64,000 nt of DNA from an uncultured Bacteroidales bacterium (GTDB lineage: Bacteria > Bacteroidota > Bacteroidia > Bacteroidales > F082), in the NCBI GenBank assembly GCA_900317055.1, contig ONFF01000005.1, positions 1 through 64,000 on the forward strand, written 5' to 3'. This document shows positions 1 to 64,000 of this stretch, piece by piece. The notes beneath the pieces were generated by a model, which made no database searches, was not told the origin of the DNA, and saw only the letters and a list, made by a program, of their open reading frames with translations. How positions within the stretch are numbered: the stretch's first letter is position 1; the number at the start of each line of letters is the position of its first letter. Both the position numbers and the translations under genes were made by a program.

Positions 1-50
1 AGGCTGAGAACATACCCTCTAACCTGATCCGGGTAATGCCGGCGTAGGGA
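1..50 (+). promoter_or_regulatory. TPP (THI-box) riboswitch, 3' part
   Basis: The sequence carries the conserved thiamin pyrophosphate riboswitch core: CTGAGA at 4-9, ACCC at 14-17, the AACCTGATCC...GGGTAATGCC stem at 21-40, and GCGTAGGGA at 42-50. The 5' half lies before the window. It ends about 55 bases before the start codon of the TonB receptor, so thiamin status most likely controls that gene. In Bacteroidota, THI elements ahead of outer-membrane receptors are an established arrangement. Confidence 0.93.
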
Positions 51-104
51 TTGGATAGATTCAAGCATTCCCCTTCACATTTTATTAAACTAAAAACTCA
101 AGAG

Positions 105-2528
105 ATGAAAAGATTTTCTTTTGTTGTCGCTGCATTGTTATTCGCGGCAAATGTGAATGCTCAAAACAATGAAGTGGTGTATGACACCACGAAGTACGAA
201 GTGCTTAACGAGGTGGTGGTAGGCGGCTTGCGTGTCCAAAAGAACGCCCCCTTCTCCGTCACCAACATCGAGAAGGTGGAACTCAACGACTTTTCGAAGA
301 CAGGCCAGGAACTGCCCTTCCTGTTCGCCAAGACACCCGGCATCATCGCATGGGGTGAGAACGGTATTGGCTCCGGCACCTCCTACATGCGCATCCGTGG
401 CGCCGGCGACTCGCGCATCAATGTCACCCTCGACGGTGTGTCGCTCAATTCGCCCGAAGACCAGTGCGTATTCTGGGCCAACATGAACAGTTACGGCTCG
501 CTGCTCGGCTCGGTGCAGATCCAACGCGGTGTGGGTAGCTCAACCAACGGCGACGGCGCCTTTGGCGGCACGATATCGCTGACATCGGCCAAGCCTTCCT
601 TCGTGCCGAGTGCCGAGATCACAGGCTCCTATGGCTCATTCAACACGCTCAACTTCGGCGCCAAGGCCTCCACGGGCTTGTTGTGGAACCACCTTATCAT
701 CGACGGAGCCTACCACGAGACACACACCGACGGCTTCATCCACGGCACCAAGGGCCGCAGCGGTAGCTACTATGGCGGCCTCACCTGGATGGGCAAGAAC
801 TTCATCCTCCGTTATAAGAACATCGGTAACTTCGAGATGACCGGCCAGGCCTGGAACGGCGTGACGGCTGGCAACAACGACATGAGCCTCATGGATGACA
901 CCTACGGCATCCCCACGGGCATCAAGACCTACGCCGATATGTATAAGGTGGGCTTGGGACAGTTCAACTCGCTCTATGAATACCTTGTTACCGATGAGGA
1001 CGGCAACTTCATCCAGGACGAAAACGGCCATTACATGACTCAACGCTACCAGATGAACGACGGCACCTTCTGGGACCGCACCACCGACAACTTCTGGCAA
1101 GACCACAACCTGCTCTCCGCCGCATGGGAGATCAACGAGCACTGGTCGACCACGGCCACGCTGCACTACACCTACGGTTACGGCTACTACGAGGAGTTCC
1201 GACCCAACAACAAGCTCTCGAAGTTCGGCATGACCTATTACGACGCTGAAGGCAACCAAGTGAAAAAGACCGACTTCGTCCGCAAGAAAGGACTCCGTCA
1301 GGACACCTACGGCCTCGTGTGGTTCACCCGTTACAAGAATGCAAACTGGAATGTCATCGGCGGTATCTCGGCCCAGAACTTCCAAGGCAACCACTTCGGT
1401 TATGTCACCTATATCGCCAACCTAGATGTCGCCAACAAATACCTCACCAACGGCGACTACAAATACTATGACTCCGACGCGCAGAAGCTCGACGGCAACG
1501 TCTTCGTCAAGGCGGCCTACACCTTCGCCGACCACTGGACTGTCTTCGGCGACATGCAGTTCCGCTATGTGGACTACAAGACCAACGGCATCAACGACAA
1601 GTTCTACGACGACGAGAGCGGCTACTACAACCAGGAACTCAACATCCACGAGAAGTACCCCTTCTTCAACCCCAAGGGCGGTATCTCCTTCGACACGGAC
1701 AACCACCATGCCTACGCCTCTGTGGCCATGAGCCACCGCGAACCCGAGCGTAACAACTTCACCGACAACGGCTCCTATCCCTTCCCCAAGCCCGAACAAC
1801 TCCTCGACTATGAGTTGGGCTACAACTACAACGGACGCATCTTGCAAGCGGGCGCCAACCTCTATTATATGGACTACACCAACCAGTTCGTGCAGACCGG
1901 CGCGGTGAGCGACATCGGTGAGGCCCTCACCACCAACATCAAGGACTCGTACCGCATGGGCGTCGAGCTGCAGGCAGGCGTGAGCCCCACCAAATGGTTG
2001 ACCATCGAGGCCAACGCTGCCTTGAGCCAAAACAAGATCAAGGACTTCGACGAGGTCGTGGAGAACTGGGATGACTGGGAAGGTAACACCGATGCCAACG
2101 GCCAGGCCTACGATGGCGATGGCTACGATGTCATCCACTACGACAACTCGACCTTGGCCTTCTCTCCTTCGGCCATCCTGAACGGCTTCGTCACCTTCCA
2201 CCACAAGGGCTTCGAGGCCACCTGGCACACGAACTATGTCTCACGCATGTACCTCGACAACACCGAGAACCTCGACCGTTCGCTGCCGGCCTACAGTACA
2301 TCCAATGTCAGCCTCGGCTATACGCTGAAGCCCAAGAAAGTCGTCAAGGAAGCCATAGTGAAGGTGAACTTCAACAACATCTTCAACAAGCGCTACGCCG
2401 CCAGTGGCTGGGTCTACTCGGCCATCTGCGACAGCTACGGCCACCCCAACGACAACCGCTACTACCAGATCGGGTTCATCCCGATGGCAGGTTTCCATGT
2501 CATGGGCAATCTGACGCTGAGGTTCTAA
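105..2528 (+). CDS. TonB-dependent outer-membrane receptor, probably thiamin uptake
   Basis: An 807-residue protein. The start at 105 is chosen because it opens a clean signal peptide (MKRFSFVVAALLF...NAQ) and leaves the riboswitch untranslated; an in-frame start at 51 would overlap the switch. The mature N-terminus leads into a plug domain (about residues 35-160, with the RIRG and TLDGVSLN motifs typical of plugs), then a 22-strand-type beta barrel rich in aromatic residues, ending in a C-terminal Phe (NLTLRF) as outer-membrane barrels do. No carboxypeptidase-like N-terminal domain and no SusD partner are seen, so this is a solute or vitamin receptor rather than a glycan one. The TPP riboswitch just upstream argues for thiamin or a precursor as substrate (OMR1-like). 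The substrate is inferred from regulation, not from the protein. Confidence 0.88.
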   Translation: MKRFSFVVAALLFAANVNAQNNEVVYDTTKYEVLNEVVVGGLRVQKNAPFSVTNIEKVELNDFSKTGQELPFLFAKTPGIIAWGENGIGSGTSYMRIRGAGDSRINVTLDGVSLNSPEDQCVFWANMNSYGSLLGSVQIQRGVGSSTNGDGAFGGTISLTSAKPSFVPSAEITGSYGSFNTLNFGAKASTGLLWNHLIIDGAYHETHTDGFIHGTKGRSGSYYGGLTWMGKNFILRYKNIGNFEMTGQAWNGVTAGNNDMSLMDDTYGIPTGIKTYADMYKVGLGQFNSLYEYLVTDEDGNFIQDENGHYMTQRYQMNDGTFWDRTTDNFWQDHNLLSAAWEINEHWSTTATLHYTYGYGYYEEFRPNNKLSKFGMTYYDAEGNQVKKTDFVRKKGLRQDTYGLVWFTRYKNANWNVIGGISAQNFQGNHFGYVTYIANLDVANKYLTNGDYKYYDSDAQKLDGNVFVKAAYTFADHWTVFGDMQFRYVDYKTNGINDKFYDDESGYYNQELNIHEKYPFFNPKGGISFDTDNHHAYASVAMSHREPERNNFTDNGSYPFPKPEQLLDYELGYNYNGRILQAGANLYYMDYTNQFVQTGAVSDIGEALTTNIKDSYRMGVELQAGVSPTKWLTIEANAALSQNKIKDFDEVVENWDDWEGNTDANGQAYDGDGYDVIHYDNSTLAFSPSAILNGFVTFHHKGFEATWHTNYVSRMYLDNTENLDRSLPAYSTSNVSLGYTLKPKKVVKEAIVKVNFNNIFNKRYAASGWVYSAICDSYGHPNDNRYYQIGFIPMAGFHVMGNLTLRF

Positions 2529-2573
2529 TCGGTAGGAATTCAAAATCGGGATACAACACCTTGGTGCTTGAGG

Positions 2574-2649
2574 GGCTATAAGCTATCAGCCGTCAGCTAT
2601 CAGCCAAGTAGCACTATGGCTGAAAGCTGATGGCTGACTGCTGATAGCC
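2574..2649. repeat. Short interspersed 'gctgatagct' repeat, copy 1
   Basis: An imperfect inverted repeat made of CAGCTATCAGCC-like and GGCTGATAGC-like words, located between the receptor and preA, which converge here. Related copies occur at 9655-9724 and 49544-49619. It probably folds into a hairpin and may serve as a terminator for both genes. Confidence 0.7.
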
Positions 2650-2693
2650 TATTTTTTCTCGAGTCTTTTGTGTAATATATTTTGCCCGTCTAC

Positions 2694-4169
2694 TTATCCC
2701 TTTTTTGCAATCCGTTTCGCCACGCCGATAGCGCCTGTGGGACAGACAAGTCGACAGAGATGACAGCCCACGCAACGCTTTCCATCGAGATGCGGCTGAC
2801 GCAGGTCGACATCGAAAGTGATGGCCTGATGGCCACCGTCTTGGCAGGAGGTGTAGCAACGGCCGCAGCCGATGCATTGCTCACGGTCGAAGGTGGGATA
2901 CACGATGGTGTCGCGGTCGAGGTTGGTGGGGGTGTCGAAATTGGGCAGCTCCTCGCCTACCAGATCCGACAGGTGCTCGACACCGCGTTCTGCCATATAG
3001 TTTTGCAGCCCTAGCACGAGGTCGTCGATAATGCGATAGCCGTACTGCATCACGGCGGTGCACACCTGCACGTTGCTGCAGCCCAGCTGGATAAACTCAA
3101 GCGCGTCGCGCCAGGTCTCGATGCCGCCAATGCCACTCAGTTCGATGCGTTTGCCATTGTTGGTGGCAGTGAAAATGGGATTTTTCGCCATTTCGAGGAT
3201 GTGACGCAAAGCGATGGGTTTCACGGCGCGGCCTGAGAGTCCGGAGACGGTCTTCTTATCGGCCACGGCACCGCGACTGTTCATGGTCACGCTCTTGATG
3301 GTGTTGATGGCCGACACCGCATCGGCGCTAGCGAAGTGAGCGGCCATGGCGGGTTGATTGATTTGGGTGATGTTGGGCGTCATCTTGGGGATGACTGGAA
3401 TCTTGATGTTATGCTTCACATAGGCCGTGTAGAACAGCACCAGCTCCGAGTTCTGTCCCACATCGCTACCCATGCCGGCCAACTTCATCTGTGGGCAGGA
3501 GAAATTCAGCTCCACCGCGTCGACTCCGGCCTCTTCAGCCATTTTCGCCAGCGTGATCCACTCCGTCTCGGCGTTGCCCATGATGGAGGCGATGACAACT
3601 TTGTTGGGATAGTCCTGTTTCAGCCTGCGCAGGATGTCGAAGTCCACCTCCACGGGGTTCTCGCTTAACTGTTCCATGTTACGGAAGCCGAAGAAATCGG
3701 AGCGGCCCGGCTCGCTGACGGCATCGAAGCGCGGCGACACCTCGCGGATGTCCTCCATGCAGATGGTCTTGTAGAACACGCCCGCCCATCCTGCATCGAA
3801 GGCCCGCGCCACCATCTCATAGTTGGTGCAGATGGCCGACGAGGCGAGGAAGAAGGGATTCTCGCAAGGGATGCCGCAGAAGTCGATGGCGAGGCTGGGG
3901 AGGTCTTTTTGTGGCTTCGTGCCTTTGACAGCTTCCGCCAGTTCCCTGATGCGGATAGGCCTATCGTAATGGATGCAGGCTGCCTCGGCGGCTTGCAGCT
4001 CGGCATCGCTGCATTTTTCAATCCACTGTCCGGCAAGGGCTTCGTTGTCGAATCGTATGGCGCGTATGGCGCGTGCCGGGTCGCCATTCTTGCAGGCCTT
4101 GCTGCACGGTGCATCGGCGCAGAGCAGGCACCGAGCGGATTCTTCTTGGAGGTGCATAGTTTTGTTCAT
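2694..4169 (-). CDS. preA: PreA-type dihydropyrimidine dehydrogenase subunit with extra N-terminal Fe-S segment
   Basis: A 491-residue protein. Residues from about 85 form a flavin TIM-barrel of the dihydroorotate/dihydropyrimidine dehydrogenase group (NFSCPQMKLAGMGSDVGQ, KMTPN, SGIGGIETW, QYGYRI). The C-terminus has two 4Fe-4S motifs (CIGCGRCYTSC and CVGCHLCRLVC), as in NAD-dependent PreA. The first about 80 residues hold CLLCADAPCSKAC, the CxxCxxxxCxxxC pattern usually found at the start of the partner subunit PreT or of GltD-like proteins. PreA of E. coli is shorter and lacks it. PreT itself is not in the window. The expected reaction is reversible reduction of uracil or thymine to the dihydro-base. 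A role in another flavin reduction is possible. Confidence 0.85.
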   Translation of the reverse strand: MNKTMHLQEESARCLLCADAPCSKACKNGDPARAIRAIRFDNEALAGQWIEKCSDAELQAAEAACIHYDRPIRIRELAEAVKGTKPQKDLPSLAIDFCGIPCENPFFLASSAICTNYEMVARAFDAGWAGVFYKTICMEDIREVSPRFDAVSEPGRSDFFGFRNMEQLSENPVEVDFDILRRLKQDYPNKVVIASIMGNAETEWITLAKMAEEAGVDAVELNFSCPQMKLAGMGSDVGQNSELVLFYTAYVKHNIKIPVIPKMTPNITQINQPAMAAHFASADAVSAINTIKSVTMNSRGAVADKKTVSGLSGRAVKPIALRHILEMAKNPIFTATNNGKRIELSGIGGIETWRDALEFIQLGCSNVQVCTAVMQYGYRIIDDLVLGLQNYMAERGVEHLSDLVGEELPNFDTPTNLDRDTIVYPTFDREQCIGCGRCYTSCQDGGHQAITFDVDLRQPHLDGKRCVGCHLCRLVCPTGAIGVAKRIAKKG

Positions 4170-4306
4170 AGAGTCAGTGTTAGATGTTTAGTGGGGACAA
4201 AGATATATATTTTTAGTTTTCCTGATGGATTTAGATGAAAAACATAGAGACACACATATAGAGGTGTCCAAAAATTGTATCTTTGCTCTTTGAAACAGCT
4301 GCGGCC

Positions 4307-4356
4307 AATAATCCGCAAAAACTGCGTATAACTAACCGCAAGATTTGCGGATTATT
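4307..4356. promoter_or_regulatory. 13-bp perfect inverted repeat ahead of ABC transporter
   Basis: AATAATCCGCAAA at 4307-4319 is repeated exactly in reverse complement at 4344-4356, with a 24-base loop. It lies between two TATCTTTG -7-like boxes (4278-4285 and 4392-4399) upstream of the permease gene. It could be an operator or a 5'-UTR hairpin. No cobalamin riboswitch core is visible. Confidence 0.6.
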
Positions 4357-4419
4357 TGTTTCCCATATCCTATCCCAATCAAATTAAACCCTATCTTTGC
4401 AACGCAAAAACACCCAGAA

Positions 4420-5475
4420 ATGGCATCTGACATCGACCATACCCTCCGCCGCCAAACACCGACCATCGCGCTGGTTTCCATCGCGACCCTGGCCATCGGC
4501 ATTGTGCTGTTCGTCCTGAACCTGCGCTATGGCTCGGTGTCGATCCCGTGGAATGAATTCTGGGACACGCTGCTGCATGGCGACACGTCGACCTACCGCA
4601 CCATCATCCTCGACTACCGCCTGCCACAAGCCATCACGGCACTGCTGGCGGGCATCGGACTCTCCGTGTCGGGCCTCCTGATGCAGACCTTGTTCCGCAA
4701 TCCTTTGGCCGACCCTTCCCTGTTGGGCATCAGCAGCGGCGCGAGCCTCGGCGTGGCCTTCGTCGTCTTGCTGGGCACCGCCACGGGCCTGTCGGTCAGC
4801 ACGCTGTCGCTGTGGTCGACCTTCGGCGTCACCATCGCAGCTTTCCTGGGAGCTTTCGCGGTATTGCTGCTCATCCTCGCCCTCAGTTCGAGGCTTCGCA
4901 GCATGGTCAGCCTCGTTTTAGTGGGCATCATGATCGCCTACATCGCGGGCTCGGTCACCGACATCCTGAAGTTCTTCAGCCAGAAGGAAGGCCTGCACTC
5001 CTTCGTCATCTGGGGTATGGGTAGTTTCTCTAATGTGAGCAAGGCACAACTGCCCTTCTTCGCCATCGCGGTGGCGGTTGGTAGCATCGGCTCGTTCCTA
5101 CTTTTCAAGACCTTGAACCTCTTGCTCCTCGGCGAGCGTTATGCCGAGAACCTTGGCGTCAACATCCGTCGGAGCAGTATGCTCATTATCTTGGCCTCGG
5201 GCTTCCTTACTGCCCTCATCACGGCGTTTTGCGGGCCTATCGCCTTTTTGGGATTGGCCGTGCCGCACATCGCCCGATTCCTGTTTCGCAGCAGCGACCA
5301 CAAACTGCTCATTCCTGCCACGGCCTTCCTCGGCATGGACCTTGCCCTGTTCTGCAACCTCATCGCTCGGCTGCCATCCTTCGAAGGCAACCTGCCCATC
5401 AACTCGGTCACGGCACTGATTGGTGCGCCTATCGTGCTGTGGGTGATATTTCACCGTCAAAAAGTGCTGAAATGA
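4420..5475 (+). CDS. FecCD/BtuC-type ABC transporter permease
   Basis: A 351-residue inner-membrane protein with the repeated hydrophobic helices of the FecCD family (about ten segments). Family landmarks are present: LDYRLPQAITALLAGIGLS near residue 60, and the GxxMQTLFRNPLADPSLLGISSGA region. The start at 4420 follows a TATCTTTG -7 box at 4392-4399. An upstream in-frame start at 4345 would place the promoter inside the gene and is rejected. Its stop overlaps the ATPase start in an ATGA junction, so the two are translationally coupled. It would import an iron siderophore, haem or corrinoid from the periplasm. The substrate-binding protein is absent here, so the substrate is open. Confidence 0.9.
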   Translation: MASDIDHTLRRQTPTIALVSIATLAIGIVLFVLNLRYGSVSIPWNEFWDTLLHGDTSTYRTIILDYRLPQAITALLAGIGLSVSGLLMQTLFRNPLADPSLLGISSGASLGVAFVVLLGTATGLSVSTLSLWSTFGVTIAAFLGAFAVLLLILALSSRLRSMVSLVLVGIMIAYIAGSVTDILKFFSQKEGLHSFVIWGMGSFSNVSKAQLPFFAIAVAVGSIGSFLLFKTLNLLLLGERYAENLGVNIRRSSMLIILASGFLTALITAFCGPIAFLGLAVPHIARFLFRSSDHKLLIPATAFLGMDLALFCNLIARLPSFEGNLPINSVTALIGAPIVLWVIFHRQKVLK

Positions 5476-6227
5476 ACGAAGTGCTCCATACCACGAACCT
5501 ACTCATAGGCTACAAAGGCCAAGCCTTGATGCCCGCCATCGACGTGAGCCTCACCGAAGGCGACATCGTGGCCTTGGCAGGTCCCAACGGCTCGGGCAAG
5601 ACAACGCTGTTCAAGACGCTGTCGGCCAGCCTCAAACCCGTCGGCGGCGAGGTCAAGCTGTTTGGGAAAGACTTGCGCGACTACTCCCCCACCGAACGCA
5701 GTTCGTTGTTCAGCCTCGTGCTCACCGAGAAGCCCGACGACCTCTTTTTAAAGGTATTCGACATCGTGGCTGCTGGTCGTTACCCCCATCTCGGCCTCCT
5801 CGCCAAACTAAAAGCCGAAGACGAGCAAATCATCTACGACAGCCTTGAAACCGTTGGCATCAGCCATTTGGTCAACCGCAACTTCGTTTCCTTGAGTGAC
5901 GGTGAGCAACAGAAAGTGATGATTTCCAAGGCCTTGGTACAGGACACGCCCCTCATCTTCATGGACGAGCCTGCCGCCTTTTTGGACTATCCGAGCAAGA
6001 TCGAGTTGGTCAACATCATGCACAAGCTCTCGCGCGAGAAGCACAAGACCATCCTCTTCAGCAGCCACGACCTCGACCTTTTGCTCCGTCATGCCGATGT
6101 GATGTGGGTCGTCGCGCCGCAACAGCCTTTGCGGCAAGGCACACCGAAAGAGCTTGTCGACCAAGAGATTATTGATGAATATTTTAAGCCCATCGTGGCC
6201 AAGGATGAGTTTTTCTGGATGAAATAG
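5472..6227 (+). CDS. ABC transporter ATP-binding protein (FepC/BtuD type)
   Basis: A 251-residue ATPase with Walker A GPNGSGKTT (37-45), signature LSDGEQQ (141-147; D in place of the usual G or S), Walker B LIFMDEP (161-167) and H-loop SSHD (197-200). It overlaps the permease stop by four bases, and the next gene begins after a separate promoter-like TAATTTTG at 6250-6257, so this is a two-gene operon. It powers uptake through the FecCD-type permease. The length and motifs match the metal-chelate or vitamin B12 importer class. Confidence 0.92.
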   Translation: MNEVLHTTNLLIGYKGQALMPAIDVSLTEGDIVALAGPNGSGKTTLFKTLSASLKPVGGEVKLFGKDLRDYSPTERSSLFSLVLTEKPDDLFLKVFDIVAAGRYPHLGLLAKLKAEDEQIIYDSLETVGISHLVNRNFVSLSDGEQQKVMISKALVQDTPLIFMDEPAAFLDYPSKIELVNIMHKLSREKHKTILFSSHDLDLLLRHADVMWVVAPQQPLRQGTPKELVDQEIIDEYFKPIVAKDEFFWMK

Positions 6228-6249
6228 ACATACTTTTTCTGCTTTTTTG

Positions 6250-6257
6250 TAATTTTG
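6250..6257 (+). promoter_or_regulatory. -7 box (TAATTTTG) for typA
   Basis: Matches the Bacteroidota -7 consensus TAnnTTTG and lies 33 bases before the typA start codon. No clear TTTG -33 box is seen at the usual distance. Confidence 0.5.
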
Positions 6258-6289
6258 CGCCTTCAAATATCGCAGCAATTTTTACTAAA

Positions 6290-8104
6290 ATGCAGAATAT
6301 CAGAAATATAGCGATTATCGCTCATGTTGACCACGGCAAGACCACCCTCGTGGACCGCATCCTTTACCAATCCCAACTCTTCAAGGAATCGGACGAAGCC
6401 CCTGGCCAACTCATTCTCGACAACAACGACCTCGAACGCGAACGCGGCATCACCATCCTTTCGAAGAATGTGTCCGTTCGCTATAAAGATGTGAAAATCA
6501 ATATCATCGACACCCCTGGCCACGCTGACTTCGGTGGTGAGGTGGAGCGCGTGCTCAACATGGCTGACGGCGTTTTGCTGTTGGTCGATGCCTTCGAAGG
6601 TCCCATGCCGCAGACACGTTTCGTGCTGCAGAAGGCCATCGAGCTGGGCCTGAAGCCCATCGTGGTCATCAACAAGGTGGACAAACCCAACTGTCGCCCC
6701 GATGAGGTGCAAGAGGCCGTCTTCGACCTGATGTTCAACCTCGGCGCCACGGAAGACCAACTGGACTTCCCCACTGTTTATGGTTCATCCAAACAAGGCT
6801 GGATGTCAGACCATTGGGAGAATGTCACCGATAATGTTTCTTACCTCTTGGATGTCATTATCGACACCATCCCACCAGCGAAGTTCGAGGAAGGAACACC
6901 TCAGATGCTCATCACCTCATTGGACTATAGTTCTTATGTTGGCCGTATCGCTGTGGGTCGTCTGAAACGCGGCACCCTGCAAGCCGGACAAAACGTCTCG
7001 TTGGTGAAACGCGACGGTTCAGTGACTCGCTCCACCATCAAGGAGCTTTATACCTTTGAAGGCTTGGGCAAGGAACGCACCAAGAAGCCCGTCGAAGCTG
7101 GCGACATCATCGCGCTGATGGGTATCGACGACTTCGAGATTGGCGACACCGTGGCCGACTACGAGAACCCCGAGCCGCTGCCGCCCATCCATGTGGACGA
7201 GCCTACGATGAGTATGCTGTTCACCATCAACAACTCACCGTTCTTTGGCAAGGAAGGTAAATATGTCACCTCACGCCACCTGCGCGAACGCCTCTACAAG
7301 GAGACCGAGAAAAACCTAGCCTTGAAGGTGGAAGACACTGAATCACCTGACTCATTGATGGTTTATGGCCGCGGCATCCTGCACCTCAGCATCCTCGTCG
7401 AGACCATGCGCCGCGAAGGTTATGAGTTCCAACTTGGTCAGCCTAGAGTCATCATCAAATACATCGACGACGTGAAATGCGAACCTATCGAATGCCTTAC
7501 TGTCCTCGTTCCGGAAGACTTCTCGGGCCGCGTCATCGAGCAGGTCAGTGCCCGCAAGGGCGAGATGACCCAGATGGAGCCAAAGGGCGACCGCATGTGC
7601 CTCGATTTCGACATCCCGTCGCGTGGTCTTATCGGCTTGAGAAACACGCTACTGACCGTCACTGAAGGTGAGGCCATCGTCTCGCACCGCTTCAAGGACT
7701 ATGAACCTTGGAAGGGTGAGATGCCGACCCGCAACACCGGCGCTTTAATTTCTATGGAAACGGGACAAGCCATACCTTACGCCATTTGGAAACTACAAGA
7801 CCGTGGCATCTTCTTCGTCAACCCGAACGAGGATGTCTATGCCGGCGAGGTCATTGGCGAAAACACCCGCAGCAACGACATCGTCATCAATGTATGCAAG
7901 ACCAAGCACCTCACTAATGTGCGTGCCTCAGGCAGCGACGAAGCCATCCGCCTCATCCCGCCCGTTCGATTCTCCTTGGAGGAATACATGGAGTATATCC
8001 GCGATGACGAGTATCTTGAAGTCACGCCCAAGAGCTTGCGTCTGCGCAAGATTATCCTTGATGAACTGGAGCGCAAACGCGCTTCGCGTCGTGGAGAGGA
8101 ATAA
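6290..8104 (+). CDS. typA: Ribosome-associated GTPase TypA/BipA
   Basis: A 604-residue translational GTPase, full length for the family. G1 is AHVDHGKTT (11-19), the switch region is RERGITI (50-56), G3 is DTPGH (74-78) and G4 is NKVD (128-131). EF-G-like domains follow, and the TypA-specific C-terminal domain contains GLRNTLLT and RNTGALIS. It acts on the ribosome in large-subunit assembly and stress adaptation. It stands alone, followed by an intrinsic terminator. Confidence 0.97.
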
Positions 8105-8121
8105 CACTGAAAAATAATTGC

Positions 8122-8150
8122 AAAAGTCGGGCTTTATGTCCGACTTTTTT
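8122..8150 (+). terminator. Rho-independent terminator after typA
   Basis: Stem AAGTCGG (8124-8130) pairs with CCGACTT (8140-8146) across a 9-base loop and is followed by a T run. Confidence 0.85.
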
Positions 8151-8244
8151 CGTATTATTGCAAACTTGTAAACGAGCAAAAATCAAGGTACTCCCTTGTG
8201 TAAATATTTCATTTTATTAATTTGATTATCAAATAAATAAGAAT

Positions 8245-8835
8245 ATGTCAACATTCAAGAAAACCCTTATTATCCTGTTCGTCACAATAGGATTGGCCTC
8301 GTGTGATGTGCTCACACAAGTTGCCCAGATGGCCAACTTCGCCAACTGCAAGTTCAATTTCAACAGTGTCGACCAGATTCAGATGCTTGGTGTCAACCTG
8401 AGCAAAGGCATGTCGAAGAGCGACCTCAACGCTGCTCAACTGCTTTCGTTGGCCAATGCCATTGCCAACAAAAAGCTTCCCGTGTCTTTCAATGTGAATG
8501 TAGGTGTCAACAATCCCAATACGATTCCTGCTTCGATGTCCAAAATGGATTACATCGTCAGCCTTAACGGCAAGGAAGTCATCAGCACCACATTGAACAA
8601 GAGCGTCAATGTGGGTGCCAACTCAAGCAGCGTGGTTTCTATTCCCATCACCACCGATCTGTTCCAGTTGTTCAGTGGCGAATCGGCTGATGCCTTGCTC
8701 AATTTGGCCTTCAAATTGGCCGGTGCCAGCAGCGAACCCGTCAATGTTGGCCTGAAGGTGAAGCCCTACATCAGCATCAACGGACAACAGCTCGCCTACC
8801 CCGACTTCATCTCAATGAACAAAGTGTTGAACTAA
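8245..8835 (+). CDS. LEA14/WHy-like lipoprotein
   Basis: A 196-residue protein with a lipoprotein signal: basic start, hydrophobic helix, lipobox LASC with Cys20. The mature part has the pattern of LEA type 2/WHy beta-sandwich domains: VNVGVNNPNTIP, then a MDYIVSLNGKEVIS strand pair, then regularly spaced VVSIPITTDL. Such domains in bacteria are periplasmic or membrane-bound and of uncertain role. The downstream gene starts 21 bases after the stop, so both are probably co-transcribed. The domain assignment is by pattern only. Confidence 0.7.
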   Translation: MSTFKKTLIILFVTIGLASCDVLTQVAQMANFANCKFNFNSVDQIQMLGVNLSKGMSKSDLNAAQLLSLANAIANKKLPVSFNVNVGVNNPNTIPASMSKMDYIVSLNGKEVISTTLNKSVNVGANSSSVVSIPITTDLFQLFSGESADALLNLAFKLAGASSEPVNVGLKVKPYISINGQQLAYPDFISMNKVLN

Positions 8836-8856
8836 CCCACAAAAAACAATCAAGAA

Positions 8857-9648
8857 ATGGCGGATTTTAGCAAAGAAAGACGCTTCAGTATCGACCCTGG
8901 AAAAGGGAAAAAAATGGATGGTTGTCCCTACTCAATATATGAGGATGGGCGTGATGTGAAGGACTATATGATCCCTCCAAAAGGCTATAGATTCAAAGGT
9001 TTTCGTTTTGACCCCGATGCCAGCAACCAAATTTACGATGGCAGGCTCATCGCTGAATACGAAAAGGAACCATTCAATGACATTCTCAAGTCGAATCTCT
9101 GGAAATTCATCCTCGCCTTGGTCATTATCGCCGTCATCACGGTGGTAGTCATTCTGGCGGTCAATGTGTTCAACAAGCCTAAGACCGACAAACCGACCAA
9201 GAAGCCTGAGACCACAACCTTGGTGAAGGATACAGTGAAGGAAAAGGACAAAGTGCAGCCCGTTGAAAAGAACGCTCCAGTTCCTGCGAAGGACACTGTC
9301 AAGCCTAACGATAAGGATAATGCTGCTATTCTTGACCTTAATGCCAAGAAAGACAATGTGAAGGAAGAGCCACAACCCGCCGCTGATGACCCCAATGTTC
9401 AATTCAAGCAGGCGTTCTGGAACTTGATCCACCAGCGTACCATCATGATGGACCCATACGACCTCTTATACAAGGACAACAAAAACAAGGTGGAAGGCGA
9501 AGAGTATGAGTATCTTAGATATACCATCTTGGAAAACTTCGCTTCCTTCAAGACTTGGTCTAGCAAACTGCACAAGGTTCCCGTTTCCGAGTTGGAATCC
9601 ATCAACACCATCAAAGATCTGAAGAACAAACTGAATGAGATAAAATAA
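8857..9648 (+). CDS. Single-pass membrane protein of unknown function
   Basis: A 263-residue protein with a soluble N-terminus (about 80 residues), one strong transmembrane helix at about 82-105 and a long Lys/Asp/Pro-rich linker (about 106-180) before a compact C-terminal part. The positive residues before the helix and the linker after it suggest the N-terminus is cytoplasmic and the C-terminus periplasmic. The N-terminal block CPYSIYEDGRDVKDYMIPPKG resembles segments of small Bacteroidota proteins that recognise or clamp partners, but no named domain is recognised. It follows the LEA-like lipoprotein closely, so the two may act together at the envelope. Confidence 0.65.
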   Translation: MADFSKERRFSIDPGKGKKMDGCPYSIYEDGRDVKDYMIPPKGYRFKGFRFDPDASNQIYDGRLIAEYEKEPFNDILKSNLWKFILALVIIAVITVVVILAVNVFNKPKTDKPTKKPETTTLVKDTVKEKDKVQPVEKNAPVPAKDTVKPNDKDNAAILDLNAKKDNVKEEPQPAADDPNVQFKQAFWNLIHQRTIMMDPYDLLYKDNKNKVEGEEYEYLRYTILENFASFKTWSSKLHKVPVSELESINTIKDLKNKLNEIK

Positions 9649-9654
9649 TTGTTT

Positions 9655-9724
9655 GGCTATCAGCTGTAAGTGATTACCTATCAGTAAAATGCTGACTGTT
9701 GAAAGCTGATGGCTGATAGCTGAT
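9655..9724. repeat. Short interspersed 'gctgatagct' repeat, copy 2
   Basis: Inverted-repeat element beginning GGCTATCAGCTG and ending GATGGCTGATAGCTGAT, the same family as 2574-2649 and 49544-49619. It occupies most of the gap between the membrane protein gene and gcvP. Confidence 0.7.
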
Positions 9725-9760
9725 ACCAACTAGAAATACAACAACTTAAACAAATCAAAT

Positions 9761-12625
<2,865 letters not shown>

Positions 12626-12678
12626 GGAATTGTTTCACGCAGAATACGCAGAAATCGCAGATTCGAAGTAGTCAAATT

Positions 12679-12706
12679 GTAGAGACGGTGCATGCACCGT
12701 CTCTAC
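12679..12706. repeat. 28-bp perfect palindrome, GTAGAGACG family
   Basis: GTAGAGACGGTGCA followed directly by its reverse complement. Relatives lie at 33817-33844 and 42838-42864, all intergenic. It can form a long hairpin in either transcript. Confidence 0.8.
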
Positions 12707-12715
12707 CAACCTAAA

Positions 12716-12750
12716 CGAAAAAACGCAGCCAACCTGGTTGCGTTTCTTCG
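12716..12750. terminator. Bidirectional terminator-like hairpin
   Basis: CGAAAAAACGCA (12716-12727) pairs with TGCGTTTCTTCG (12739-12750) with one mismatch. Located between the convergent gcvP and yidC genes, it could end both transcripts. Confidence 0.6.
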
Positions 12751-12802
12751 TTTATATGTCACCGAATTCTGCGAATTCTGCGTGAGAAAGATTCACTGCA
12801 AA

Positions 12803-14737
12803 TCAACGTCTCTGTTGCTGCTGCAATTTGGCTTGTTGTTTCTGGGCCTCTTCGAGACGCTTCATGAAGTTGGATTTCTTCTGCGGTTTCTTCTTGTTCT
12901 TCTCAATGGTCTCACGCACCTTGTCCTCGTTGATCATCTTGCGGAAGATGAACATCTGGATGAAGGTGATGATGTTGACCAGCATGTAGTAGTAGCTCAA
13001 GCCCGCCGAATAGTTGTTGAAGATGGCGAAGAACATAATGGGCATCAAGTACATCATCCACTTCATAGGTTTCATCTGCGGGTTGCTCGAATAGTCCATC
13101 TGTTTGTTGTTCACATAGGTATAAATGAGTGTCGTGATGGTCATCAGGATGGTGAACAAACTGAGGTGGTCCATACCGAGGAAACGCGGGAACTCCACGA
13201 TGCTGTCGTATGTCGAGAGGTCATCAGCCCAGAGGAAAGGCTGCTGGCGCAACTCGATACTGGCCGGGAAGAAACGGAAGATAGCGATAAGGATGGGGAA
13301 CTGCAGCAAGGCGGGCAAGCAACCCGAAGCAGGACTCACACCAGCCTGACGTTGCAGATTCAACACCGCTTGTTGTTTTTTCATGGCATCTTCCTCCTTG
13401 GGATATTTCTCGTTGATGGCCTCCATCTCCGGCTTCAGCACACGGGTGATGGCAGACGACTTGTATGACTTGAATGCCAAGGGGAACAGCAAAGTCTTGA
13501 TGAGAATGGTCAAAATCAAGATAACGATACCGTAGTTCCAGCCGTAGCTGCTCAGCCAGTTGAACACCGCGATGACACCGTAGTTGATCCAGCGAATGAG
13601 GAAGAAGTTACCCAAGTTGATTTGATCCTGCAAACCGATGCCATAGCTGCGTAAGGTCTTGAAGTGGTTGGGACCAAAATAGAGTTGCATCGGGATGGTG
13701 TTGGTCTCTGCAGTGACATTGTAAGGCACCGAGATGTTGGTCGACATTGACTTGAGATAGCGTGGATTCTCGGTTTTGCGGGTCCTCACACTCATCTTGG
13801 CGTTGAGGAACTCGTCCCTGGTCACGATGACATTGCAGAAGAAACGCTGCTTGAAAGAGATCCACTTCAACTTGTTATTGATGGTTTCATCATCATCCTT
13901 CATCACATCGAGATGTTCTACCTTCTTGTCGGAGAGCGAGCGGTAGTACACCGATTCATCGGCGAAACGGTCATTGCTCTTCTCCTGTTTCATCAAGTCG
14001 ACATTCCAGTCCAAGCTCAGGTAATCGGCATTGTTGGCGATAACATCTTTCAGGCCTACAGTGCGGATGTCGAAGTCGAGCATGTAATTGTTGTCGCGGA
14101 TGGTGTAGACGTATTCGACATACTTCGCAGGGTCTTGTGTGAGCAGGCGCATGGCGAAGGTGACGCTGTCGCCCTCAGCCACAGTGATATTGCCGCCCGT
14201 GTAAGGCTTGCCGTTCAAATATGGCTTGAAATAGAACTGCGAGGTGTTGATGACGCGGTTTTGGGCGAAAAACGAAAGGTCGAACTTCGATGTGGCCGTG
14301 TCAAACGAAATCAGCGGCAGCGAGTCGTAAGTTTTGTATTCTTTCAATTCCACCTGTTTCAAAAAACCGCCTTTACTGCTGAAAGTCAATTTTTGCAGCT
14401 TGTTCTCGATGGTCCAGAACCTTTCCTCGCCTTGTGCCGATGCGGCAAAGGCACCGAATTGTTCCGTCAATTCATTGGCTTGTTTCTGAGCGAGCGTTGC
14501 CGAGTCCATCTCGGTCATTGCTATGGAATCAGCAATTTGAGCCAAGGCAGCGGCTTGTTGCTGTTCTGCCTGCCGCAACGAATCCAAGGCCATCTGTTCC
14601 AGACGAGCGTGTCGGATGGAGTCCTGAACCCGCTTTTGTTTCTCCAGTTCCTCCTTCGACGGCGACATGAAATACATCCACCCGAAGAGGATAGCCGCTA
14701 TGAGGATAAAACCAATTAAAGTGTTTCTATTCTTCAT
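12803..14737 (-). CDS. yidC: Membrane protein insertase YidC
   Basis: A 644-residue insertase. The start at 14737 (MKNRNTLIGFILIAAILFGW) puts the first transmembrane helix at the N-terminus; a start six codons upstream is possible. A large periplasmic beta-sandwich domain (about 70-380) follows, then the conserved five-helix core with YKSSAITRVLKPEMEAINEKYP (positively charged amphipathic hairpin) and QFPILIAIFRFFP. The basic Gln/Lys tail (MKRLEEAQKQQAKLQQQQRR) is typical of ribosome-contacting YidC C-termini. It inserts inner-membrane proteins alone or with SecYEG. It is transcribed alone from a TATTTTTG box that overlaps the T run of the upstream gap terminator. Confidence 0.96.
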   Translation of the reverse strand: MKNRNTLIGFILIAAILFGWMYFMSPSKEELEKQKRVQDSIRHARLEQMALDSLRQAEQQQAAALAQIADSIAMTEMDSATLAQKQANELTEQFGAFAASAQGEERFWTIENKLQKLTFSSKGGFLKQVELKEYKTYDSLPLISFDTATSKFDLSFFAQNRVINTSQFYFKPYLNGKPYTGGNITVAEGDSVTFAMRLLTQDPAKYVEYVYTIRDNNYMLDFDIRTVGLKDVIANNADYLSLDWNVDLMKQEKSNDRFADESVYYRSLSDKKVEHLDVMKDDDETINNKLKWISFKQRFFCNVIVTRDEFLNAKMSVRTRKTENPRYLKSMSTNISVPYNVTAETNTIPMQLYFGPNHFKTLRSYGIGLQDQINLGNFFLIRWINYGVIAVFNWLSSYGWNYGIVILILTILIKTLLFPLAFKSYKSSAITRVLKPEMEAINEKYPKEEDAMKKQQAVLNLQRQAGVSPASGCLPALLQFPILIAIFRFFPASIELRQQPFLWADDLSTYDSIVEFPRFLGMDHLSLFTILMTITTLIYTYVNNKQMDYSSNPQMKPMKWMMYLMPIMFFAIFNNYSAGLSYYYMLVNIITFIQMFIFRKMINEDKVRETIEKNKKKPQKKSNFMKRLEEAQKQQAKLQQQQRR

Positions 14738-14764
14738 TTGATACTCTGTTTTCAATTAAGGCGG

Positions 14765-14772
14765 CAAAAATA
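14765..14772 (-). promoter_or_regulatory. -7 box (TATTTTTG) for yidC
   Basis: On the minus strand TATTTTTG lies 27 bases before the yidC start, directly after the terminator hairpin of the preceding gap gene, whose U-tract it abuts. Confidence 0.5.
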
Positions 14773-14773
14773 C

Positions 14774-14802
14774 AAAAAAAAGTGTCCCGAAGGACACTTT
14801 TT
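14774..14802 (-). terminator. Rho-independent terminator of gap
   Basis: AGTGTCC (14781-14787) pairs with GGACACT (14792-14798) over a tight CGAA/TTCG-type loop, flanked by A and T runs, so it works on the minus strand for gap. Confidence 0.88.
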
Positions 14803-14839
14803 CGTTTAGCAGTTCCACTTTTTCAGTGAAAGTACAGCA

Positions 14840-16294
14840 TCAATAGTATCTGTAACTCTTCACCTGGCCAATGTGGCGGGCGAGGCGGACAACCTGGTTG
14901 CTGTAGCCGAACTCGTTGTCGTACCACAGATACAAGACCACGGTCTTGCCGTCTTCGCTGACCTTAGTAGCCGGAGCATCGAAGATGCAAGCGCAGCTGT
15001 CACCGATACCGTCGCTGCTGACAAACTCGGTGTTGGTGCTGAAGCGGATCTGCTCAATGAGGTTGCCCTCAAGGCTGGCCTTGCGGAAGGCTTCATTGAC
15101 TTCCTCAACGGTGGTCTCACGCTCGAGGTCGAGAGCGAGCACAGCCAAGGAGACATCAGGCGTAGGCACACGCACGGCGTTGCTCGTCAGTTTGCCCTTC
15201 AGTTCAGGAATAGCCTTGGCAGCAGCCTTGCCAGCACCCGTCTCGGTGATCACCATGTTCAACGGTGCCGAACGACCACGACGCTCTTTCTTGTGGTAGT
15301 TGTCCAGCAGGTTCTGGTCGTTGGTGTAGCTGTGGATGGTCTCGATGTGGCCTTTCACGATACCGAAGTTCTTCAACATGACTTCCAAGCCAGGAACGAT
15401 GGCGTTGGTGGTGCAGGAAGCAGCTGAGAAGATGGTTTCGTTGTCGAGGTCGAGCGTGTCTTGGTTGACACCGTAAACCACATTCGGGATGTCGCCCTTA
15501 CCAGGAGCGGTAAGCAATACCTTGGCCACGCCCTTGGCTTGCAGGTGACGCGACAGCGACTCTCTGTCACGGAAAGCACCCGTGTTGTCGATCAGCAAAG
15601 CATCGTTGATGCCATATTGCGTGTAGTCGAGGTCCTCGGGGTTCTTGCTTTCGAGGAAGAGAATCTTCTGGCCGTTGACCATCATGGCATTTTCACCAGG
15701 AATGGGCGTGCACACACCGTGGAAGTAACGGTGCACTGAGTCGGTGCGGAACAGGTTGATACGCTTCAGGATATCCTCAGGCGAGTTCTTACGGGTGACA
15801 ATGGCACGCACACGGAGAGCATCACCACGACCTGCCATCTCCGTCATCTCACGGCAGAGGATACGGCCGATACGACCAAAACCATAAAGGATAACATCTT
15901 GCACTTTGTTGCTACGCGGATTGGCGTCGATAATGTAGTTGAGCTTGTCGCGCACAAAGGCAGTCACATTGTTATTATACTTTTCTTTCTCATCCGTCCA
16001 CTCAGAATTGAGACGACCAAGGTCGATACGGGCGGGAGCGAGATTCTCGGCAAGGAGAGCCTTGGCGATAAGCAGAGAATCCTGCACGCGGACCGGCTTG
16101 CCCAACACATTCTCGGCACGAAGATGCTTGTTCAGGATCTTACCCGAACCACGGTTGACCAGCAGCGAACGCAACATGATGAGTTCCACTGACTTGTCAT
16201 ACCACAGCCTACCAACAATATTAATAAGTTCGTTGGCGGCTTTTTCATTTTCATTCCATGCCTTCAAAGAGGTTTCGAAATTGTCGTTGTTCAT
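14840..16294 (-). CDS. gap: Glyceraldehyde-3-phosphate dehydrogenase, long form
   Basis: A 484-residue protein. The C-terminal about 350 residues are a standard GAPDH: NAD-binding GFGRIGR, catalytic Cys294 in SAASCTTNAIVP, and WYDNEFGYSNQ near the end. The first about 115 residues are an extra helical N-terminal domain found in a recognised long-GAPDH subgroup common in Bacteroidota. It oxidises glyceraldehyde-3-phosphate in glycolysis. It is monocistronic with its own terminator. A palindrome (CCCGTA...TACGGG at 16334-16350) sits in the divergent promoter region shared with the cysteine desulfidase gene. Confidence 0.95.
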   Translation of the reverse strand: MNNDNFETSLKAWNENEKAANELINIVGRLWYDKSVELIMLRSLLVNRGSGKILNKHLRAENVLGKPVRVQDSLLIAKALLAENLAPARIDLGRLNSEWTDEKEKYNNNVTAFVRDKLNYIIDANPRSNKVQDVILYGFGRIGRILCREMTEMAGRGDALRVRAIVTRKNSPEDILKRINLFRTDSVHRYFHGVCTPIPGENAMMVNGQKILFLESKNPEDLDYTQYGINDALLIDNTGAFRDRESLSRHLQAKGVAKVLLTAPGKGDIPNVVYGVNQDTLDLDNETIFSAASCTTNAIVPGLEVMLKNFGIVKGHIETIHSYTNDQNLLDNYHKKERRGRSAPLNMVITETGAGKAAAKAIPELKGKLTSNAVRVPTPDVSLAVLALDLERETTVEEVNEAFRKASLEGNLIEQIRFSTNTEFVSSDGIGDSCACIFDAPATKVSEDGKTVVLYLWYDNEFGYSNQVVRLARHIGQVKSYRYY

Positions 16295-16333
16295 ACTTGT
16301 ACTTTTTATTCTACAATAGGTTTGGTGCTTTTT

Positions 16334-16350
16334 CCCGTATCAAGTACGGG
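16334..16350. promoter_or_regulatory. Palindrome in the gap / desulfidase divergent promoter region
   Basis: CCCGTATCAAGTACGGG has 6-bp arms and a 5-base centre. It lies between the start of gap (minus) and the start of the desulfidase gene (plus), where a shared operator would be expected. Confidence 0.45.
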
Positions 16351-16413
16351 ATGAAGTTTTTGGCAAAGTTAGGCATTATTTTTATCCAAACAAGCAAAAA
16401 CACCTTTTTTTTG

Positions 16414-16421
16414 TATTTTTG
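16414..16421 (+). promoter_or_regulatory. -7 box (TATTTTTG) for desulfidase gene
   Basis: TAnnTTTG-type -7 element 17 bases before the ATG at 16439. No good -33 box is visible. Confidence 0.5.
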
Positions 16422-16438
16422 CGGAAATTTTGGGAAAG

Positions 16439-17710
16439 ATGGAAAAAAGCGATTGTCTATACACCTCTTATTTGAGTATTCTTAAGGAAGAGCTAGTGCC
16501 CGCCATGGGCTGCACCGAACCGATTTGCTTGGCCTACGCCGCCGCGAAAGCCCATGAGATTTTGGGCACCATGCCCAAACGCGTGGAAATCAAGGCCAGT
16601 GGCAATATCATCAAGAATGTGAAAAGCGTCATTGTGCCCAACACCAAAGGCATGAAAGGTTTGAAAGCCTCGGTAGCAGCAGGTATCGTGGCCGGCAACC
16701 CCAAGAAAGCCCTTGAGGTCATCGCCGAGGTGACACCCGAGCAGAAAAAGGCCATCGCCGAATTCCTCGACAACACCTTGATGACCGTGGTGCCGCTCAA
16801 CATCATCGCGCAACTCGATGTCACGGTCACCTTATATACAGAAGAGCACTCCGCCAGCGTGCGCATCGCAGGCTTCCACACCAATATCGTGAAGATGGAA
16901 AAGGACGACCAAGTGCTGTTCGACGCTGGTTACACCGAGACTGGTGCCACCAAACTCACCGACCGCAGCTGTCTCTGCATGGAGAAAATCTACGAGTTTG
17001 CCAACAGTGCCGATTTGGAAGACCTCAAGCCCATCATCAAGCCGCAAATTGAATGCAACAAGGCCATTTCAGAAGAAGGCTTGAAGAACAATTGGGGTGC
17101 TAACATCGGCAGCACCATCCTCAGTTTCGGTACTGATGTGAGAATCAAGGCCCGTGCCTGGGCAGCGGCAGGCAGCGACGCCCGCATGAGCGGCTGCGAG
17201 ATGCCCGTCATCATCAACTCGGGCAGCGGCAACCAAGGCATGACCGTAAGTCTGCCCGTCCTTGCTTATGCCGAAGAATACGGCATCGATGAAGATCGCA
17301 CCATTCGTGCCGTGGCCCTCTCCAACCTCGTTGCCATCCACCAGAAGACTGGCATTGGTAGACTTTCAGCATATTGTGGTGCCGTCAGTGCAGGCTGCGC
17401 CTCGGGCTGTGGTATTGCCTACCTTATGGGCGAACCGCTCAGCATCATCGAACACACCTTGGAGAATGCTTTGGGCATGGCAGCAGGCATCGTCTGCGAC
17501 GGCGCCAAGCCCTCGTGTGCCGGCAAGATTGCTCTTTCCGTTGAGGCGGGCATCCTCGGCTACGAGATGAGCAAGCAGGGCTGCAATCTCCTCGGCGGCG
17601 ATGGTATCATCGGCAAGGATGTGGAAGAGACCATCGACCATATCGGCTGCCTCGGCCGCCTTGGCATGAAGGAGACCGATGTGGAGATCCTTAAGATTAT
17701 GGTGGAATAA
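16439..17710 (+). CDS. cyuA: L-cysteine desulfidase / UPF0597 (CyuA, YhaM) family
   Basis: A 423-residue protein. The ATG at 16439 is preferred to an in-frame TTG at 16430. Family signatures are GCTEPICLAYA (Cys25 and Cys30), the Cys-rich CGAVSAGCASGCGIAYL, CDGAKPSCAGK, and the C-terminal NLLGGDGIIGKDVE. The conserved Cys residues are thought to hold a 4Fe-4S cluster, as in serine dehydratase-type Fe-S lyases. The expected reaction is cysteine to pyruvate, sulfide and ammonia, in the cytosol. A CRISPR spacer at 19826-19859 resembles the DNA for LLGGDGIIGKD of this gene (26 of 34 bases; see findings). Confidence 0.88.
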   Translation: MEKSDCLYTSYLSILKEELVPAMGCTEPICLAYAAAKAHEILGTMPKRVEIKASGNIIKNVKSVIVPNTKGMKGLKASVAAGIVAGNPKKALEVIAEVTPEQKKAIAEFLDNTLMTVVPLNIIAQLDVTVTLYTEEHSASVRIAGFHTNIVKMEKDDQVLFDAGYTETGATKLTDRSCLCMEKIYEFANSADLEDLKPIIKPQIECNKAISEEGLKNNWGANIGSTILSFGTDVRIKARAWAAAGSDARMSGCEMPVIINSGSGNQGMTVSLPVLAYAEEYGIDEDRTIRAVALSNLVAIHQKTGIGRLSAYCGAVSAGCASGCGIAYLMGEPLSIIEHTLENALGMAAGIVCDGAKPSCAGKIALSVEAGILGYEMSKQGCNLLGGDGIIGKDVEETIDHIGCLGRLGMKETDVEILKIMVE

Positions 17711-17724
17711 TCTTATTGGAAACC

Positions 17725-18156
17725 ATGCAGGATTTCGGGATGTCCATGCTATGGTTCTGGGTGGCCTATTTCGTAGTGACCATCATCGGAATCATGCACA
17801 CCATCTTTAACATCGTGGTGTTGAAATACAGCTCGATGAAAGAAGGACCCGGCATGGGCGAAGGCTACGAGAAGACCAAGCCCTGGCATCCGCTTTACAA
17901 CATCATTTTCTTTTCCTTGTTCGGTTGGCTCTATATGCGCGCCCTCCCCGACCCTACTATGGCCGAAGCCTTGGCTACAGGAGCCATTTGGGTCTCCATC
18001 TGTATCATCTTCGACCTCTTCGGATGGGTGCTTATCAAGCATCCTTGGAGCCTGACCTTCAAGCAGTTTTATGTGGAGTATCAGCCTTGGATTACTTTGG
18101 TTTACATTGCCATTTTCTTGGGGCCAGTGGTGGGATACGAATTATTGAAAGTGTGA
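17725..18156 (+). CDS. Small four-TM membrane protein, unknown
   Basis: A 143-residue protein with four predicted membrane helices (around 7-30, 58-75, 82-103 and 115-136). The ATG at 17725 is used; an in-frame TTG at 17716 is less likely. It begins 14 bases after the desulfidase stop and is probably in the same transcript. No family is recognised. A role in cysteine or sulfide transport is only a guess from position. Confidence 0.7.
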   Translation: MQDFGMSMLWFWVAYFVVTIIGIMHTIFNIVVLKYSSMKEGPGMGEGYEKTKPWHPLYNIIFFSLFGWLYMRALPDPTMAEALATGAIWVSICIIFDLFGWVLIKHPWSLTFKQFYVEYQPWITLVYIAIFLGPVVGYELLKV

Positions 18157-18201
18157 ATTGCTTGCATTTATCTTGTATCTTTGCTCTCCACTAAGGTGCA
18201 A

Positions 18202-18355
18202 AGTGTACCCTTATTGATTTTTAGTCGTACTCCAATTGAGTACAAATGAAAAGTATTGCTTTCTTTCCTAGGGACAATTTGTCCCCATTGTTTTAATATA
18301 ACACTCAATTTATATAAGACACTTTTTTCAAATGTATCCAAATTGGGTACATTTG
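18202..18355. promoter_or_regulatory. Three dyad symmetries in the CRISPR trailer-side gap
   Basis: The 200-base gap between the membrane protein and the array holds GTACTC-CAATT-GAGTAC (18227-18243), GGGACAA-T-TTGTCCC (18271-18285) and CAAATGTATCC-AAATT-GGGTACATTTG (18329-18355, one mismatch), plus a GTACCC half-site at 18205-18210. The first and third share a GTAnnC...AATT...GnnTAC plan. A TATCTTTG box lies at 18176-18183 on the plus strand. No ORF follows it. Confidence 0.55.
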
Positions 18356-18359
18356 ACAT

Positions 18360-22671
<4,312 letters not shown>

Positions 22672-22838
22672 AGTTCAAGTTCAACCCGTCAGAATTTCAG
22701 CATTTTATGCAACCCATTCCGCGAAACGAACTTAGCATTGTTAATCACATTATTGTCATATTTAGAAACAACAATAATGTATTGATTAACAGATGCCGCG
22801 AAAATACAACATTTTTTGCAATGCTTGTATTTCGCACA
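22672..22838 (-). promoter_or_regulatory. CRISPR leader with long imperfect palindrome
   Basis: AT-rich 167-base segment between the last repeat and the cas2 stop. It contains TGTTAATCACATTATTGT (22739-22756) opposed to ACAATAATG-TAT-TGATTAACA (22771-22791): 18 paired bases, a 3-base bulge and a 14-base loop. This is flanked by direct repeats of CCGCGAAA at 22719-22726 and 22796-22803. It should contain the array promoter and the integration site for new spacers. Confidence 0.75.
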
Positions 22839-23129
22839 TCAAATAATCAATTCTGAAGTGACATCAAAAGAAGTTCTCTTTCCGATATACTCCACCTTAT
22901 TATTCCAATTGTTTCCTAAAAAATAAAAGCGGACACTATCTTTCTCATCATCAATTAATGATGATATTTTATCTCGCAAAACTACAAATTGAGCTTCTGT
23001 AAGCACACATTCAAAAACAGAGTTTTGTACACGTTGACCATAATTCTGACACTCTTTGGCCACACGACGCAACCGTCTTGCACCACTAGTAGTCAATGTC
23101 TCCACATCATATGTTATCAAAACCATCAT
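22839..23129 (-). CDS. cas2: CRISPR-associated endonuclease Cas2 (type I-C)
   Basis: A 96-residue ferredoxin-fold protein with the N-terminal strand MVLITYDVET, which carries the conserved Asp, and the basic RRLRRVAKECQNYGQRVQNSVFEC segment typical of Cas2. With Cas1 it forms the spacer integration complex. It is the last gene of the cas operon, four bases after cas1, and is followed by the leader. Confidence 0.96.
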   Translation of the reverse strand: MMVLITYDVETLTTSGARRLRRVAKECQNYGQRVQNSVFECVLTEAQFVVLRDKISSLIDDEKDSVRFYFLGNNWNNKVEYIGKRTSFDVTSELII

Positions 23130-23133
23130 AAGC

Positions 23134-24156
23134 TCAATGTATCAAAAAAACCGGATAATCATCAATGTCACCTCTGATTGCCCTCGCCAACAACAACGCT
23201 TGGACATATGGCAACAATCCAACAGGAATCTTTTCCTCCAAATAGGGATGGACTATCGTTTCCTTTTTTCTGTTTTGCCATGCCGTCAAAACTGTTTTGC
23301 GGCAATCATCAGTCATCACTACTCCACTTTCACCTTGTGTCACAAAATCATTTGGCACAATTTGTTTTCGATTGATAAGCGAAAGCACAAGCCTATCGCC
23401 CAAATAGGCTCTCATTTCCTCCATCAAGTCTAATGCCAATGAAGTACGCCCTGGTCGCAATGCATGCATAAAACCGACATATGGATCAAGTCCAACAGTT
23501 TCCAATGCTGCCGCTGTTTCATTCGCCAACAATGTATACACAAAAGACAACATTGCATTCACCGCATCTTTTGGCGGACGCTTATTTCTTCCATCAAAAG
23601 GGAACTCCTCTTTTCTCTGCAACATTAGATTATGAAATACGCCAAAATAGGTATTCGCTGCATCTCCTTCCACCCCAATTAAACTTGGGACTTCTTTTGC
23701 ATTTAACGCCCACGACTTGCTCACTTCCATTGATTTAATTGCCGACTCCACTTTCCCATTACTGCCATTATCACGAATAAACCTTTGAAGGATTGTCCTA
23801 TAGTTTTGTATCTTGCCCGCAACAAACAATTGGGCATAATGCAATGCACGTTGCTTATCATCTGCAATTTGATATTGAGTCTTTCTAAGCAACACATTAC
23901 CATGGACTGGACCTTGAAAACGGCCTATAAACCTACCATTCGGGGACAAAAAAGACAACGCCACCCCATTATCGGCACACAATTTCATCAGTCCAGGACT
24001 TGCACCCACATATCCGAATGTCACAATACCCTCAATATTGGCAATTGGAATGCGGAATTTCTCTACCTGATTGACAGATACCACCACATTCATTCCGTCC
24101 TTGCTCAAATAAGACTCGGGAGTCGTAACATACAAAACATTAAGAAGTTTCTTCAT
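23134..24156 (-). CDS. cas1: CRISPR-associated integrase Cas1 (type I-C)
   Basis: A 340-residue integrase. The catalytic residues fit Glu163 (GVEGDAANTYFG), His231 (GFMHALRPGRTSLALDL) and an acidic residue in LDLMEEMR (243-247). It inserts pre-spacers at the leader-proximal repeat together with Cas2. It overlaps the cas4 end by 17 bases. Length and motifs are normal, so adaptation should be functional. Confidence 0.97.
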   Translation of the reverse strand: MKKLLNVLYVTTPESYLSKDGMNVVVSVNQVEKFRIPIANIEGIVTFGYVGASPGLMKLCADNGVALSFLSPNGRFIGRFQGPVHGNVLLRKTQYQIADDKQRALHYAQLFVAGKIQNYRTILQRFIRDNGSNGKVESAIKSMEVSKSWALNAKEVPSLIGVEGDAANTYFGVFHNLMLQRKEEFPFDGRNKRPPKDAVNAMLSFVYTLLANETAAALETVGLDPYVGFMHALRPGRTSLALDLMEEMRAYLGDRLVLSLINRKQIVPNDFVTQGESGVVMTDDCRKTVLTAWQNRKKETIVHPYLEEKIPVGLLPYVQALLLARAIRGDIDDYPVFLIH

Positions 24157-24811
24157 ATAGATTCTTTTTCAAATAATAAATTGCCAAAGGTTTGTTTTTC
24201 GTATCGGGAAGACAAATATCCAACAATGAACAACTGGTACATTTGCGGCTTTTTGATGCTTTGGGGACGGTCCCAGAGCCATAAACTCTATGCATCTCAT
24301 CGGCATATTCTTGTGTCAATAGCCTTAACTTTTCGTCCACCTTGACCTCTTCCCGTCGCCGCGTCTCACCATAGAACAAATATCCACATTCTATCCGAAT
24401 ACCATGCATTTCCTCCAAACAGATGACTTGGGCAGCAAGTTGCACCTCATCCCTCTCATCGGGCTTCGCATGACCACGTTTATATTCAACGGGATATGGT
24501 TTCCAACAGCCAGGATATGACGGGTGTATTATGCAGTTATCTAGACTGTCAGAAGGATGAAGTTCTACTACATCGGTGAATCCATATAATCCCAATGCTT
24601 TGGAAGAAATGGCAACCGAACGCAGCGACACAAACTCCCCATTCTTTTGTCTATAGAATGGATCATCAGCTTGTTTGTGAAAAATTTGTCCCTCTGCCGT
24701 AAAGCGGTTTTCTGCCCAAACTTGTTCAATATGAATCAATGCCCATTGTCGGGGACAGAACACAAAGTGCTGAATCCCCGACAACATGAGCATATCATCT
24801 TCGGCGTACAT
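24140..24811 (-). CDS. cas4: Cas4 exonuclease (type I-C)
   Basis: A 223-residue RecB-like Fe-S nuclease. The four cluster cysteines are visible as Cys19 (FCPRQW) and Cys191, Cys194 and Cys200 (CTSCSLLDIC). The nuclease core shows Asp80 (GFTDVVE) and Glu109/Lys111 (PVEYKRG). Cas4 trims pre-spacers and secures PAM selection with Cas1-Cas2. It starts one base after the cas7c stop. Confidence 0.96.
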   Translation of the reverse strand: MYAEDDMLMLSGIQHFVFCPRQWALIHIEQVWAENRFTAEGQIFHKQADDPFYRQKNGEFVSLRSVAISSKALGLYGFTDVVELHPSDSLDNCIIHPSYPGCWKPYPVEYKRGHAKPDERDEVQLAAQVICLEEMHGIRIECGYLFYGETRRREEVKVDEKLRLLTQEYADEMHRVYGSGTVPKASKSRKCTSCSLLDICLPDTKNKPLAIYYLKKNLYEETS

Positions 24812-24812
24812 C

Positions 24813-25664
24813 TCAAATCATGTATTCAACTGTCACACCAGACGGCAGTTTTGACTCATCCACCGTGACCATATAATCCTTATATGAGCGAGGTGCATCC
24901 TCAGTATTCTTTTCAATCTTCACAAGGTCGAACAATTGGTTTGCTGAAGCATTTCCCAGTACAGAATCATGCTTGAAGACAATCAGTTTTCGAGCACTCA
25001 TCAAGCCACGGGCTGCCGAACGGTCGACATCGAACATGTTTTTCAAAGCTTCCCAGAACAAATCCAAGTCCTCTTCAGAGAAACCAGTCTGTTTAGCAAG
25101 GTTGGCGGAGATAAAACCGTGGCAGACATATAAACCATAGGGCACAGTTGCTTTGCGTCCCATAGTGCGGTTATCGCCACCTTGCTTTTCGGCCTCCTTT
25201 TCTGTAGCGACTGCCATTCTAGTAATAGAATGCTCAGCCGTGGCTATTGAATCAACCGAACGAGCAAAAGTAAATTGGATAGGTCCACGCACTTGACCTG
25301 CATTCTTACCAGTTGACATAACAGCGCCGAATGTGCGAATGTCGTAATACGTTTTGCACATAACATCACGGGCTGCAGAAGTCTTGTCTTTAGCCTCTTT
25401 TACACTTTCTTCGTCATGTGCCTTGTCAATAAGTGTGTTTAGTACTGCTTTCTCCTTAATGAAAATATCATAGCCATCAGCACAATTTTTAGCCACTTGC
25501 ACATAATTACGCACCTTGCGTTTGAGGCACACATCGGTCACGAGACCCATTCCTGTTTCGGCATCCACACGAGGCAAATTGCCTGCATCAGGGTCGCCAT
25601 TGGGGTTACCATCCTGTACATCGAAGATGTAAACGAAATCGATTCTGTTTTTCAATTCTGACAT
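24813..25664 (-). CDS. cas7c: Cas7c (Csd2), Cascade backbone subunit
   Basis: A 283-residue RAMP protein with the family start [25 protein letters not shown] and the middle segment [29 protein letters not shown], typical of Csd2. Several copies coat the crRNA in the type I-C effector complex. It is complete and follows cas8c after 21 bases. Confidence 0.97.
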
Positions 25665-25685
25665 AATTCAATTATTTTTAAGTTA

Positions 25686-26048
25686 TTATTCTTCAATTTG
25701 TTCTTCTTTCTTGGTGTAAAACCATTGGGTTTGTTGATAATAGCCCACAAAGAACCTTCCTTGGTCTTGTAGGTCAAGGTGGGCTGGGAAACCATCGGGA
25801 CTAATCTTGTCAACGATTTCCTGCTTGATTTTTTCAAACCAAACTTTCCGTCCCTCATTCAATTTCTCTGAATGGTGATAGGACAGGTTGAGGATGGTCG
25901 CGAAAACAGCGGCTGGAGTAGCACTTGCTGAGTTCATGTAGCGTTCGCGGATGGAGTGTTGGTTGTTAGCCTCATCTTGAATCTTATCAAGTACGGCAAA
26001 CAGTCGACCACAAAGGTAGCCTTGGTTGGTGTTTTCTTTGTCTAACAT
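25686..26048 (-). CDS. cas11c: Cas11c, small subunit from internal start in cas8c
   Basis: An in-frame ATG at 26048 follows an A-rich stretch (AAAAAATAGAAGTT) that could act as a Bacteroidota ribosome site. It would give a 120-residue helical protein starting MLDKENTNQGYLCGRLFAVLDKIQ. Internal translation of this region is established for other type I-C systems; here it is inferred from position and start context. Confidence 0.55.
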   Translation of the reverse strand: MLDKENTNQGYLCGRLFAVLDKIQDEANNQHSIRERYMNSASATPAAVFATILNLSYHHSEKLNEGRKVWFEKIKQEIVDKISPDGFPAHLDLQDQGRFFVGYYQQTQWFYTKKEEQIEE

Positions 26049-27395
26049 AACTTCTATTTTTTGTTGATTATCATTTTGTTGTCTGTTCAAATATGCCTTG
26101 ATGATGGCAGCACGGGTAATGTTAAGGCTTTGCTCTGCTCGAATGCGGCGTATACATCCAGCATACAAAGTATATGGGTAAGGCATGCCTTGGAAAATGC
26201 TTTTCACAACGGATTCAGGTAGATTTGGTGTCGCATCTGACGATTTGCCTCCCAATGTAACAGCAGCCAAAATCGAACGAAGTCCCATATAGGGTTTCTT
26301 CTCCTTGCGAGTGTCAACAATTTCCATATCCTCGAAATGGCGAAGAATGAGAGCGGCGAAGTTTTTCAATGGTAGTTCTGACCAGTAGGTCACGGCAATT
26401 CTCGCCGAGTTGGGTGCAAGTCCTAAAATGTAGAATTTATCATCAAGCGAGGTTCTCAAACCACCAGAATAAATAGCGCTGAAAGTCTTTCTCACTTGTT
26501 CTATATTTCTATTGGGATCATCTTCTTGTTCGTTGAATCCGAACATATTGAAAAGACATTCTTCTGCTTGTTTTCCTGCTTCGTCATCTTTGGATGCCCA
26601 AAACAGAAATGTACGGTTGCCAATCAAAAACTTGTTTCTCGAATCTGAACTTAGCATTTGGTTCAATGCTGTCGTATACGCAAATTCGGCTTCTTCGCTG
26701 ATTGGGGCATTAAAACCTTTCTCTTTTCCGTATGAATCATAGCCCGAATTCACCTGAAAAGCAACCAGTTTTGCTGTTGCCTGACTTCCTGGAATCATCG
26801 TTGCGGTTGTGGTTTCAACCGCTCGTCCTCTTTGACCAGAAACCAAACAGATTTGTTCTCTTCCAAAAACATCATCATAGCCCAACAAATCCAGCAACTC
26901 CTCTTTCTCTGCTACAATTTTTGTATCGCCCTCTATCAGAAAAGAAAAAGTGGAATACTTTTTATTCAGATTCTTCTCAATCTCTGGCCATAATGGATCT
27001 TTTTTCATTCTTTCCAAAACTTCTATTATGTCATTTTGATAGAAAGAATACACGGCCTTCAAATCAGCGTTGTCAGGTAATACTTCGTAAAGTGCCTGCA
27101 CACTTTCCTTGAATGTTTCCAAACACTTCTTTGGGTCACCTTTTTCAGAATAACCAAAAACATAGGCGCTATTATCATAAAGATAATTGGCTGCAGGAGC
27201 ACTTGTACGGCCTACACTTTTCTTTACCAAAAACTTTTGTGCCTGCTTTTTGTCTATTCTTCTGTCCTCAAACCTAACGAAATTGCCGTTCTTATCAATA
27301 ACGATTAAGAAACCTATCTCTTTCAACTCTCGTCCAAAAGCGGGAAGCGAATCCTTACTACGGTTGTAATACTCATATAATGCTTGCAGTATCAT
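25686..27395 (-). CDS. cas8c: Cas8c (Csd1), large Cascade subunit
   Basis: A 569-residue Csd1 protein, the type I-C large subunit that recognises the PAM. Its start MILQALYEYYNR and internal GRTSAPAANYLYDNSAYVFGY are characteristic. It overlaps the cas5c end by four bases. In other type I-C systems the 3' third also gives a separate small subunit, Cas11c, from an internal start; a fitting ATG exists here at 26048. Confidence 0.96.
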   Translation of the reverse strand: MILQALYEYYNRSKDSLPAFGRELKEIGFLIVIDKNGNFVRFEDRRIDKKQAQKFLVKKSVGRTSAPAANYLYDNSAYVFGYSEKGDPKKCLETFKESVQALYEVLPDNADLKAVYSFYQNDIIEVLERMKKDPLWPEIEKNLNKKYSTFSFLIEGDTKIVAEKEELLDLLGYDDVFGREQICLVSGQRGRAVETTTATMIPGSQATAKLVAFQVNSGYDSYGKEKGFNAPISEEAEFAYTTALNQMLSSDSRNKFLIGNRTFLFWASKDDEAGKQAEECLFNMFGFNEQEDDPNRNIEQVRKTFSAIYSGGLRTSLDDKFYILGLAPNSARIAVTYWSELPLKNFAALILRHFEDMEIVDTRKEKKPYMGLRSILAAVTLGGKSSDATPNLPESVVKSIFQGMPYPYTLYAGCIRRIRAEQSLNITRAAIIKAYLNRQQNDNQQKIEVMLDKENTNQGYLCGRLFAVLDKIQDEANNQHSIRERYMNSASATPAAVFATILNLSYHHSEKLNEGRKVWFEKIKQEIVDKISPDGFPAHLDLQDQGRFFVGYYQQTQWFYTKKEEQIEE

Positions 27396-28096
27396 CTCAA
27401 AACCTCCTCACTATTAATGGGTGGAACAACTATTACGCCATGCTCCATACATGCACGATAAAACATGGCTTCAGGCTTTTCAGGATTGCTTTGAAAATCC
27501 ATATCGTAGAGCATGATGCCGAGGTCGCGGCTTTCGGCAATCGGAGACATCAATTCCTCTTGTTCGGGTTTCACCAAACGGAACGAAGCCGAAAACTCGC
27601 GTGTACCTAAATAAGGCTGGTTGAAGCACTGGCCTTTGCTTGCCCTACGTTCAAACATAGCATTGTACTTGCCCGGATTCTCATCCTTGCGAAGCAAATC
27701 TGCCTCTTCCTCGTCAATTCGGGCATTCTTGGTCTCATTACGCTTCCATTGGGGAATGAATTCCAATTTTGCCCAAATCCGGTAGCGGACATCCTGAAGC
27801 AACAACGAGTTCTTTTGCTGTCGTTCTTCCTCGATAAATATTTGCTTCTTCTTGTTCGAAGCAACAGCACCCACCTCGTTGCGTCTTATGTTGGTCCATT
27901 TAATGGGGTTAAGCACCTCTATTTTGGTCACTTGCCAATGGATGGCGGGTTTCCAAAATATAGCTTCAAAGATGGCTCGTGCCGCCGATGGAGTGATGAC
28001 ATCGTAGCTCACCCTTTCCACCTTTAACTCGGGTCGGGTGAAACATGCCATCGGCCCCCATACTTCTAAACAAAACTCTTTGTCGTGATATTCCAT
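27392..28096 (-). CDS. cas5c: Cas5c, pre-crRNA processing nuclease
   Basis: A 234-residue RAMP protein (start EFCLEVWGPMACFTRPELKVERVSYDVITPSAARAI). In type I-C, Cas6 is absent and Cas5c cuts the repeat to leave the 11-base 5' handle; no cas6 is present in this operon, which fits. The end of cas5c overlaps the cas8c start by four bases, and it begins two bases after cas3. Confidence 0.96.
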   Translation of the reverse strand: MEYHDKEFCLEVWGPMACFTRPELKVERVSYDVITPSAARAIFEAIFWKPAIHWQVTKIEVLNPIKWTNIRRNEVGAVASNKKKQIFIEEERQQKNSLLLQDVRYRIWAKLEFIPQWKRNETKNARIDEEEADLLRKDENPGKYNAMFERRASKGQCFNQPYLGTREFSASFRLVKPEQEELMSPIAESRDLGIMLYDMDFQSNPEKPEAMFYRACMEHGVIVVPPINSEEVLR

Positions 28097-28098
28097 AT

Positions 28099-30252
28099 TT
28101 ATACTATTAATGATTCTTCTAACCAGTAATTATCTGTAATCAGTCCGACTTCTTTGTCATAAAATGCACTGTCGCCTACTACAAAGATACCTTCCAACAC
28201 TTCTTCTATTGCACCTGCGTCTTTCAGTTTCTTTATATCTCCTTTTCTCACATTGACACTAAACTGCGACAGAGCTTTCATCAGAGAATACGCAACCCCA
28301 TCCTTCTTCAAACGTACCACCAAGTCCATGCTGTTTTTCCAGTTCACGATAACCGAAGTGGTGTCGTCGTCAATCAATTGAAACTCCGAAGCCGCAGTTT
28401 CAAACTGCATTTCGGGTTTATAGAGCAAATCTTTTATGTTAGCCTTGTCAAAACTATCAACCCGCGAATACAACTGTCTGAAATAGGCCTCCATTGCCTC
28501 TGGCGAAAACCAATCGTGGTCTTTACCCATTCCAATACGGGCATTATTGGTTTGTGCCATAAATCCTGGAGGCAACGGTTTCTGAAAACCGAACACGAAA
28601 GCTTTTCCCATCTCCAACTTGCCTTCTCTATTGCATCTACCCGCTGCTTGGAGAATTGAATCAAGTCCTGCCTCTTGACGAAACACGACAGGAAAGTCAA
28701 TATCAACACCCGCCTCAATCAGTTGGGTTGCCACCACCCTGATAATGGCGTTTGAAGGGTCTTTAAGTGCAGACTTAATCCTATCAATATTATCCATTAC
28801 ATGGTCAGGGCACATCATGCGTGACAAATGCAGACAGATACCATCTTTGGGCAAACGGGAATAAAGCTCTTTAGCATCCTTTCGAGTATTCACAATGCAA
28901 AGTACACGAGGATGTTGAGACAATTCTTCTGCAATTTCATCATAATTCTTCCTAAACTCTTCAAATTCCAACTCCACACGTCGTAATCGGTCATGAAGAT
29001 TTGCACTTCGCGGAACAATTTCATGGATTTCAGACAAGCCATCAATTGTGACCATGGGATTAGTCCCTTGGATTTTCCCCTTCAATTTGGGTTGGCTTGC
29101 CGTCGTAAACAAAATGGAAACGCCAAACACTCTTTTCAAAGTGTCAAAAGTGTCAATAATCGGCCCTAAAAACTCAATTGGCAATGTTTGCACTTCATCA
29201 AGAATCAAAACGCTTTTTGCGATGTTGTGAAGCTTGCGACAATCCGAAGGTTTATTGCTAAATAAAGATTCAAACAGTTGAACATTGGTTGTTACAATGA
29301 TAGGATAATCCCAATTCTCGGTTGCCAATTTCAATGTTTGAGACAATTCTTTGTCATCAAACGCTGTATGATCGACATTTGAATGATGTTCAAGCACATT
29401 TTCCACACCAAAGATGTTTCTTAACACACTTGCAGTTTGCGTAATGATACTAGTGTAAGGAATAGCAACGATGACACGCTTTAAGCCATTCTTGATGGCA
29501 TGTTTAATAGCCCACAATACAGAAGCCAAGGTTTTACCGCCGCCCGTTGGAACCGTCAAACTATAAAAACCCAACGGATTAGCACTCTCTTCTATACACC
29601 AATTCTGCACTTCGTTTCGAATCCGATTCACCTCGGTATCAGGAGCATTTTTCTTCAAACCTTCCATATATGCCTCTAGTTTTTCTTCAAGTATAGTCAA
29701 AGAGTCATATTTCCCTCTCAATCTGCTTTGTTCAGGCTGCATAAATGCTTCTGTGTCCAAAAAGTCAGCATCTACCAAACAACTATAAAGCATTCGTTCC
29801 AAATGATGAATATCTTTGGACTTTTCTAATCTCGGTATTTCCAAATCAGCCCTAACTTTTTCAATGGTCACATCATCAGGCATTTGTTGCTTCAACACTT
29901 CTTTCATATCACCATCATCATACAGACCTCGATGATGTCCCATCAACACATTATCCATCAATAAATGGAAGTTAGGGAACAACACTTTGGCAATCAAAGC
30001 ACCTACATAGGCATGCCTATAATCACCTTCTACCTTAATTAAAGGGTCTTTCTTACTTTCTTTCAAAATGTGTTGCTGAAACGCTTTTTTCTCCTTGCCT
30101 TTATCATGCAACAATCCCAATACCCTACCCCATTCCGCCATGCCAAAGTTAGCAGCAAATTTAGAAGCCATCAAAGACACACCCTCTTGATGTTCCTCAT
30201 TGGGTTGAATTGCCCAATCTTCAGTTCTAATGTGCGAAATAATTTCTCTCAT
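28099..30252 (-). CDS. cas3: Cas3 nuclease-helicase (type I-C)
   Basis: A 717-residue protein with an N-terminal HD nuclease domain: His21, the HD pair His49-Asp50 (LLHDKGK), His80, the HH pair 106-107 and Asp162. An SF2 helicase follows, with Walker A PTGGGKT (235-241), DEVQ box (352-355) and the C-terminal QLIEAGVDIDFPVVFRQ and QAAGRCNREG motifs. It is recruited by Cascade to degrade target DNA. It is the first gene of the cas operon, and its minus-strand TAAATTTG -7-like box (30257-30264) lies so close to the ATG that the transcript may be nearly leaderless. Confidence 0.97.
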   Translation of the reverse strand: MREIISHIRTEDWAIQPNEEHQEGVSLMASKFAANFGMAEWGRVLGLLHDKGKEKKAFQQHILKESKKDPLIKVEGDYRHAYVGALIAKVLFPNFHLLMDNVLMGHHRGLYDDGDMKEVLKQQMPDDVTIEKVRADLEIPRLEKSKDIHHLERMLYSCLVDADFLDTEAFMQPEQSRLRGKYDSLTILEEKLEAYMEGLKKNAPDTEVNRIRNEVQNWCIEESANPLGFYSLTVPTGGGKTLASVLWAIKHAIKNGLKRVIVAIPYTSIITQTASVLRNIFGVENVLEHHSNVDHTAFDDKELSQTLKLATENWDYPIIVTTNVQLFESLFSNKPSDCRKLHNIAKSVLILDEVQTLPIEFLGPIIDTFDTLKRVFGVSILFTTASQPKLKGKIQGTNPMVTIDGLSEIHEIVPRSANLHDRLRRVELEFEEFRKNYDEIAEELSQHPRVLCIVNTRKDAKELYSRLPKDGICLHLSRMMCPDHVMDNIDRIKSALKDPSNAIIRVVATQLIEAGVDIDFPVVFRQEAGLDSILQAAGRCNREGKLEMGKAFVFGFQKPLPPGFMAQTNNARIGMGKDHDWFSPEAMEAYFRQLYSRVDSFDKANIKDLLYKPEMQFETAASEFQLIDDDTTSVIVNWKNSMDLVVRLKKDGVAYSLMKALSQFSVNVRKGDIKKLKDAGAIEEVLEGIFVVGDSAFYDKEVGLITDNYWLEESLIV

Positions 30253-30256
30253 GCTG

Positions 30257-30292
30257 CAAATTTACAATCATACCTGTTTCAAAACATGAAAC
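30257..30292. promoter_or_regulatory. cas3 -7 box and palindromic operator candidate
   Basis: The 80-base gap between cas3 and the WYL gene holds TAAATTTG on the minus strand (30257-30264) and the palindrome GTTTCA-AAACA-TGAAAC at 30276-30292. The palindrome covers the upstream part of the cas promoter, so a regulator bound there would affect cas3 and perhaps its own gene. Confidence 0.55.
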
Positions 30293-30308
30293 ACTTAAAG
30301 TTTTTTCA

Positions 30309-30316
30309 TATTTTTG
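30309..30316 (+). promoter_or_regulatory. -7 box (TATTTTTG) for the WYL regulator
   Basis: Bacteroidota-type -7 element 17 bases before the ATG at 30333. Confidence 0.5.
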
Positions 30317-30332
30317 CAGAAAAACAGCAAAT

Positions 30333-31235
30333 ATGAGAAACACCGATACATTTAGGCAATACATTTGGCTCGTTAACACCATTCGGAGGGCAAGGAGGAT
30401 CAGTTATGATGACATCAATAAACTTTGGCTCTCCAATGACCTAAACGACGGCCGCCCCCTCTCCCGCACCACTTTCTACCGCATTCGCCAAGCCATCGAC
30501 GACATGTTTGGCATCCGCATCGAGTGCGACAACCAGCACCAATACTTCATCAGCAATCCCGAGGCACTCCGCGACAATTCCACCCAAAACTGGATGCTAC
30601 GCACACTCACCGTCAACAACATCCTCCTCGATGGTTTGTCCATCAAGGACCAACTCCTGCTCGAAGATGTCCCCGCTGGCCTCGAACACCTCGAAACCAT
30701 CATCAACGCCATCAAATGCCACCACACCCTTCAAATGGGCTACCAGAAATTCAACGATTCCAAACCCTACACGACCTGCATCGAACCCTATTGCCTGAAA
30801 CTTTTCCACCAACGCTGGTACCTACTTGGAAAAAGCGAAAGGAAAAACGGCGCATTAGCCATCTATGCCCTCGACCGCATGACCGAACTTACCGAAACAG
30901 AGGCACAATACGAGTTAGCCGCCGATTTCGATGCCGAATCTTATTTCAAAAACTACTTCGGCGTGTTCATCGGTGAAGAAATCCCGACACAACGCATTGT
31001 TCTACGAGCCTATTGCAATATGCCTAACCTACTGCGCACACTCCCTTTGCATCACTCGCAAAAAGAAATATGCAAAAACGACACATACGCAGATTTTGAG
31101 TACTATCTCGCCCCAACTTTCGATTTCAGACAAGCCATCCTTAAAGAAGGCCACGAATTGGAAGTCATCGAACCACTTCCATTAAAAGAAAAGATTCATG
31201 CCGAATTGATTTCAGCATTGAAAAGATATGAATAG
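30333..31235 (+). CDS. WYL-domain transcriptional regulator, divergent from cas operon
   Basis: A 300-residue protein. Residues about 10-75 form a winged helix-turn-helix (LSRTTFYRIRQAIDDMFGI), and the WYL domain sits at about 140-190 with RWYLLGKSE (161-169) and YALDRM (178-183), followed by a WCX-like C-terminus. WYL domains sense ligands, often nucleic acid, and regulators of this kind commonly sit beside CRISPR-Cas and other defence loci. The divergent orientation and palindrome in the shared promoter make it the likely regulator of the cas operon. GC content is higher than in cas3. Confidence 0.9.
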   Translation: MRNTDTFRQYIWLVNTIRRARRISYDDINKLWLSNDLNDGRPLSRTTFYRIRQAIDDMFGIRIECDNQHQYFISNPEALRDNSTQNWMLRTLTVNNILLDGLSIKDQLLLEDVPAGLEHLETIINAIKCHHTLQMGYQKFNDSKPYTTCIEPYCLKLFHQRWYLLGKSERKNGALAIYALDRMTELTETEAQYELAADFDAESYFKNYFGVFIGEEIPTQRIVLRAYCNMPNLLRTLPLHHSQKEICKNDTYADFEYYLAPTFDFRQAILKEGHELEVIEPLPLKEKIHAELISALKRYE

Positions 31236-31238
31236 CTA

Positions 31239-32267
31239 TTACCCTTTCATCATCTCACTCAACAGCCCCACAAACTTTTCAATATCCTCCTCCGTCGTGT
31301 CAAACGCGCACATCCAACGGACCACATCGGCATCCTCATCCCAGTCATAGAAGAAATAGTGGTTCTGCAACTCCTTCCAAACTTTGCGAGGCAGCTGGGC
31401 AAATACGCCGTTGGCCTGCACAGGATAGACGACCTTCACGCCCGGGATGTCCTTCACCGCATTGTAGAGCAACTGCGCCATGTGGTTGCTGTGCTCGGCA
31501 TTGCGCTTCCATAAGTCGTTCTCAAAATAGGCATCGAATTGGGCGGCAATGAAGCGCATCTTGGAGCAGAGCTGCATAGCTTGCTTGCGACGATACTTGA
31601 AGTCGGGACAAATGTCGGGATTGAGAAGCACTACCGCCTCCCCCATCATCAGGCCATTCTTGGTGCCACCAAATGAAACGGCATCCACACCAAGATCGGT
31701 GGTCATCTCCTTGAAAGTGCAACCCAAAGCCACGGCAGCGTTGCCCAAACGGGCACCGTCAATGTGCACATACATATTGTATTCCCTTGCCAAGCCAACG
31801 ATGGCTTTGATTTCATCCAAGGTGTACAATGTCCCCAACTCAGTCGGCTGGGTAATTGAAATCACTTTAGGTTGTGAATGGTGTTCAAAACCGAAGCCAT
31901 GCAGGCGTGTTTTGATCAAAGCAGGGGTCAGCTTACCGTCAGGGGTGTCCACCGTCAGCAGACGGCAGCCCACAATGCGTTGGGGTGCACCGCATTCATC
32001 CACATTGATGTGGGCAGTCTCAGCACATACCACAGCCTCATGGGAGTTGGCCATGGCATCGATGCACAGGGTGTTGCATCCCGTGCCGTTGAAGGCGAAA
32101 AAGACACGCGTTTGCTCGCCAAACTGTTCACGGAACTTCGCTTCCGTGGCGGCACAATATTCATCATCGCCGTAGGCCACCGCATGATCCTTGTTCACAC
32201 GGGCGATGGCTTCCAAAACCTCGGGGCATACGCCCGAATGGTTGTCGCTTCCAAATCCTCGTTTCAT
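31239..32267 (-). CDS. ltaE: Low-specificity L-threonine aldolase
   Basis: A 342-residue fold-type I PLP enzyme. The start MKRGFGSDNHSGVCPEVLEAI, the HIDGARLGNA motif (168-177) and the PLP Lys203 in SFGGTKNG match threonine aldolases of the beta-eliminating lyase family. It splits L-threonine or allo-threonine to glycine and acetaldehyde. With gcvP elsewhere in the window this would feed one-carbon metabolism. It appears monocistronic; a REP-like hairpin separates it from the glmM-type gene. Confidence 0.9.
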   Translation of the reverse strand: MKRGFGSDNHSGVCPEVLEAIARVNKDHAVAYGDDEYCAATEAKFREQFGEQTRVFFAFNGTGCNTLCIDAMANSHEAVVCAETAHINVDECGAPQRIVGCRLLTVDTPDGKLTPALIKTRLHGFGFEHHSQPKVISITQPTELGTLYTLDEIKAIVGLAREYNMYVHIDGARLGNAAVALGCTFKEMTTDLGVDAVSFGGTKNGLMMGEAVVLLNPDICPDFKYRRKQAMQLCSKMRFIAAQFDAYFENDLWKRNAEHSNHMAQLLYNAVKDIPGVKVVYPVQANGVFAQLPRKVWKELQNHYFFYDWDEDADVVRWMCAFDTTEEDIEKFVGLLSEMMKG

Positions 32268-32290
32268 AGCATTAACTATTAGTACGGCCC

Positions 32291-32340
32291 TTCGACAGGC
32301 TCAGGGACCTGCAAAAGCCAAGGTCGTTGAGCCTGTCGAA
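32291..32340. repeat. REP-like inverted repeat, TTCGACAGGCTCA family
   Basis: TTCGACAGGCTCA (32291-32303) is exactly reverse-complemented at 32328-32340, with GGGACCT and AGGTC words inside extending the stem. Intergenic between two minus-strand genes. A partial copy lies inside the tolC-like gene at 48282-48304. Confidence 0.8.
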
Positions 32341-32351
32341 ACGCCGATTTA

Positions 32352-33737
32352 TTATACCATCTTTTTCGCTTCTTCCAAAATCATATTGGCGAAACGCTCT
32401 GCTTCAGCCTCGGTCTTGCCTTCCGAATAGATACGAATAATCGGCTCGGTGTTCGACTTGCGCAGATGCACCCAGCCTTCCTCAAAGTCAATCTTCACAC
32501 CATCGATGGTTGTCACTTGCTCGTTCTTGAACTTCTCGGCAAACTTGGCCAGAATGCCATCCACATCAGTCGTAGGCGTAAGTTGAATCTTGTTCTTCGA
32601 CATCACATACAACGGATAGGTTTGCTTCAACTCGGAGCATTTCACCTTCTTCTCGGCCAGTTGGGTCAGGAACAGAGCCGTGCCGACAAGGGCATCGCGA
32701 CCATAGTGCAACTCAGGATAGATGACACCTCCGTTGCCTTCGCCGCCGATGACAGCACCCACTTCTTTCATTTTTTCCACTACATTGACCTCACCTACGG
32801 CAGCAGCATAATATTGCTGTCCATTCTTTTGGGTGACATCACGCAAAGCTCTAGTCGATGACAAGTTGCTCACAGTCGGGCCAGGCGTGTGCTTCAGGAT
32901 GAAATCGGCTACCGAGACCAAGGTGTATTCCTCGCCAAACAGCTCTCCGTCTTCCTTGACGAAAACAAGACGGTCGACATCTGGGTCAACAACCACGCCG
33001 AAATCACAGCCCTGCTCTTTGACATAGCGGCAAATATCGGTGAGGTTTTGTGCCAAAGGCTCCGGAGTATGGGCAAACTTACCCGTAGGCTCGCAGTTGA
33101 GTTCGAGCACTTCCTTAACCCCCAATGCGCGCAGCATCTTCGGGATGGCAATGCCGCCCGTCGAGTTGACTGCATCCACAGCCACCTTGAAGTTGGCCTT
33201 CGCAATCACCTCTTTGTTGACCAAAGGCAGTTGGCACACCATGTCGACATGCTTGTCCATCCAGCCGTCAATCTGTTGATAGCTACCGATTTCCTCAATC
33301 GGGACAAAATCGAAATCATCCTTGGCGGCCACATCGAGCAGCCAAGCGCCTTCGGCGGCAGAGATGAACTCGCCCTTTTCGTTGAGGAGCTTCAAAGCGT
33401 TCCACTGGGCGGGGTTATGGCTAGCCGTGAGGATGATACCTGCATCGGCTTTCAGACCTGTCACGGCGATTTCGGTCGTAGGCGTGGTGCTCAACCCGAT
33501 GTCAAGCACATCAGCGCCCATGGCTTGCAAGGTACCGCAAACCACCTGATTCACAAGGAAGCCTGAAAGGCGGGCATCTCGACCCACCACGACCTTGGGG
33601 TGTTTCACCCCTTTATGATGTTGCACGAATTTGACAAATGCAGCGGTGAATTTCACCATGTCGATTGGCGTAAGGTTGTCGCCCGGCTGGCCGCCAATGG
33701 TGCCACGAATGCCGGATATGGATTTGATAAGTGTCAT
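32352..33737 (-). CDS. glmM: Phosphoglucosamine/phosphomannomutase family protein (GlmM-like)
   Basis: A 461-residue alpha-D-phosphohexomutase. Start MTLIKSISGIRGTIGG, active-site phosphoserine Ser106 in TASHNPAQWNALK, metal loop DPDVDR, sugar loop GGEGNGG and C-terminal phosphate loop RKSNTEPIIRIYSE. The GIRGTIGG start and TASHNP loop fit the group annotated as phosphoglucosamine mutase in Bacteroidota, supplying UDP-GlcNAc precursors. Use on glucose- or mannose-phosphate cannot be excluded by sequence alone. Confidence 0.88.
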   Translation of the reverse strand: MTLIKSISGIRGTIGGQPGDNLTPIDMVKFTAAFVKFVQHHKGVKHPKVVVGRDARLSGFLVNQVVCGTLQAMGADVLDIGLSTTPTTEIAVTGLKADAGIILTASHNPAQWNALKLLNEKGEFISAAEGAWLLDVAAKDDFDFVPIEEIGSYQQIDGWMDKHVDMVCQLPLVNKEVIAKANFKVAVDAVNSTGGIAIPKMLRALGVKEVLELNCEPTGKFAHTPEPLAQNLTDICRYVKEQGCDFGVVVDPDVDRLVFVKEDGELFGEEYTLVSVADFILKHTPGPTVSNLSSTRALRDVTQKNGQQYYAAAVGEVNVVEKMKEVGAVIGGEGNGGVIYPELHYGRDALVGTALFLTQLAEKKVKCSELKQTYPLYVMSKNKIQLTPTTDVDGILAKFAEKFKNEQVTTIDGVKIDFEEGWVHLRKSNTEPIIRIYSEGKTEAEAERFANMILEEAKKMV

Positions 33738-33816
33738 TTATGTTGATTGTTTAATTGTTTATTCGTTGAAATGATAATTCGACGTAGTCAATTGTTGAAT
33801 TGAAGAATCGATGTTA

Positions 33817-33844
33817 GTAGAGACGCCGATTTATCGCGTCTCAC
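33817..33844. repeat. Degenerate GTAGAGACG-family hairpin
   Basis: GAGACGC and GCGTCTC arms around a 9-base loop. Weaker relative of the palindromes at 12679 and 42838. Lies just after the EEP gene's stop and may act as its terminator. Confidence 0.6.
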
Positions 33845-33854
33845 AATTATTTGT

Positions 33855-34970
33855 TTATTTGTTTATTGCAAAATCCAAAATAATTGGATAATGGTCCGAA
33901 GCCTTGTATTTATACCGCTCAAAATCAAGCGGTTTAACACCATCGTTAGCCCAAATGTAGTCGATACGCAGCAAAGGCAATTTGCCTGCGTAGGTCGGTT
34001 TAATGCCAAATCCCACCTTGGTGAAAGTGTCAACAAAACCTGCCTTTTGCATCTGCCGATAGTTATAGGATAGCGGAGGCTCATTGAAATCGCCACAGAC
34101 GATAATCGGTCCGTCAACGGGAGGCATCCCGTCCAGGACCTTTTTAAGCTCATCACTACGCCTCTGAAAAGCATAATTCAACTTGTGCAGCACCTTCTTT
34201 CCTATCGTATCCAGATTGTTTTTCCTTTCAGAAGTGTTCGTCAAAATATCAATCTCATTGTCCGTAATCATATAAGAAAGCAAATGCACATTGGCGACAT
34301 GGAACTTGCCCTTCTCTCCAGCGTCAACCGAAACCATCACACCGTATGTATTCTCCTGACCGAACCCCGAATCCTCAGCAACCTTGGCAATTGGATACTT
34401 AGAAAAGATGACATTGCCCGCATAATTGCTCTTACGATTGTAATAAACATATTGGAAGCCAACATTCTCTGCAAAAGCTTCAATCCCTTTCGGACGCGTC
34501 TTGCCCGTTTTGAAATACCCAAATTCTTGACAGCACAAAATATCAGGAGACTGTTCGCGAACCATGTCCATCAAACGATTAGTAAGTTGTTCCTTATCCA
34601 TCTCTTTATTAACCGTAATAAATTGATGCACATTGTAGCTCATGATCCTGATGCTGTTATCAGCCTTTTCCTTCGAACCGAAAGAAAACGACTTACTAAT
34701 GCCTGGAATAGCGATAAGCAAAGCCAAAACCGAAATCCAAATCTTGTTTGACCAAAGCAATAGCAAGAAAAAGAATACCACCACATTAAAGATAAGAATC
34801 ACCCAAAATGCCAAGCCAAAGACCGTGGTCCAAATGAAATGCTGCGGATTGATATAGGCATTGATGACACTCAAGGCCATGGCCACCAGTCCCAAGAAGG
34901 CCAAAACCGCAAATATGAAGACCAACAACTTCCCCAAAAAACTTCTATTCTTTTTCTCTTTTTGCTCCAT
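33855..34970 (-). CDS. Membrane-anchored endonuclease/exonuclease/phosphatase (EEP) protein
   Basis: A 371-residue protein with three N-terminal membrane helices (about 13-100) and an EEP-fold catalytic domain: MSYNVHQF, CQEFGYFK (catalytic Glu), CGDFNEPP (Asp/Asn) and SDHYPIILD (Asp-His). The domain lies after the third helix. Family members cut phosphodiesters of nucleic acids, lipids or small molecules. Substrate unknown. It is the last gene of the mutL-rhomboid-rhomboid operon, one base after the previous gene. Confidence 0.85.
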   Translation of the reverse strand: MEQKEKKNRSFLGKLLVFIFAVLAFLGLVAMALSVINAYINPQHFIWTTVFGLAFWVILIFNVVVFFFLLLLWSNKIWISVLALLIAIPGISKSFSFGSKEKADNSIRIMSYNVHQFITVNKEMDKEQLTNRLMDMVREQSPDILCCQEFGYFKTGKTRPKGIEAFAENVGFQYVYYNRKSNYAGNVIFSKYPIAKVAEDSGFGQENTYGVMVSVDAGEKGKFHVANVHLLSYMITDNEIDILTNTSERKNNLDTIGKKVLHKLNYAFQRRSDELKKVLDGMPPVDGPIIVCGDFNEPPLSYNYRQMQKAGFVDTFTKVGFGIKPTYAGKLPLLRIDYIWANDGVKPLDFERYKYKASDHYPIILDFAINK

Positions 34971-34971
34971 A

Positions 34972-35883
34972 TCATCTGCTGTTTTTAAATAAAAACTCCT
35001 TTTCCTCCGCTGTCAAACTAGCGTAGCCATCCTTGGCAATCTTATCCAAAATAGAATCCACATCACGCTCTCTTTCAGCCTTTTGATGGTTGTATTCCTC
35101 ATCAGAACGAGGCACTTGTGGCTCGTCGTGGATTTCCTCATAAGGCGTATATTCCATTTTGGGCTTGCGTCTTTTTCGCTTAGGCTCAGAAGGTTGTCCG
35201 AGGCTTTTTCTAAGTATTAGTCCATATACAAAGCCAAACACAGCACCGCCCAAATGCGCAATATGACCACCAGGATTCTCCGCCGAGATGCTCAGCAAGT
35301 CAATGACCACAAAGGCAATCGCCAGCCACTTGAATTTCAGTTGGCCGAACAACAAGAGGTTGAGCCCATAGTCAGGTTTGTAGGTCGCAGCCGCCACTAA
35401 AATGGCGAGCACCGAAGCTGAGGCACCCATGGCAACAGCGGTATACTTCACCGTTTCAAAAACAGGGAATAAGTTGTAAGCCAAGACAAAAAACAAAGCT
35501 CCCACAAGGCCACCCAAACCATAAGTCAAAGCCAACTGTTTTTGAGACAAGAAACGCGTGAAGATCATTCCGCCAAACCAAAGCATCCACACATTAAAAA
35601 ACAGGTGCCAGAACCGCTCATGAAGGAACATATAAGTGATTACAGTCCATGGCCTTCTAATGAGCTCCGTCCAATCGGCGGGCACCGAAAGCCACCGCAC
35701 CAAAAGGTTGGTTCCTGGCGACTTGTAGAGCCAAAGGAAAAGATTAGCGAAGGCCACCATAATCCAGATGCCCACATTGACCAGGAGGAGCCATTTCAGC
35801 ACGGGATTCTCCTTGAACAAGTCCTTCGTCACGCCACCGAAATTCGGTCGCTGATAACCATATCCATTAGAAAATCTGGTCAC
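34972..35883 (-). CDS. Rhomboid-family membrane protein with DUF6576-like tail
   Basis: A 303-residue protein with six membrane helices in the first about 215 residues and a charged cytoplasmic tail. The rhomboid Ser lies in GASAS, so the usual GxSG motif has Ala in place of the second Gly; the His is in GGHIAHLGGA. The tail ends DSILDKIAKDGYASLTAEEK, the pattern of DUF6576, a short domain often attached to Bacteroidota rhomboids. It overlaps the preceding rhomboid gene by 17 bases. It is probably an intramembrane serine protease of altered or reduced activity. Confidence 0.85.
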   Translation of the reverse strand: MTRFSNGYGYQRPNFGGVTKDLFKENPVLKWLLLVNVGIWIMVAFANLFLWLYKSPGTNLLVRWLSVPADWTELIRRPWTVITYMFLHERFWHLFFNVWMLWFGGMIFTRFLSQKQLALTYGLGGLVGALFFVLAYNLFPVFETVKYTAVAMGASASVLAILVAAATYKPDYGLNLLLFGQLKFKWLAIAFVVIDLLSISAENPGGHIAHLGGAVFGFVYGLILRKSLGQPSEPKRKRRKPKMEYTPYEEIHDEPQVPRSDEEYNHQKAERERDVDSILDKIAKDGYASLTAEEKEFLFKNSR

Positions 35884-36571
35884 CGTAAAGTCTTCCTTTC
35901 TTTTTCCAAACCAAAATCAGAATCAAGCCAAACAACATGCCGCCCAAGTGAGCAAAGTGCGCCACATTGCCACCTCCGATAAAGCCGCTCACCAACTCGA
36001 TGACCGCATACCCAATGACAAACCACTTAGCCTTTATAGGGACAAAGAAGTACAAGTAAATCATCGAATTAGGAAACATCATGCCGAATGCAAGCAACAA
36101 ACCATAGATGGCACCTGAGGCACCTACCGTGTTCAACATGTTCAAATAGTTCGCCATGGAAATCACTTGACCGCCACCAAAATTGACACTGTCATATTGG
36201 GCTAATGTGGTGGTATATTGTATGTATTGCACCACCTCTTGGCACAATCCCGCACCAATACCACATAGCATATAAAACCACAAGAAACGCTTTGAGCCCC
36301 AAATGTTCTCAAGCGTATTACCAAACATCCACAAGGCAAACATGTTGAAAAACAAATGTTCAAAATTGCCATGCATGAACATATAGGTAATCAACTGATA
36401 GGCCCTAAAATCGCTGGCCTTGAAAAAATGAAGTCCCAAATAATCGGTCAAGTCGATTTGGAACCGATTCATGGTAAAGGTGGCCAAATAAAGCAAAACA
36501 TTGATAATCAGCAAATGTTTCACAACGGGTGGCAGTACTCTAAAACCCGTTGGACTGTATTGTTCACTCAT
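35867..36571 (-). CDS. Rhomboid family intramembrane serine protease
   Basis: A 234-residue, six-TM rhomboid with the canonical catalytic motifs GASGAIYG (Ser) and VAHFAHLGG (His), plus the loop-1 MFMHGNFEHLFFNM signature. It cleaves membrane substrates within the lipid bilayer. It overlaps the mutL stop by four bases and is followed by a second, less canonical rhomboid, so two paralogues are co-expressed. Confidence 0.93.
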   Translation of the reverse strand: MSEQYSPTGFRVLPPVVKHLLIINVLLYLATFTMNRFQIDLTDYLGLHFFKASDFRAYQLITYMFMHGNFEHLFFNMFALWMFGNTLENIWGSKRFLWFYMLCGIGAGLCQEVVQYIQYTTTLAQYDSVNFGGGQVISMANYLNMLNTVGASGAIYGLLLAFGMMFPNSMIYLYFFVPIKAKWFVIGYAVIELVSGFIGGGNVAHFAHLGGMLFGLILILVWKKKGRLYGDQIF

Positions 36572-38379
36572 TTAAAATAGTCCTCCATATTTAAAATCAC
36601 ATAAATTTTCTTTCCGTTGGGCGCAATCTCTGCCACATTGCAGGCAAACAATTGGTCCACAAGGTTCTGCATCTCCATCTCCGACAGTCTTGTCTGCGCC
36701 TTGATGGAGAGCTGCGCAGCCATGGTCTTGGCGAGGTTCAATTTCCGATCCAATTGCAAGTCGGTGCGGTTGATTTTATAGTTGTCCAAAACCTGCTCCA
36801 ACAAGGCCACCGCGTCGCAGCCCGAAGCATCGGATGGTGTGCCATTTATCATAAAGGTGGTTGGATTGGCTTGCTCCAACACAAATCCGAGATTCTCCAA
36901 CTCAGGCAGCATCTCCTTCAGCAAAGAAGCGTCGTTCACATTGAGTGACAGCGCCTGTGGGAATAGCTCTTGCTGCGAGGCACCGCTATGGTTCTCAAGT
37001 TCCTTAAGATATTTCTCGAAGAGTATCCTCGAATGTGCCAAATTCTGGTCGATGACAATCAGTCCCGACTTCACAGGCGTGACGATATAGGACTGATTCA
37101 CTTGCAGATACTGACAATTCGGCTTGGCTTCCTCTTTCTGCACCAAAGTCTCAGAAGGCAAATCCGTTCGTTCACCATAGAGCAAGCGCCAGTCACCTAC
37201 AGGATCTTTTCTCTGCGGCTGGTACGACCCTTCCCAATGCGGCTCACGCGGTGCAGATTCCTTTCTGAAAGGATTGAAATTAGGGTCGATAGGAATATTG
37301 GGAATAGCCAAAGGCGATGCCATGCCCATAGCCTTGCCAAAGTCGTTGTTCAACTCGGCCGACTCCTCAAAGTCAATCATCGGCGAGAGATTGTGCTGGC
37401 CAATGGCTTTACGCACAGCCGCATGAAGAATGGCATATACCAGCTTGACATCCAAGAAGTTGACCTCGGTCTTGGTCGGGTGAATGTTGATGTCGATGTC
37501 GGCAGGATCCACCTCAATATTCAGGAAATAGCCAGGGAAACTGTCCTTGGGAATCATTTCCATAAACGCGTTTTCGATGGCATGATGCAGATAGGCATGC
37601 TTGATAAAGCGCTTATTCACAAAGAAATACTGCTCGCCACGAGTCTTCTTCGCATATTCTGCCTTGACGATGTAGCCGTCAATGCGCACGCGTTCGGCCT
37701 CTTGACGGACGGATAGCAGTTTTTCCTCATAGTTGCTCCCAAACAAGCCCATGATGCGTTGCTTGAGGTTGCCCGGATACAAATGATATACTTCCTTGCC
37801 GTCGCTATTGAGTGTAAAGCCGATTTCCGGATGCATCAATGTGACCCGAGTGAATTCCTCAATAATATGCCGCATCTCAGCTTGAGGCGACTTGAGGAAG
37901 TTGCGTCGAGCAGGCACATTGAAAAACAGGTTCTTCACCGTGAAGGTAGTACCAGGCTGCATTGGCACAAGAGTCTGTTCCTTAACGACCGAGCCCTCGT
38001 TGACAATCTTCACCCCCACTTCATCCTCCTTACGCCTCGTTTTCAGCTCCACTTGTGCTATAGCGGCGATACTGGCCAATGCCTCGCCACGGAAGCCCAT
38101 GGTACGAATGGCGAACAAGTCTTCTGCTTTGCTGATTTTGGAGGTGGCGTGCCGCTCGAAGCACAGGCGGGCATCGGTTTCCGACATACCACAGCCATTG
38201 TCGACAACCATGATCATCGACTTGCCAGCGTCTTTCACAACCAAATCAATTTGGGTGGCACCAGCATCCAAAGCGTTCTCCATCAGCTCCTTTACTGCTG
38301 ATGCAGGACGCTGGATCACCTCGCCTGCCGCAATTTGGTTGGCGACGCTGTCGGGCAGCAACTTGATGACATCCAACAT
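36568..38379 (-). CDS. mutL: DNA mismatch repair protein MutL
   Basis: A 603-residue GHKL ATPase. The N-terminal motifs are ELMENALDAGA, DNGCGM, ATSKI and GFRGEALASI. The C-terminal dimerisation domain carries DQNLAHSRILFE where nicking MutL homologues have DQHAxxExxxxE, and the late CPHGRP motif is replaced by APNGKK, so nuclease activity is doubtful. It couples MutS recognition to repair. It starts three bases after a small membrane-protein gene and overlaps the first rhomboid, so it heads the rhomboid/EEP part of the operon. Confidence 0.95.
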   Translation of the reverse strand: MLDVIKLLPDSVANQIAAGEVIQRPASAVKELMENALDAGATQIDLVVKDAGKSMIMVVDNGCGMSETDARLCFERHATSKISKAEDLFAIRTMGFRGEALASIAAIAQVELKTRRKEDEVGVKIVNEGSVVKEQTLVPMQPGTTFTVKNLFFNVPARRNFLKSPQAEMRHIIEEFTRVTLMHPEIGFTLNSDGKEVYHLYPGNLKQRIMGLFGSNYEEKLLSVRQEAERVRIDGYIVKAEYAKKTRGEQYFFVNKRFIKHAYLHHAIENAFMEMIPKDSFPGYFLNIEVDPADIDINIHPTKTEVNFLDVKLVYAILHAAVRKAIGQHNLSPMIDFEESAELNNDFGKAMGMASPLAIPNIPIDPNFNPFRKESAPREPHWEGSYQPQRKDPVGDWRLLYGERTDLPSETLVQKEEAKPNCQYLQVNQSYIVTPVKSGLIVIDQNLAHSRILFEKYLKELENHSGASQQELFPQALSLNVNDASLLKEMLPELENLGFVLEQANPTTFMINGTPSDASGCDAVALLEQVLDNYKINRTDLQLDRKLNLAKTMAAQLSIKAQTRLSEMEMQNLVDQLFACNVAEIAPNGKKIYVILNMEDYFK

Positions 38380-38382
38380 ACC

Positions 38383-38691
38383 TTATTCTCCCATCAGACC
38401 ACCGACAATTGTCTGCATCAACGGTGTACAGAATACAAAATAGAACAGAAGTACCACAAACACCCCCAACACGATTCTTCGAATCAGTTTAGCTCGTTGC
38501 TCTTCTTTGGTCTCCTCATCCTTCTTGGCGCCCCATTTACTCCGCATCTGGGCACGGAGCTGTTCCTCATGGGTCAACTTGGAATCGAGACCGGCAGCAG
38601 CCTTTTTCTCTTCCCAAGCCTGTTCTTCAGGATTGTAATAGCGCGGTATGTAGTTGAATTTCTTTGGATTATGTCGATAAAAGAAAGCCAT
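38383..38691 (-). CDS. Small one-TM protein upstream of mutL
   Basis: A 102-residue protein. The start MAFFYRHNPKKFNYIPRYYNPEEQ at 38691 is preferred over one 11 codons upstream, which would overlap the promoter. A charged cytoplasmic region precedes one C-terminal helix (about 73-95). It begins with the aromatic, proline-rich NPKKFNYIPRYYNP block common to small Bacteroidota proteins of unknown role. It leads the mutL operon. Confidence 0.7.
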   Translation of the reverse strand: MAFFYRHNPKKFNYIPRYYNPEEQAWEEKKAAAGLDSKLTHEEQLRAQMRSKWGAKKDEETKEEQRAKLIRRIVLGVFVVLLFYFVFCTPLMQTIVGGLMGE

Positions 38692-38712
38692 AACGGTAGA
38701 ATTTTGATAATG

Positions 38713-38720
38713 CAAAGATA
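38713..38720 (-). promoter_or_regulatory. -7 box (TATCTTTG) for the mutL operon
   Basis: Minus-strand TATCTTTG 21 bases ahead of the ATG at 38691, with TTG 18 bases further upstream (38739-38741). Confidence 0.6.
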
Positions 38721-38747
38721 GCAAAAAAGTTCAACTTACAACACATA

Positions 38748-39119
38748 CTAATCGAAGTCGCCGACTTCCTCACCCGAGGTGTCGAGAACATCGCTAGAAA
38801 TGACCTCCTCACAATTGAGCGAAGACCATTTGCCTCTCCATGTGGCATCAAGTTTGTCAATCATGTCGTCCAACTGTCCGATTTCCGTGTCGGTCATCTC
38901 CGATTCCGGATCCTGACGGTAATTGTCCATATCGGAGCGCAGGCCGAGAATGGCGATGTTCATCATTTGAAGTTCATCGCAATCCTCGATGGTATTAATT
39001 TGGTTTTCAATGGATGAGATTTCCTCTTCCATAGCCTTGTACTGCTTCGAGACAGTGTCATCACAAGCAGTAAAACAAATCATGGCGGCCAACATGGCAA
39101 ATATTGCAATCCTTCTCAT
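38748..39119 (-). CDS. Small acidic lipoprotein, unknown
   Basis: A 123-residue protein with a lipoprotein signal peptide (lipobox FTAC, Cys19) and a short helical, strongly acidic mature part with a possible coiled coil (YKAMEEEISSIENQINTIED). No family recognised. It is probably anchored in the inner leaflet of the outer membrane or on the surface. It is transcribed separately from the mutL operon. Confidence 0.65.
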   Translation of the reverse strand: MRRIAIFAMLAAMICFTACDDTVSKQYKAMEEEISSIENQINTIEDCDELQMMNIAILGLRSDMDNYRQDPESEMTDTEIGQLDDMIDKLDATWRGKWSSLNCEEVISSDVLDTSGEEVGDFD

Positions 39120-39328
39120 GGTAGTTTTTAGTTTGTGGCTTCAAAAATAGTGAAAAAAAATGAAACCACCTGAAAGTCGAGCCAATATTATAAATAAGGT
39201 GTAAAATGAACTCCTAGAAATCGTTTTAGATTTTCTTTCAATCCCATCATAATCAAAGGATTATAAGTAATGAACAAACCTTGTTGATTTCTTTTCAAAA
39301 AAAACGAAAAATGTTTGGGAAAGATTGG

Positions 39329-39359
39329 TTTGGCAATTCAAAGGAATGCCTTATCTTTG
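39329..39359 (+). promoter_or_regulatory. Promoter of the Oar-like receptor (TTTG-N19-TATCTTTG)
   Basis: TTTG at 39329-39332 and TATCTTTG at 39352-39359 are 19 bases apart, the ideal Bacteroidota promoter. It lies within the 325-base gap 39120-39444, which otherwise holds only AT-rich sequence and no convincing ORF or RNA. Confidence 0.85.
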
Positions 39360-39444
39360 CACGGTCTTATGGAGTGGACAAAATGAAAACGAGTTTTGAA
39401 ACACGAATACAATCAACTTAATTATTAACATTAAATCATTATCT

Positions 39445-42400
39445 ATGAAAAAGTTACTTACTTTTTTCCTGGCTATGATTGCCTCCGTTGCAATGATGGC
39501 ACAAGTGACAACTTCTAGTATCAGTGGTAAGATTGTTGACGAAAATGGCCCGCTTCCGGGTGCTACCGTCATTGCTACCCACATCCCATCCGGTAGCTCT
39601 TATTTTACCATCTCTAACAGTGAAGGACGCTACACCATGCAAGGCATGAGAGTCGGTGGTCCTTACTCTATCGAGGTCCGTTATGTGGGCTACACCACTT
39701 CAAAGTCTGAGAATGTCACTTTGAAATTGGGTGAAACCTATCGTGCTGACTTCAAGCTTGATAGCAAGGCGAATGAGCTTGGCGAGATTGTTGTTTCAGG
39801 CGAAGCTGAAAAACCTGTTTACAACTCCACCTCAACAACTGTTAATTCAGAGGAAATCGCCGTCCTGCCTACTATCACCCGCAGCATCGTTGATGTTGTC
39901 AAAGTGTCGCCATACGCAAACAATATGAGCTTTGCCGGTAGCGACGGTCGTTCCACCAACTTCACCGTTGATGGTGCCAACTTCAACAACAACTTCGGTC
40001 TGAGCAGCAACCTCCCCGGCGGCGGCACCCCCATTTCCGTGGATGCTATTGAAGAAGTCCAGGTCGTGGTTGCTCCTTTCGACGTCCGTCAATCCAACTT
40101 CGTCGGTGGCGGCATCAACGCCATCACCAAGTCAGGTACCAACCAATTCCACGGTTCGGCTTATACTTACTACACCAACCAGACCTTCCGTGGCAACAGA
40201 CTGTTGGGTGAAAACCTCGGCGTCCGTCCAGAAGAAAGCACTTGGACCTATGGTGCAACGGTCGGTGGTCCCATCGTGAAAGACAAATTGTTCTTCTTCC
40301 TCAACGCTGAAAGAACGGAAGAGCCTTCAGAAGTCATCAAATACCGTCCTGACAATGCCAGCGCTTCTGTCCTCGACGAGATTTACGACAAGCTGAAAAA
40401 CGACTATGGCTACGATCCAGGTTCCTACACCGACTATCCTGGTGGTAACAACAACCTGAAGCTCTTGGCTCGTATCGACTGGAATATCGACGACAACAAC
40501 AAATTGATGTTCCGTTTCAACAAGACGGGCAACACCCAATGGAATGCCCCGAACGGCAACTCCTGCGACGACAACTTCCGCAACAGAGCCTTCAACCGTT
40601 CTGGTGAAAATGCTTTCCCCTTCTCGAACAACATGTATTCCATGCGCAATGACGTGATGTCATTTGCCACTGAATTGAACAGCCGCTTCTCGACTCAAGT
40701 GAGCAACCAGTTCATCTTCACCTATACGGACATCAACGACCAACGCGGTTCCAACTCAAAGCTTTTCCCCCACATCGACATCATGAGTGGCTACGAAGAC
40801 TTTGAAGCAACTGGCAACTTCATTCCTTTCACTAGCTTTGGTTACGAGCTGTTCAGCTACAACAACGGTGTGAAGAACAAAGTGTTCAATGCCACCGACA
40901 ATGTGACCTACTACACTGGCAACCACAAGATCACTGCCGGTGTCAACTGGGAACGCCAAACTGCAAGCAACTCTTACATGCGTAATGGTACGGGTTACTA
41001 TCGTTTCGCCAGCGCCGAAGACTTCCTGAATGGTGAGATGCCTCTGAGCTTTGCTCTCTGCGTCGGTAACAACGGCGAGGCCAACCCTCGCGGTGAAATC
41101 ACCTACAACCAATTCGGTGCCTATGCACAGGACGATTGGAACATCACCGACAACTTCAAGCTGAACTTCGGTGTTCGTGCCGATGCCATGCTCTTCGACA
41201 ACTCACAATTGATGACCAACAATGCCATCCTTGAGTACAACATGGGCGGTAATGTCGTCAACACTGGTAAATGGCCCACCAACCGCGTTCAGGTTTCACC
41301 TCGCATCGGCTTCAACTGGGATGTTGTTGATGGTCTCACCCTCCGTGGTGGTAGCGGTCTCTTCCAAGGCCGTCTGCCTCTCGTATTCTTCACCAACATG
41401 CCTCAAAATGCTGGCATGATTCAAACCCTCTTCAGCAAGAACGGATTCAGCGGCAGCATCGGCCAGGATCCTGAAGGAGGTTATGTCGTCAACTATACCG
41501 ACGCTACTTTAGCTCATTTGCAAGCATTGATGAAGCCTGATGGCACATACATCACCAATGTCAATGATATGGTCAGCGCCCTTGGTCTCAACACCACTGT
41601 CACTCCTGAAGACGGTCAACTCAGTGGCGACATCAATGGTGTCGATCCTAATTTCAGAATGCCTCAGATCTGGAAGTCAATGTTGGGCATCGACTGGGAC
41701 GTCCCGGTTTCGTTCCCCTTGACCTTCACTGTGGAAGGTATGTTCAACAAGACCATCTATGGTGTCCGCCTTGTTGACTGGAACCTCAAATATGACATGA
41801 TTGCCAATGCTGGTGACAATGTTCGTTTCAACGGTCCCGACAAGCGCGTCAACTACGCTCTCCTCGTTGATGAAGAAGGCAACTCGAACTATACCTACGG
41901 TTCACATTCCGCATATGTTCTGACCAACTCAAGAGAAGGCTACGGCTACACCGTCAACGCCGCCGTCAGCGCCGCTCCGTTCAAGAACTTTGACATCCGT
42001 GCCGCCTACACGCACACTGAGAGCAAGGAAATCTCTGGCATGCCCGGCAGCGCCGCCACATCAGCCTACTCTGGCCTCTACAGCATCGATGGTCCTACCT
42101 TCGTCGGCCTGCAACGCAGCCAATATGTCATTCCTGACAAGGTCACCGCTTCTGTCGGTTACATGTTCCCAGCCCTCTTCGATGGCGACGGCGTCAGAAT
42201 CAACTTGTTCTACACTGCCTTCTCGGCTGGTGCTTATAGCTACTTCTACTCCAATGACATGAACGGCGACGGCCTCGCCACCGACCTCATGTATATTCCT
42301 AACGATGTCAATGACCTCAAATGGGCAAGCGTTGAAGACATGAATGCCTTCAAGACCTTCATGGATAACGACCCGTATCTGAGCACCCACAAAGGACAAT

Positions 42401-42756
42401 ATGCCGAGGCTTACGCTGGCCGTTCACCTTGGAAGCACCTCCTCGATGCTCGTATCGCCAAGACCTTCAAGAAGACCTATGGCAAGACCACGCATTGCTT
42501 CGAACTCAGCGTCAACGCCGGTAATGTCCTCAACATGATTAACTCTTCATGGGGTCTCAATAGATACAGCTGCTATGGTGCCTTCGATGCCTACGCTGTC
42601 ACTCCTCTGAAGGTTGACCGCATTGAAAACAACACTCCTGTGTTCTCGATGAACAAGGTCGATGGTGAATATCCTACCTCCACCTATGACAGATACAACG
42701 AAACCAACACCAACCAATGCTGGTCTCTGATGTTCGGTCTGAAGTATAGCTTCTAA
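39445..42756 (+). CDS. TonB-dependent receptor, Oar-like, with carboxypeptidase-regulatory domain
   Basis: A 1103-residue outer-membrane protein: signal peptide (cleaved near MMAQ), an N-terminal carboxypeptidase-regulatory-like beta domain (about 22-110, SISGKIVDENGPLPGATV), a plug (about 120-240, NFTVDGANFNNNFG) and a large barrel. The plug and long barrel resemble the Oar group rather than SusC: no SusC signature and no SusD gene beside it. Such proteins import or export peptides or other ligands across the outer membrane. It has a strong promoter and its own terminator, so it is probably abundant. Confidence 0.9.
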   Translation: MKKLLTFFLAMIASVAMMAQVTTSSISGKIVDENGPLPGATVIATHIPSGSSYFTISNSEGRYTMQGMRVGGPYSIEVRYVGYTTSKSENVTLKLGETYRADFKLDSKANELGEIVVSGEAEKPVYNSTSTTVNSEEIAVLPTITRSIVDVVKVSPYANNMSFAGSDGRSTNFTVDGANFNNNFGLSSNLPGGGTPISVDAIEEVQVVVAPFDVRQSNFVGGGINAITKSGTNQFHGSAYTYYTNQTFRGNRLLGENLGVRPEESTWTYGATVGGPIVKDKLFFFLNAERTEEPSEVIKYRPDNASASVLDEIYDKLKNDYGYDPGSYTDYPGGNNNLKLLARIDWNIDDNNKLMFRFNKTGNTQWNAPNGNSCDDNFRNRAFNRSGENAFPFSNNMYSMRNDVMSFATELNSRFSTQVSNQFIFTYTDINDQRGSNSKLFPHIDIMSGYEDFEATGNFIPFTSFGYELFSYNNGVKNKVFNATDNVTYYTGNHKITAGVNWERQTASNSYMRNGTGYYRFASAEDFLNGEMPLSFALCVGNNGEANPRGEITYNQFGAYAQDDWNITDNFKLNFGVRADAMLFDNSQLMTNNAILEYNMGGNVVNTGKWPTNRVQVSPRIGFNWDVVDGLTLRGGSGLFQGRLPLVFFTNMPQNAGMIQTLFSKNGFSGSIGQDPEGGYVVNYTDATLAHLQALMKPDGTYITNVNDMVSALGLNTTVTPEDGQLSGDINGVDPNFRMPQIWKSMLGIDWDVPVSFPLTFTVEGMFNKTIYGVRLVDWNLKYDMIANAGDNVRFNGPDKRVNYALLVDEEGNSNYTYGSHSAYVLTNSREGYGYTVNAAVSAAPFKNFDIRAAYTHTESKEISGMPGSAATSAYSGLYSIDGPTFVGLQRSQYVIPDKVTASVGYMFPALFDGDGVRINLFYTAFSAGAYSYFYSNDMNGDGLATDLMYIPNDVNDLKWASVEDMNAFKTFMDNDPYLSTHKGQYAEAYAGRSPWKHLLDARIAKTFKKTYGKTTHCFELSVNAGNVLNMINSSWGLNRYSCYGAFDAYAVTPLKVDRIENNTPVFSMNKVDGEYPTSTYDRYNETNTNQCWSLMFGLKYSF

Positions 42757-42782
42757 TCACATCGTTGATTCGTACAACGAAA

Positions 42783-42812
42783 AAAAAGAGGTCGTTTGAC
42801 CTCTTTTTTTTT
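42783..42812 (+). terminator. Rho-independent terminator of the Oar-like gene
   Basis: AAAAAGAGGTC and GACCTCTTTTT arms around GTTT form a strong hairpin with A and T runs, so it can work both ways. Confidence 0.88.
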
Positions 42813-42837
42813 CGTTATTTACTTACCTGAACAAATC

Positions 42838-42864
42838 GTAGAGACGGTGTGACACCGTCTCTAC
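42838..42864. repeat. 27-bp palindrome, GTAGAGACG family
   Basis: GTAGAGACGGTGT-G-ACACCGTCTCTAC, perfect 13-bp arms around one base. Sits between two terminators in a convergent gap. Confidence 0.8.
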
Positions 42865-42880
42865 AGCAGAACACACAAAA

Positions 42881-42906
42881 AAAGCACCTCGGTTCGAGGT
42901 GCTTTT
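42881..42906 (-). terminator. Rho-independent terminator of the DUF349 gene
   Basis: GCACCTCG (42884-42891) pairs with CGAGGTGC (42895-42902) across GTT, followed on the minus strand by a T run. Confidence 0.88.
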
Positions 42907-42926
42907 CATTGCTTAATGGCTAGGGA

Positions 42927-44915
42927 TTATTCCTCAGCAATCTTCAGCTTGGCTTCAAGGACCTTGAGGTCTTCCTTGGCCTTGTTGATCTTCTTCTCGT
43001 ACTCGGCACGCATCAGCTCTGAGTTCTTGCTGTTGGAGAAGAAACCGATGTTGTTCTCCATGGCAGCGATTTCGTCGCGCAGCTTCTGGATGCGAGTCTG
43101 CAAGGTGTTGCGCTCGCGGCGCACACGGTCGTTGGCATTCGGGTCGTCCCTCCAGCCTTCCATCATCTCGCGGAACTCGTTGGTCGAAGCCTCGTTCTGG
43201 TTCTTGCGCATCGTGTCGAAGAAACCGTCGATGAGTTCACGATACTCCTTGTTGATGGCATCCTTGTACTTCATCGGCACATAGCCGATTTCAATCCAAC
43301 GCTTCTGGAAGGCCTTGATGGCTTCCATGTTCTCGTTGCGGCTCGGGCCGATTTCAAATGCCTTGATTTCCTCAATCAAAGCCTTCTTGGCAGCAAGATT
43401 GGCTTCTTCTTCGGTGCGACGACCGCTGAAGTGTTCGTTCTTGCGGTTGAAGAAGGTGTCGCAGGCGGCACGGAAACGCTTCCAAATCTTGTCGGTGTGA
43501 CGCTTCGGCACGGGACCGATGGTCTTCCACTCTTCTTGCAGCTTCTTGATCTGCTCGGTGGCGTTCTTCCAATCGGTCGACTCCATCAAAGCCTCAGCCT
43601 CGATGCAAAGTTGGGTCTTGCGCTCAAGGTTTTCGGTTTGTCTGTCCTTCAAAGTAGCAAAGAATTCCTTCTTCTTGGCGAAGAAAGTATCCATTGTGCC
43701 ACGGAAGCGTTGCCAGATCTCCTCGTTGTCTTTCTTGCTGGCAGGACCAATGGTCTTCCAAACACCAAAGATTTCGGAGAGTTCGTCCGACTTCTTCTGC
43801 CAAGCGTTGACGCTCGTGTAGTCTTCGGCAATCAACTCCTCAGCCTTCTCGCACAAAGCTTTCTTGGCTTCGAGGTTACCCGTTTGTTCTTCCTCAATCT
43901 GGGCATAATGCTCACGGCGGATTTGGTTGATCTTGTCAGTAGCAGCCTTGAAGCGCTCCCAAATCTCGTCCTTCTTGTCTTGAGGCACAGGACCTACTTC
44001 CTTCCAATCCTCATGAAGCTTCTGTAAAGCCTTGAAAGCCTTGGTGATGGACTTCTCGTCAAGCAGTTCCTCAGCTTTCTCGCAGAGTTCAATCTTAGCA
44101 TCGAGGTTCTTCTTCATGTCGAGGTCACGAAGTTCGCGGCCGATTCTGACCTTGTCGAAGAACTTCTCCACCAGGAAGTGGTAGTTGTTCCAAAGGTTGG
44201 AGTTCTCGGCAGCCGGAACAGGGCCAATCTCCTTCCAGCGGTCTTGCAAGGCACGGAAGTCATCGTAAGTCTTCTTCAGGGAGTCATCTGAAGCGATGAT
44301 TTCCTTCAGCTCATCGAGGATGGCTTGCTTTTTGGCCAGGTTCTCAACCTTTTGCTTCTCCATGTCCTCGTTTTGCTTGGCACGGTTGGCCTTGAAGATG
44401 CCAAAGGCAGCATTGAAACGCTGTTCGATGGGGTCTTCAACATGTTGGAAGCTCTCGGCTTCACCACCGCCTTGGAGGAATTGGTCGAGTTCGTTGTCCA
44501 TGTCTTCCTTGTTCAACTTATTGAAATGGAGACGAATAGCCGCAACTTTGTCCTTGATGTTTTGGACATCGGAGTCTTGCACGAGTTCCTCGAGCATCTC
44601 CACAAGTTGCAGTTTGTTGAGACCGTCCAAGTCGGCATTGTCTTCCACCAGTTCATCCTCATCAGGTTCGGCAGCATCCACCATCTCGGGCATCACCTCG
44701 TCGGCCACAGGGGCTGTCTCGGCAATCATTTCAGCCACGAGGGTGTTCACCTCGACCTTCACCTTGCCAGGCAAGATACTGGGCTGGATCAATTTGACAA
44801 TCTTCTTTTTCTCGTTACCATCAATGGCTTTCGTTGCGGCCTTTGATGTGGTCGTTTCATTCTCAATTCCTCCCTCAATGGCAGGGTTTTGAGTCAGTTG
44901 TTCGTTGTTTTCCAT
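42927..44915 (-). CDS. DUF349 repeat protein
   Basis: A 662-residue protein starting MENNEQLTQNPA. A longer frame to 45134 is rejected because the extra segment has no coding character. An acidic N-terminal part (about 1-130) is followed by at least five DUF349 repeats, each with the pattern W..IGPVP......IW.RF..A.D.FF, and a C-terminal coiled coil. DUF349 proteins occur across Bacteroidota and actinobacteria; their role is not known, though the repeats look like a helical scaffold. A strong terminator follows. Confidence 0.85.
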   Translation of the reverse strand: MENNEQLTQNPAIEGGIENETTTSKAATKAIDGNEKKKIVKLIQPSILPGKVKVEVNTLVAEMIAETAPVADEVMPEMVDAAEPDEDELVEDNADLDGLNKLQLVEMLEELVQDSDVQNIKDKVAAIRLHFNKLNKEDMDNELDQFLQGGGEAESFQHVEDPIEQRFNAAFGIFKANRAKQNEDMEKQKVENLAKKQAILDELKEIIASDDSLKKTYDDFRALQDRWKEIGPVPAAENSNLWNNYHFLVEKFFDKVRIGRELRDLDMKKNLDAKIELCEKAEELLDEKSITKAFKALQKLHEDWKEVGPVPQDKKDEIWERFKAATDKINQIRREHYAQIEEEQTGNLEAKKALCEKAEELIAEDYTSVNAWQKKSDELSEIFGVWKTIGPASKKDNEEIWQRFRGTMDTFFAKKKEFFATLKDRQTENLERKTQLCIEAEALMESTDWKNATEQIKKLQEEWKTIGPVPKRHTDKIWKRFRAACDTFFNRKNEHFSGRRTEEEANLAAKKALIEEIKAFEIGPSRNENMEAIKAFQKRWIEIGYVPMKYKDAINKEYRELIDGFFDTMRKNQNEASTNEFREMMEGWRDDPNANDRVRRERNTLQTRIQKLRDEIAAMENNIGFFSNSKNSELMRAEYEKKINKAKEDLKVLEAKLKIAEE

Positions 44916-45125
44916 TTCAATTCGTTTTATGGCCAAGGAATAGCCCTTGATACCTATTTTACAATTAAGCTTGCAAATATAGGAATTATTATGGAAGACA
45001 TGGCTATTTTTTTCGATATTTTTCAAAGAATCATGAAAATTTGCGTGCAAATTGAGTGCAAATTCTGATTTTTGCCAAAAAAGAAGGGAGTCACGAATCT
45101 TCGTAACTCCCTCGTTTTCAGTTTG

Positions 45126-45200
45126 TCGGGGCAAAAGGATTCGAACCTTCGACCCCCTGCTCCCAAAGCAGGTGCGCTAGCCGGACTGCGCCATACCCCG
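45126..45200 (-). tRNA. tRNA-Pro (TGG)
   Basis: A 75-base cloverleaf on the minus strand. The acceptor stem is CGGGGTA/TGCCCCG with discriminator A, the anticodon stem is CCTGC/GCAGG with loop TTTGGGA (anticodon TGG), and the T arm contains GGTTCGAATCC. Confidence 0.95.
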
Positions 45201-45237
45201 AAAAAAAAGACGATTCTTCATCGTCTTCCTTCTTTCG

Positions 45238-45326
45238 CGGAGAAGGGGGGATTCGAACCCCCGGTACCCATTGCTGGATACGACAGTTTAGCAAACTGTT
45301 GGTTTCAGCCACTCACCCACCTCTCC
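45238..45326 (-). tRNA. tRNA-Ser (GCT)
   Basis: An 89-base minus-strand tRNA with a long variable arm (CGTATCCAGCAATGGGTACCG region), acceptor GGAGAGG, anticodon stem ACAGT/ACTGT with anticodon GCT, and discriminator G, all as expected for serine. It precedes tRNA-Pro in transcription; a promoter is at 45346-45353. Confidence 0.95.
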
Positions 45327-45345
45327 TCGGCGTTGAATTGCGGTG

Positions 45346-45375
45346 CAAAAGTAGGCTTTTTTCCGATACCCGCAA
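45346..45375 (-). promoter_or_regulatory. Promoter of the tRNA-Ser/tRNA-Pro unit
   Basis: Minus-strand TACTTTTG (45346-45353) with TTG (45373-45375) exactly 19 bases upstream, 20 bases before the 5' end of tRNA-Ser. Confidence 0.7.
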
Positions 45376-45462
45376 GCGATTTTTATCACTTTTTTTGATG
45401 TTTTTATTTTATGCACTGAATTACAACAAGATATAAGTGACAAAAACCGGAAATAACCTCAC

Positions 45463-45645
45463 CTAATCTTCAATTGTCCACTCAAAACCGCAATGCTGAC
45501 ATTCGCAAACATGATTATTACTGCCCAAAAAGCCTGCCAAAAAGCCGTTGTCGCCAAAGAACAGCGAACCGAGAATTCCATTTCTCCAGCTAAAGCCTCG
45601 TCTTTCCACTGTGATATTCCTACTTCCACATTTTGGACACCTCAT
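45463..45645 (-). CDS. Small zinc-ribbon protein
   Basis: A 60-residue protein with two Cys pairs, CPKCGS at the start and CECQHCGFEW near the end, a classic zinc-ribbon pattern separated by a glycine-rich stretch (GILGSLFFGDNGFLAGFLG) that could be membrane-associated. No specific function is evident. Confidence 0.75.
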   Translation of the reverse strand: MRCPKCGSRNITVERRGFSWRNGILGSLFFGDNGFLAGFLGSNNHVCECQHCGFEWTIED

Positions 45646-45734
45646 CGTTCTTCCCTCCTATCTGTTTAGGTTAATCATTCAAAAAAGGAACGACTCCTCG
45701 CCGTTCCTTTCTCAAGCTCTCAGTCAAGCCATGC

Positions 45735-46070
45735 TTATTCTTCAGTCAAATCGACAATGGGAGCCTCGGGAGCGTTCTTCATCACCGATGCGATGCCATT
45801 CTTCATGTTCACTTGGTTGGCATACATCTGGCTCGAACCGATGACTTGACCGTTGGCGGCCATCAAGTTGAAATACGGTTTGCCGTTGGAGGCTTCCTTG
45901 ATTTCGAAACGCTTTTGGTCTTGGCTGTTTTTCTTTACGGATTCCACTCCGTTGAGGCACGAAGCCTTGGTTTTATAGCCTTCACTGGTGAGGATGACTT
46001 GACCGTTAGTGGCCTTCAGATTGAACTGGAATTCGCCGTTCTTTCTTGTTTTAATTTCAAATTTACCCAT
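45735..46070 (-). CDS. YegP-like protein with two DUF1508 repeats
   Basis: A 111-residue protein starting MGKFEIKTRKNGEFQFNLKA at 46070; the frame extends upstream but only as low-complexity sequence. Two copies of the DUF1508 motif are seen (GEFQFNLKATNGQVILTSEGY and GKPYFNLMAANGQVIGSSQMY), as in E. coli YegP. Function is unknown; DUF1508 repeats form small beta-alpha domains. Confidence 0.88.
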   Translation of the reverse strand: MGKFEIKTRKNGEFQFNLKATNGQVILTSEGYKTKASCLNGVESVKKNSQDQKRFEIKEASNGKPYFNLMAANGQVIGSSQMYANQVNMKNGIASVMKNAPEAPIVDLTEE

Positions 46071-46146
46071 AATTTTCTGTTTATAAAGTTGGTTTAGGCT
46101 GCAAATATACATTTTTTTCTTTGCATTGCCAAAAATTTGAAATTTT

Positions 46147-46863
46147 TTACTGCAATCTCGCCAAAAGCTCATCACGATAGCTGGCACCTACCGGCACCTT
46201 GTTGCCAGCAACGGTAACATCCGACTTGTCCAAGTCCTGGATATGCTTGAAAGATACGATATACGACTTGTGGACACGGACAAACTTGTCCTTGGGCAGT
46301 ATTTCCTCCAAATCTTTCAAGGCAAACAAGGCGGTGATGCGACGCTGGGTGGTATGGAAAGTCACATACTCGTGTTGACCCTCGATAAAGAGCAAGTCAT
46401 CATAATTGATCTTATAGAGCTTATAGTCTGCCTTTACGGTGATGAAGTCGTTGGAGCGGCTGACGCTGTCACGCGGTTTGTCTACGGTGCTCACCAAAGG
46501 CTGGTCGCTGCCAATGGCCTTGCAGACGGCTTGGAAGAATCGCGGAAAGTCGAAAGGCTTCAACAGATAGTCGACCACCGAGAGGTTGAACGCATCGACG
46601 GCATATTCCGAATAAGCCGTTGTGAAGATGGTAGCCGGCTTGTGTTCCAAGCTCTTCACCAGTTCCAAACCCGTCAAGTCAGGCATTTGAATGTCGAGGA
46701 ACATGATGTCAACCTGATAGTTTTTCAAGGCATTCATAGCCTCGAAAGCATTGGAACAGACGGCAACAATTTCAAGCGAGTCCACCTTCGAGACATAGTC
46801 CTGCAACAGTTTTTGGGCCAAAAACTCGTCATCCACGATGACCACATTGTATTTCTCTTTCAT
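46147..46863 (-). CDS. LytTR-family response regulator
   Basis: A 238-residue regulator: receiver domain 1-120 (DDE 11-13, phospho-acceptor Asp57 in MFLDIQMPD, Lys in LLKPF) and a C-terminal LytTR DNA-binding domain (about 140-238, FIEGQHEYVTFHT and RVHKSYIVSF). It overlaps the kinase stop by four bases (ATGA), so the two form a LytS/LytR-type pair. Target genes are not evident, though the divergent efflux operon is adjacent. Confidence 0.93.
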   Translation of the reverse strand: MKEKYNVVIVDDEFLAQKLLQDYVSKVDSLEIVAVCSNAFEAMNALKNYQVDIMFLDIQMPDLTGLELVKSLEHKPATIFTTAYSEYAVDAFNLSVVDYLLKPFDFPRFFQAVCKAIGSDQPLVSTVDKPRDSVSRSNDFITVKADYKLYKINYDDLLFIEGQHEYVTFHTTQRRITALFALKDLEEILPKDKFVRVHKSYIVSFKHIQDLDKSDVTVAGNKVPVGASYRDELLARLQ

Positions 46864-47942
46864 AGTTCAATCTTGACCTTATAGATTCCATTATCTTGTT
46901 CAATATCAAAATTATAGCTCTCACCATAGTGAAGCATCAGGCGCTGTTGTACATTCTTTTGGCCAATACCCGACTTCTTCTCCGTTTTCCCATTGCTCAC
47001 AAACGGCATAGCGTTGGGAGCAACCGTGTTTTCTGCCACAAAGCGAAAACTGCTGCCCGATTGGTGGATGCCAATGTGCACATAGCCTTCGGGATGGGTC
47101 TCCAGGCGACTGTATTTGAAACAATTCTCGATGATGGGCTGCAACAGCATGGGCGCAATCATGAAGTCCTCCTTTTCAATATCCTGCTCCAACACCACAT
47201 CGCGCTCACCTCCCATACGCATCATCTGAAAGTCGATGAAGTTCTCTATGTAATTGATTTCCTTGCTTAATGGGATAATCTCAGCCTGACAGTCGACCAG
47301 CACATAACGCAACATCTCAGAGAGTTTCAGCACTCCATCGGCAGCATTATCGTCGTGGGTGTAAACCATTGAATAAATGTTATTTAAGGCATTGAAAAGA
47401 AAATGCGGATTGATTTGCGACTTCAGATAGCGAAGCTCCATGGCGAGCTTCTCACTTTTCAGCTGGTCGGAAATGATCTTCTCCTCGTTCTCCTTTCTTT
47501 GATAATAGAAAATCACCACAAGGGCATAGGCGGCAATAAACCAAATCAATCGCACCAAGAAAGCCACAAAAAAGCGCGGGAAGTCAAAGATTTCGGCAAA
47601 CGGTTCCCCTTCGATAAAATGAAGTAAGCAAGCATCGATTGTGATGGAGACAACCGACCATAGCGGTATCGCCAGAAGTGACATCAGGATGAAAAACACC
47701 AGCCTGCTCTTTTTCAACAAATACTCAATCAGCACCTTGTTAATAAAGAGCACCGACAGTGCCACCATGCCCACGAAACAGAGCGAACTGGCAGCACGAA
47801 AGAGGTAATTGCCGTGGGAGTGCACCGCAAAGAAAATGATAAACAGCACCATCCACACCACACCCCATTTGTAGAGGCGTTCCAACAGGTCAAGGTTGGC
47901 TGTCGGCAAAGTCGACAGGGCAGGCAACGAACGTTTCTTCAT
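46860..47942 (-). CDS. LytS/YehU-type sensor histidine kinase
   Basis: A 360-residue kinase with four membrane helices (about 25-160), then the His_kinase H-box LKSQINPHFLFNALNNIYS and an ATPase domain (GIGQKNVQQRLMLHYG). It has no large periplasmic sensor domain. A promoter with TTG-N19-TATTTTTG stands at 47960-47989 on the minus strand. It partners with the LytTR regulator downstream. Signal unknown. Confidence 0.92.
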   Translation of the reverse strand: MKKRSLPALSTLPTANLDLLERLYKWGVVWMVLFIIFFAVHSHGNYLFRAASSLCFVGMVALSVLFINKVLIEYLLKKSRLVFFILMSLLAIPLWSVVSITIDACLLHFIEGEPFAEIFDFPRFFVAFLVRLIWFIAAYALVVIFYYQRKENEEKIISDQLKSEKLAMELRYLKSQINPHFLFNALNNIYSMVYTHDDNAADGVLKLSEMLRYVLVDCQAEIIPLSKEINYIENFIDFQMMRMGGERDVVLEQDIEKEDFMIAPMLLQPIIENCFKYSRLETHPEGYVHIGIHQSGSSFRFVAENTVAPNAMPFVSNGKTEKKSGIGQKNVQQRLMLHYGESYNFDIEQDNGIYKVKIEL

Positions 47943-47959
47943 TTCTTCGAATTTGAATG

Positions 47960-47989
47960 CAAAAATAATATGAATCCTTAGAATGCCAA
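47960..47989 (-). promoter_or_regulatory. Promoter of the LytS/LytTR operon
   Basis: Minus-strand TATTTTTG (47960-47967) and TTG (47987-47989) spaced 19 bases, ahead of the kinase start at 47942. Confidence 0.75.
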
Positions 47990-48149
47990 CTGGTTTTCAA
48001 CGAAAAGACATAAAAACTCAACCAAGAATCGCTTCGTCTTAATCGACAAAATCGGGCATTTGGTTGAAATGTCTGTCGATTTGGAATAAAAACCGCCTTC
48101 CTACATAATATTTCATCGAAATCTCCGTCAAACCAAAAGCAATTATTCC

Positions 48150-48157
48150 TACTTTTG
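48150..48157 (+). promoter_or_regulatory. -7 box (TACTTTTG) of the efflux operon
   Basis: Plus-strand -7 element 42 bases before the tolC-like ATG at 48200. Confidence 0.55.
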
Positions 48158-48199
48158 CACCTTATTAATAAAAGTAAAGACTCACAGAGCGAACAATCT

Positions 48200-49543
48200 A
48201 TGAAAAGACTGATTTTTAAAGTTTTAACTATTACAACGATAATCATCGCCCCAATGATGCTGTCGGCTCAAGACAACTCTTCGGCCCTTCGACAAGATCA
48301 GAGCTCAGAAACCTTGCGCCTCACCCTCGACCAAGCTTTGGAGATTGCCTTGTCGGAAAGCAACACCGTCAAGATTGCCGACATGACCGTTGAGAAGAGC
48401 GGCTATGCGGAGAAAGGCAGCTATTCAGCATTGTATCCTAACATCAGCGCAAATGGTTCCTATCAACGCACGCTGAAGAAACAAGTGATGGTGATGGACA
48501 TGGGCGGTCAAGCCATGGAGATTAAGGTGGGTCGTGACAATAGCATCAATGCCACCGCTACGGCCAGCATGCCTATAGTGAATGCCCAACTTTGGGAAAG
48601 CCTAAAGCTGTCGGGCATGGACGTGGAACTCGCCGTTGAACAAGCCCGCTCGTCGAAAATCGCTTTGGTGAAGCAGGTGAAGCAAGCCTTTTATGCCGTG
48701 CTACTGGCCCAAAAGTCACACGAGGTGGTAGCAAATGTGTATGAAAACGCCCAGAAAAACTATGAGAAGACACTGCAACGATTCAATGTAGGTAAGGCCT
48801 CAGAAGTGGAACACCTGCGCGCCCAAGTCACGATGATGAATGCCGAGCCTAATGTGTCAAGTGCAGAAAACGCAGTGATGTTGGCCACTTGGCAACTTAA
48901 GGCCGTCATGGGCATCGACCTCGACACCGACATTGAAGTGGTAGGCGACCTGAACGACTACACAGCACAAATGCTCACACCATACATTTCGGAAGAAGAC
49001 CTCAGCAACAACAGCTCGTTGTTGCAGCTGAGCATCCAAGGCCGCATGCTTGAGTCGACCATCAGAATGCAAAAGAAACAATACCTGCCCACCCTTGCCG
49101 CCAGTATCAACTACAACTATAGCGCCATGGGTGATGAGGAACTGCGTTGGTTTCCCTCTTCGACGGCAGCTGTAAGCCTTAGCATTCCCATCTTTGACGG
49201 CTTCCAAAAACACTATAGTATCAAGCAGAGCAAAATTAACAAAAATATGCTTGACCTGCAGCGCGAAGACACCGAACGCAACCTGCGTATCGGTATCCGT
49301 AACTACAACGACCAGATGGCACTTTGCATCAAAAACTACCAAGCCGCTGAGGCCACGGTAGAAATTGCCCAAAAGAGCTACGACATTTCGGAAAAGATGT
49401 ACGAAGTCGGCAAGGCCACTTTGGTGGAACTCAACGATGCACAACTTGCTTTGCAACAAGCACAACTCACACAGGCCCAAGCTGTTTACAACTTCATGGT
49501 CACTAAGGCCTCATTGGATGAACTGATTGGAAAAGAAGAATAA
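48200..49543 (+). CDS. TolC-family outer-membrane efflux protein
   Basis: A 447-residue protein with signal peptide (cleaved near MLSAQ) and the two-fold repeat of coiled-coil helices of outer-membrane efflux proteins (LRLTLDQALEIALSESNTV..., later IRNYNDQMALCIKNYQAAEATV). It forms the exit duct of the tripartite pump encoded by the next two genes. Just after the signal sequence, bases 48282-48304 match the TTCGACA REP-like element, giving ALRQDQSS, which looks like an insertion into a tolerant linker. Confidence 0.92.
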   Translation: MKRLIFKVLTITTIIIAPMMLSAQDNSSALRQDQSSETLRLTLDQALEIALSESNTVKIADMTVEKSGYAEKGSYSALYPNISANGSYQRTLKKQVMVMDMGGQAMEIKVGRDNSINATATASMPIVNAQLWESLKLSGMDVELAVEQARSSKIALVKQVKQAFYAVLLAQKSHEVVANVYENAQKNYEKTLQRFNVGKASEVEHLRAQVTMMNAEPNVSSAENAVMLATWQLKAVMGIDLDTDIEVVGDLNDYTAQMLTPYISEEDLSNNSSLLQLSIQGRMLESTIRMQKKQYLPTLAASINYNYSAMGDEELRWFPSSTAAVSLSIPIFDGFQKHYSIKQSKINKNMLDLQREDTERNLRIGIRNYNDQMALCIKNYQAAEATVEIAQKSYDISEKMYEVGKATLVELNDAQLALQQAQLTQAQAVYNFMVTKASLDELIGKEE

Positions 49544-49619
49544 AGCTGTCAGCCATCAGCTATCAGCCATCAGCTCAGTTGTTGAAAGCTGATTGCTGAT
49601 TGCTGAGAGCTGAAAGCTA
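49544..49619. repeat. Short interspersed 'gctgatagct' repeat, copy 3
   Basis: Begins right after the tolC-like stop codon. Built of GTCAGCCATCAGCTATCAGCC and the opposed GAAAGCTGATTGCTGA words, it can fold, and sits inside the efflux operon between the first two genes. Confidence 0.7.
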
Positions 49620-49665
49620 ATTTTGAATTTTGAATCTTGAATTTTTGAATATTAAATACAAATCA

Positions 49666-50694
49666 ATGAAATACACCAAACTTACCCTTATCACTCTTGC
49701 CGTAGCCGCTTTGATGACGGCATGCGGGCAAAAAGACACATCAACTACCAATTCGGGACAAGACACACAAAAAGCCGCCCCTGTTGTCAGCATTATCACT
49801 GCTCAGGCAGAAGATGTCGATGTCACGAACACTTTCACCTCTAACATTGAACCATTCGCTACGAACAACATTGTCTCGCAGACAGCAGGCCGCATCGTGA
49901 GCATCAAAGCCGAAGTGGGACAGAAAGTGCACAAAGGCCAGCTTTTGGCCACCATGGACGATGTGAACTTGGCCAAGACGCGTATGCAATATGTCAACGA
50001 CTCGACCGAACTGGCGCGCCTTACCGAACTCTACAACATCGGTGCTGTGGCCCAAGCTGACTACGACATGGCCAAGCTTGCCCTCAACATCACTAAGAAG
50101 ACCTATCACAACCTGGCTGAGAACACCTATCTCCGTAGCCCCATCAACGGTGTGGTGACCGCCCGTAACTACGACAAAGGCGACATGTACAGCATGACCC
50201 AACCCATCTTTGTCGTCGAGCAGATCCAACCCGTCAAGATGCTGGTCAATGTGTCGGAAAGCCTCTTCACTCAAGTTCATAAGGGTATGGAGTTCGAAAT
50301 CACCGTGGATGCCTATCCCGATGAAGTCTTCAAAGGAAAGGTGAACCTGCTCTACCCCACTGTCAGCGCCACCACCCACACCTTCCCCGTCGAGGTCATC
50401 TGCCAGAATGCCGACCAACGCCTGCGTCCCGGCATGTTCGCCCGCGTGACGGCCAACTTCGGCACCAACCACCACATCGTGATTCCCGACATTGCTGTCG
50501 TGAAGCAACAAGGCTCGGGTGAGCATTTCGTCTATGTGCTCCAGCCCGACAACACCGTGAAGTACACCCTTGTGGAACTCGGCAGACGCATGGGCAACCG
50601 TTACGAGATTATCAACGGCATCAATGAAGGTGATCGCATCGTCACAGAAGGACAGGTGAGACTTAAAGATGGTGTTTCTGTTACTGTTAAATAA
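49666..50694 (+). CDS. RND efflux periplasmic adaptor (MFP) lipoprotein
   Basis: A 342-residue adaptor: lipobox MTAC (Cys20 region), beta-barrel, lipoyl (GRIVSIKAEVGQKVHKGQLLATMD) and short hairpin domains, and membrane-proximal domain (RVTANFGTNHHIVIPDIAVV). The start at 49666 begins the signal peptide MKYTKLTLITLAVAALMTAC; an upstream in-frame ATG at 49630 lies in AT-rich repeat-like sequence. It bridges the RND pump and the TolC duct. Confidence 0.93.
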   Translation: MKYTKLTLITLAVAALMTACGQKDTSTTNSGQDTQKAAPVVSIITAQAEDVDVTNTFTSNIEPFATNNIVSQTAGRIVSIKAEVGQKVHKGQLLATMDDVNLAKTRMQYVNDSTELARLTELYNIGAVAQADYDMAKLALNITKKTYHNLAENTYLRSPINGVVTARNYDKGDMYSMTQPIFVVEQIQPVKMLVNVSESLFTQVHKGMEFEITVDAYPDEVFKGKVNLLYPTVSATTHTFPVEVICQNADQRLRPGMFARVTANFGTNHHIVIPDIAVVKQQGSGEHFVYVLQPDNTVKYTLVELGRRMGNRYEIINGINEGDRIVTEGQVRLKDGVSVTVK

Positions 50695-50785
50695 ATGCGG
50701 AATGATGAATGCTGAATGCTGAATTGAGGCGAAGCCATGCATCGCATTATGACATTCCGCATTCATAATTCATAATTCATAATTC
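50694..50785. repeat. AT-rich inverted repeat with tandem 'aattcat' words
   Basis: AATGCGGAATG (50694-50704) is exactly reverse-complemented at 50753-50763. Tandem ATGAATGCTGA words follow the left arm and ATAATTC words follow the right. It fills the gap between the adaptor and pump genes. Confidence 0.7.
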
Positions 50786-50792
50786 AACGAAT

Positions 50793-53700
50793 ATGAGTCT
50801 ACAAAGAACAGCAGTAAATAATCCGGTGACGACGGCCTTGGTGTTTGTCGCCATCGCCATTTTCGGCATCTTCTCCCTGATGAATCTCTCCATCAACCAA
50901 TTACCTAACATGGAGACCAACTTCATCATGGTGATGACCTCCTATCCGGGAGCCAGTGCCGCCGATATCGAGACCAACATTTCCAAGACCTTGGAGAACA
51001 CGCTGAATGCCGTGCCCGACCTAAAGCACCTCTCCTCCACTTCGCGTGAGAACACCTCGGTGCTGTCGCTGGAGTTTGAGAGCGGCATCGACATTGAGAC
51101 CGCCACCAACAATGTGCGCGACAAGATCGACATGGTGCGCAACTACCTACCCGACGGCGCGACCAACCCTGTCTTGTTCAAGTTCAACGCAGAGGACATG
51201 CCTATCATGCTGCTTAGTGTGACGGCTGAAGAGAGTCTGCCCGCCTTGGACAAGATCATCGAAGACCGTGTCACCACGCCTTTGGCGCGTGTAAGCGGCG
51301 TGGGTACGGTGTCGGCCAATGGTGCCCCAAAACGTGAAATCCAGGTCTATGTCGACCCGAACAAGTTGGAAGCCTACAACCTAACCCTTGAAAGCATCTC
51401 CAATACCTTGGCCACCGAAAACCGAAATGTACCGGCTGGTTACATAGACATCGGTTCCAACAGTTACAGCTTGCGTATCCAGAAGGAGTTCACCTCTGCC
51501 AAGGAGATGGAGAATGTCATCGTAGGCTCACGTGGCACTGCACCTATTTACCTGCGTGATGTGGCTACCGTCAGAGACGGCTCTGAGGAACGTATTCAGG
51601 AGTCGTACAGCAATGGTCGCCAAGGTGCTACCATCGTCATCCAAAAGCAGACCGACGCCAACGCTGTCAACGTCATCAAAGGCATCAAGAAGCAGCTGAA
51701 AGTCATCGAACCCACCCTGCCCTCCGATGTCAAGCTGAATATCATTGTGGACGGCTCCACCTCTATCCAAAACACCATCAACAGTTTGCGCGACACCATC
51801 TTCATCACTTTCATCCTCGTGATGCTGGTCGTATTCATATTCCTAGGTCGTTGGCGCGCCACCTTCATCATCGTGTTGGCCATCCCGATTTCGTTGCTGG
51901 CTTCTTTGATTTACCTGTTTGCCACTGGCAACACCTTGAATATCATCTCCATGTCTTCACTGACCATCGCTATTGGTATGGTCGTGGACGACGCCATCGT
52001 GGTCTTGGAGAACATCACGACCCACATCGAACGCGGCTCGAAGCCCAAAGAGGCCGCCGTGCATGCCACCCAAGAAGTGCAGTTGTCAGTCATTGCCTCC
52101 ACTTTGACCATGTTGGCAGTGTTCCTGCCCTTGACAATGATCAAAGGTACCACAGGCGTGATGTTCAAGCAATTGGGTTGGATTGTGTCCATCATCATGA
52201 TTGTCTCCACCTGCGGTGCCCTTACCTTGGTGCCGATGATGTGTTCCAAGATGCTGGTGATGAACCCCCATCAGGGCAAATTACACAAAGCCATCTTCCG
52301 TCCCATCAACAAGGCTTTGGATGCCATCAGCAACGGCTATGCCCGTCTTATCGGTTGGTGTGTCAACCATCGTAAGGTGGTCATCTTTGGCATGTTGGGA
52401 CTGTTTATCTTGTCCGTCGTCTTCCTTGCCCCGACCTTAAAGACTGAAATGATGCCTAAGATGGATGAAGGCCGTCTGAGCATCAACATTGAGTTGCCGA
52501 CCGGTACGGGTCAAGACGTCACAGGTGCCTTTGCCAAGAGCCTTGCAGAGGATTTCATGGCCATCCCCGAGGTACAGATTTGTAACTATAGTTTCGGCCA
52601 GGCCGACTCCGACAACGCTTTTGCTTCGATGCGTAGCAACGGCACGCACATCATGTCGTTCAACCTGCGCCTCGGTACCAAAACCGAACGCCGCAAGGCA
52701 GGCTTGCGCAAGACCAGCGAGGTGGCTGATGAGATTCGCGCCAAACTCAATGCCATGCCTGAAATCAAGAAAGCCAATGTCAACGAAGGCGGTGGCGGTA
52801 TGGGCGGCATGAGCACGGTGCAAGTCGAGATTTACGGCTATGATTTCGAGACCACCGACCGAGTGGCCAACGAAATCGCACAAAAGCTCCGTGACCGTGG
52901 CATCCTGCAGGTCATCGTGGGTCGAGATGAATACACACCTGAGTATCAAGTCGACTTCGACCGCGAGAAACTGGCCCTCAACGGCTTGAACAGCACCACG
53001 GCTGCTACCTATGTCAAGAACCGCATCAACGGCTCAGTAGGCTCTTACTATCGTGAGGACGGTGAGGAATACGACATCCGCGTGCGCTACGCTCCCGAGT
53101 TCCGCAAGAGCATCGAGGACATTGAGGACATCAAGATCTACAACTCGTATGGGCAACCCGTCCGTGTAGGCGATCTTGGCGAGGTGGTCGAATCGTTGAC
53201 ACCGCCACAGATTCAGCGTAAGGACCGTGAACGTATGGTCAGTGTCACTGCCGTTGTCGGCAAGGGACAGGTGCTGAGTGATGTGGTAAAGATGTGCGAG
53301 GAAGTCATTGAAGACACCGCCATCCCGCCCGAGATCTTCCCCAAAATCGCTGGTGACTACGAGACCCAGCAGGAAATGTTTGGTGACCTGCTCACCTTGC
53401 TCATCCTCATCATTATCTTGGTTTACATCGTGATGGCCTCGCAGTTCGAGAACCTGATGAAGCCTTTTGTCATCATGTTCTCCGTGCCTTTCACCTTCAC
53501 CGGTGTGTTACTCGGCTTGTGGGCCACCAACACCGCCTTGGGTGCCATGGCCTTCGTGGGCATCTTGATTTTGATGGGTATCGTCGTGAAGAACGGTATC
53601 GTGCTCATCGACTACACCACCCTTTTGGAAGAGCGCGGCGTAGAAGTCAAGGAAGCCACTGTAAAAGCCGCCCGTTCGCGTCTGCGTCCTATCTTGATGA

Positions 53701-53927
53701 CCACGCTGACCACCGTCTTGGGTATGATTCCGTTGGCCATCGGTCGCGGCGAAGGTGCCGAGATGTGGAACTCCTTGGGTACCACTGTGGCCTGGGGTTT
53801 GACTGTGTCTACTCTTATCACCTTATTATTAATCCCTGCGCTGTATTGCTCGTTGGAGACAAGAGCGGTGCGTAGAAAGAGAAGAAAAGCTGAGGAAGCA
53901 TTGACGAAGACTGAAAATATTAGATAA
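50793..53927 (+). CDS. RND-family multidrug efflux pump
   Basis: A 1044-residue inner-membrane transporter with two large periplasmic loops and about 12 membrane helices. RND landmarks are present: LPNMETNFIMVMTSYPGASAADIE at the start, GMVVDDAIVVLENI in the fourth-helix region, and MGIVVKNGIVLIDYTTLLEERG late in the protein. It belongs to the AcrB/MexB-like HAE1 class. It is the third gene of the tripartite operon. Substrates (drugs, bile acids) are not deducible. Confidence 0.95.
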   Translation: MSLQRTAVNNPVTTALVFVAIAIFGIFSLMNLSINQLPNMETNFIMVMTSYPGASAADIETNISKTLENTLNAVPDLKHLSSTSRENTSVLSLEFESGIDIETATNNVRDKIDMVRNYLPDGATNPVLFKFNAEDMPIMLLSVTAEESLPALDKIIEDRVTTPLARVSGVGTVSANGAPKREIQVYVDPNKLEAYNLTLESISNTLATENRNVPAGYIDIGSNSYSLRIQKEFTSAKEMENVIVGSRGTAPIYLRDVATVRDGSEERIQESYSNGRQGATIVIQKQTDANAVNVIKGIKKQLKVIEPTLPSDVKLNIIVDGSTSIQNTINSLRDTIFITFILVMLVVFIFLGRWRATFIIVLAIPISLLASLIYLFATGNTLNIISMSSLTIAIGMVVDDAIVVLENITTHIERGSKPKEAAVHATQEVQLSVIASTLTMLAVFLPLTMIKGTTGVMFKQLGWIVSIIMIVSTCGALTLVPMMCSKMLVMNPHQGKLHKAIFRPINKALDAISNGYARLIGWCVNHRKVVIFGMLGLFILSVVFLAPTLKTEMMPKMDEGRLSINIELPTGTGQDVTGAFAKSLAEDFMAIPEVQICNYSFGQADSDNAFASMRSNGTHIMSFNLRLGTKTERRKAGLRKTSEVADEIRAKLNAMPEIKKANVNEGGGGMGGMSTVQVEIYGYDFETTDRVANEIAQKLRDRGILQVIVGRDEYTPEYQVDFDREKLALNGLNSTTAATYVKNRINGSVGSYYREDGEEYDIRVRYAPEFRKSIEDIEDIKIYNSYGQPVRVGDLGEVVESLTPPQIQRKDRERMVSVTAVVGKGQVLSDVVKMCEEVIEDTAIPPEIFPKIAGDYETQQEMFGDLLTLLILIIILVYIVMASQFENLMKPFVIMFSVPFTFTGVLLGLWATNTALGAMAFVGILILMGIVVKNGIVLIDYTTLLEERGVEVKEATVKAARSRLRPILMTTLTTVLGMIPLAIGRGEGAEMWNSLGTTVAWGLTVSTLITLLLIPALYCSLETRAVRRKRRKAEEALTKTENIR

Positions 53928-53930
53928 GCC

Positions 53931-54224
53931 ATGAAAGCCATCCTAATAACCTATAACCAAGCCTACTACGACGAAATCGCCAAGGTGCTGAACGACAACG
54001 GCACGAAAGGCTTCACCGAGTGGAACGAAATCAAGGGCCACGGTAGCGAGACGGGAGAGCCTCACTACGGCACCCATGCCTGGCCGACCTTGAACAATGC
54101 CATCATCAGCATCGTCGATGACGACAAGGTAGACGGCATCCTGAACCAGCTGCACGAAAAAGACCTCAAGACCCCAGATTTGGGGCTGAGGGCTTTTAGC
54201 TGGGGGATTGAGAAGATGGTTTGA
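53931..54224 (+). CDS. PG0541-family transporter-associated protein
   Basis: A 97-residue cytosolic protein starting three bases after the RND stop. It has a ferredoxin-like pattern (MKAILITYNQAYYDEIAKVL... IISIVDDDKVDGILNQLHEKD), similar in outline to PII-like regulators. Proteins of this type are regularly found after RND pumps in Bacteroidota. A regulatory or assembly role for the pump is inferred from position only. Confidence 0.8.
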   Translation: MKAILITYNQAYYDEIAKVLNDNGTKGFTEWNEIKGHGSETGEPHYGTHAWPTLNNAIISIVDDDKVDGILNQLHEKDLKTPDLGLRAFSWGIEKMV

Positions 54225-54288
54225 GGGATTTGTGCAGTTTCTGACTGCACGATTTGCGGCAGCTTGAAGTTATTTCGACGAATTACAG

Positions 54289-55326
54289 TTACAAGCTTCT
54301 CTCCTTTTCAATAAGTTCTTTTATAGCCCTGTCGTAGTCGCTCTCAAACTGAAGCATTTCTTTGCGTCTGTAAACTTCAAATTCCGATACTGCCTTTGCC
54401 TTGGCAGTTTCATGGCTAACTGTCCCATTCCCAATCAATGCAGGCCGGCCCGATACTTTCAGCAACTCGTCAAGTTTGTCAACCCACTCCTGCATCTTCA
54501 TGGGAATTTGCTGTAATGCTTGAATCTCGGCAAAATCCAGATACTGCGAAACTATCAGGTTGAGGAAGTTCAATTCCTGTTCCGTCAGATAATTCTTCGC
54601 AATCTGAACATCGTCTCGTGTGATATAGTTGCCTTTGAAGTTGGTCATGCCAACCATAGGTTTCTCAGCATCCACGCGCTCATAGATGACCTCTGCCGCA
54701 GTATGCTGGTGGGCTGCATAATGTAACTTGTTTTGAACAGTTGCAAAAAAGTTCTTGGTACAATCTGACCGTACATCATAGTCAATACTTGTGGCAAAAA
54801 TGTCGGTCACTTGCTGATAAAGGTTTCGTTCACTGCTTCTAATGTCACGAATCCGTTGCAAGAGTTCCCGAAAATAACGGCTTCGGTTGCCTTTCAGCCT
54901 GTCGTCATCCAATGTGTAGCCTTTCTGAATGAACTCGTGTAGGTGGACCGTAGCCCATTGTCTGAATCTCGTGGCGACTTGTGATTTCACCCTATAACCC
55001 ACCGCTATAATCATATCAAGATTATAGTGGCTGATGTTTCTTTTCACGCTGCGTTTTCCCTCGTTTCGAACTAACAAATATTTTTTGTGAGTTCGATTTT
55101 CATCCAGTTCGCCCTCCGCGTAGATTTGGTTGATATGGTGGCTGATGTTTTGCTGTGACGCATCAAACAATTCGGTCAATTGTTCGGCGGTGAGCCAAAC
55201 ATCATCTCCTTCAAAACGGACATTCACCCGACTCACGCCATTGTCGTCCTGATATATCAGGAAATCTTGATGTTTGATGATTTCAAGGTTATTGTTATCG
55301 GTTGTTTGGGATTTCATATTGATCAT
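54289..55326 (-). CDS. RhuM-family protein
   Basis: A 345-residue (or 342, from an ATG at 55317) protein of the RhuM 'virulence' family, recognised by the N-terminal DVWLTAEQLTELFDASQQNIS, HHINQIYAEGEL, and the NLDMIIAVGYRVKSQVATRFRQWAT block. The N-terminus looks like a DNA-binding motif. RhuM genes are common on mobile islands and near restriction systems; their molecular role is unknown. It is the last gene of the co-directional block and is less AT-rich than the RT gene before it. Confidence 0.88.
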   Translation of the reverse strand: MINMKSQTTDNNNLEIIKHQDFLIYQDDNGVSRVNVRFEGDDVWLTAEQLTELFDASQQNISHHINQIYAEGELDENRTHKKYLLVRNEGKRSVKRNISHYNLDMIIAVGYRVKSQVATRFRQWATVHLHEFIQKGYTLDDDRLKGNRSRYFRELLQRIRDIRSSERNLYQQVTDIFATSIDYDVRSDCTKNFFATVQNKLHYAAHQHTAAEVIYERVDAEKPMVGMTNFKGNYITRDDVQIAKNYLTEQELNFLNLIVSQYLDFAEIQALQQIPMKMQEWVDKLDELLKVSGRPALIGNGTVSHETAKAKAVSEFEVYRRKEMLQFESDYDRAIKELIEKERSL

Positions 55327-55368
55327 GCAGTTTGTAGGTAGTAGGAATTTCTGAGTTTATTTCACATT

Positions 55369-56895
55369 TTAACGGAATTCGTTTTTAATAAAAGATATTC
55401 TTTTCTCCTTTATTGCACGAAATTCTCCATTAGGCAAATCTGTTTTCGGCAAAACTTCATATATAAACAGCCAATATCTATCCATGTCATCAATGAGACT
55501 TTTGGCTTTTTCCTTAAACCTTTTCTTACCTTCCTTGATTTTACCTTTTTCTTTAGTTGTTTTAATATAGGATAATAGCATGAAAACACAATCCTCGCTT
55601 GCAAAGGAATCTTCAATATGATTATTTGATAAATCAAAACCGTATTTTATTGCCCAGTATAATGCGAAACTACAGGACTCATAAATACGCCTACTAACAC
55701 CCACATCATAAACGTCTTGGGCGATGTCTCTAATTGTTCCTTTTGAAATGCCGAAAGCTTCAAACACAAATTCTTCTAACCAATGAACCAAATACGGATA
55801 TAGACAAACGAGGTGATGAATAGTATTGATGTAATACGACATGGCTCGTTTGCCCAAATAAGTATTCGAAATAGTTTTAATGGCATAAGAATAAATCGAT
55901 AGATTATTTGAGCTATTTGCCAAACTGATAACTAAATCCAGATAAGCTTTTAATCTTTGAAACTTAAAAACTACTTTATTGTCTTCTGTTAAATCATTTC
56001 CGATGTAATAACTATTTATAGTTCCTACCCAATCTGAAGCTGATGATACAGGAAGTTTAATGATTTCTGTCTTTTTAGTATTTAATGCTAATTCATATTT
56101 TTTGAGACTTGCATTTAAATCTAACAAGAAGCGTTCTGCCTCATCATCCGAATTAACATAACAGGTAAAATCATCAATATTTCTAATATAGTCATAATTA
56201 GGAGACAAGTCTTGGTCAATACGACACAAAACAAGTTCAGAAAGAAGGTTTGATGAGTGCGGACCAATTAATAATCCATTGGTTTCTTCGTTTTTTATAT
56301 TGCGGACATAATAATCAAGCGTATTAAACCACAATGTTTTATCATCCTTGCTCTTTTTAGCTATTTCTTTTCCAACAATAGCCCACGAAAGGGAATGAGA
56401 ATATATACTTGGGAAACAATTTGAAATATCGGCAGAAACTCTAACTCTTTTCATAATTTGAAGCTTGTCAAGGAACATGGACAAAGAATAATCTTTGTCC
56501 GTGTAATGCTTATTCATCTCAAAAAGTTCATTTTTGTTTTTCAATTTTTGAATATGAATCTGACTAATCTTGTAGTTTTGGTTTGAAGTAGCTTCATTAT
56601 ATACGGCTCTCAATTCTTCCCAATGTTCTGAAATATGTTTGCAAAGATTTGAATATGCAAATGGATTAGGAATGGAAATCAAGCGGGGAATATTTGTATT
56701 CCTTGTTGTTTCGTATCTAATATAATCATGCCCCTTTTGCTCAAATTTCGGAAAACCCTTTGTTTTACAATAATTGTAAAAAGCCTCATTCGATAAAACA
56801 CTAGGTAACTTATCTGCAAACAATCCATAACCAAGAAGACCTTCCAACACATCTTCTTTGGATAATTCATTCATATAATCTTTATATGCCTTCAT
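55369..56895 (-). CDS. Abi/UG-like reverse transcriptase with C-terminal helical domain
   Basis: A 508-residue protein. RT motif A is VSADISNCFPSIYSHSL with catalytic Asp156; motif B is GLLIGPHSSN (207-216); motif C is RNIDDF with Asp241-Asp242. Asn replaces the aromatic residue of the usual YxDD. After the palm (about residue 340) comes a long helical domain (HHLVCLYPYLVHWLEEFVFEAFG...) as in AbiK-like and other unknown-group (UG) RTs tied to phage defence. There is no retron-type VTG and no intron maturase domain. It is strongly AT-rich compared with core genes. Function as an anti-phage RT is inferred from clade features and neighbourhood; the precise UG group was not determined. Confidence 0.85.
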   Translation of the reverse strand: MKAYKDYMNELSKEDVLEGLLGYGLFADKLPSVLSNEAFYNYCKTKGFPKFEQKGHDYIRYETTRNTNIPRLISIPNPFAYSNLCKHISEHWEELRAVYNEATSNQNYKISQIHIQKLKNKNELFEMNKHYTDKDYSLSMFLDKLQIMKRVRVSADISNCFPSIYSHSLSWAIVGKEIAKKSKDDKTLWFNTLDYYVRNIKNEETNGLLIGPHSSNLLSELVLCRIDQDLSPNYDYIRNIDDFTCYVNSDDEAERFLLDLNASLKKYELALNTKKTEIIKLPVSSASDWVGTINSYYIGNDLTEDNKVVFKFQRLKAYLDLVISLANSSNNLSIYSYAIKTISNTYLGKRAMSYYINTIHHLVCLYPYLVHWLEEFVFEAFGISKGTIRDIAQDVYDVGVSRRIYESCSFALYWAIKYGFDLSNNHIEDSFASEDCVFMLLSYIKTTKEKGKIKEGKKRFKEKAKSLIDDMDRYWLFIYEVLPKTDLPNGEFRAIKEKRISFIKNEFR

Positions 56896-56993
56896 AGTAT
56901 GTTGGACTCTATATATTTATTATATATTTATATTTTTTCTGGCAAAACCAAACCTGCCATATTATTTCGTTGAGATTGTTGCTATAATAGGTT
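56896..56993 (-). promoter_or_regulatory. AT-rich gap between NTPase and RT genes
   Basis: A 98-base spacer, far AT-richer than its flanks, with a GGCAGG...TTTTGCC hairpin possibility on the minus strand at about 56941-56958 and alternating AT runs. It could hold a promoter, a small structured RNA or only a spacer. Several defence RTs use a nearby non-coding RNA, so it deserves attention, but no specific fold is clear. Confidence 0.35.
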
Positions 56994-58400
56994 TTATTCA
57001 GAAACAAATCTTTTTAAAACTTTTGGCCAATCATCAAAACTATTGGGTGATTCTTCTCTTCCGTTGATCAAATAAGGTTGAATGCTATTGTTTTTAAACA
57101 GGCATGTTTCAGCATCGTAAACTCCCAAGCCTACTCTATAAAGTCCCTTATTCTCTACAACATTTTTACAATAAAAATAATCAGCGGTATTATTGCTAAA
57201 CAATAACATCAAATACCCAATTATATATCCAATCATCTCACTGCCAATTTCGTTGTATACATTTCTATACCCAGTAACCAAAAGCGTTTCATCTATACTA
57301 ATTCTTTTCATAATAACATACAACCTTAGTATACCAAGATGAATCTGTTTATTACGATAAATCGGGCGCTCTTTAATTTGACTATCAATGTTATCAAATG
57401 AATCCACAATTATTCTAATATTCTTTCCTAATAACACGTCATTAGAAATGACATTTTCAATGTATGTAAGAGGAAGTTCCGTAATGCTGGCAATCTTTTC
57501 TTGAATGAATTTGCATCGTTCTTCTTCAAGTGAATACTTGAAAAGACCTTTCGAGGCAAATTTCTGAATATATCCCTCAAAGTTTGTGTTTTCGCCATAA
57601 AAATGCTCGAATATCTTTCTCGTGTTGTTGTAATCCATAACAAACACAATATTGTCAAAATAGAACTTGTTGTAGAAGTAATTCCTTTTGTTTTGTATGA
57701 AATACTTTTCATCTGTATCAAGATGAGCAGAAAAGACATTCATGATTCTGAACAAATGAGCAGGATCTAATCTGTCCATGTCTTCAATCAATAAAACAAT
57801 CCTCTTTTTAGGATGTTTCATTTTATATTCATTGATACTGTCTTGTATTATTCTGGTTACTATATCTTCTTCTAGTACAGGAATCGTTTCAACTTTATCA
57901 AAGAATTCTTCCAAGGAATCAATAGATTTGTATTCTTTTTTCTTTTCAAGTACTTTTTCTTTTAGTTTAACAAGTAGCTTATTAGCAGAAAGAGCGGCCA
58001 ATATCCCTTTGGCAACTTGGGGAGAAGAATGAAGCTGATTGATGTACGACAACACACTTTCTGCAACGCCCATAAAGTTGTTTTGAATATAGAATGACAA
58101 TGCGGTTTTATCATCAATATCCAAATCTTCCGACAGCATTTCATTGACTGTGATTTGAAATAAAATGTCGCGTTTTATCAGTTCAAATATATCCTTGTTG
58201 TCAAGTACTTGATAATTTATCGGATGCAATGTAATAAAGACAAAACTCCTGTTGCGTTTTTTGATAAACTTCGACAAGAAATAGGTTTTCCCATCTCCGA
58301 ATTTTGCAGAAAGGATTGTTCTTGGATGCGATTTTAGATGAAAAGCAAATTCATCAATTTTGTTATCAATAGGAATCTCAAATTCAATCTTATTTTTCAT
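56994..58400 (-). CDS. KAP-like P-loop NTPase
   Basis: A 468-residue protein with Walker A SAKFGDGKT (31-39) near the N-terminus and a Walker B/DxDR motif LLIEDMDRLDP (203-213), matching the KAP NTPase group (usual pattern GxxGxGKT...DDLDR). No obvious transmembrane insertion is found between the two motifs, although KAP proteins often have one. The C-terminal half is helical and AT-rich in codon use. Its start overlaps the stop of the small gene before it by four bases, and the RT follows after 98 bases. Likely a sensor or effector switch of a defence module (inference). Confidence 0.75.
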   Translation of the reverse strand: MKNKIEFEIPIDNKIDEFAFHLKSHPRTILSAKFGDGKTYFLSKFIKKRNRSFVFITLHPINYQVLDNKDIFELIKRDILFQITVNEMLSEDLDIDDKTALSFYIQNNFMGVAESVLSYINQLHSSPQVAKGILAALSANKLLVKLKEKVLEKKKEYKSIDSLEEFFDKVETIPVLEEDIVTRIIQDSINEYKMKHPKKRIVLLIEDMDRLDPAHLFRIMNVFSAHLDTDEKYFIQNKRNYFYNKFYFDNIVFVMDYNNTRKIFEHFYGENTNFEGYIQKFASKGLFKYSLEEERCKFIQEKIASITELPLTYIENVISNDVLLGKNIRIIVDSFDNIDSQIKERPIYRNKQIHLGILRLYVIMKRISIDETLLVTGYRNVYNEIGSEMIGYIIGYLMLLFSNNTADYFYCKNVVENKGLYRVGLGVYDAETCLFKNNSIQPYLINGREESPNSFDDWPKVLKRFVSE

Positions 58401-58600
58401 ACAAGCATTTCTTTTACTGCGTAATAGGATTCTTTTACTGATATGGAGAACAAGCGACTTCCTCCATTCCTGTCACTTTTTACTCCAATGTGAACAGCTG
58501 TGTGCTCTACTGAAATACTAACAGATGCAATCCAATCAACATTGATTAGAACAGGTTTGCCATCATTAACCGCATCATGTAATTCGATAAATCTTGCCAT
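58397..58600 (-). CDS. 67-residue FlbD-like small protein
   Basis: A short protein (MARFIELHDAVNDGKPVLINVDWIASVSI... SISVKESYYAVKEMLV) whose pattern (start with an L/ELH strand, GKPVLINVDWI, VKESY..VKEML) recalls FlbD-like small domains. It starts ten bases after the fusion helicase stop and overlaps the NTPase start by four bases. It thus bridges the restriction-like and RT-NTPase parts of the block and may be a partner of either. Confidence 0.65.
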   Translation of the reverse strand: MARFIELHDAVNDGKPVLINVDWIASVSISVEHTAVHIGVKSDRNGGSRLFSISVKESYYAVKEMLV

Positions 58601-58610
58601 ATACTATTTA

Positions 58611-61600
58611 TTACTCCATCGCATTTATCCTCGATTCAATAAACGCTACTTCATCATCGGTCAAACGATATTTTGCATATAGTTCCTCATCTGTCCATGG
58701 CTTGCTGAAGTCTTGGAGAGGAACGAATTGATAAACAGAAGATGAAGTATGTTGCGTTCTCTTTTTGACAGAAACTAAATAACGGAAGAACCTTGTTTTT
58801 ATATAACTTATGATATTTTCACATTCAGACTTGGTAAAATGATGATTTTCTGCATCATACCCAATGCATAAATATGTTTGAGAACAAATACTGCCAGGCT
58901 CTCCATAGAATGGTCTACCTAGGACCATTGAATCTGTTCCAGAACCTCCTGCTTCGGGAATAAATACTTTGTGCAACGGTAGTGAGGCCTTGTTTTTTGG
59001 TATGTCTTCCTCGTGTATCCAACCATAACCTAATGCGCTAAGTTTCTTGTTGCAATAATATTTTATCTGATGTCTATCATCTTTTTCAACTGCGAAACCA
59101 TTCCATCTAGAACCAAGCAAGCCATCTTTATCAAAAAAGTGTTGAGGGCTGACCAATTCCGAGAAATTAGTTTCATTCATATACATTCCTTCAATGTCGA
59201 TTATTTTTTTGAATATTGAAGTGGCTCTAATGTCTCTAATAACAATTCCAAGGCCGTTAGCATTGAGCTCTTCCTCTCTAGTTGAAATTATCCCGTTTGT
59301 ATTGAGAGTGTAATGGCATTTTCCAGTATAATAATCGCTATACAGAAAATAATTAACTCCTCCTTTGATTTCAATACTACTATTGTCAAAACAGCTAGAT
59401 GCGTCCGTGAAATCACAGACGGTAATAAAGTGGTTGCCATTAATGTAGCCATCAACCCACTCGTCCGAAATACCTTGACCTGTTTTTGTCATCCATCTAC
59501 TTGGAGTAATTAAGGAAATATATTTAGGCTTGATTTCAACTGTTACATCAATGAGGGATGGATAAATTGCAGAAGCAAATGCAGCATTTGTGTTCGTGCT
59601 ATTTTCAGATGATCTGTTATCTTGATATGGAGGATTCCCTAATATTACATTGAATTTCATTTTCTTTAGTGTTTGGATGTGAGTTTCTTTGTCTTCACCA
59701 ATTAGGTCGTATGTGTTGAAATCAGCAATGATATTCTTGGCTGGTATGTCAAGCAATTTGAAAACTTTATTGGTGAACTCGTATGTGAGTGATGATGTCG
59801 GCAAAGCATAAATGTTTTCTTTGATGGCTTGTCCAAAGCGTTTATAAAGGGCACAAGCAAATTCACCCTGTTTGGATGCAATATCGAGAAAACGCGTCTT
59901 TTTATTTATGCTTTCTTCTGGCAATAAAGCAACCATATCTTCGGCCACTTTAGCAGGCGTAACGATTTCAGATGTCGATAGACGACCAAACTTTTTAAGT
60001 GCACGTTCAACTCTTACAAGTGGTTCGTGGGTCGTGTCGCTCAACAAGTCATTGATGTTGTTGATTTTGTAGTCCAAATCGCTCAACACAAATGGATTGA
60101 TGTGTTTCTGCAAGTATTTGAGTTGGTCGGTTTCCAATCCAACATTGCGCATGATACGCTTGTTGTTCTTGTTGCGCTTAGAGGATTGAATTACTTCATT
60201 CAACGATTTTACACAATCGTCAGTAAGCAAGGCGTAGAAAAGAATTTGCGCAAAGAAAGTGGCAAGACGTTTGTCAAGCCGGTCGTCATTGTCTTCATCA
60301 TTCTTGGTGGAGCCTTTTGCTGGCTTGTCACCACTTGATGCATCTTTTTCATCGTCGTCATCCGCGTTGTCGTAATCATCACCAGGGCCTTCATTTGGCT
60401 TGATGTTGATGCCTTTTTTGTTGTCAATGGGGTCAAGGCTTTTGATGATGTCCAACATGTTGGGGTCTTCAAGCAACTTGAAATCAGTGGGAACAGCTGT
60501 CGCTTCATCCATCACGGTGCGGTTGGCGGAATAGTCACGCACAGCATCCATGATGTTGGTGGGCGTAACCTGGGCTATTTTGCCTTTATTGATGACGATA
60601 ATGGGAGAAATTTCAAGCTCGCGTTTGAGACGTGTTTCCAATTCATCATTGCCGCGTTCATTGGTGTTGACATTGTAAATCTTCGATTTTTGCTCTTGCA
60701 TGAAAAACATACGGTTGGGGTCGAAGTCAACGAGCAATGTCTGCGGCTTCATGTTGTACTTGATTGTATTTCCGCTTTCATCTTTGTAGGTGGTGACATA
60801 CTGGTTTTGGAGGCGGAAAATCGCTTGGTCATATTCCTGAGGCGACGACACATCTTTCAAGAATATCATAGTGTCCCATTCGCGCACCGTGCTGCCAGTA
60901 AGCATTCGGTTGACGGTAAGCGTAATGGTTTTCTTGCCTTCGCTTTCCAGTTGCTTGATGTGATGTTTGATCTCCTCTGTGGTGTCAAAATTGCTTTCGT
61001 GGCCAGCGATATTGACCAAAGTATATTCATCCAGATTCTTGAACTCATCTTTGTGGTCGCCAATCAGTTTTTCCATCGCATCACATGAGGCACAGAAAGG
61101 CAAAACCATGACGATATGGCGACACATTTTGCCTTCTTTGAGTTTGTCGTAATCGAGGAAGCCGAGGAGATTCTCATCCTCAGCGTTACCATCAATGACC
61201 CGTAATAGGTCAAGCACTTCTTTTTCATGCACAAACAAGCGGTGCTTCTTTTCGGATGTGGTATCTTTGGAGATGGACTGTGGGCGGAACAACTCATTAA
61301 GTTGTGTAGTTTTGCCATCGTTTTTGAGTTGCTCTATCAGTGTCCGTGCTGATTCGCTTGGGTTGAAGGCGAAGCGAATCATCTGCGGGAAACCATAATA
61401 GGGATTGTCCCAATCTTGATAAGGTTTTTGCGTGTCAGGGTTGATATTCTCTTGCTCAATATCTTCTTTATGCTGACTATCCCATTCTTCCTTGTCGTCA
61501 ATGATGTCGGTGAATTGATAGAACGCCACAATATCTTCTTTCTTGAACTCGCTACCCATCAGGATTCGATATGGGGTACCTGAAAGGTGCAAAGTGGTAT

Positions 61601-62624
61601 CAACCCTAAGTTCCTTGATGTTATTCAAGCCCTTCTCTAAATCCTCAAAAGTGTTTTCACCTGAACGAACTCGTTCTTTTCGAATTTGAGCATCTGTAAG
61701 GTTATTGACATTGCGCAGTACCTTACCGTATTCCTCTGCGCGTGCGCCAAAGTGGGTTTCATCCACAATAAGCAAATCAATGTTCTGATGGAACAAGTCT
61801 TTGTGTTTGTCTTTGATATCGTCACCCATCAGGTCTTGCAAAGTGAGAAACACGACCACCTTTTTGCCTTCTTCAAGTTTTTTGGAAATTGCTTTGTCTT
61901 CTCTGAGGTTTTCGCTGCAAAGGAAAACATAGTCGACAAAAAGGATATGGCTCTCTACTGTTCTCTTCCATTCATTCTTCACATCAGCCTTTGCCGAAAC
62001 CACAAGCACAACTTTAGCTTGCATTTTGGCAGCACAACACATTGAAGTGAATGACTTGCCAAAGCGCATAACGGCATACATAAGAAGGTTCTTATGATTA
62101 TTCTCACGAGCTTCAAGAAAGCGTTTGATTGTAAAATACTGATTAGGTCTGGTTCCATAACATTCTGTACGGGCAAAATGGGTCTCTTCGGGCAATCGTT
62201 CTTCGGAATAGAACTGATATTGTCGAGACCCATCAGTGTGTATGGCGTATTGTTCAATGTCCTTGATTGCCTCATCAATGTCTTTCGGCGTGGCATTTTC
62301 AAAGAACTCACGTGAATAATACGGAAGACCATCAAAATCGGTGGGCTGTAGGCGGTGGTAACGCTTGATGATTTCCAAATAATAATGGATGGCGAAATCG
62401 CGGAAATACTTGCCGTTTTCAGTCTTGGCCAGCCATTCCCAATCACTTTCATGCTCGAGATTTGGGAAATAATCTCTCCATTCGTCCAAACGGACATTGA
62501 CAGGTCGATAAGTGTCGCCCACTTTGAGATAATTGGGGACCGTGTTGGTTGTGAAGGCATAGATGTGAGGCTCAATGCGTCCGACGATCAGATTGTCAAG
62601 TATGTCAGTATTGAATGTTGTCAT
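58611..62624 (-). CDS. GIY-YIG nuclease + SF2 helicase + N6-adenine methyltransferase fusion
   Basis: A 1337-residue protein. Residues about 15-120 fit a GIY-YIG (T5orf172-like) nuclease: HIYAF (20-24), LKVG (33-36), Arg45, His80 and SREFFENA (104-111). Then an SF2 helicase: MRFGKS (186-191), VDETHF (287-292) and HLSGTPYRI (about 347-355). A Lys/Asp/Gly-rich linker (DDYDNADDDDEKDASS...) precedes an Eco57I-like N6-methyltransferase: LSTSEIVTPAKVAEDM, LDIASKQGEFACAL (motif I) and NPPYQD (motif IV, 997-1002). A helical C-terminus of possible target recognition type follows. This is a single-chain nuclease, translocase and methylase. Overlap with the upstream gene (four bases) shows a shared operon. 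The GIY-YIG call is by pattern and should be checked. Confidence 0.82.
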   Translation of the reverse strand: MTTFNTDILDNLIVGRIEPHIYAFTTNTVPNYLKVGDTYRPVNVRLDEWRDYFPNLEHESDWEWLAKTENGKYFRDFAIHYYLEIIKRYHRLQPTDFDGLPYYSREFFENATPKDIDEAIKDIEQYAIHTDGSRQYQFYSEERLPEETHFARTECYGTRPNQYFTIKRFLEARENNHKNLLMYAVMRFGKSFTSMCCAAKMQAKVVLVVSAKADVKNEWKRTVESHILFVDYVFLCSENLREDKAISKKLEEGKKVVVFLTLQDLMGDDIKDKHKDLFHQNIDLLIVDETHFGARAEEYGKVLRNVNNLTDAQIRKERVRSGENTFEDLEKGLNNIKELRVDTTLHLSGTPYRILMGSEFKKEDIVAFYQFTDIIDDKEEWDSQHKEDIEQENINPDTQKPYQDWDNPYYGFPQMIRFAFNPSESARTLIEQLKNDGKTTQLNELFRPQSISKDTTSEKKHRLFVHEKEVLDLLRVIDGNAEDENLLGFLDYDKLKEGKMCRHIVMVLPFCASCDAMEKLIGDHKDEFKNLDEYTLVNIAGHESNFDTTEEIKHHIKQLESEGKKTITLTVNRMLTGSTVREWDTMIFLKDVSSPQEYDQAIFRLQNQYVTTYKDESGNTIKYNMKPQTLLVDFDPNRMFFMQEQKSKIYNVNTNERGNDELETRLKRELEISPIIVINKGKIAQVTPTNIMDAVRDYSANRTVMDEATAVPTDFKLLEDPNMLDIIKSLDPIDNKKGINIKPNEGPGDDYDNADDDDEKDASSGDKPAKGSTKNDEDNDDRLDKRLATFFAQILFYALLTDDCVKSLNEVIQSSKRNKNNKRIMRNVGLETDQLKYLQKHINPFVLSDLDYKINNINDLLSDTTHEPLVRVERALKKFGRLSTSEIVTPAKVAEDMVALLPEESINKKTRFLDIASKQGEFACALYKRFGQAIKENIYALPTSSLTYEFTNKVFKLLDIPAKNIIADFNTYDLIGEDKETHIQTLKKMKFNVILGNPPYQDNRSSENSTNTNAAFASAIYPSLIDVTVEIKPKYISLITPSRWMTKTGQGISDEWVDGYINGNHFITVCDFTDASSCFDNSSIEIKGGVNYFLYSDYYTGKCHYTLNTNGIISTREEELNANGLGIVIRDIRATSIFKKIIDIEGMYMNETNFSELVSPQHFFDKDGLLGSRWNGFAVEKDDRHQIKYYCNKKLSALGYGWIHEEDIPKNKASLPLHKVFIPEAGGSGTDSMVLGRPFYGEPGSICSQTYLCIGYDAENHHFTKSECENIISYIKTRFFRYLVSVKKRTQHTSSSVYQFVPLQDFSKPWTDEELYAKYRLTDDEVAFIESRINAME

Positions 62625-63673
62625 TTGTCTTTTACAAGTGTATGGAATTCAACAATCTCGATGGGTCTCTCTTTAATGTTCCACTGGGTTTTATCCCAAT
62701 CGGCCACAAGTACCTTGATGCCATTATGTAAATGTACATCATTCTTTTTGCAGCCTGGACAAGGTATGATTTTGTCTTTGGTGTTCACCTTCTCAAACAG
62801 ATTGGTTTGATGTACGGCTTTAATGTATGTGCTATAACACGTCATAGGCAATACCATCTTCAAGCCGTCCATTTGAAAGAGATTCCAAGAGATAATCTTT
62901 GCTGCATGATACAAATAGGAACGGAACGGAACGATAGTTTTAATCTTGTGTTGGATGGCAAATTCCTTATAATAATCCATGAAGGTGTAGAGTATGGCCT
63001 CTCGTGCAAGTAAAAGGCTGTCGCCTTGCCACTCGTAACCGTATGTGGATTTGATGGCATTGAAGGCCCAATAATACCAATCTCTCATGGTCTTGACATT
63101 CTCACCGACAACACGAAGTTTGCGGTCGAGCCTTCCAACACGCATTTTGAGTTCCTTGATGGGGATGCCAGTAGTGGTGTCGTATCGACTTACAAGATAT
63201 GGGGCTTCACCACAGGTGATTTCAAGGCAGTTGCTACAAACATACTCTTGCCATGATTTGGATTCTGGAAACTCTATCTTTCCATCTGTCGGTATCCATT
63301 CATGTGTTTGCATGTTGAGAGTGTTGAAAACGTTTTTTCTCCCAAACCAAGCGTCATCAACAAGGTTGTTTTGGGCATTGCAAATCCATGAAGGCGTAAA
63401 CACCTCCGCTTTGTCGCGAATGCGAAAACGCTGTTCCTCCTCCGATTTAACCGACCTTGGACGAATGACATTGCCATTGATTCCGGTAATTTGCTCAATC
63501 GTAATTGGATGATGAAAAGAATACGACTCGCCATACTTCTTCTCATACATATCTGTAGCCCAGAATATATTACGGTTGGTCGTATGGTCTTTGAGCAATG
63601 CTCTCAGCACCTCTGGCCAACGCCGAAGGATGTCGTTTTCTAATATGTCGGTTACATTATCCGTCATTACCAT
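62621..63673 (-). CDS. Methyltransferase-like partner protein ('restriction subunit M' type)
   Basis: A 350-residue protein. RDKAEVFTPSWICNAQNN holds the FTP motif (92-94) and LEITCGEAPYLVSRYDT resembles methyltransferase motif I (154-160), but no NPPY or DPPY catalytic motif is seen. The C-terminal CPGC (near 308) suggests a lone zinc knuckle. Proteins of this kind recur upstream of helicase-methyltransferase genes in Bacteroidota. It may form a non-catalytic or specificity subunit of the downstream fusion enzyme. The start at 63673 or 63667 is uncertain. Confidence 0.75.
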   Translation of the reverse strand: MVMTDNVTDILENDILRRWPEVLRALLKDHTTNRNIFWATDMYEKKYGESYSFHHPITIEQITGINGNVIRPRSVKSEEEQRFRIRDKAEVFTPSWICNAQNNLVDDAWFGRKNVFNTLNMQTHEWIPTDGKIEFPESKSWQEYVCSNCLEITCGEAPYLVSRYDTTTGIPIKELKMRVGRLDRKLRVVGENVKTMRDWYYWAFNAIKSTYGYEWQGDSLLLAREAILYTFMDYYKEFAIQHKIKTIVPFRSYLYHAAKIISWNLFQMDGLKMVLPMTCYSTYIKAVHQTNLFEKVNTKDKIIPCPGCKKNDVHLHNGIKVLVADWDKTQWNIKERPIEIVEFHTLVKDK

Positions 63674-63687
63674 ATTAAATTGGCCTT

Positions 63688-63703
63688 CAAAAATACAAAA
63701 ATA
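63688..63703 (-). promoter_or_regulatory. Tandem -7-like boxes of the defence operon
   Basis: On the minus strand TATTTTTG occurs twice back-to-back (63688-63695 and 63696-63703), 14-22 bases before the start of the first gene. No -33 box is evident at 19 bases. Confidence 0.5.
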
Positions 63704-63779
63704 ATTGCATTGTGGAAATGTTTTGCATAGTGTGCAAAGAATAAAAACTATTTTCGTGTTTTTGTTAGATTAATTGTCC

Positions 63780-64000
63780 TCACCCCACCATCCCCAAAAT
63801 CACCTCAGGCACAATGCTCATTTCAGTAACCGCGCAAAGCCCCGCCCCCATGTCCTTCAAGCTGGCACCCAACAGATAGACTTTGTAGTCGATGATAAGA
63901 AAACGGTCGTGGTTGCGGTGGGACAGTTGGAAAAACTCAATTTCGGGATATTGGACGTTGTGTTTCTTCAGGTCGGTGAGAAATTGTTCGTTAAAGCGTG
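63780..64000 (-). CDS. Partial gene: PLD-like C-terminal fragment
   Basis: The frame is open from the window edge to a TGA at 63780-63782, giving 72 residues ending ...GMVG. It contains SHRNHDRFLIIDYKVYLLGAS, the HxD(x)n pattern of phospholipase D-like domains, as found at the C-terminus of some ORF6N/regulatory proteins of mobile islands. The rest lies outside the window, so the full domain set is unknown. It reads in the same direction as the block before it, but a separate promoter intervenes. Confidence 0.7.
   Translation of the reverse strand, partial: RFNEQFLTDLKKHNVQYPEIEFFQLSHRNHDRFLIIDYKVYLLGASLKDMGAGLCAVTEMSIVPEVILGMVG

Follow-up and report, generated by a model that had tools for sequence, protein, structure and literature searches.

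Stacked antiviral units, among them a DRT4/UG15-type reverse transcriptase beside a KAP/RdrA-like NTPase, probably occupy a Bacteroidales defence hotspot

Which described systems come closest to the genes of this locus? Reverse transcriptases (RTs) of the DRT4/UG15 type are presented in reviews as single-gene defence systems that are sufficient alone and that perform untemplated, protein-primed synthesis of single-stranded DNA (ssDNA). The KAP-family defence NTPases (PifA, QatA and Tmn) share with the NTPase of this locus a P-loop core and the Walker motifs of the family, and QatA binds both single- and double-stranded DNA (PMC12424860). Type IIG restriction-modification systems of the Eco57I type with a GIY-YIG domain possess a large single chain resembling the one described here in length and in domain set, of which the GIY-YIG part is probable here, and this resemblance is ordinary. 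Finally, Table 3 of PMC8934634 lists one AbiK-class RT whose neighbour is a KAP_NTPase (AUJ27137.1, CP015444.1). A first-pass annotation of the present DNA knew of no published system combining these genes, and none was found in the literature searched; the claim needs qualifying by that one listed pair, likewise an Abi/UG-group RT adjoining a KAP NTPase, although the RT class differs.

The locus lies in a 64-kb window, by which we mean the whole stretch of DNA analysed (64,000 nucleotides). Checking the open reading frames of the window confirmed six minus-strand frames within 54289-63673, all where the first-pass annotation had placed them, which encode, from 54289 upwards, 345, 508, 468, 67, 1337 and 350 aa. 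The features are as follows.

53931..54224, plus strand: conserved hotspot flank, 97 aa, matched in 89 of the 99 genomes from this genus
54289..55326, minus strand: RhuM family protein, 345 aa (Pfam Virulence_RhuM, E 1.8e-105)
55369..56895, minus strand: DRT4/UG15-type defence RT, 508 aa (PADLOC Drt4; PDB UG15; catalytic motifs D156, D241-D242)
55376..58611, minus strand: cassette extent common to the MAG RGIG7101 (locus L010), one blastn alignment
56994..58400, minus strand: KAP/RdrA-like P-loop NTPase, 468 aa (invariant P-loop residues; Pfam matches of relatives; best PDB match RdrA)
58397..58600, minus strand: small NTPase partner of 67 aa, first cassette gene, overlapping an NTPase gene at four of six loci
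58611..62624, minus strand: single-chain type IIG-like restriction enzyme, 1337 aa (PADLOC REase_MTase_IIG, 1121.6 bits)
62621..63673, minus strand: methyltransferase-like partner, 350 aa (PADLOC MTase_II PDLC03390, 360.1 bits)
63780..64000 (contig 63780-64787), minus strand: 3' end of an ORF6N-domain gene, a recurrent hotspot gene
contig about 64860-66620: other hotspot flank, ABC-F-like gene

We propose that this block consists of independent antiviral units stacked in a chromosomal defence hotspot and is not one six-gene system, a reading that we regard as probable. The earlier assignments of RhuM, of an Abi/UG-like RT and of a methyltransferase-like partner are borne out by the profile matches. 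The junctions between the genes are short. A 4-nt overlap (62621-62624) joins the methyltransferase-like and IIG genes, a 10-nt gap (58601-58610) lies between the IIG and 67-aa genes, and a further 4-nt overlap (58397-58400) joins the 67-aa and NTPase genes, all as first annotated; the NTPase-RT and RT-RhuM spacings are 98 nt and 42 nt. The 10-nt junction and the overlaps would allow one transcript, an observation that runs against stacking, and the suggestion that the first four genes form one operon may hold for transcription, although the comparisons below put the evolutionary border after the second gene. Sigma-70-type promoters and terminators occur at chance level (30 versus 29.4 and 8 versus 7.0, respectively), and the search for an internal transcription start yielded no promoter-like site above chance. 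A Bacteroides-type promoter pattern is absent from the minus strand, and no Rfam RNA reaches its gathering score in window 50000-64000. The RT and NTPase genes are, as had been noted, much AT-richer (GC 0.318 and 0.316) than window 1-54288 (0.496). The 67-aa gene stands at 0.373, and the IIG, methyltransferase-like and RhuM genes at 0.413, 0.425 and 0.435, so that GC is unequal between the restriction pair and the 67-aa/NTPase/RT cassette. A seventh co-directional gene, the ORF6N gene, follows the block and is cut by the window end.

The methyltransferase-like and IIG genes are best described as a putative type IIG-like restriction-modification pair that is a separate unit. In the IIG protein Pfam identifies a helicase domain (ResIII) and a methylase domain (Eco57I), in agreement with two parts of the GIY-YIG/helicase/methylase fusion first described. 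The third part, GIY-YIG, has no Pfam match in this protein; some plasmid relatives aligned over it carry GIY-YIG plus Eco57I annotation, and a GIY-YIG nuclease at its N-terminus is probable. A PDB sequence search with the IIG protein gave no match. Read by eye, the methyltransferase-like protein contains a motif-I-like CGEAPYL and lacks NPPY. Counting the window's own genome, 11 of the 99 genomes of the genus encode a relative of it. At all eight same-genus loci inspected (L109-L116; the rows with the weakest matches, at E 2.5e-4 and 3.4e-4, were set aside), IIG-like sequence lies directly behind the methyltransferase-like gene; the match is to the N-terminal part at three (48-86%), to the helicase part only (~22%) at three and to the C-terminal half only at two, within 1.5-kb flanks that stop short of the gene's far end. 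This recurrent methylase-like partner is what the pair adds to the type IIG systems. We propose that the large chain would methylate host DNA and cut unmodified DNA, while the small methylase-like protein probably aids recognition or modification. Genome-wide at E<=1e-3, the eight genomes contain no RT or 67-aa match, and seven of them also no NTPase match; in the eighth, G026, the NTPase is on another contig.

The converse arrangement, a cassette with no restriction pair alongside, is found at L010. A single blastn alignment of the window with this Bacteroidales MAG (3236 columns, 83.8% identity) extends from the stop codon of the IIG gene to a point shortly ahead of the RT's own, and L010 encodes the 67-aa protein, the NTPase and the RT in the same order (82%, 85% and 88% protein identity). 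The genome of L010, which is the same record as G832 and is counted once, has no match to the methylase-like protein. Rough dN/dS values between window and L010 are 0.16, 0.076 (first 419 codons) and 0.10 for the 67-aa, NTPase and RT genes, respectively; all three are under purifying selection. This joint retention is an observation against stacking, and it suits a three-gene system as well as co-transfer. The L010 copy of the NTPase is interrupted near its C-terminus, by decay or by an assembly fault. To judge from these alignments, the 67-aa, NTPase and RT genes are a predicted mobile cassette separate from the restriction pair, and the apparent evolutionary border is between genes 2 and 3, at the 10-nt gap. 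The RhuM protein beside the L010 cassette is only 49.5% identical to that of the window over 204 aa, versus 82-88% for the cassette proteins, and RhuM is probably a bystander outside the cassette. Likewise, the ORF6N gene is placed outside it.

These comparisons bear on the reading of all six genes as one composite defence system, which the shared strand, the short junctions and the common AT-richness relative to the core would favour. We reject it, and think it highly improbable, because the restriction pair and the cassette each occur without the other; the RhuM genes beside the two cassettes are of different lineages, and GC differs between the units. The conserved co-occurrence of the six genes that the first-pass annotation had proposed to look for was not seen in the genomes compared, where the units were found apart. 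Of its two options, one composite or two stacked systems, the second stands.

The RT is, by profile and structure-sequence comparison, assigned to a known type of antiviral RT, DRT4/UG15. PADLOC Drt4 (PDLC02178) matches residues 1-507 with 610.8 bits (E 5.5e-184), and the best other class, Drt6, reaches 284 bits; against the NCBIfam Drt4 equivalog cut-off the score is 382.2 versus 450 bits and hence below it. The protein matches PDB 21ou_A, 'UG15', with E 3.4e-50; D156 and D241-D242 align with 21ou_A and are invariant in all three aligned sequences. No relative was found with the single RT sequence in viral contigs, and none of 208 plasmid records covers 80% of the RT. By analogy with DRT4 as characterised in reviews, the enzyme most likely makes untemplated single-stranded DNA, which would turn toxic or sequester factors once stabilised by a phage protein and would halt phage growth by stopping the cell. 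The difference from DRT4 as those reviews present it, a single gene, is that NTPase and 67-aa genes lie upstream here.

In the NTPase, residues G35, G37, K38, D207, D209 and R210 are invariant in 16 of 16 aligned sequences, window included, and they correspond to the Walker A and Walker B motifs of KAP NTPases. Pfam KAP_NTPase (PF07693) matches 11 of the 16 at E<=0.01 (best 2.2e-13), in agreement with the first naming of this protein as KAP-like, the window protein itself being below the cut-off (E 0.0066; 16.2 versus 20). PADLOC PifA matches two of the 16. Unlike the KAP-family defence NTPases, the window protein is under the Pfam cut-off, has no PADLOC match and shows no transmembrane-like segment (maximum hydropathy 1.24). 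Its best PDB match is RdrA; the NTPase profile searched against PDB by sequence gave one weak match (E 0.067), and RADAR's adenosine deaminase RdrB has no match among the six block proteins. The single NTPase sequence found no relative in viral contigs, nor did the NTPase in phages.

The 67-aa protein of the window has no family match. FlbD, the identity first suggested for it, finds no profile support: there is no Pfam PF06289 match, and one of six relatives reaches E 0.27. The predicted structure is poor (pLDDT 57.7). Five relatives were found, and in four of six loci, window included, the gene shares 1 or 4 nt with an NTPase gene; the first-pass annotation had singled out this pair for a co-occurrence check. 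Searches with the 67-aa alignment found no relative in viral contigs and no PDB match by sequence, and in 159 genomes of the order they hit none besides that of the window; against plasmids the window protein found no relative, and the S. copri relative found only S. copri's own record. In G875 and S. copri the 67-aa and NTPase genes stand together with no RT beside them, and their link appears better supported than that of NTPase and RT.

What, then, joins the NTPase to the RT? Adjacency of the two, which the first-pass annotation had likewise proposed to look for, is rare: the scan of genome contigs found a single other cassette locus, L010, and this adjacency counts as one event because the two loci are related by descent. 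Among 393 genomes of the order, with the best 3-4 candidates per genome considered, NTPase and RT matches occur together only in the window's genome. Of the 99 genomes of the genus, four contain both the NTPase and some superfamily RT; with eight genomes for each, this exceeds expectation (Fisher P 0.001, or 0.04 once the two cassette genomes are removed), an observation that runs against stacking. In two of the four, G025 and G875, the RT belongs to the Abi-P2 class; the two copies are 99.6% identical and lie at distances of 15 and 80 kb.

One reading of these data is that the 67-aa protein, NTPase and RT form one working three-gene system, in which an ATPase ring and its small partner would sense infection or handle nucleic acid and switch on, feed or protect the RT's ssDNA. 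Conservation of gene order in two species amid different surroundings, similarity that ends at the cassette edges, purifying selection on all three genes and the genome-wide co-occurrence speak for it, as do the DNA binding of QatA and the AbiK-class neighbour pair. Against it stand the single adjacency event, the order sample, the interrupted L010 NTPase, the 67-aa and NTPase genes of G875 and S. copri with no adjoining RT, a DRT4-type RT in G016, whose genome lacks any NTPase match, and the sufficiency of DRT4 as presented in reviews; at L107 the RT is at a contig end, its upstream neighbour beyond view. We find this system somewhat unlikely, and direct RT-NTPase coupling possible. A bolder version, in which a DRT4-type RT has gained a KAP/RdrA-like ring ATPase dedicated to it, together with a 67-aa adaptor, to form a three-gene DRT system, the ring gating, exporting or shielding the untemplated ssDNA and a host ATPase thereby taking part of the trigger role of the phage protein in single-gene DRT4, is in our estimate doubtful. 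If the cassette is one system, it would show that an RT described as self-sufficient can be coupled to an ATPase and a small adaptor, and would open a direct route to studying the control of untemplated DNA synthesis.

Alternatively, the 67-aa protein and NTPase could be a separate defence unit, toxin-antitoxin-like or solo, with the RT an unrelated neighbour and chance passenger in the island. The loci with no neighbouring RT and the 98-nt NTPase-RT gap point this way. Similarly, the NTPase occurs without both partners in 30 of the 34 distinct loci fetched (weak rows L013, L014 and L025-L028 excluded), 16 of them viral contigs, and tail or terminase genes lie near it in three of six viral contigs tested, as would suit an exclusion gene that acts on its own. 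However, L010 keeps the RT in the absence of the restriction pair, which is less likely by chance alone. We hold this alternative to be a substantial possibility, though short of probable. Under the preferred reading of stacked units, the NTPase and 67-aa protein would form an ATPase pair of the KAP/RdrA-like type, found apart from the RT as well; to judge from its fold, the pair most likely makes an ATP-driven ring that works on nucleic acid, and RT and ATPase pair are probably co-selected neighbours travelling together. The pair would be a compact candidate defence unit of an NTPase family also present in viral contigs without these partners.

By genome comparison, the block fills a predicted chromosomal defence hotspot where relatives carry other antiviral genes or none. 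It is bounded by the genes for the P-II-like protein of 97 aa and for the ABC-F-like protein; this interval may be mined for further systems in this Bacteroidales genus. The hotspot occupants elsewhere include type II and type III restriction-modification systems, Cas12a and a DpdF/PsyrT-like helicase, and in G858 the site is empty, the flanking genes overlapping. We also considered L118, which resembles Wadjet in gene order; none of the four L118 proteins has a PADLOC match at E<=1e-10, and the locus is therefore not counted as a known system. ORF6N relatives (82-92% identity) are present at the same site in four of nine other genomes read there. Where the ABC-F-like protein is at least 91% identical and a single contig holds the two flanks, as in 24 genomes, the flank-to-flank interval is 2-10,641 bp; genomes with flanks on different contigs or missing are outside this count. 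Finally, among 15 further genomes with both flanks on one contig and an ABC-F-like protein below 91%, the interval is 5.5-7.4 kb in 13, about 30.6 kb in G820 and 56.6 kb in G843.

How is the minus-strand block at 54289-63673 organized, and what kind of site does it occupy? The genes concerned are:

53931-54224, plus strand: 97-aa gene left of the block, presumably P-II-like
from 54289, minus strand: RhuM gene
55369-56895, minus strand: DRT4/UG15-type RT
56994-58400, minus strand: KAP/RdrA-like NTPase
58397-58600, minus strand: 67-aa gene
58611-62624, minus strand: IIG-like gene
62621-63673, minus strand: methylase-like gene
contig 63780-64787, minus strand: ORF6N-domain gene, starting outside the window
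contig about 64860-66620: gene right of the block, which we take to be ABC-F-like

The six open frames of the block and their overlaps lie where the first-pass annotation placed them. The methylase-like and IIG-like genes overlap by 4 bases, as do the 67-aa and NTPase genes, and gaps of 10, 98 and 42 nt separate the IIG-like gene from the 67-aa gene, the NTPase from the RT, and the RT from RhuM, respectively. The ORF6N-domain gene is a seventh co-directional gene. The AT-richness attributed to the RT and NTPase was borne out (GC 0.318 and 0.316, versus 0.496 in the first 54,288 bases of the window); the restriction genes are less AT-rich (0.413 and 0.425). Elsewhere, a stretch of about 8 kb at 22001-30000 has a GC content of 0.39-0.47, the preceding DNA being mostly 0.49-0.60 except at 8001-10000, and is possibly another island.

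The block is modular. Among 99 same-genus genomes (G handles), the methylase-like protein is matched in 11, the window genome counted, and we inspected its loci in eight of the other ten, the two left out being those with the weakest matches (E 2.5e-4 and 3.4e-4). IIG-like sequence lies directly behind the methylase-like gene in all eight, with unequal match quality: the IIG N-terminal part is matched at 86% in G848, 79% in G826 and 48% in G026, while the match is limited to the helicase part (about 22%) in G002, G021 and G858 and to the C-terminal half in G816 and G859. Because the 1.5-kb flanks that we read stop short of the far side of the IIG gene, partners were sought by whole-genome search. 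None of the eight genomes contains a match to the RT or, at E<=1e-3, to the 67-aa protein, and seven contain none to the NTPase; the NTPase match in G026 is on a different contig. That all six genes, co-directional and closely spaced as they are, form one system is thus very improbable in our estimate.

The 67-aa gene, NTPase and RT recur as a cassette, in the same order, in the Bacteroidales MAG RGIG7101 (G832; locus L010, contig JAFYHS010000005.1), with protein identities of 82%, 85% and 88%, respectively; the methylase-like protein has no match anywhere in that genome. A single DNA alignment of the two loci (3236 columns, 83.8% identity) begins at 58611, where the IIG stop codon ends, and extends to 55376, immediately short of the RT stop. 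RhuM in L010, cut by the contig end, is 49.5% identical to the window RhuM over 204 aa. Rough dN/dS values for the 67-aa gene, the NTPase (first 419 codons) and the RT are 0.16, 0.076 and 0.10, respectively, and therefore all three genes look to be maintained by selection. The NTPase reading frame of L010 breaks close to the C-terminus and was left as found; NTPase copies in two open frames, reflecting decay or an assembly fault, occur at L007 8427-9998 (G018) and L010 10001-11406.

Which cassette genes belong together? The first-pass annotation singled out two pairs, 67-aa/NTPase and NTPase/RT. Given the distribution of matches, the former is well supported: the 67-aa protein is matched in five same-genus genomes (E<1e-3) and on an S. 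copri plasmid, and in four of six loci (window, G832, G875 and S. copri) its gene and an NTPase gene share 1 or 4 bases. A different ATPase is found 185 nt away from it in G838, and in G871 a relative lies near a gene that is Cas12a-like by eye. At this last locus (L085 2067-9556), a 107-aa gene with no Pfam match is likewise near the Cas12a-like gene, which is accompanied by a repeat array, again by eye. In G875 (L087 7641-10302), the pair precedes a 68-aa gene and one that scores at the Zeta_toxin cut-off.

The NTPase is matched in 8 of 99 genus, 11 of 393 order-sample and 5 of 395 phylum-sample genomes (window genome counted in each), in two plasmid records and in 16 IMG/VR contigs; phage records gave no match. 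Among 34 distinct loci fetched, the 67-aa gene accompanies it alone in two and with the RT in two, and neither is present in 30 within the stretch available. The 16 viral contigs (L091-L106) carry the NTPase family without the 67-aa gene or RT; tail or terminase genes were found in three of six tested (ten neighbouring proteins), and the NTPase there is a candidate for an exclusion gene carried by phages. At L009 8036-14071 (G025) and L015 3366-10392 (S. copri plasmid), the NTPase has NACHT proteins nearby (1309 and 1319 aa, with 51% mutual identity); at L009, a TIR_2 protein lies in between.

As to the NTPase/RT pair, the NTPase and a DRT4-type RT are adjacent in two loci, which share one origin. 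DRT4-type RTs (at least 40% identity) occur in 3 of 99 same-genus genomes, two adjoining the NTPase and that of G016 not; in viral contig L107 such an RT sits at the contig end, its upstream side beyond the sequence. Across the genus, eight of the 99 genomes have an RT match and four have matches to both RT and NTPase, above expectation (Fisher P 0.001, or 0.04 when the two cassette genomes are left out). G025 and G875, however, carry Abi-P2-class RTs that share 99.6% identity; these are on the same contig as the NTPase, at distances of 15 and 80 kb, respectively (L054, L053). In the order samples, of the same size and listed handles for NTPase and RT, only the window's genome has both (best 3-4 candidates per genome scored).

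RT and NTPase motifs are intact. Two reviews describe DRT4 as acting as a single gene whose product is untemplated, tyrosine-primed ssDNA, which turns toxic when shielded by the phage protein ORF55 (PMC13213688, PMC13314766). The window RT would act likewise, its ssDNA becoming toxic once shielded by a phage protein. The KAP NTPase QatA binds single- and double-stranded DNA, and its loss has limited effect on Qat defence (PMC12424860); the window NTPase and its 67-aa partner would form a ring handling nucleic acid. Table 3 of PMC8934634 lists a KAP_NTPase neighbour for an AbiK-class RT, whereas the window RT is DRT4-type. Our literature search, which did not extend to the primary DRT4 and UG/Abi papers and so does not establish absence from print, found no DRT4 with an NTPase. 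Conserved order and apparent selection are what a working three-gene system would display, but its RT adjacency has a single origin, and we consider this reading rather unlikely; that the cassette is two units side by side is possible, and we rate it slightly higher. Both are compatible with the block being a set of stacked units, which we regard as probable whether or not the cassette halves cooperate.

Finally, the block occupies a defence hotspot. Each flanking gene is matched in 89 of 99 same-genus genomes. Across 24 genomes with both flanks on one contig and an ABC-F-like protein of at least 91% identity, the intervals are 2, 438, 438, 442, 446, 456, 456, 461, 461, 602, 1189, 1241, 1244, 2123, 2425, 3544, 3781, 4554, 4975, 5746, 6193, 7303, 8572 and 10,641 bp, the window's being the largest. 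We read the contents of the site in nine other genomes. PADLOC identified a type II RM enzyme (G855), a type III RM system (G822), a Cas12a gene (G865) and a DpdF/PsyrT-like helicase fusion (G848); single proteins scanned gave a weak REase_II match (G864) and the candidate families PDC-M45A (G852) and PDC-S05 (G016). Of the 1627-aa G848 protein (L122 203-5086), the first half matches DpdF/PsyrT-like helicase models and the second half GajB-like UvrD helicase models. G868 holds a set of five genes (L118 752-8582), the last four of which look Wadjet-like by size and order; PADLOC matched none of the four proteins scanned at E<=1e-10, and Wadjet was set aside. The G858 site is empty, its flanking genes overlapping. 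ORF6N relatives (82-92% identity) are present in four of the nine genomes (G822, G865, G864 and G016), and the ORF6N gene therefore belongs to the site.
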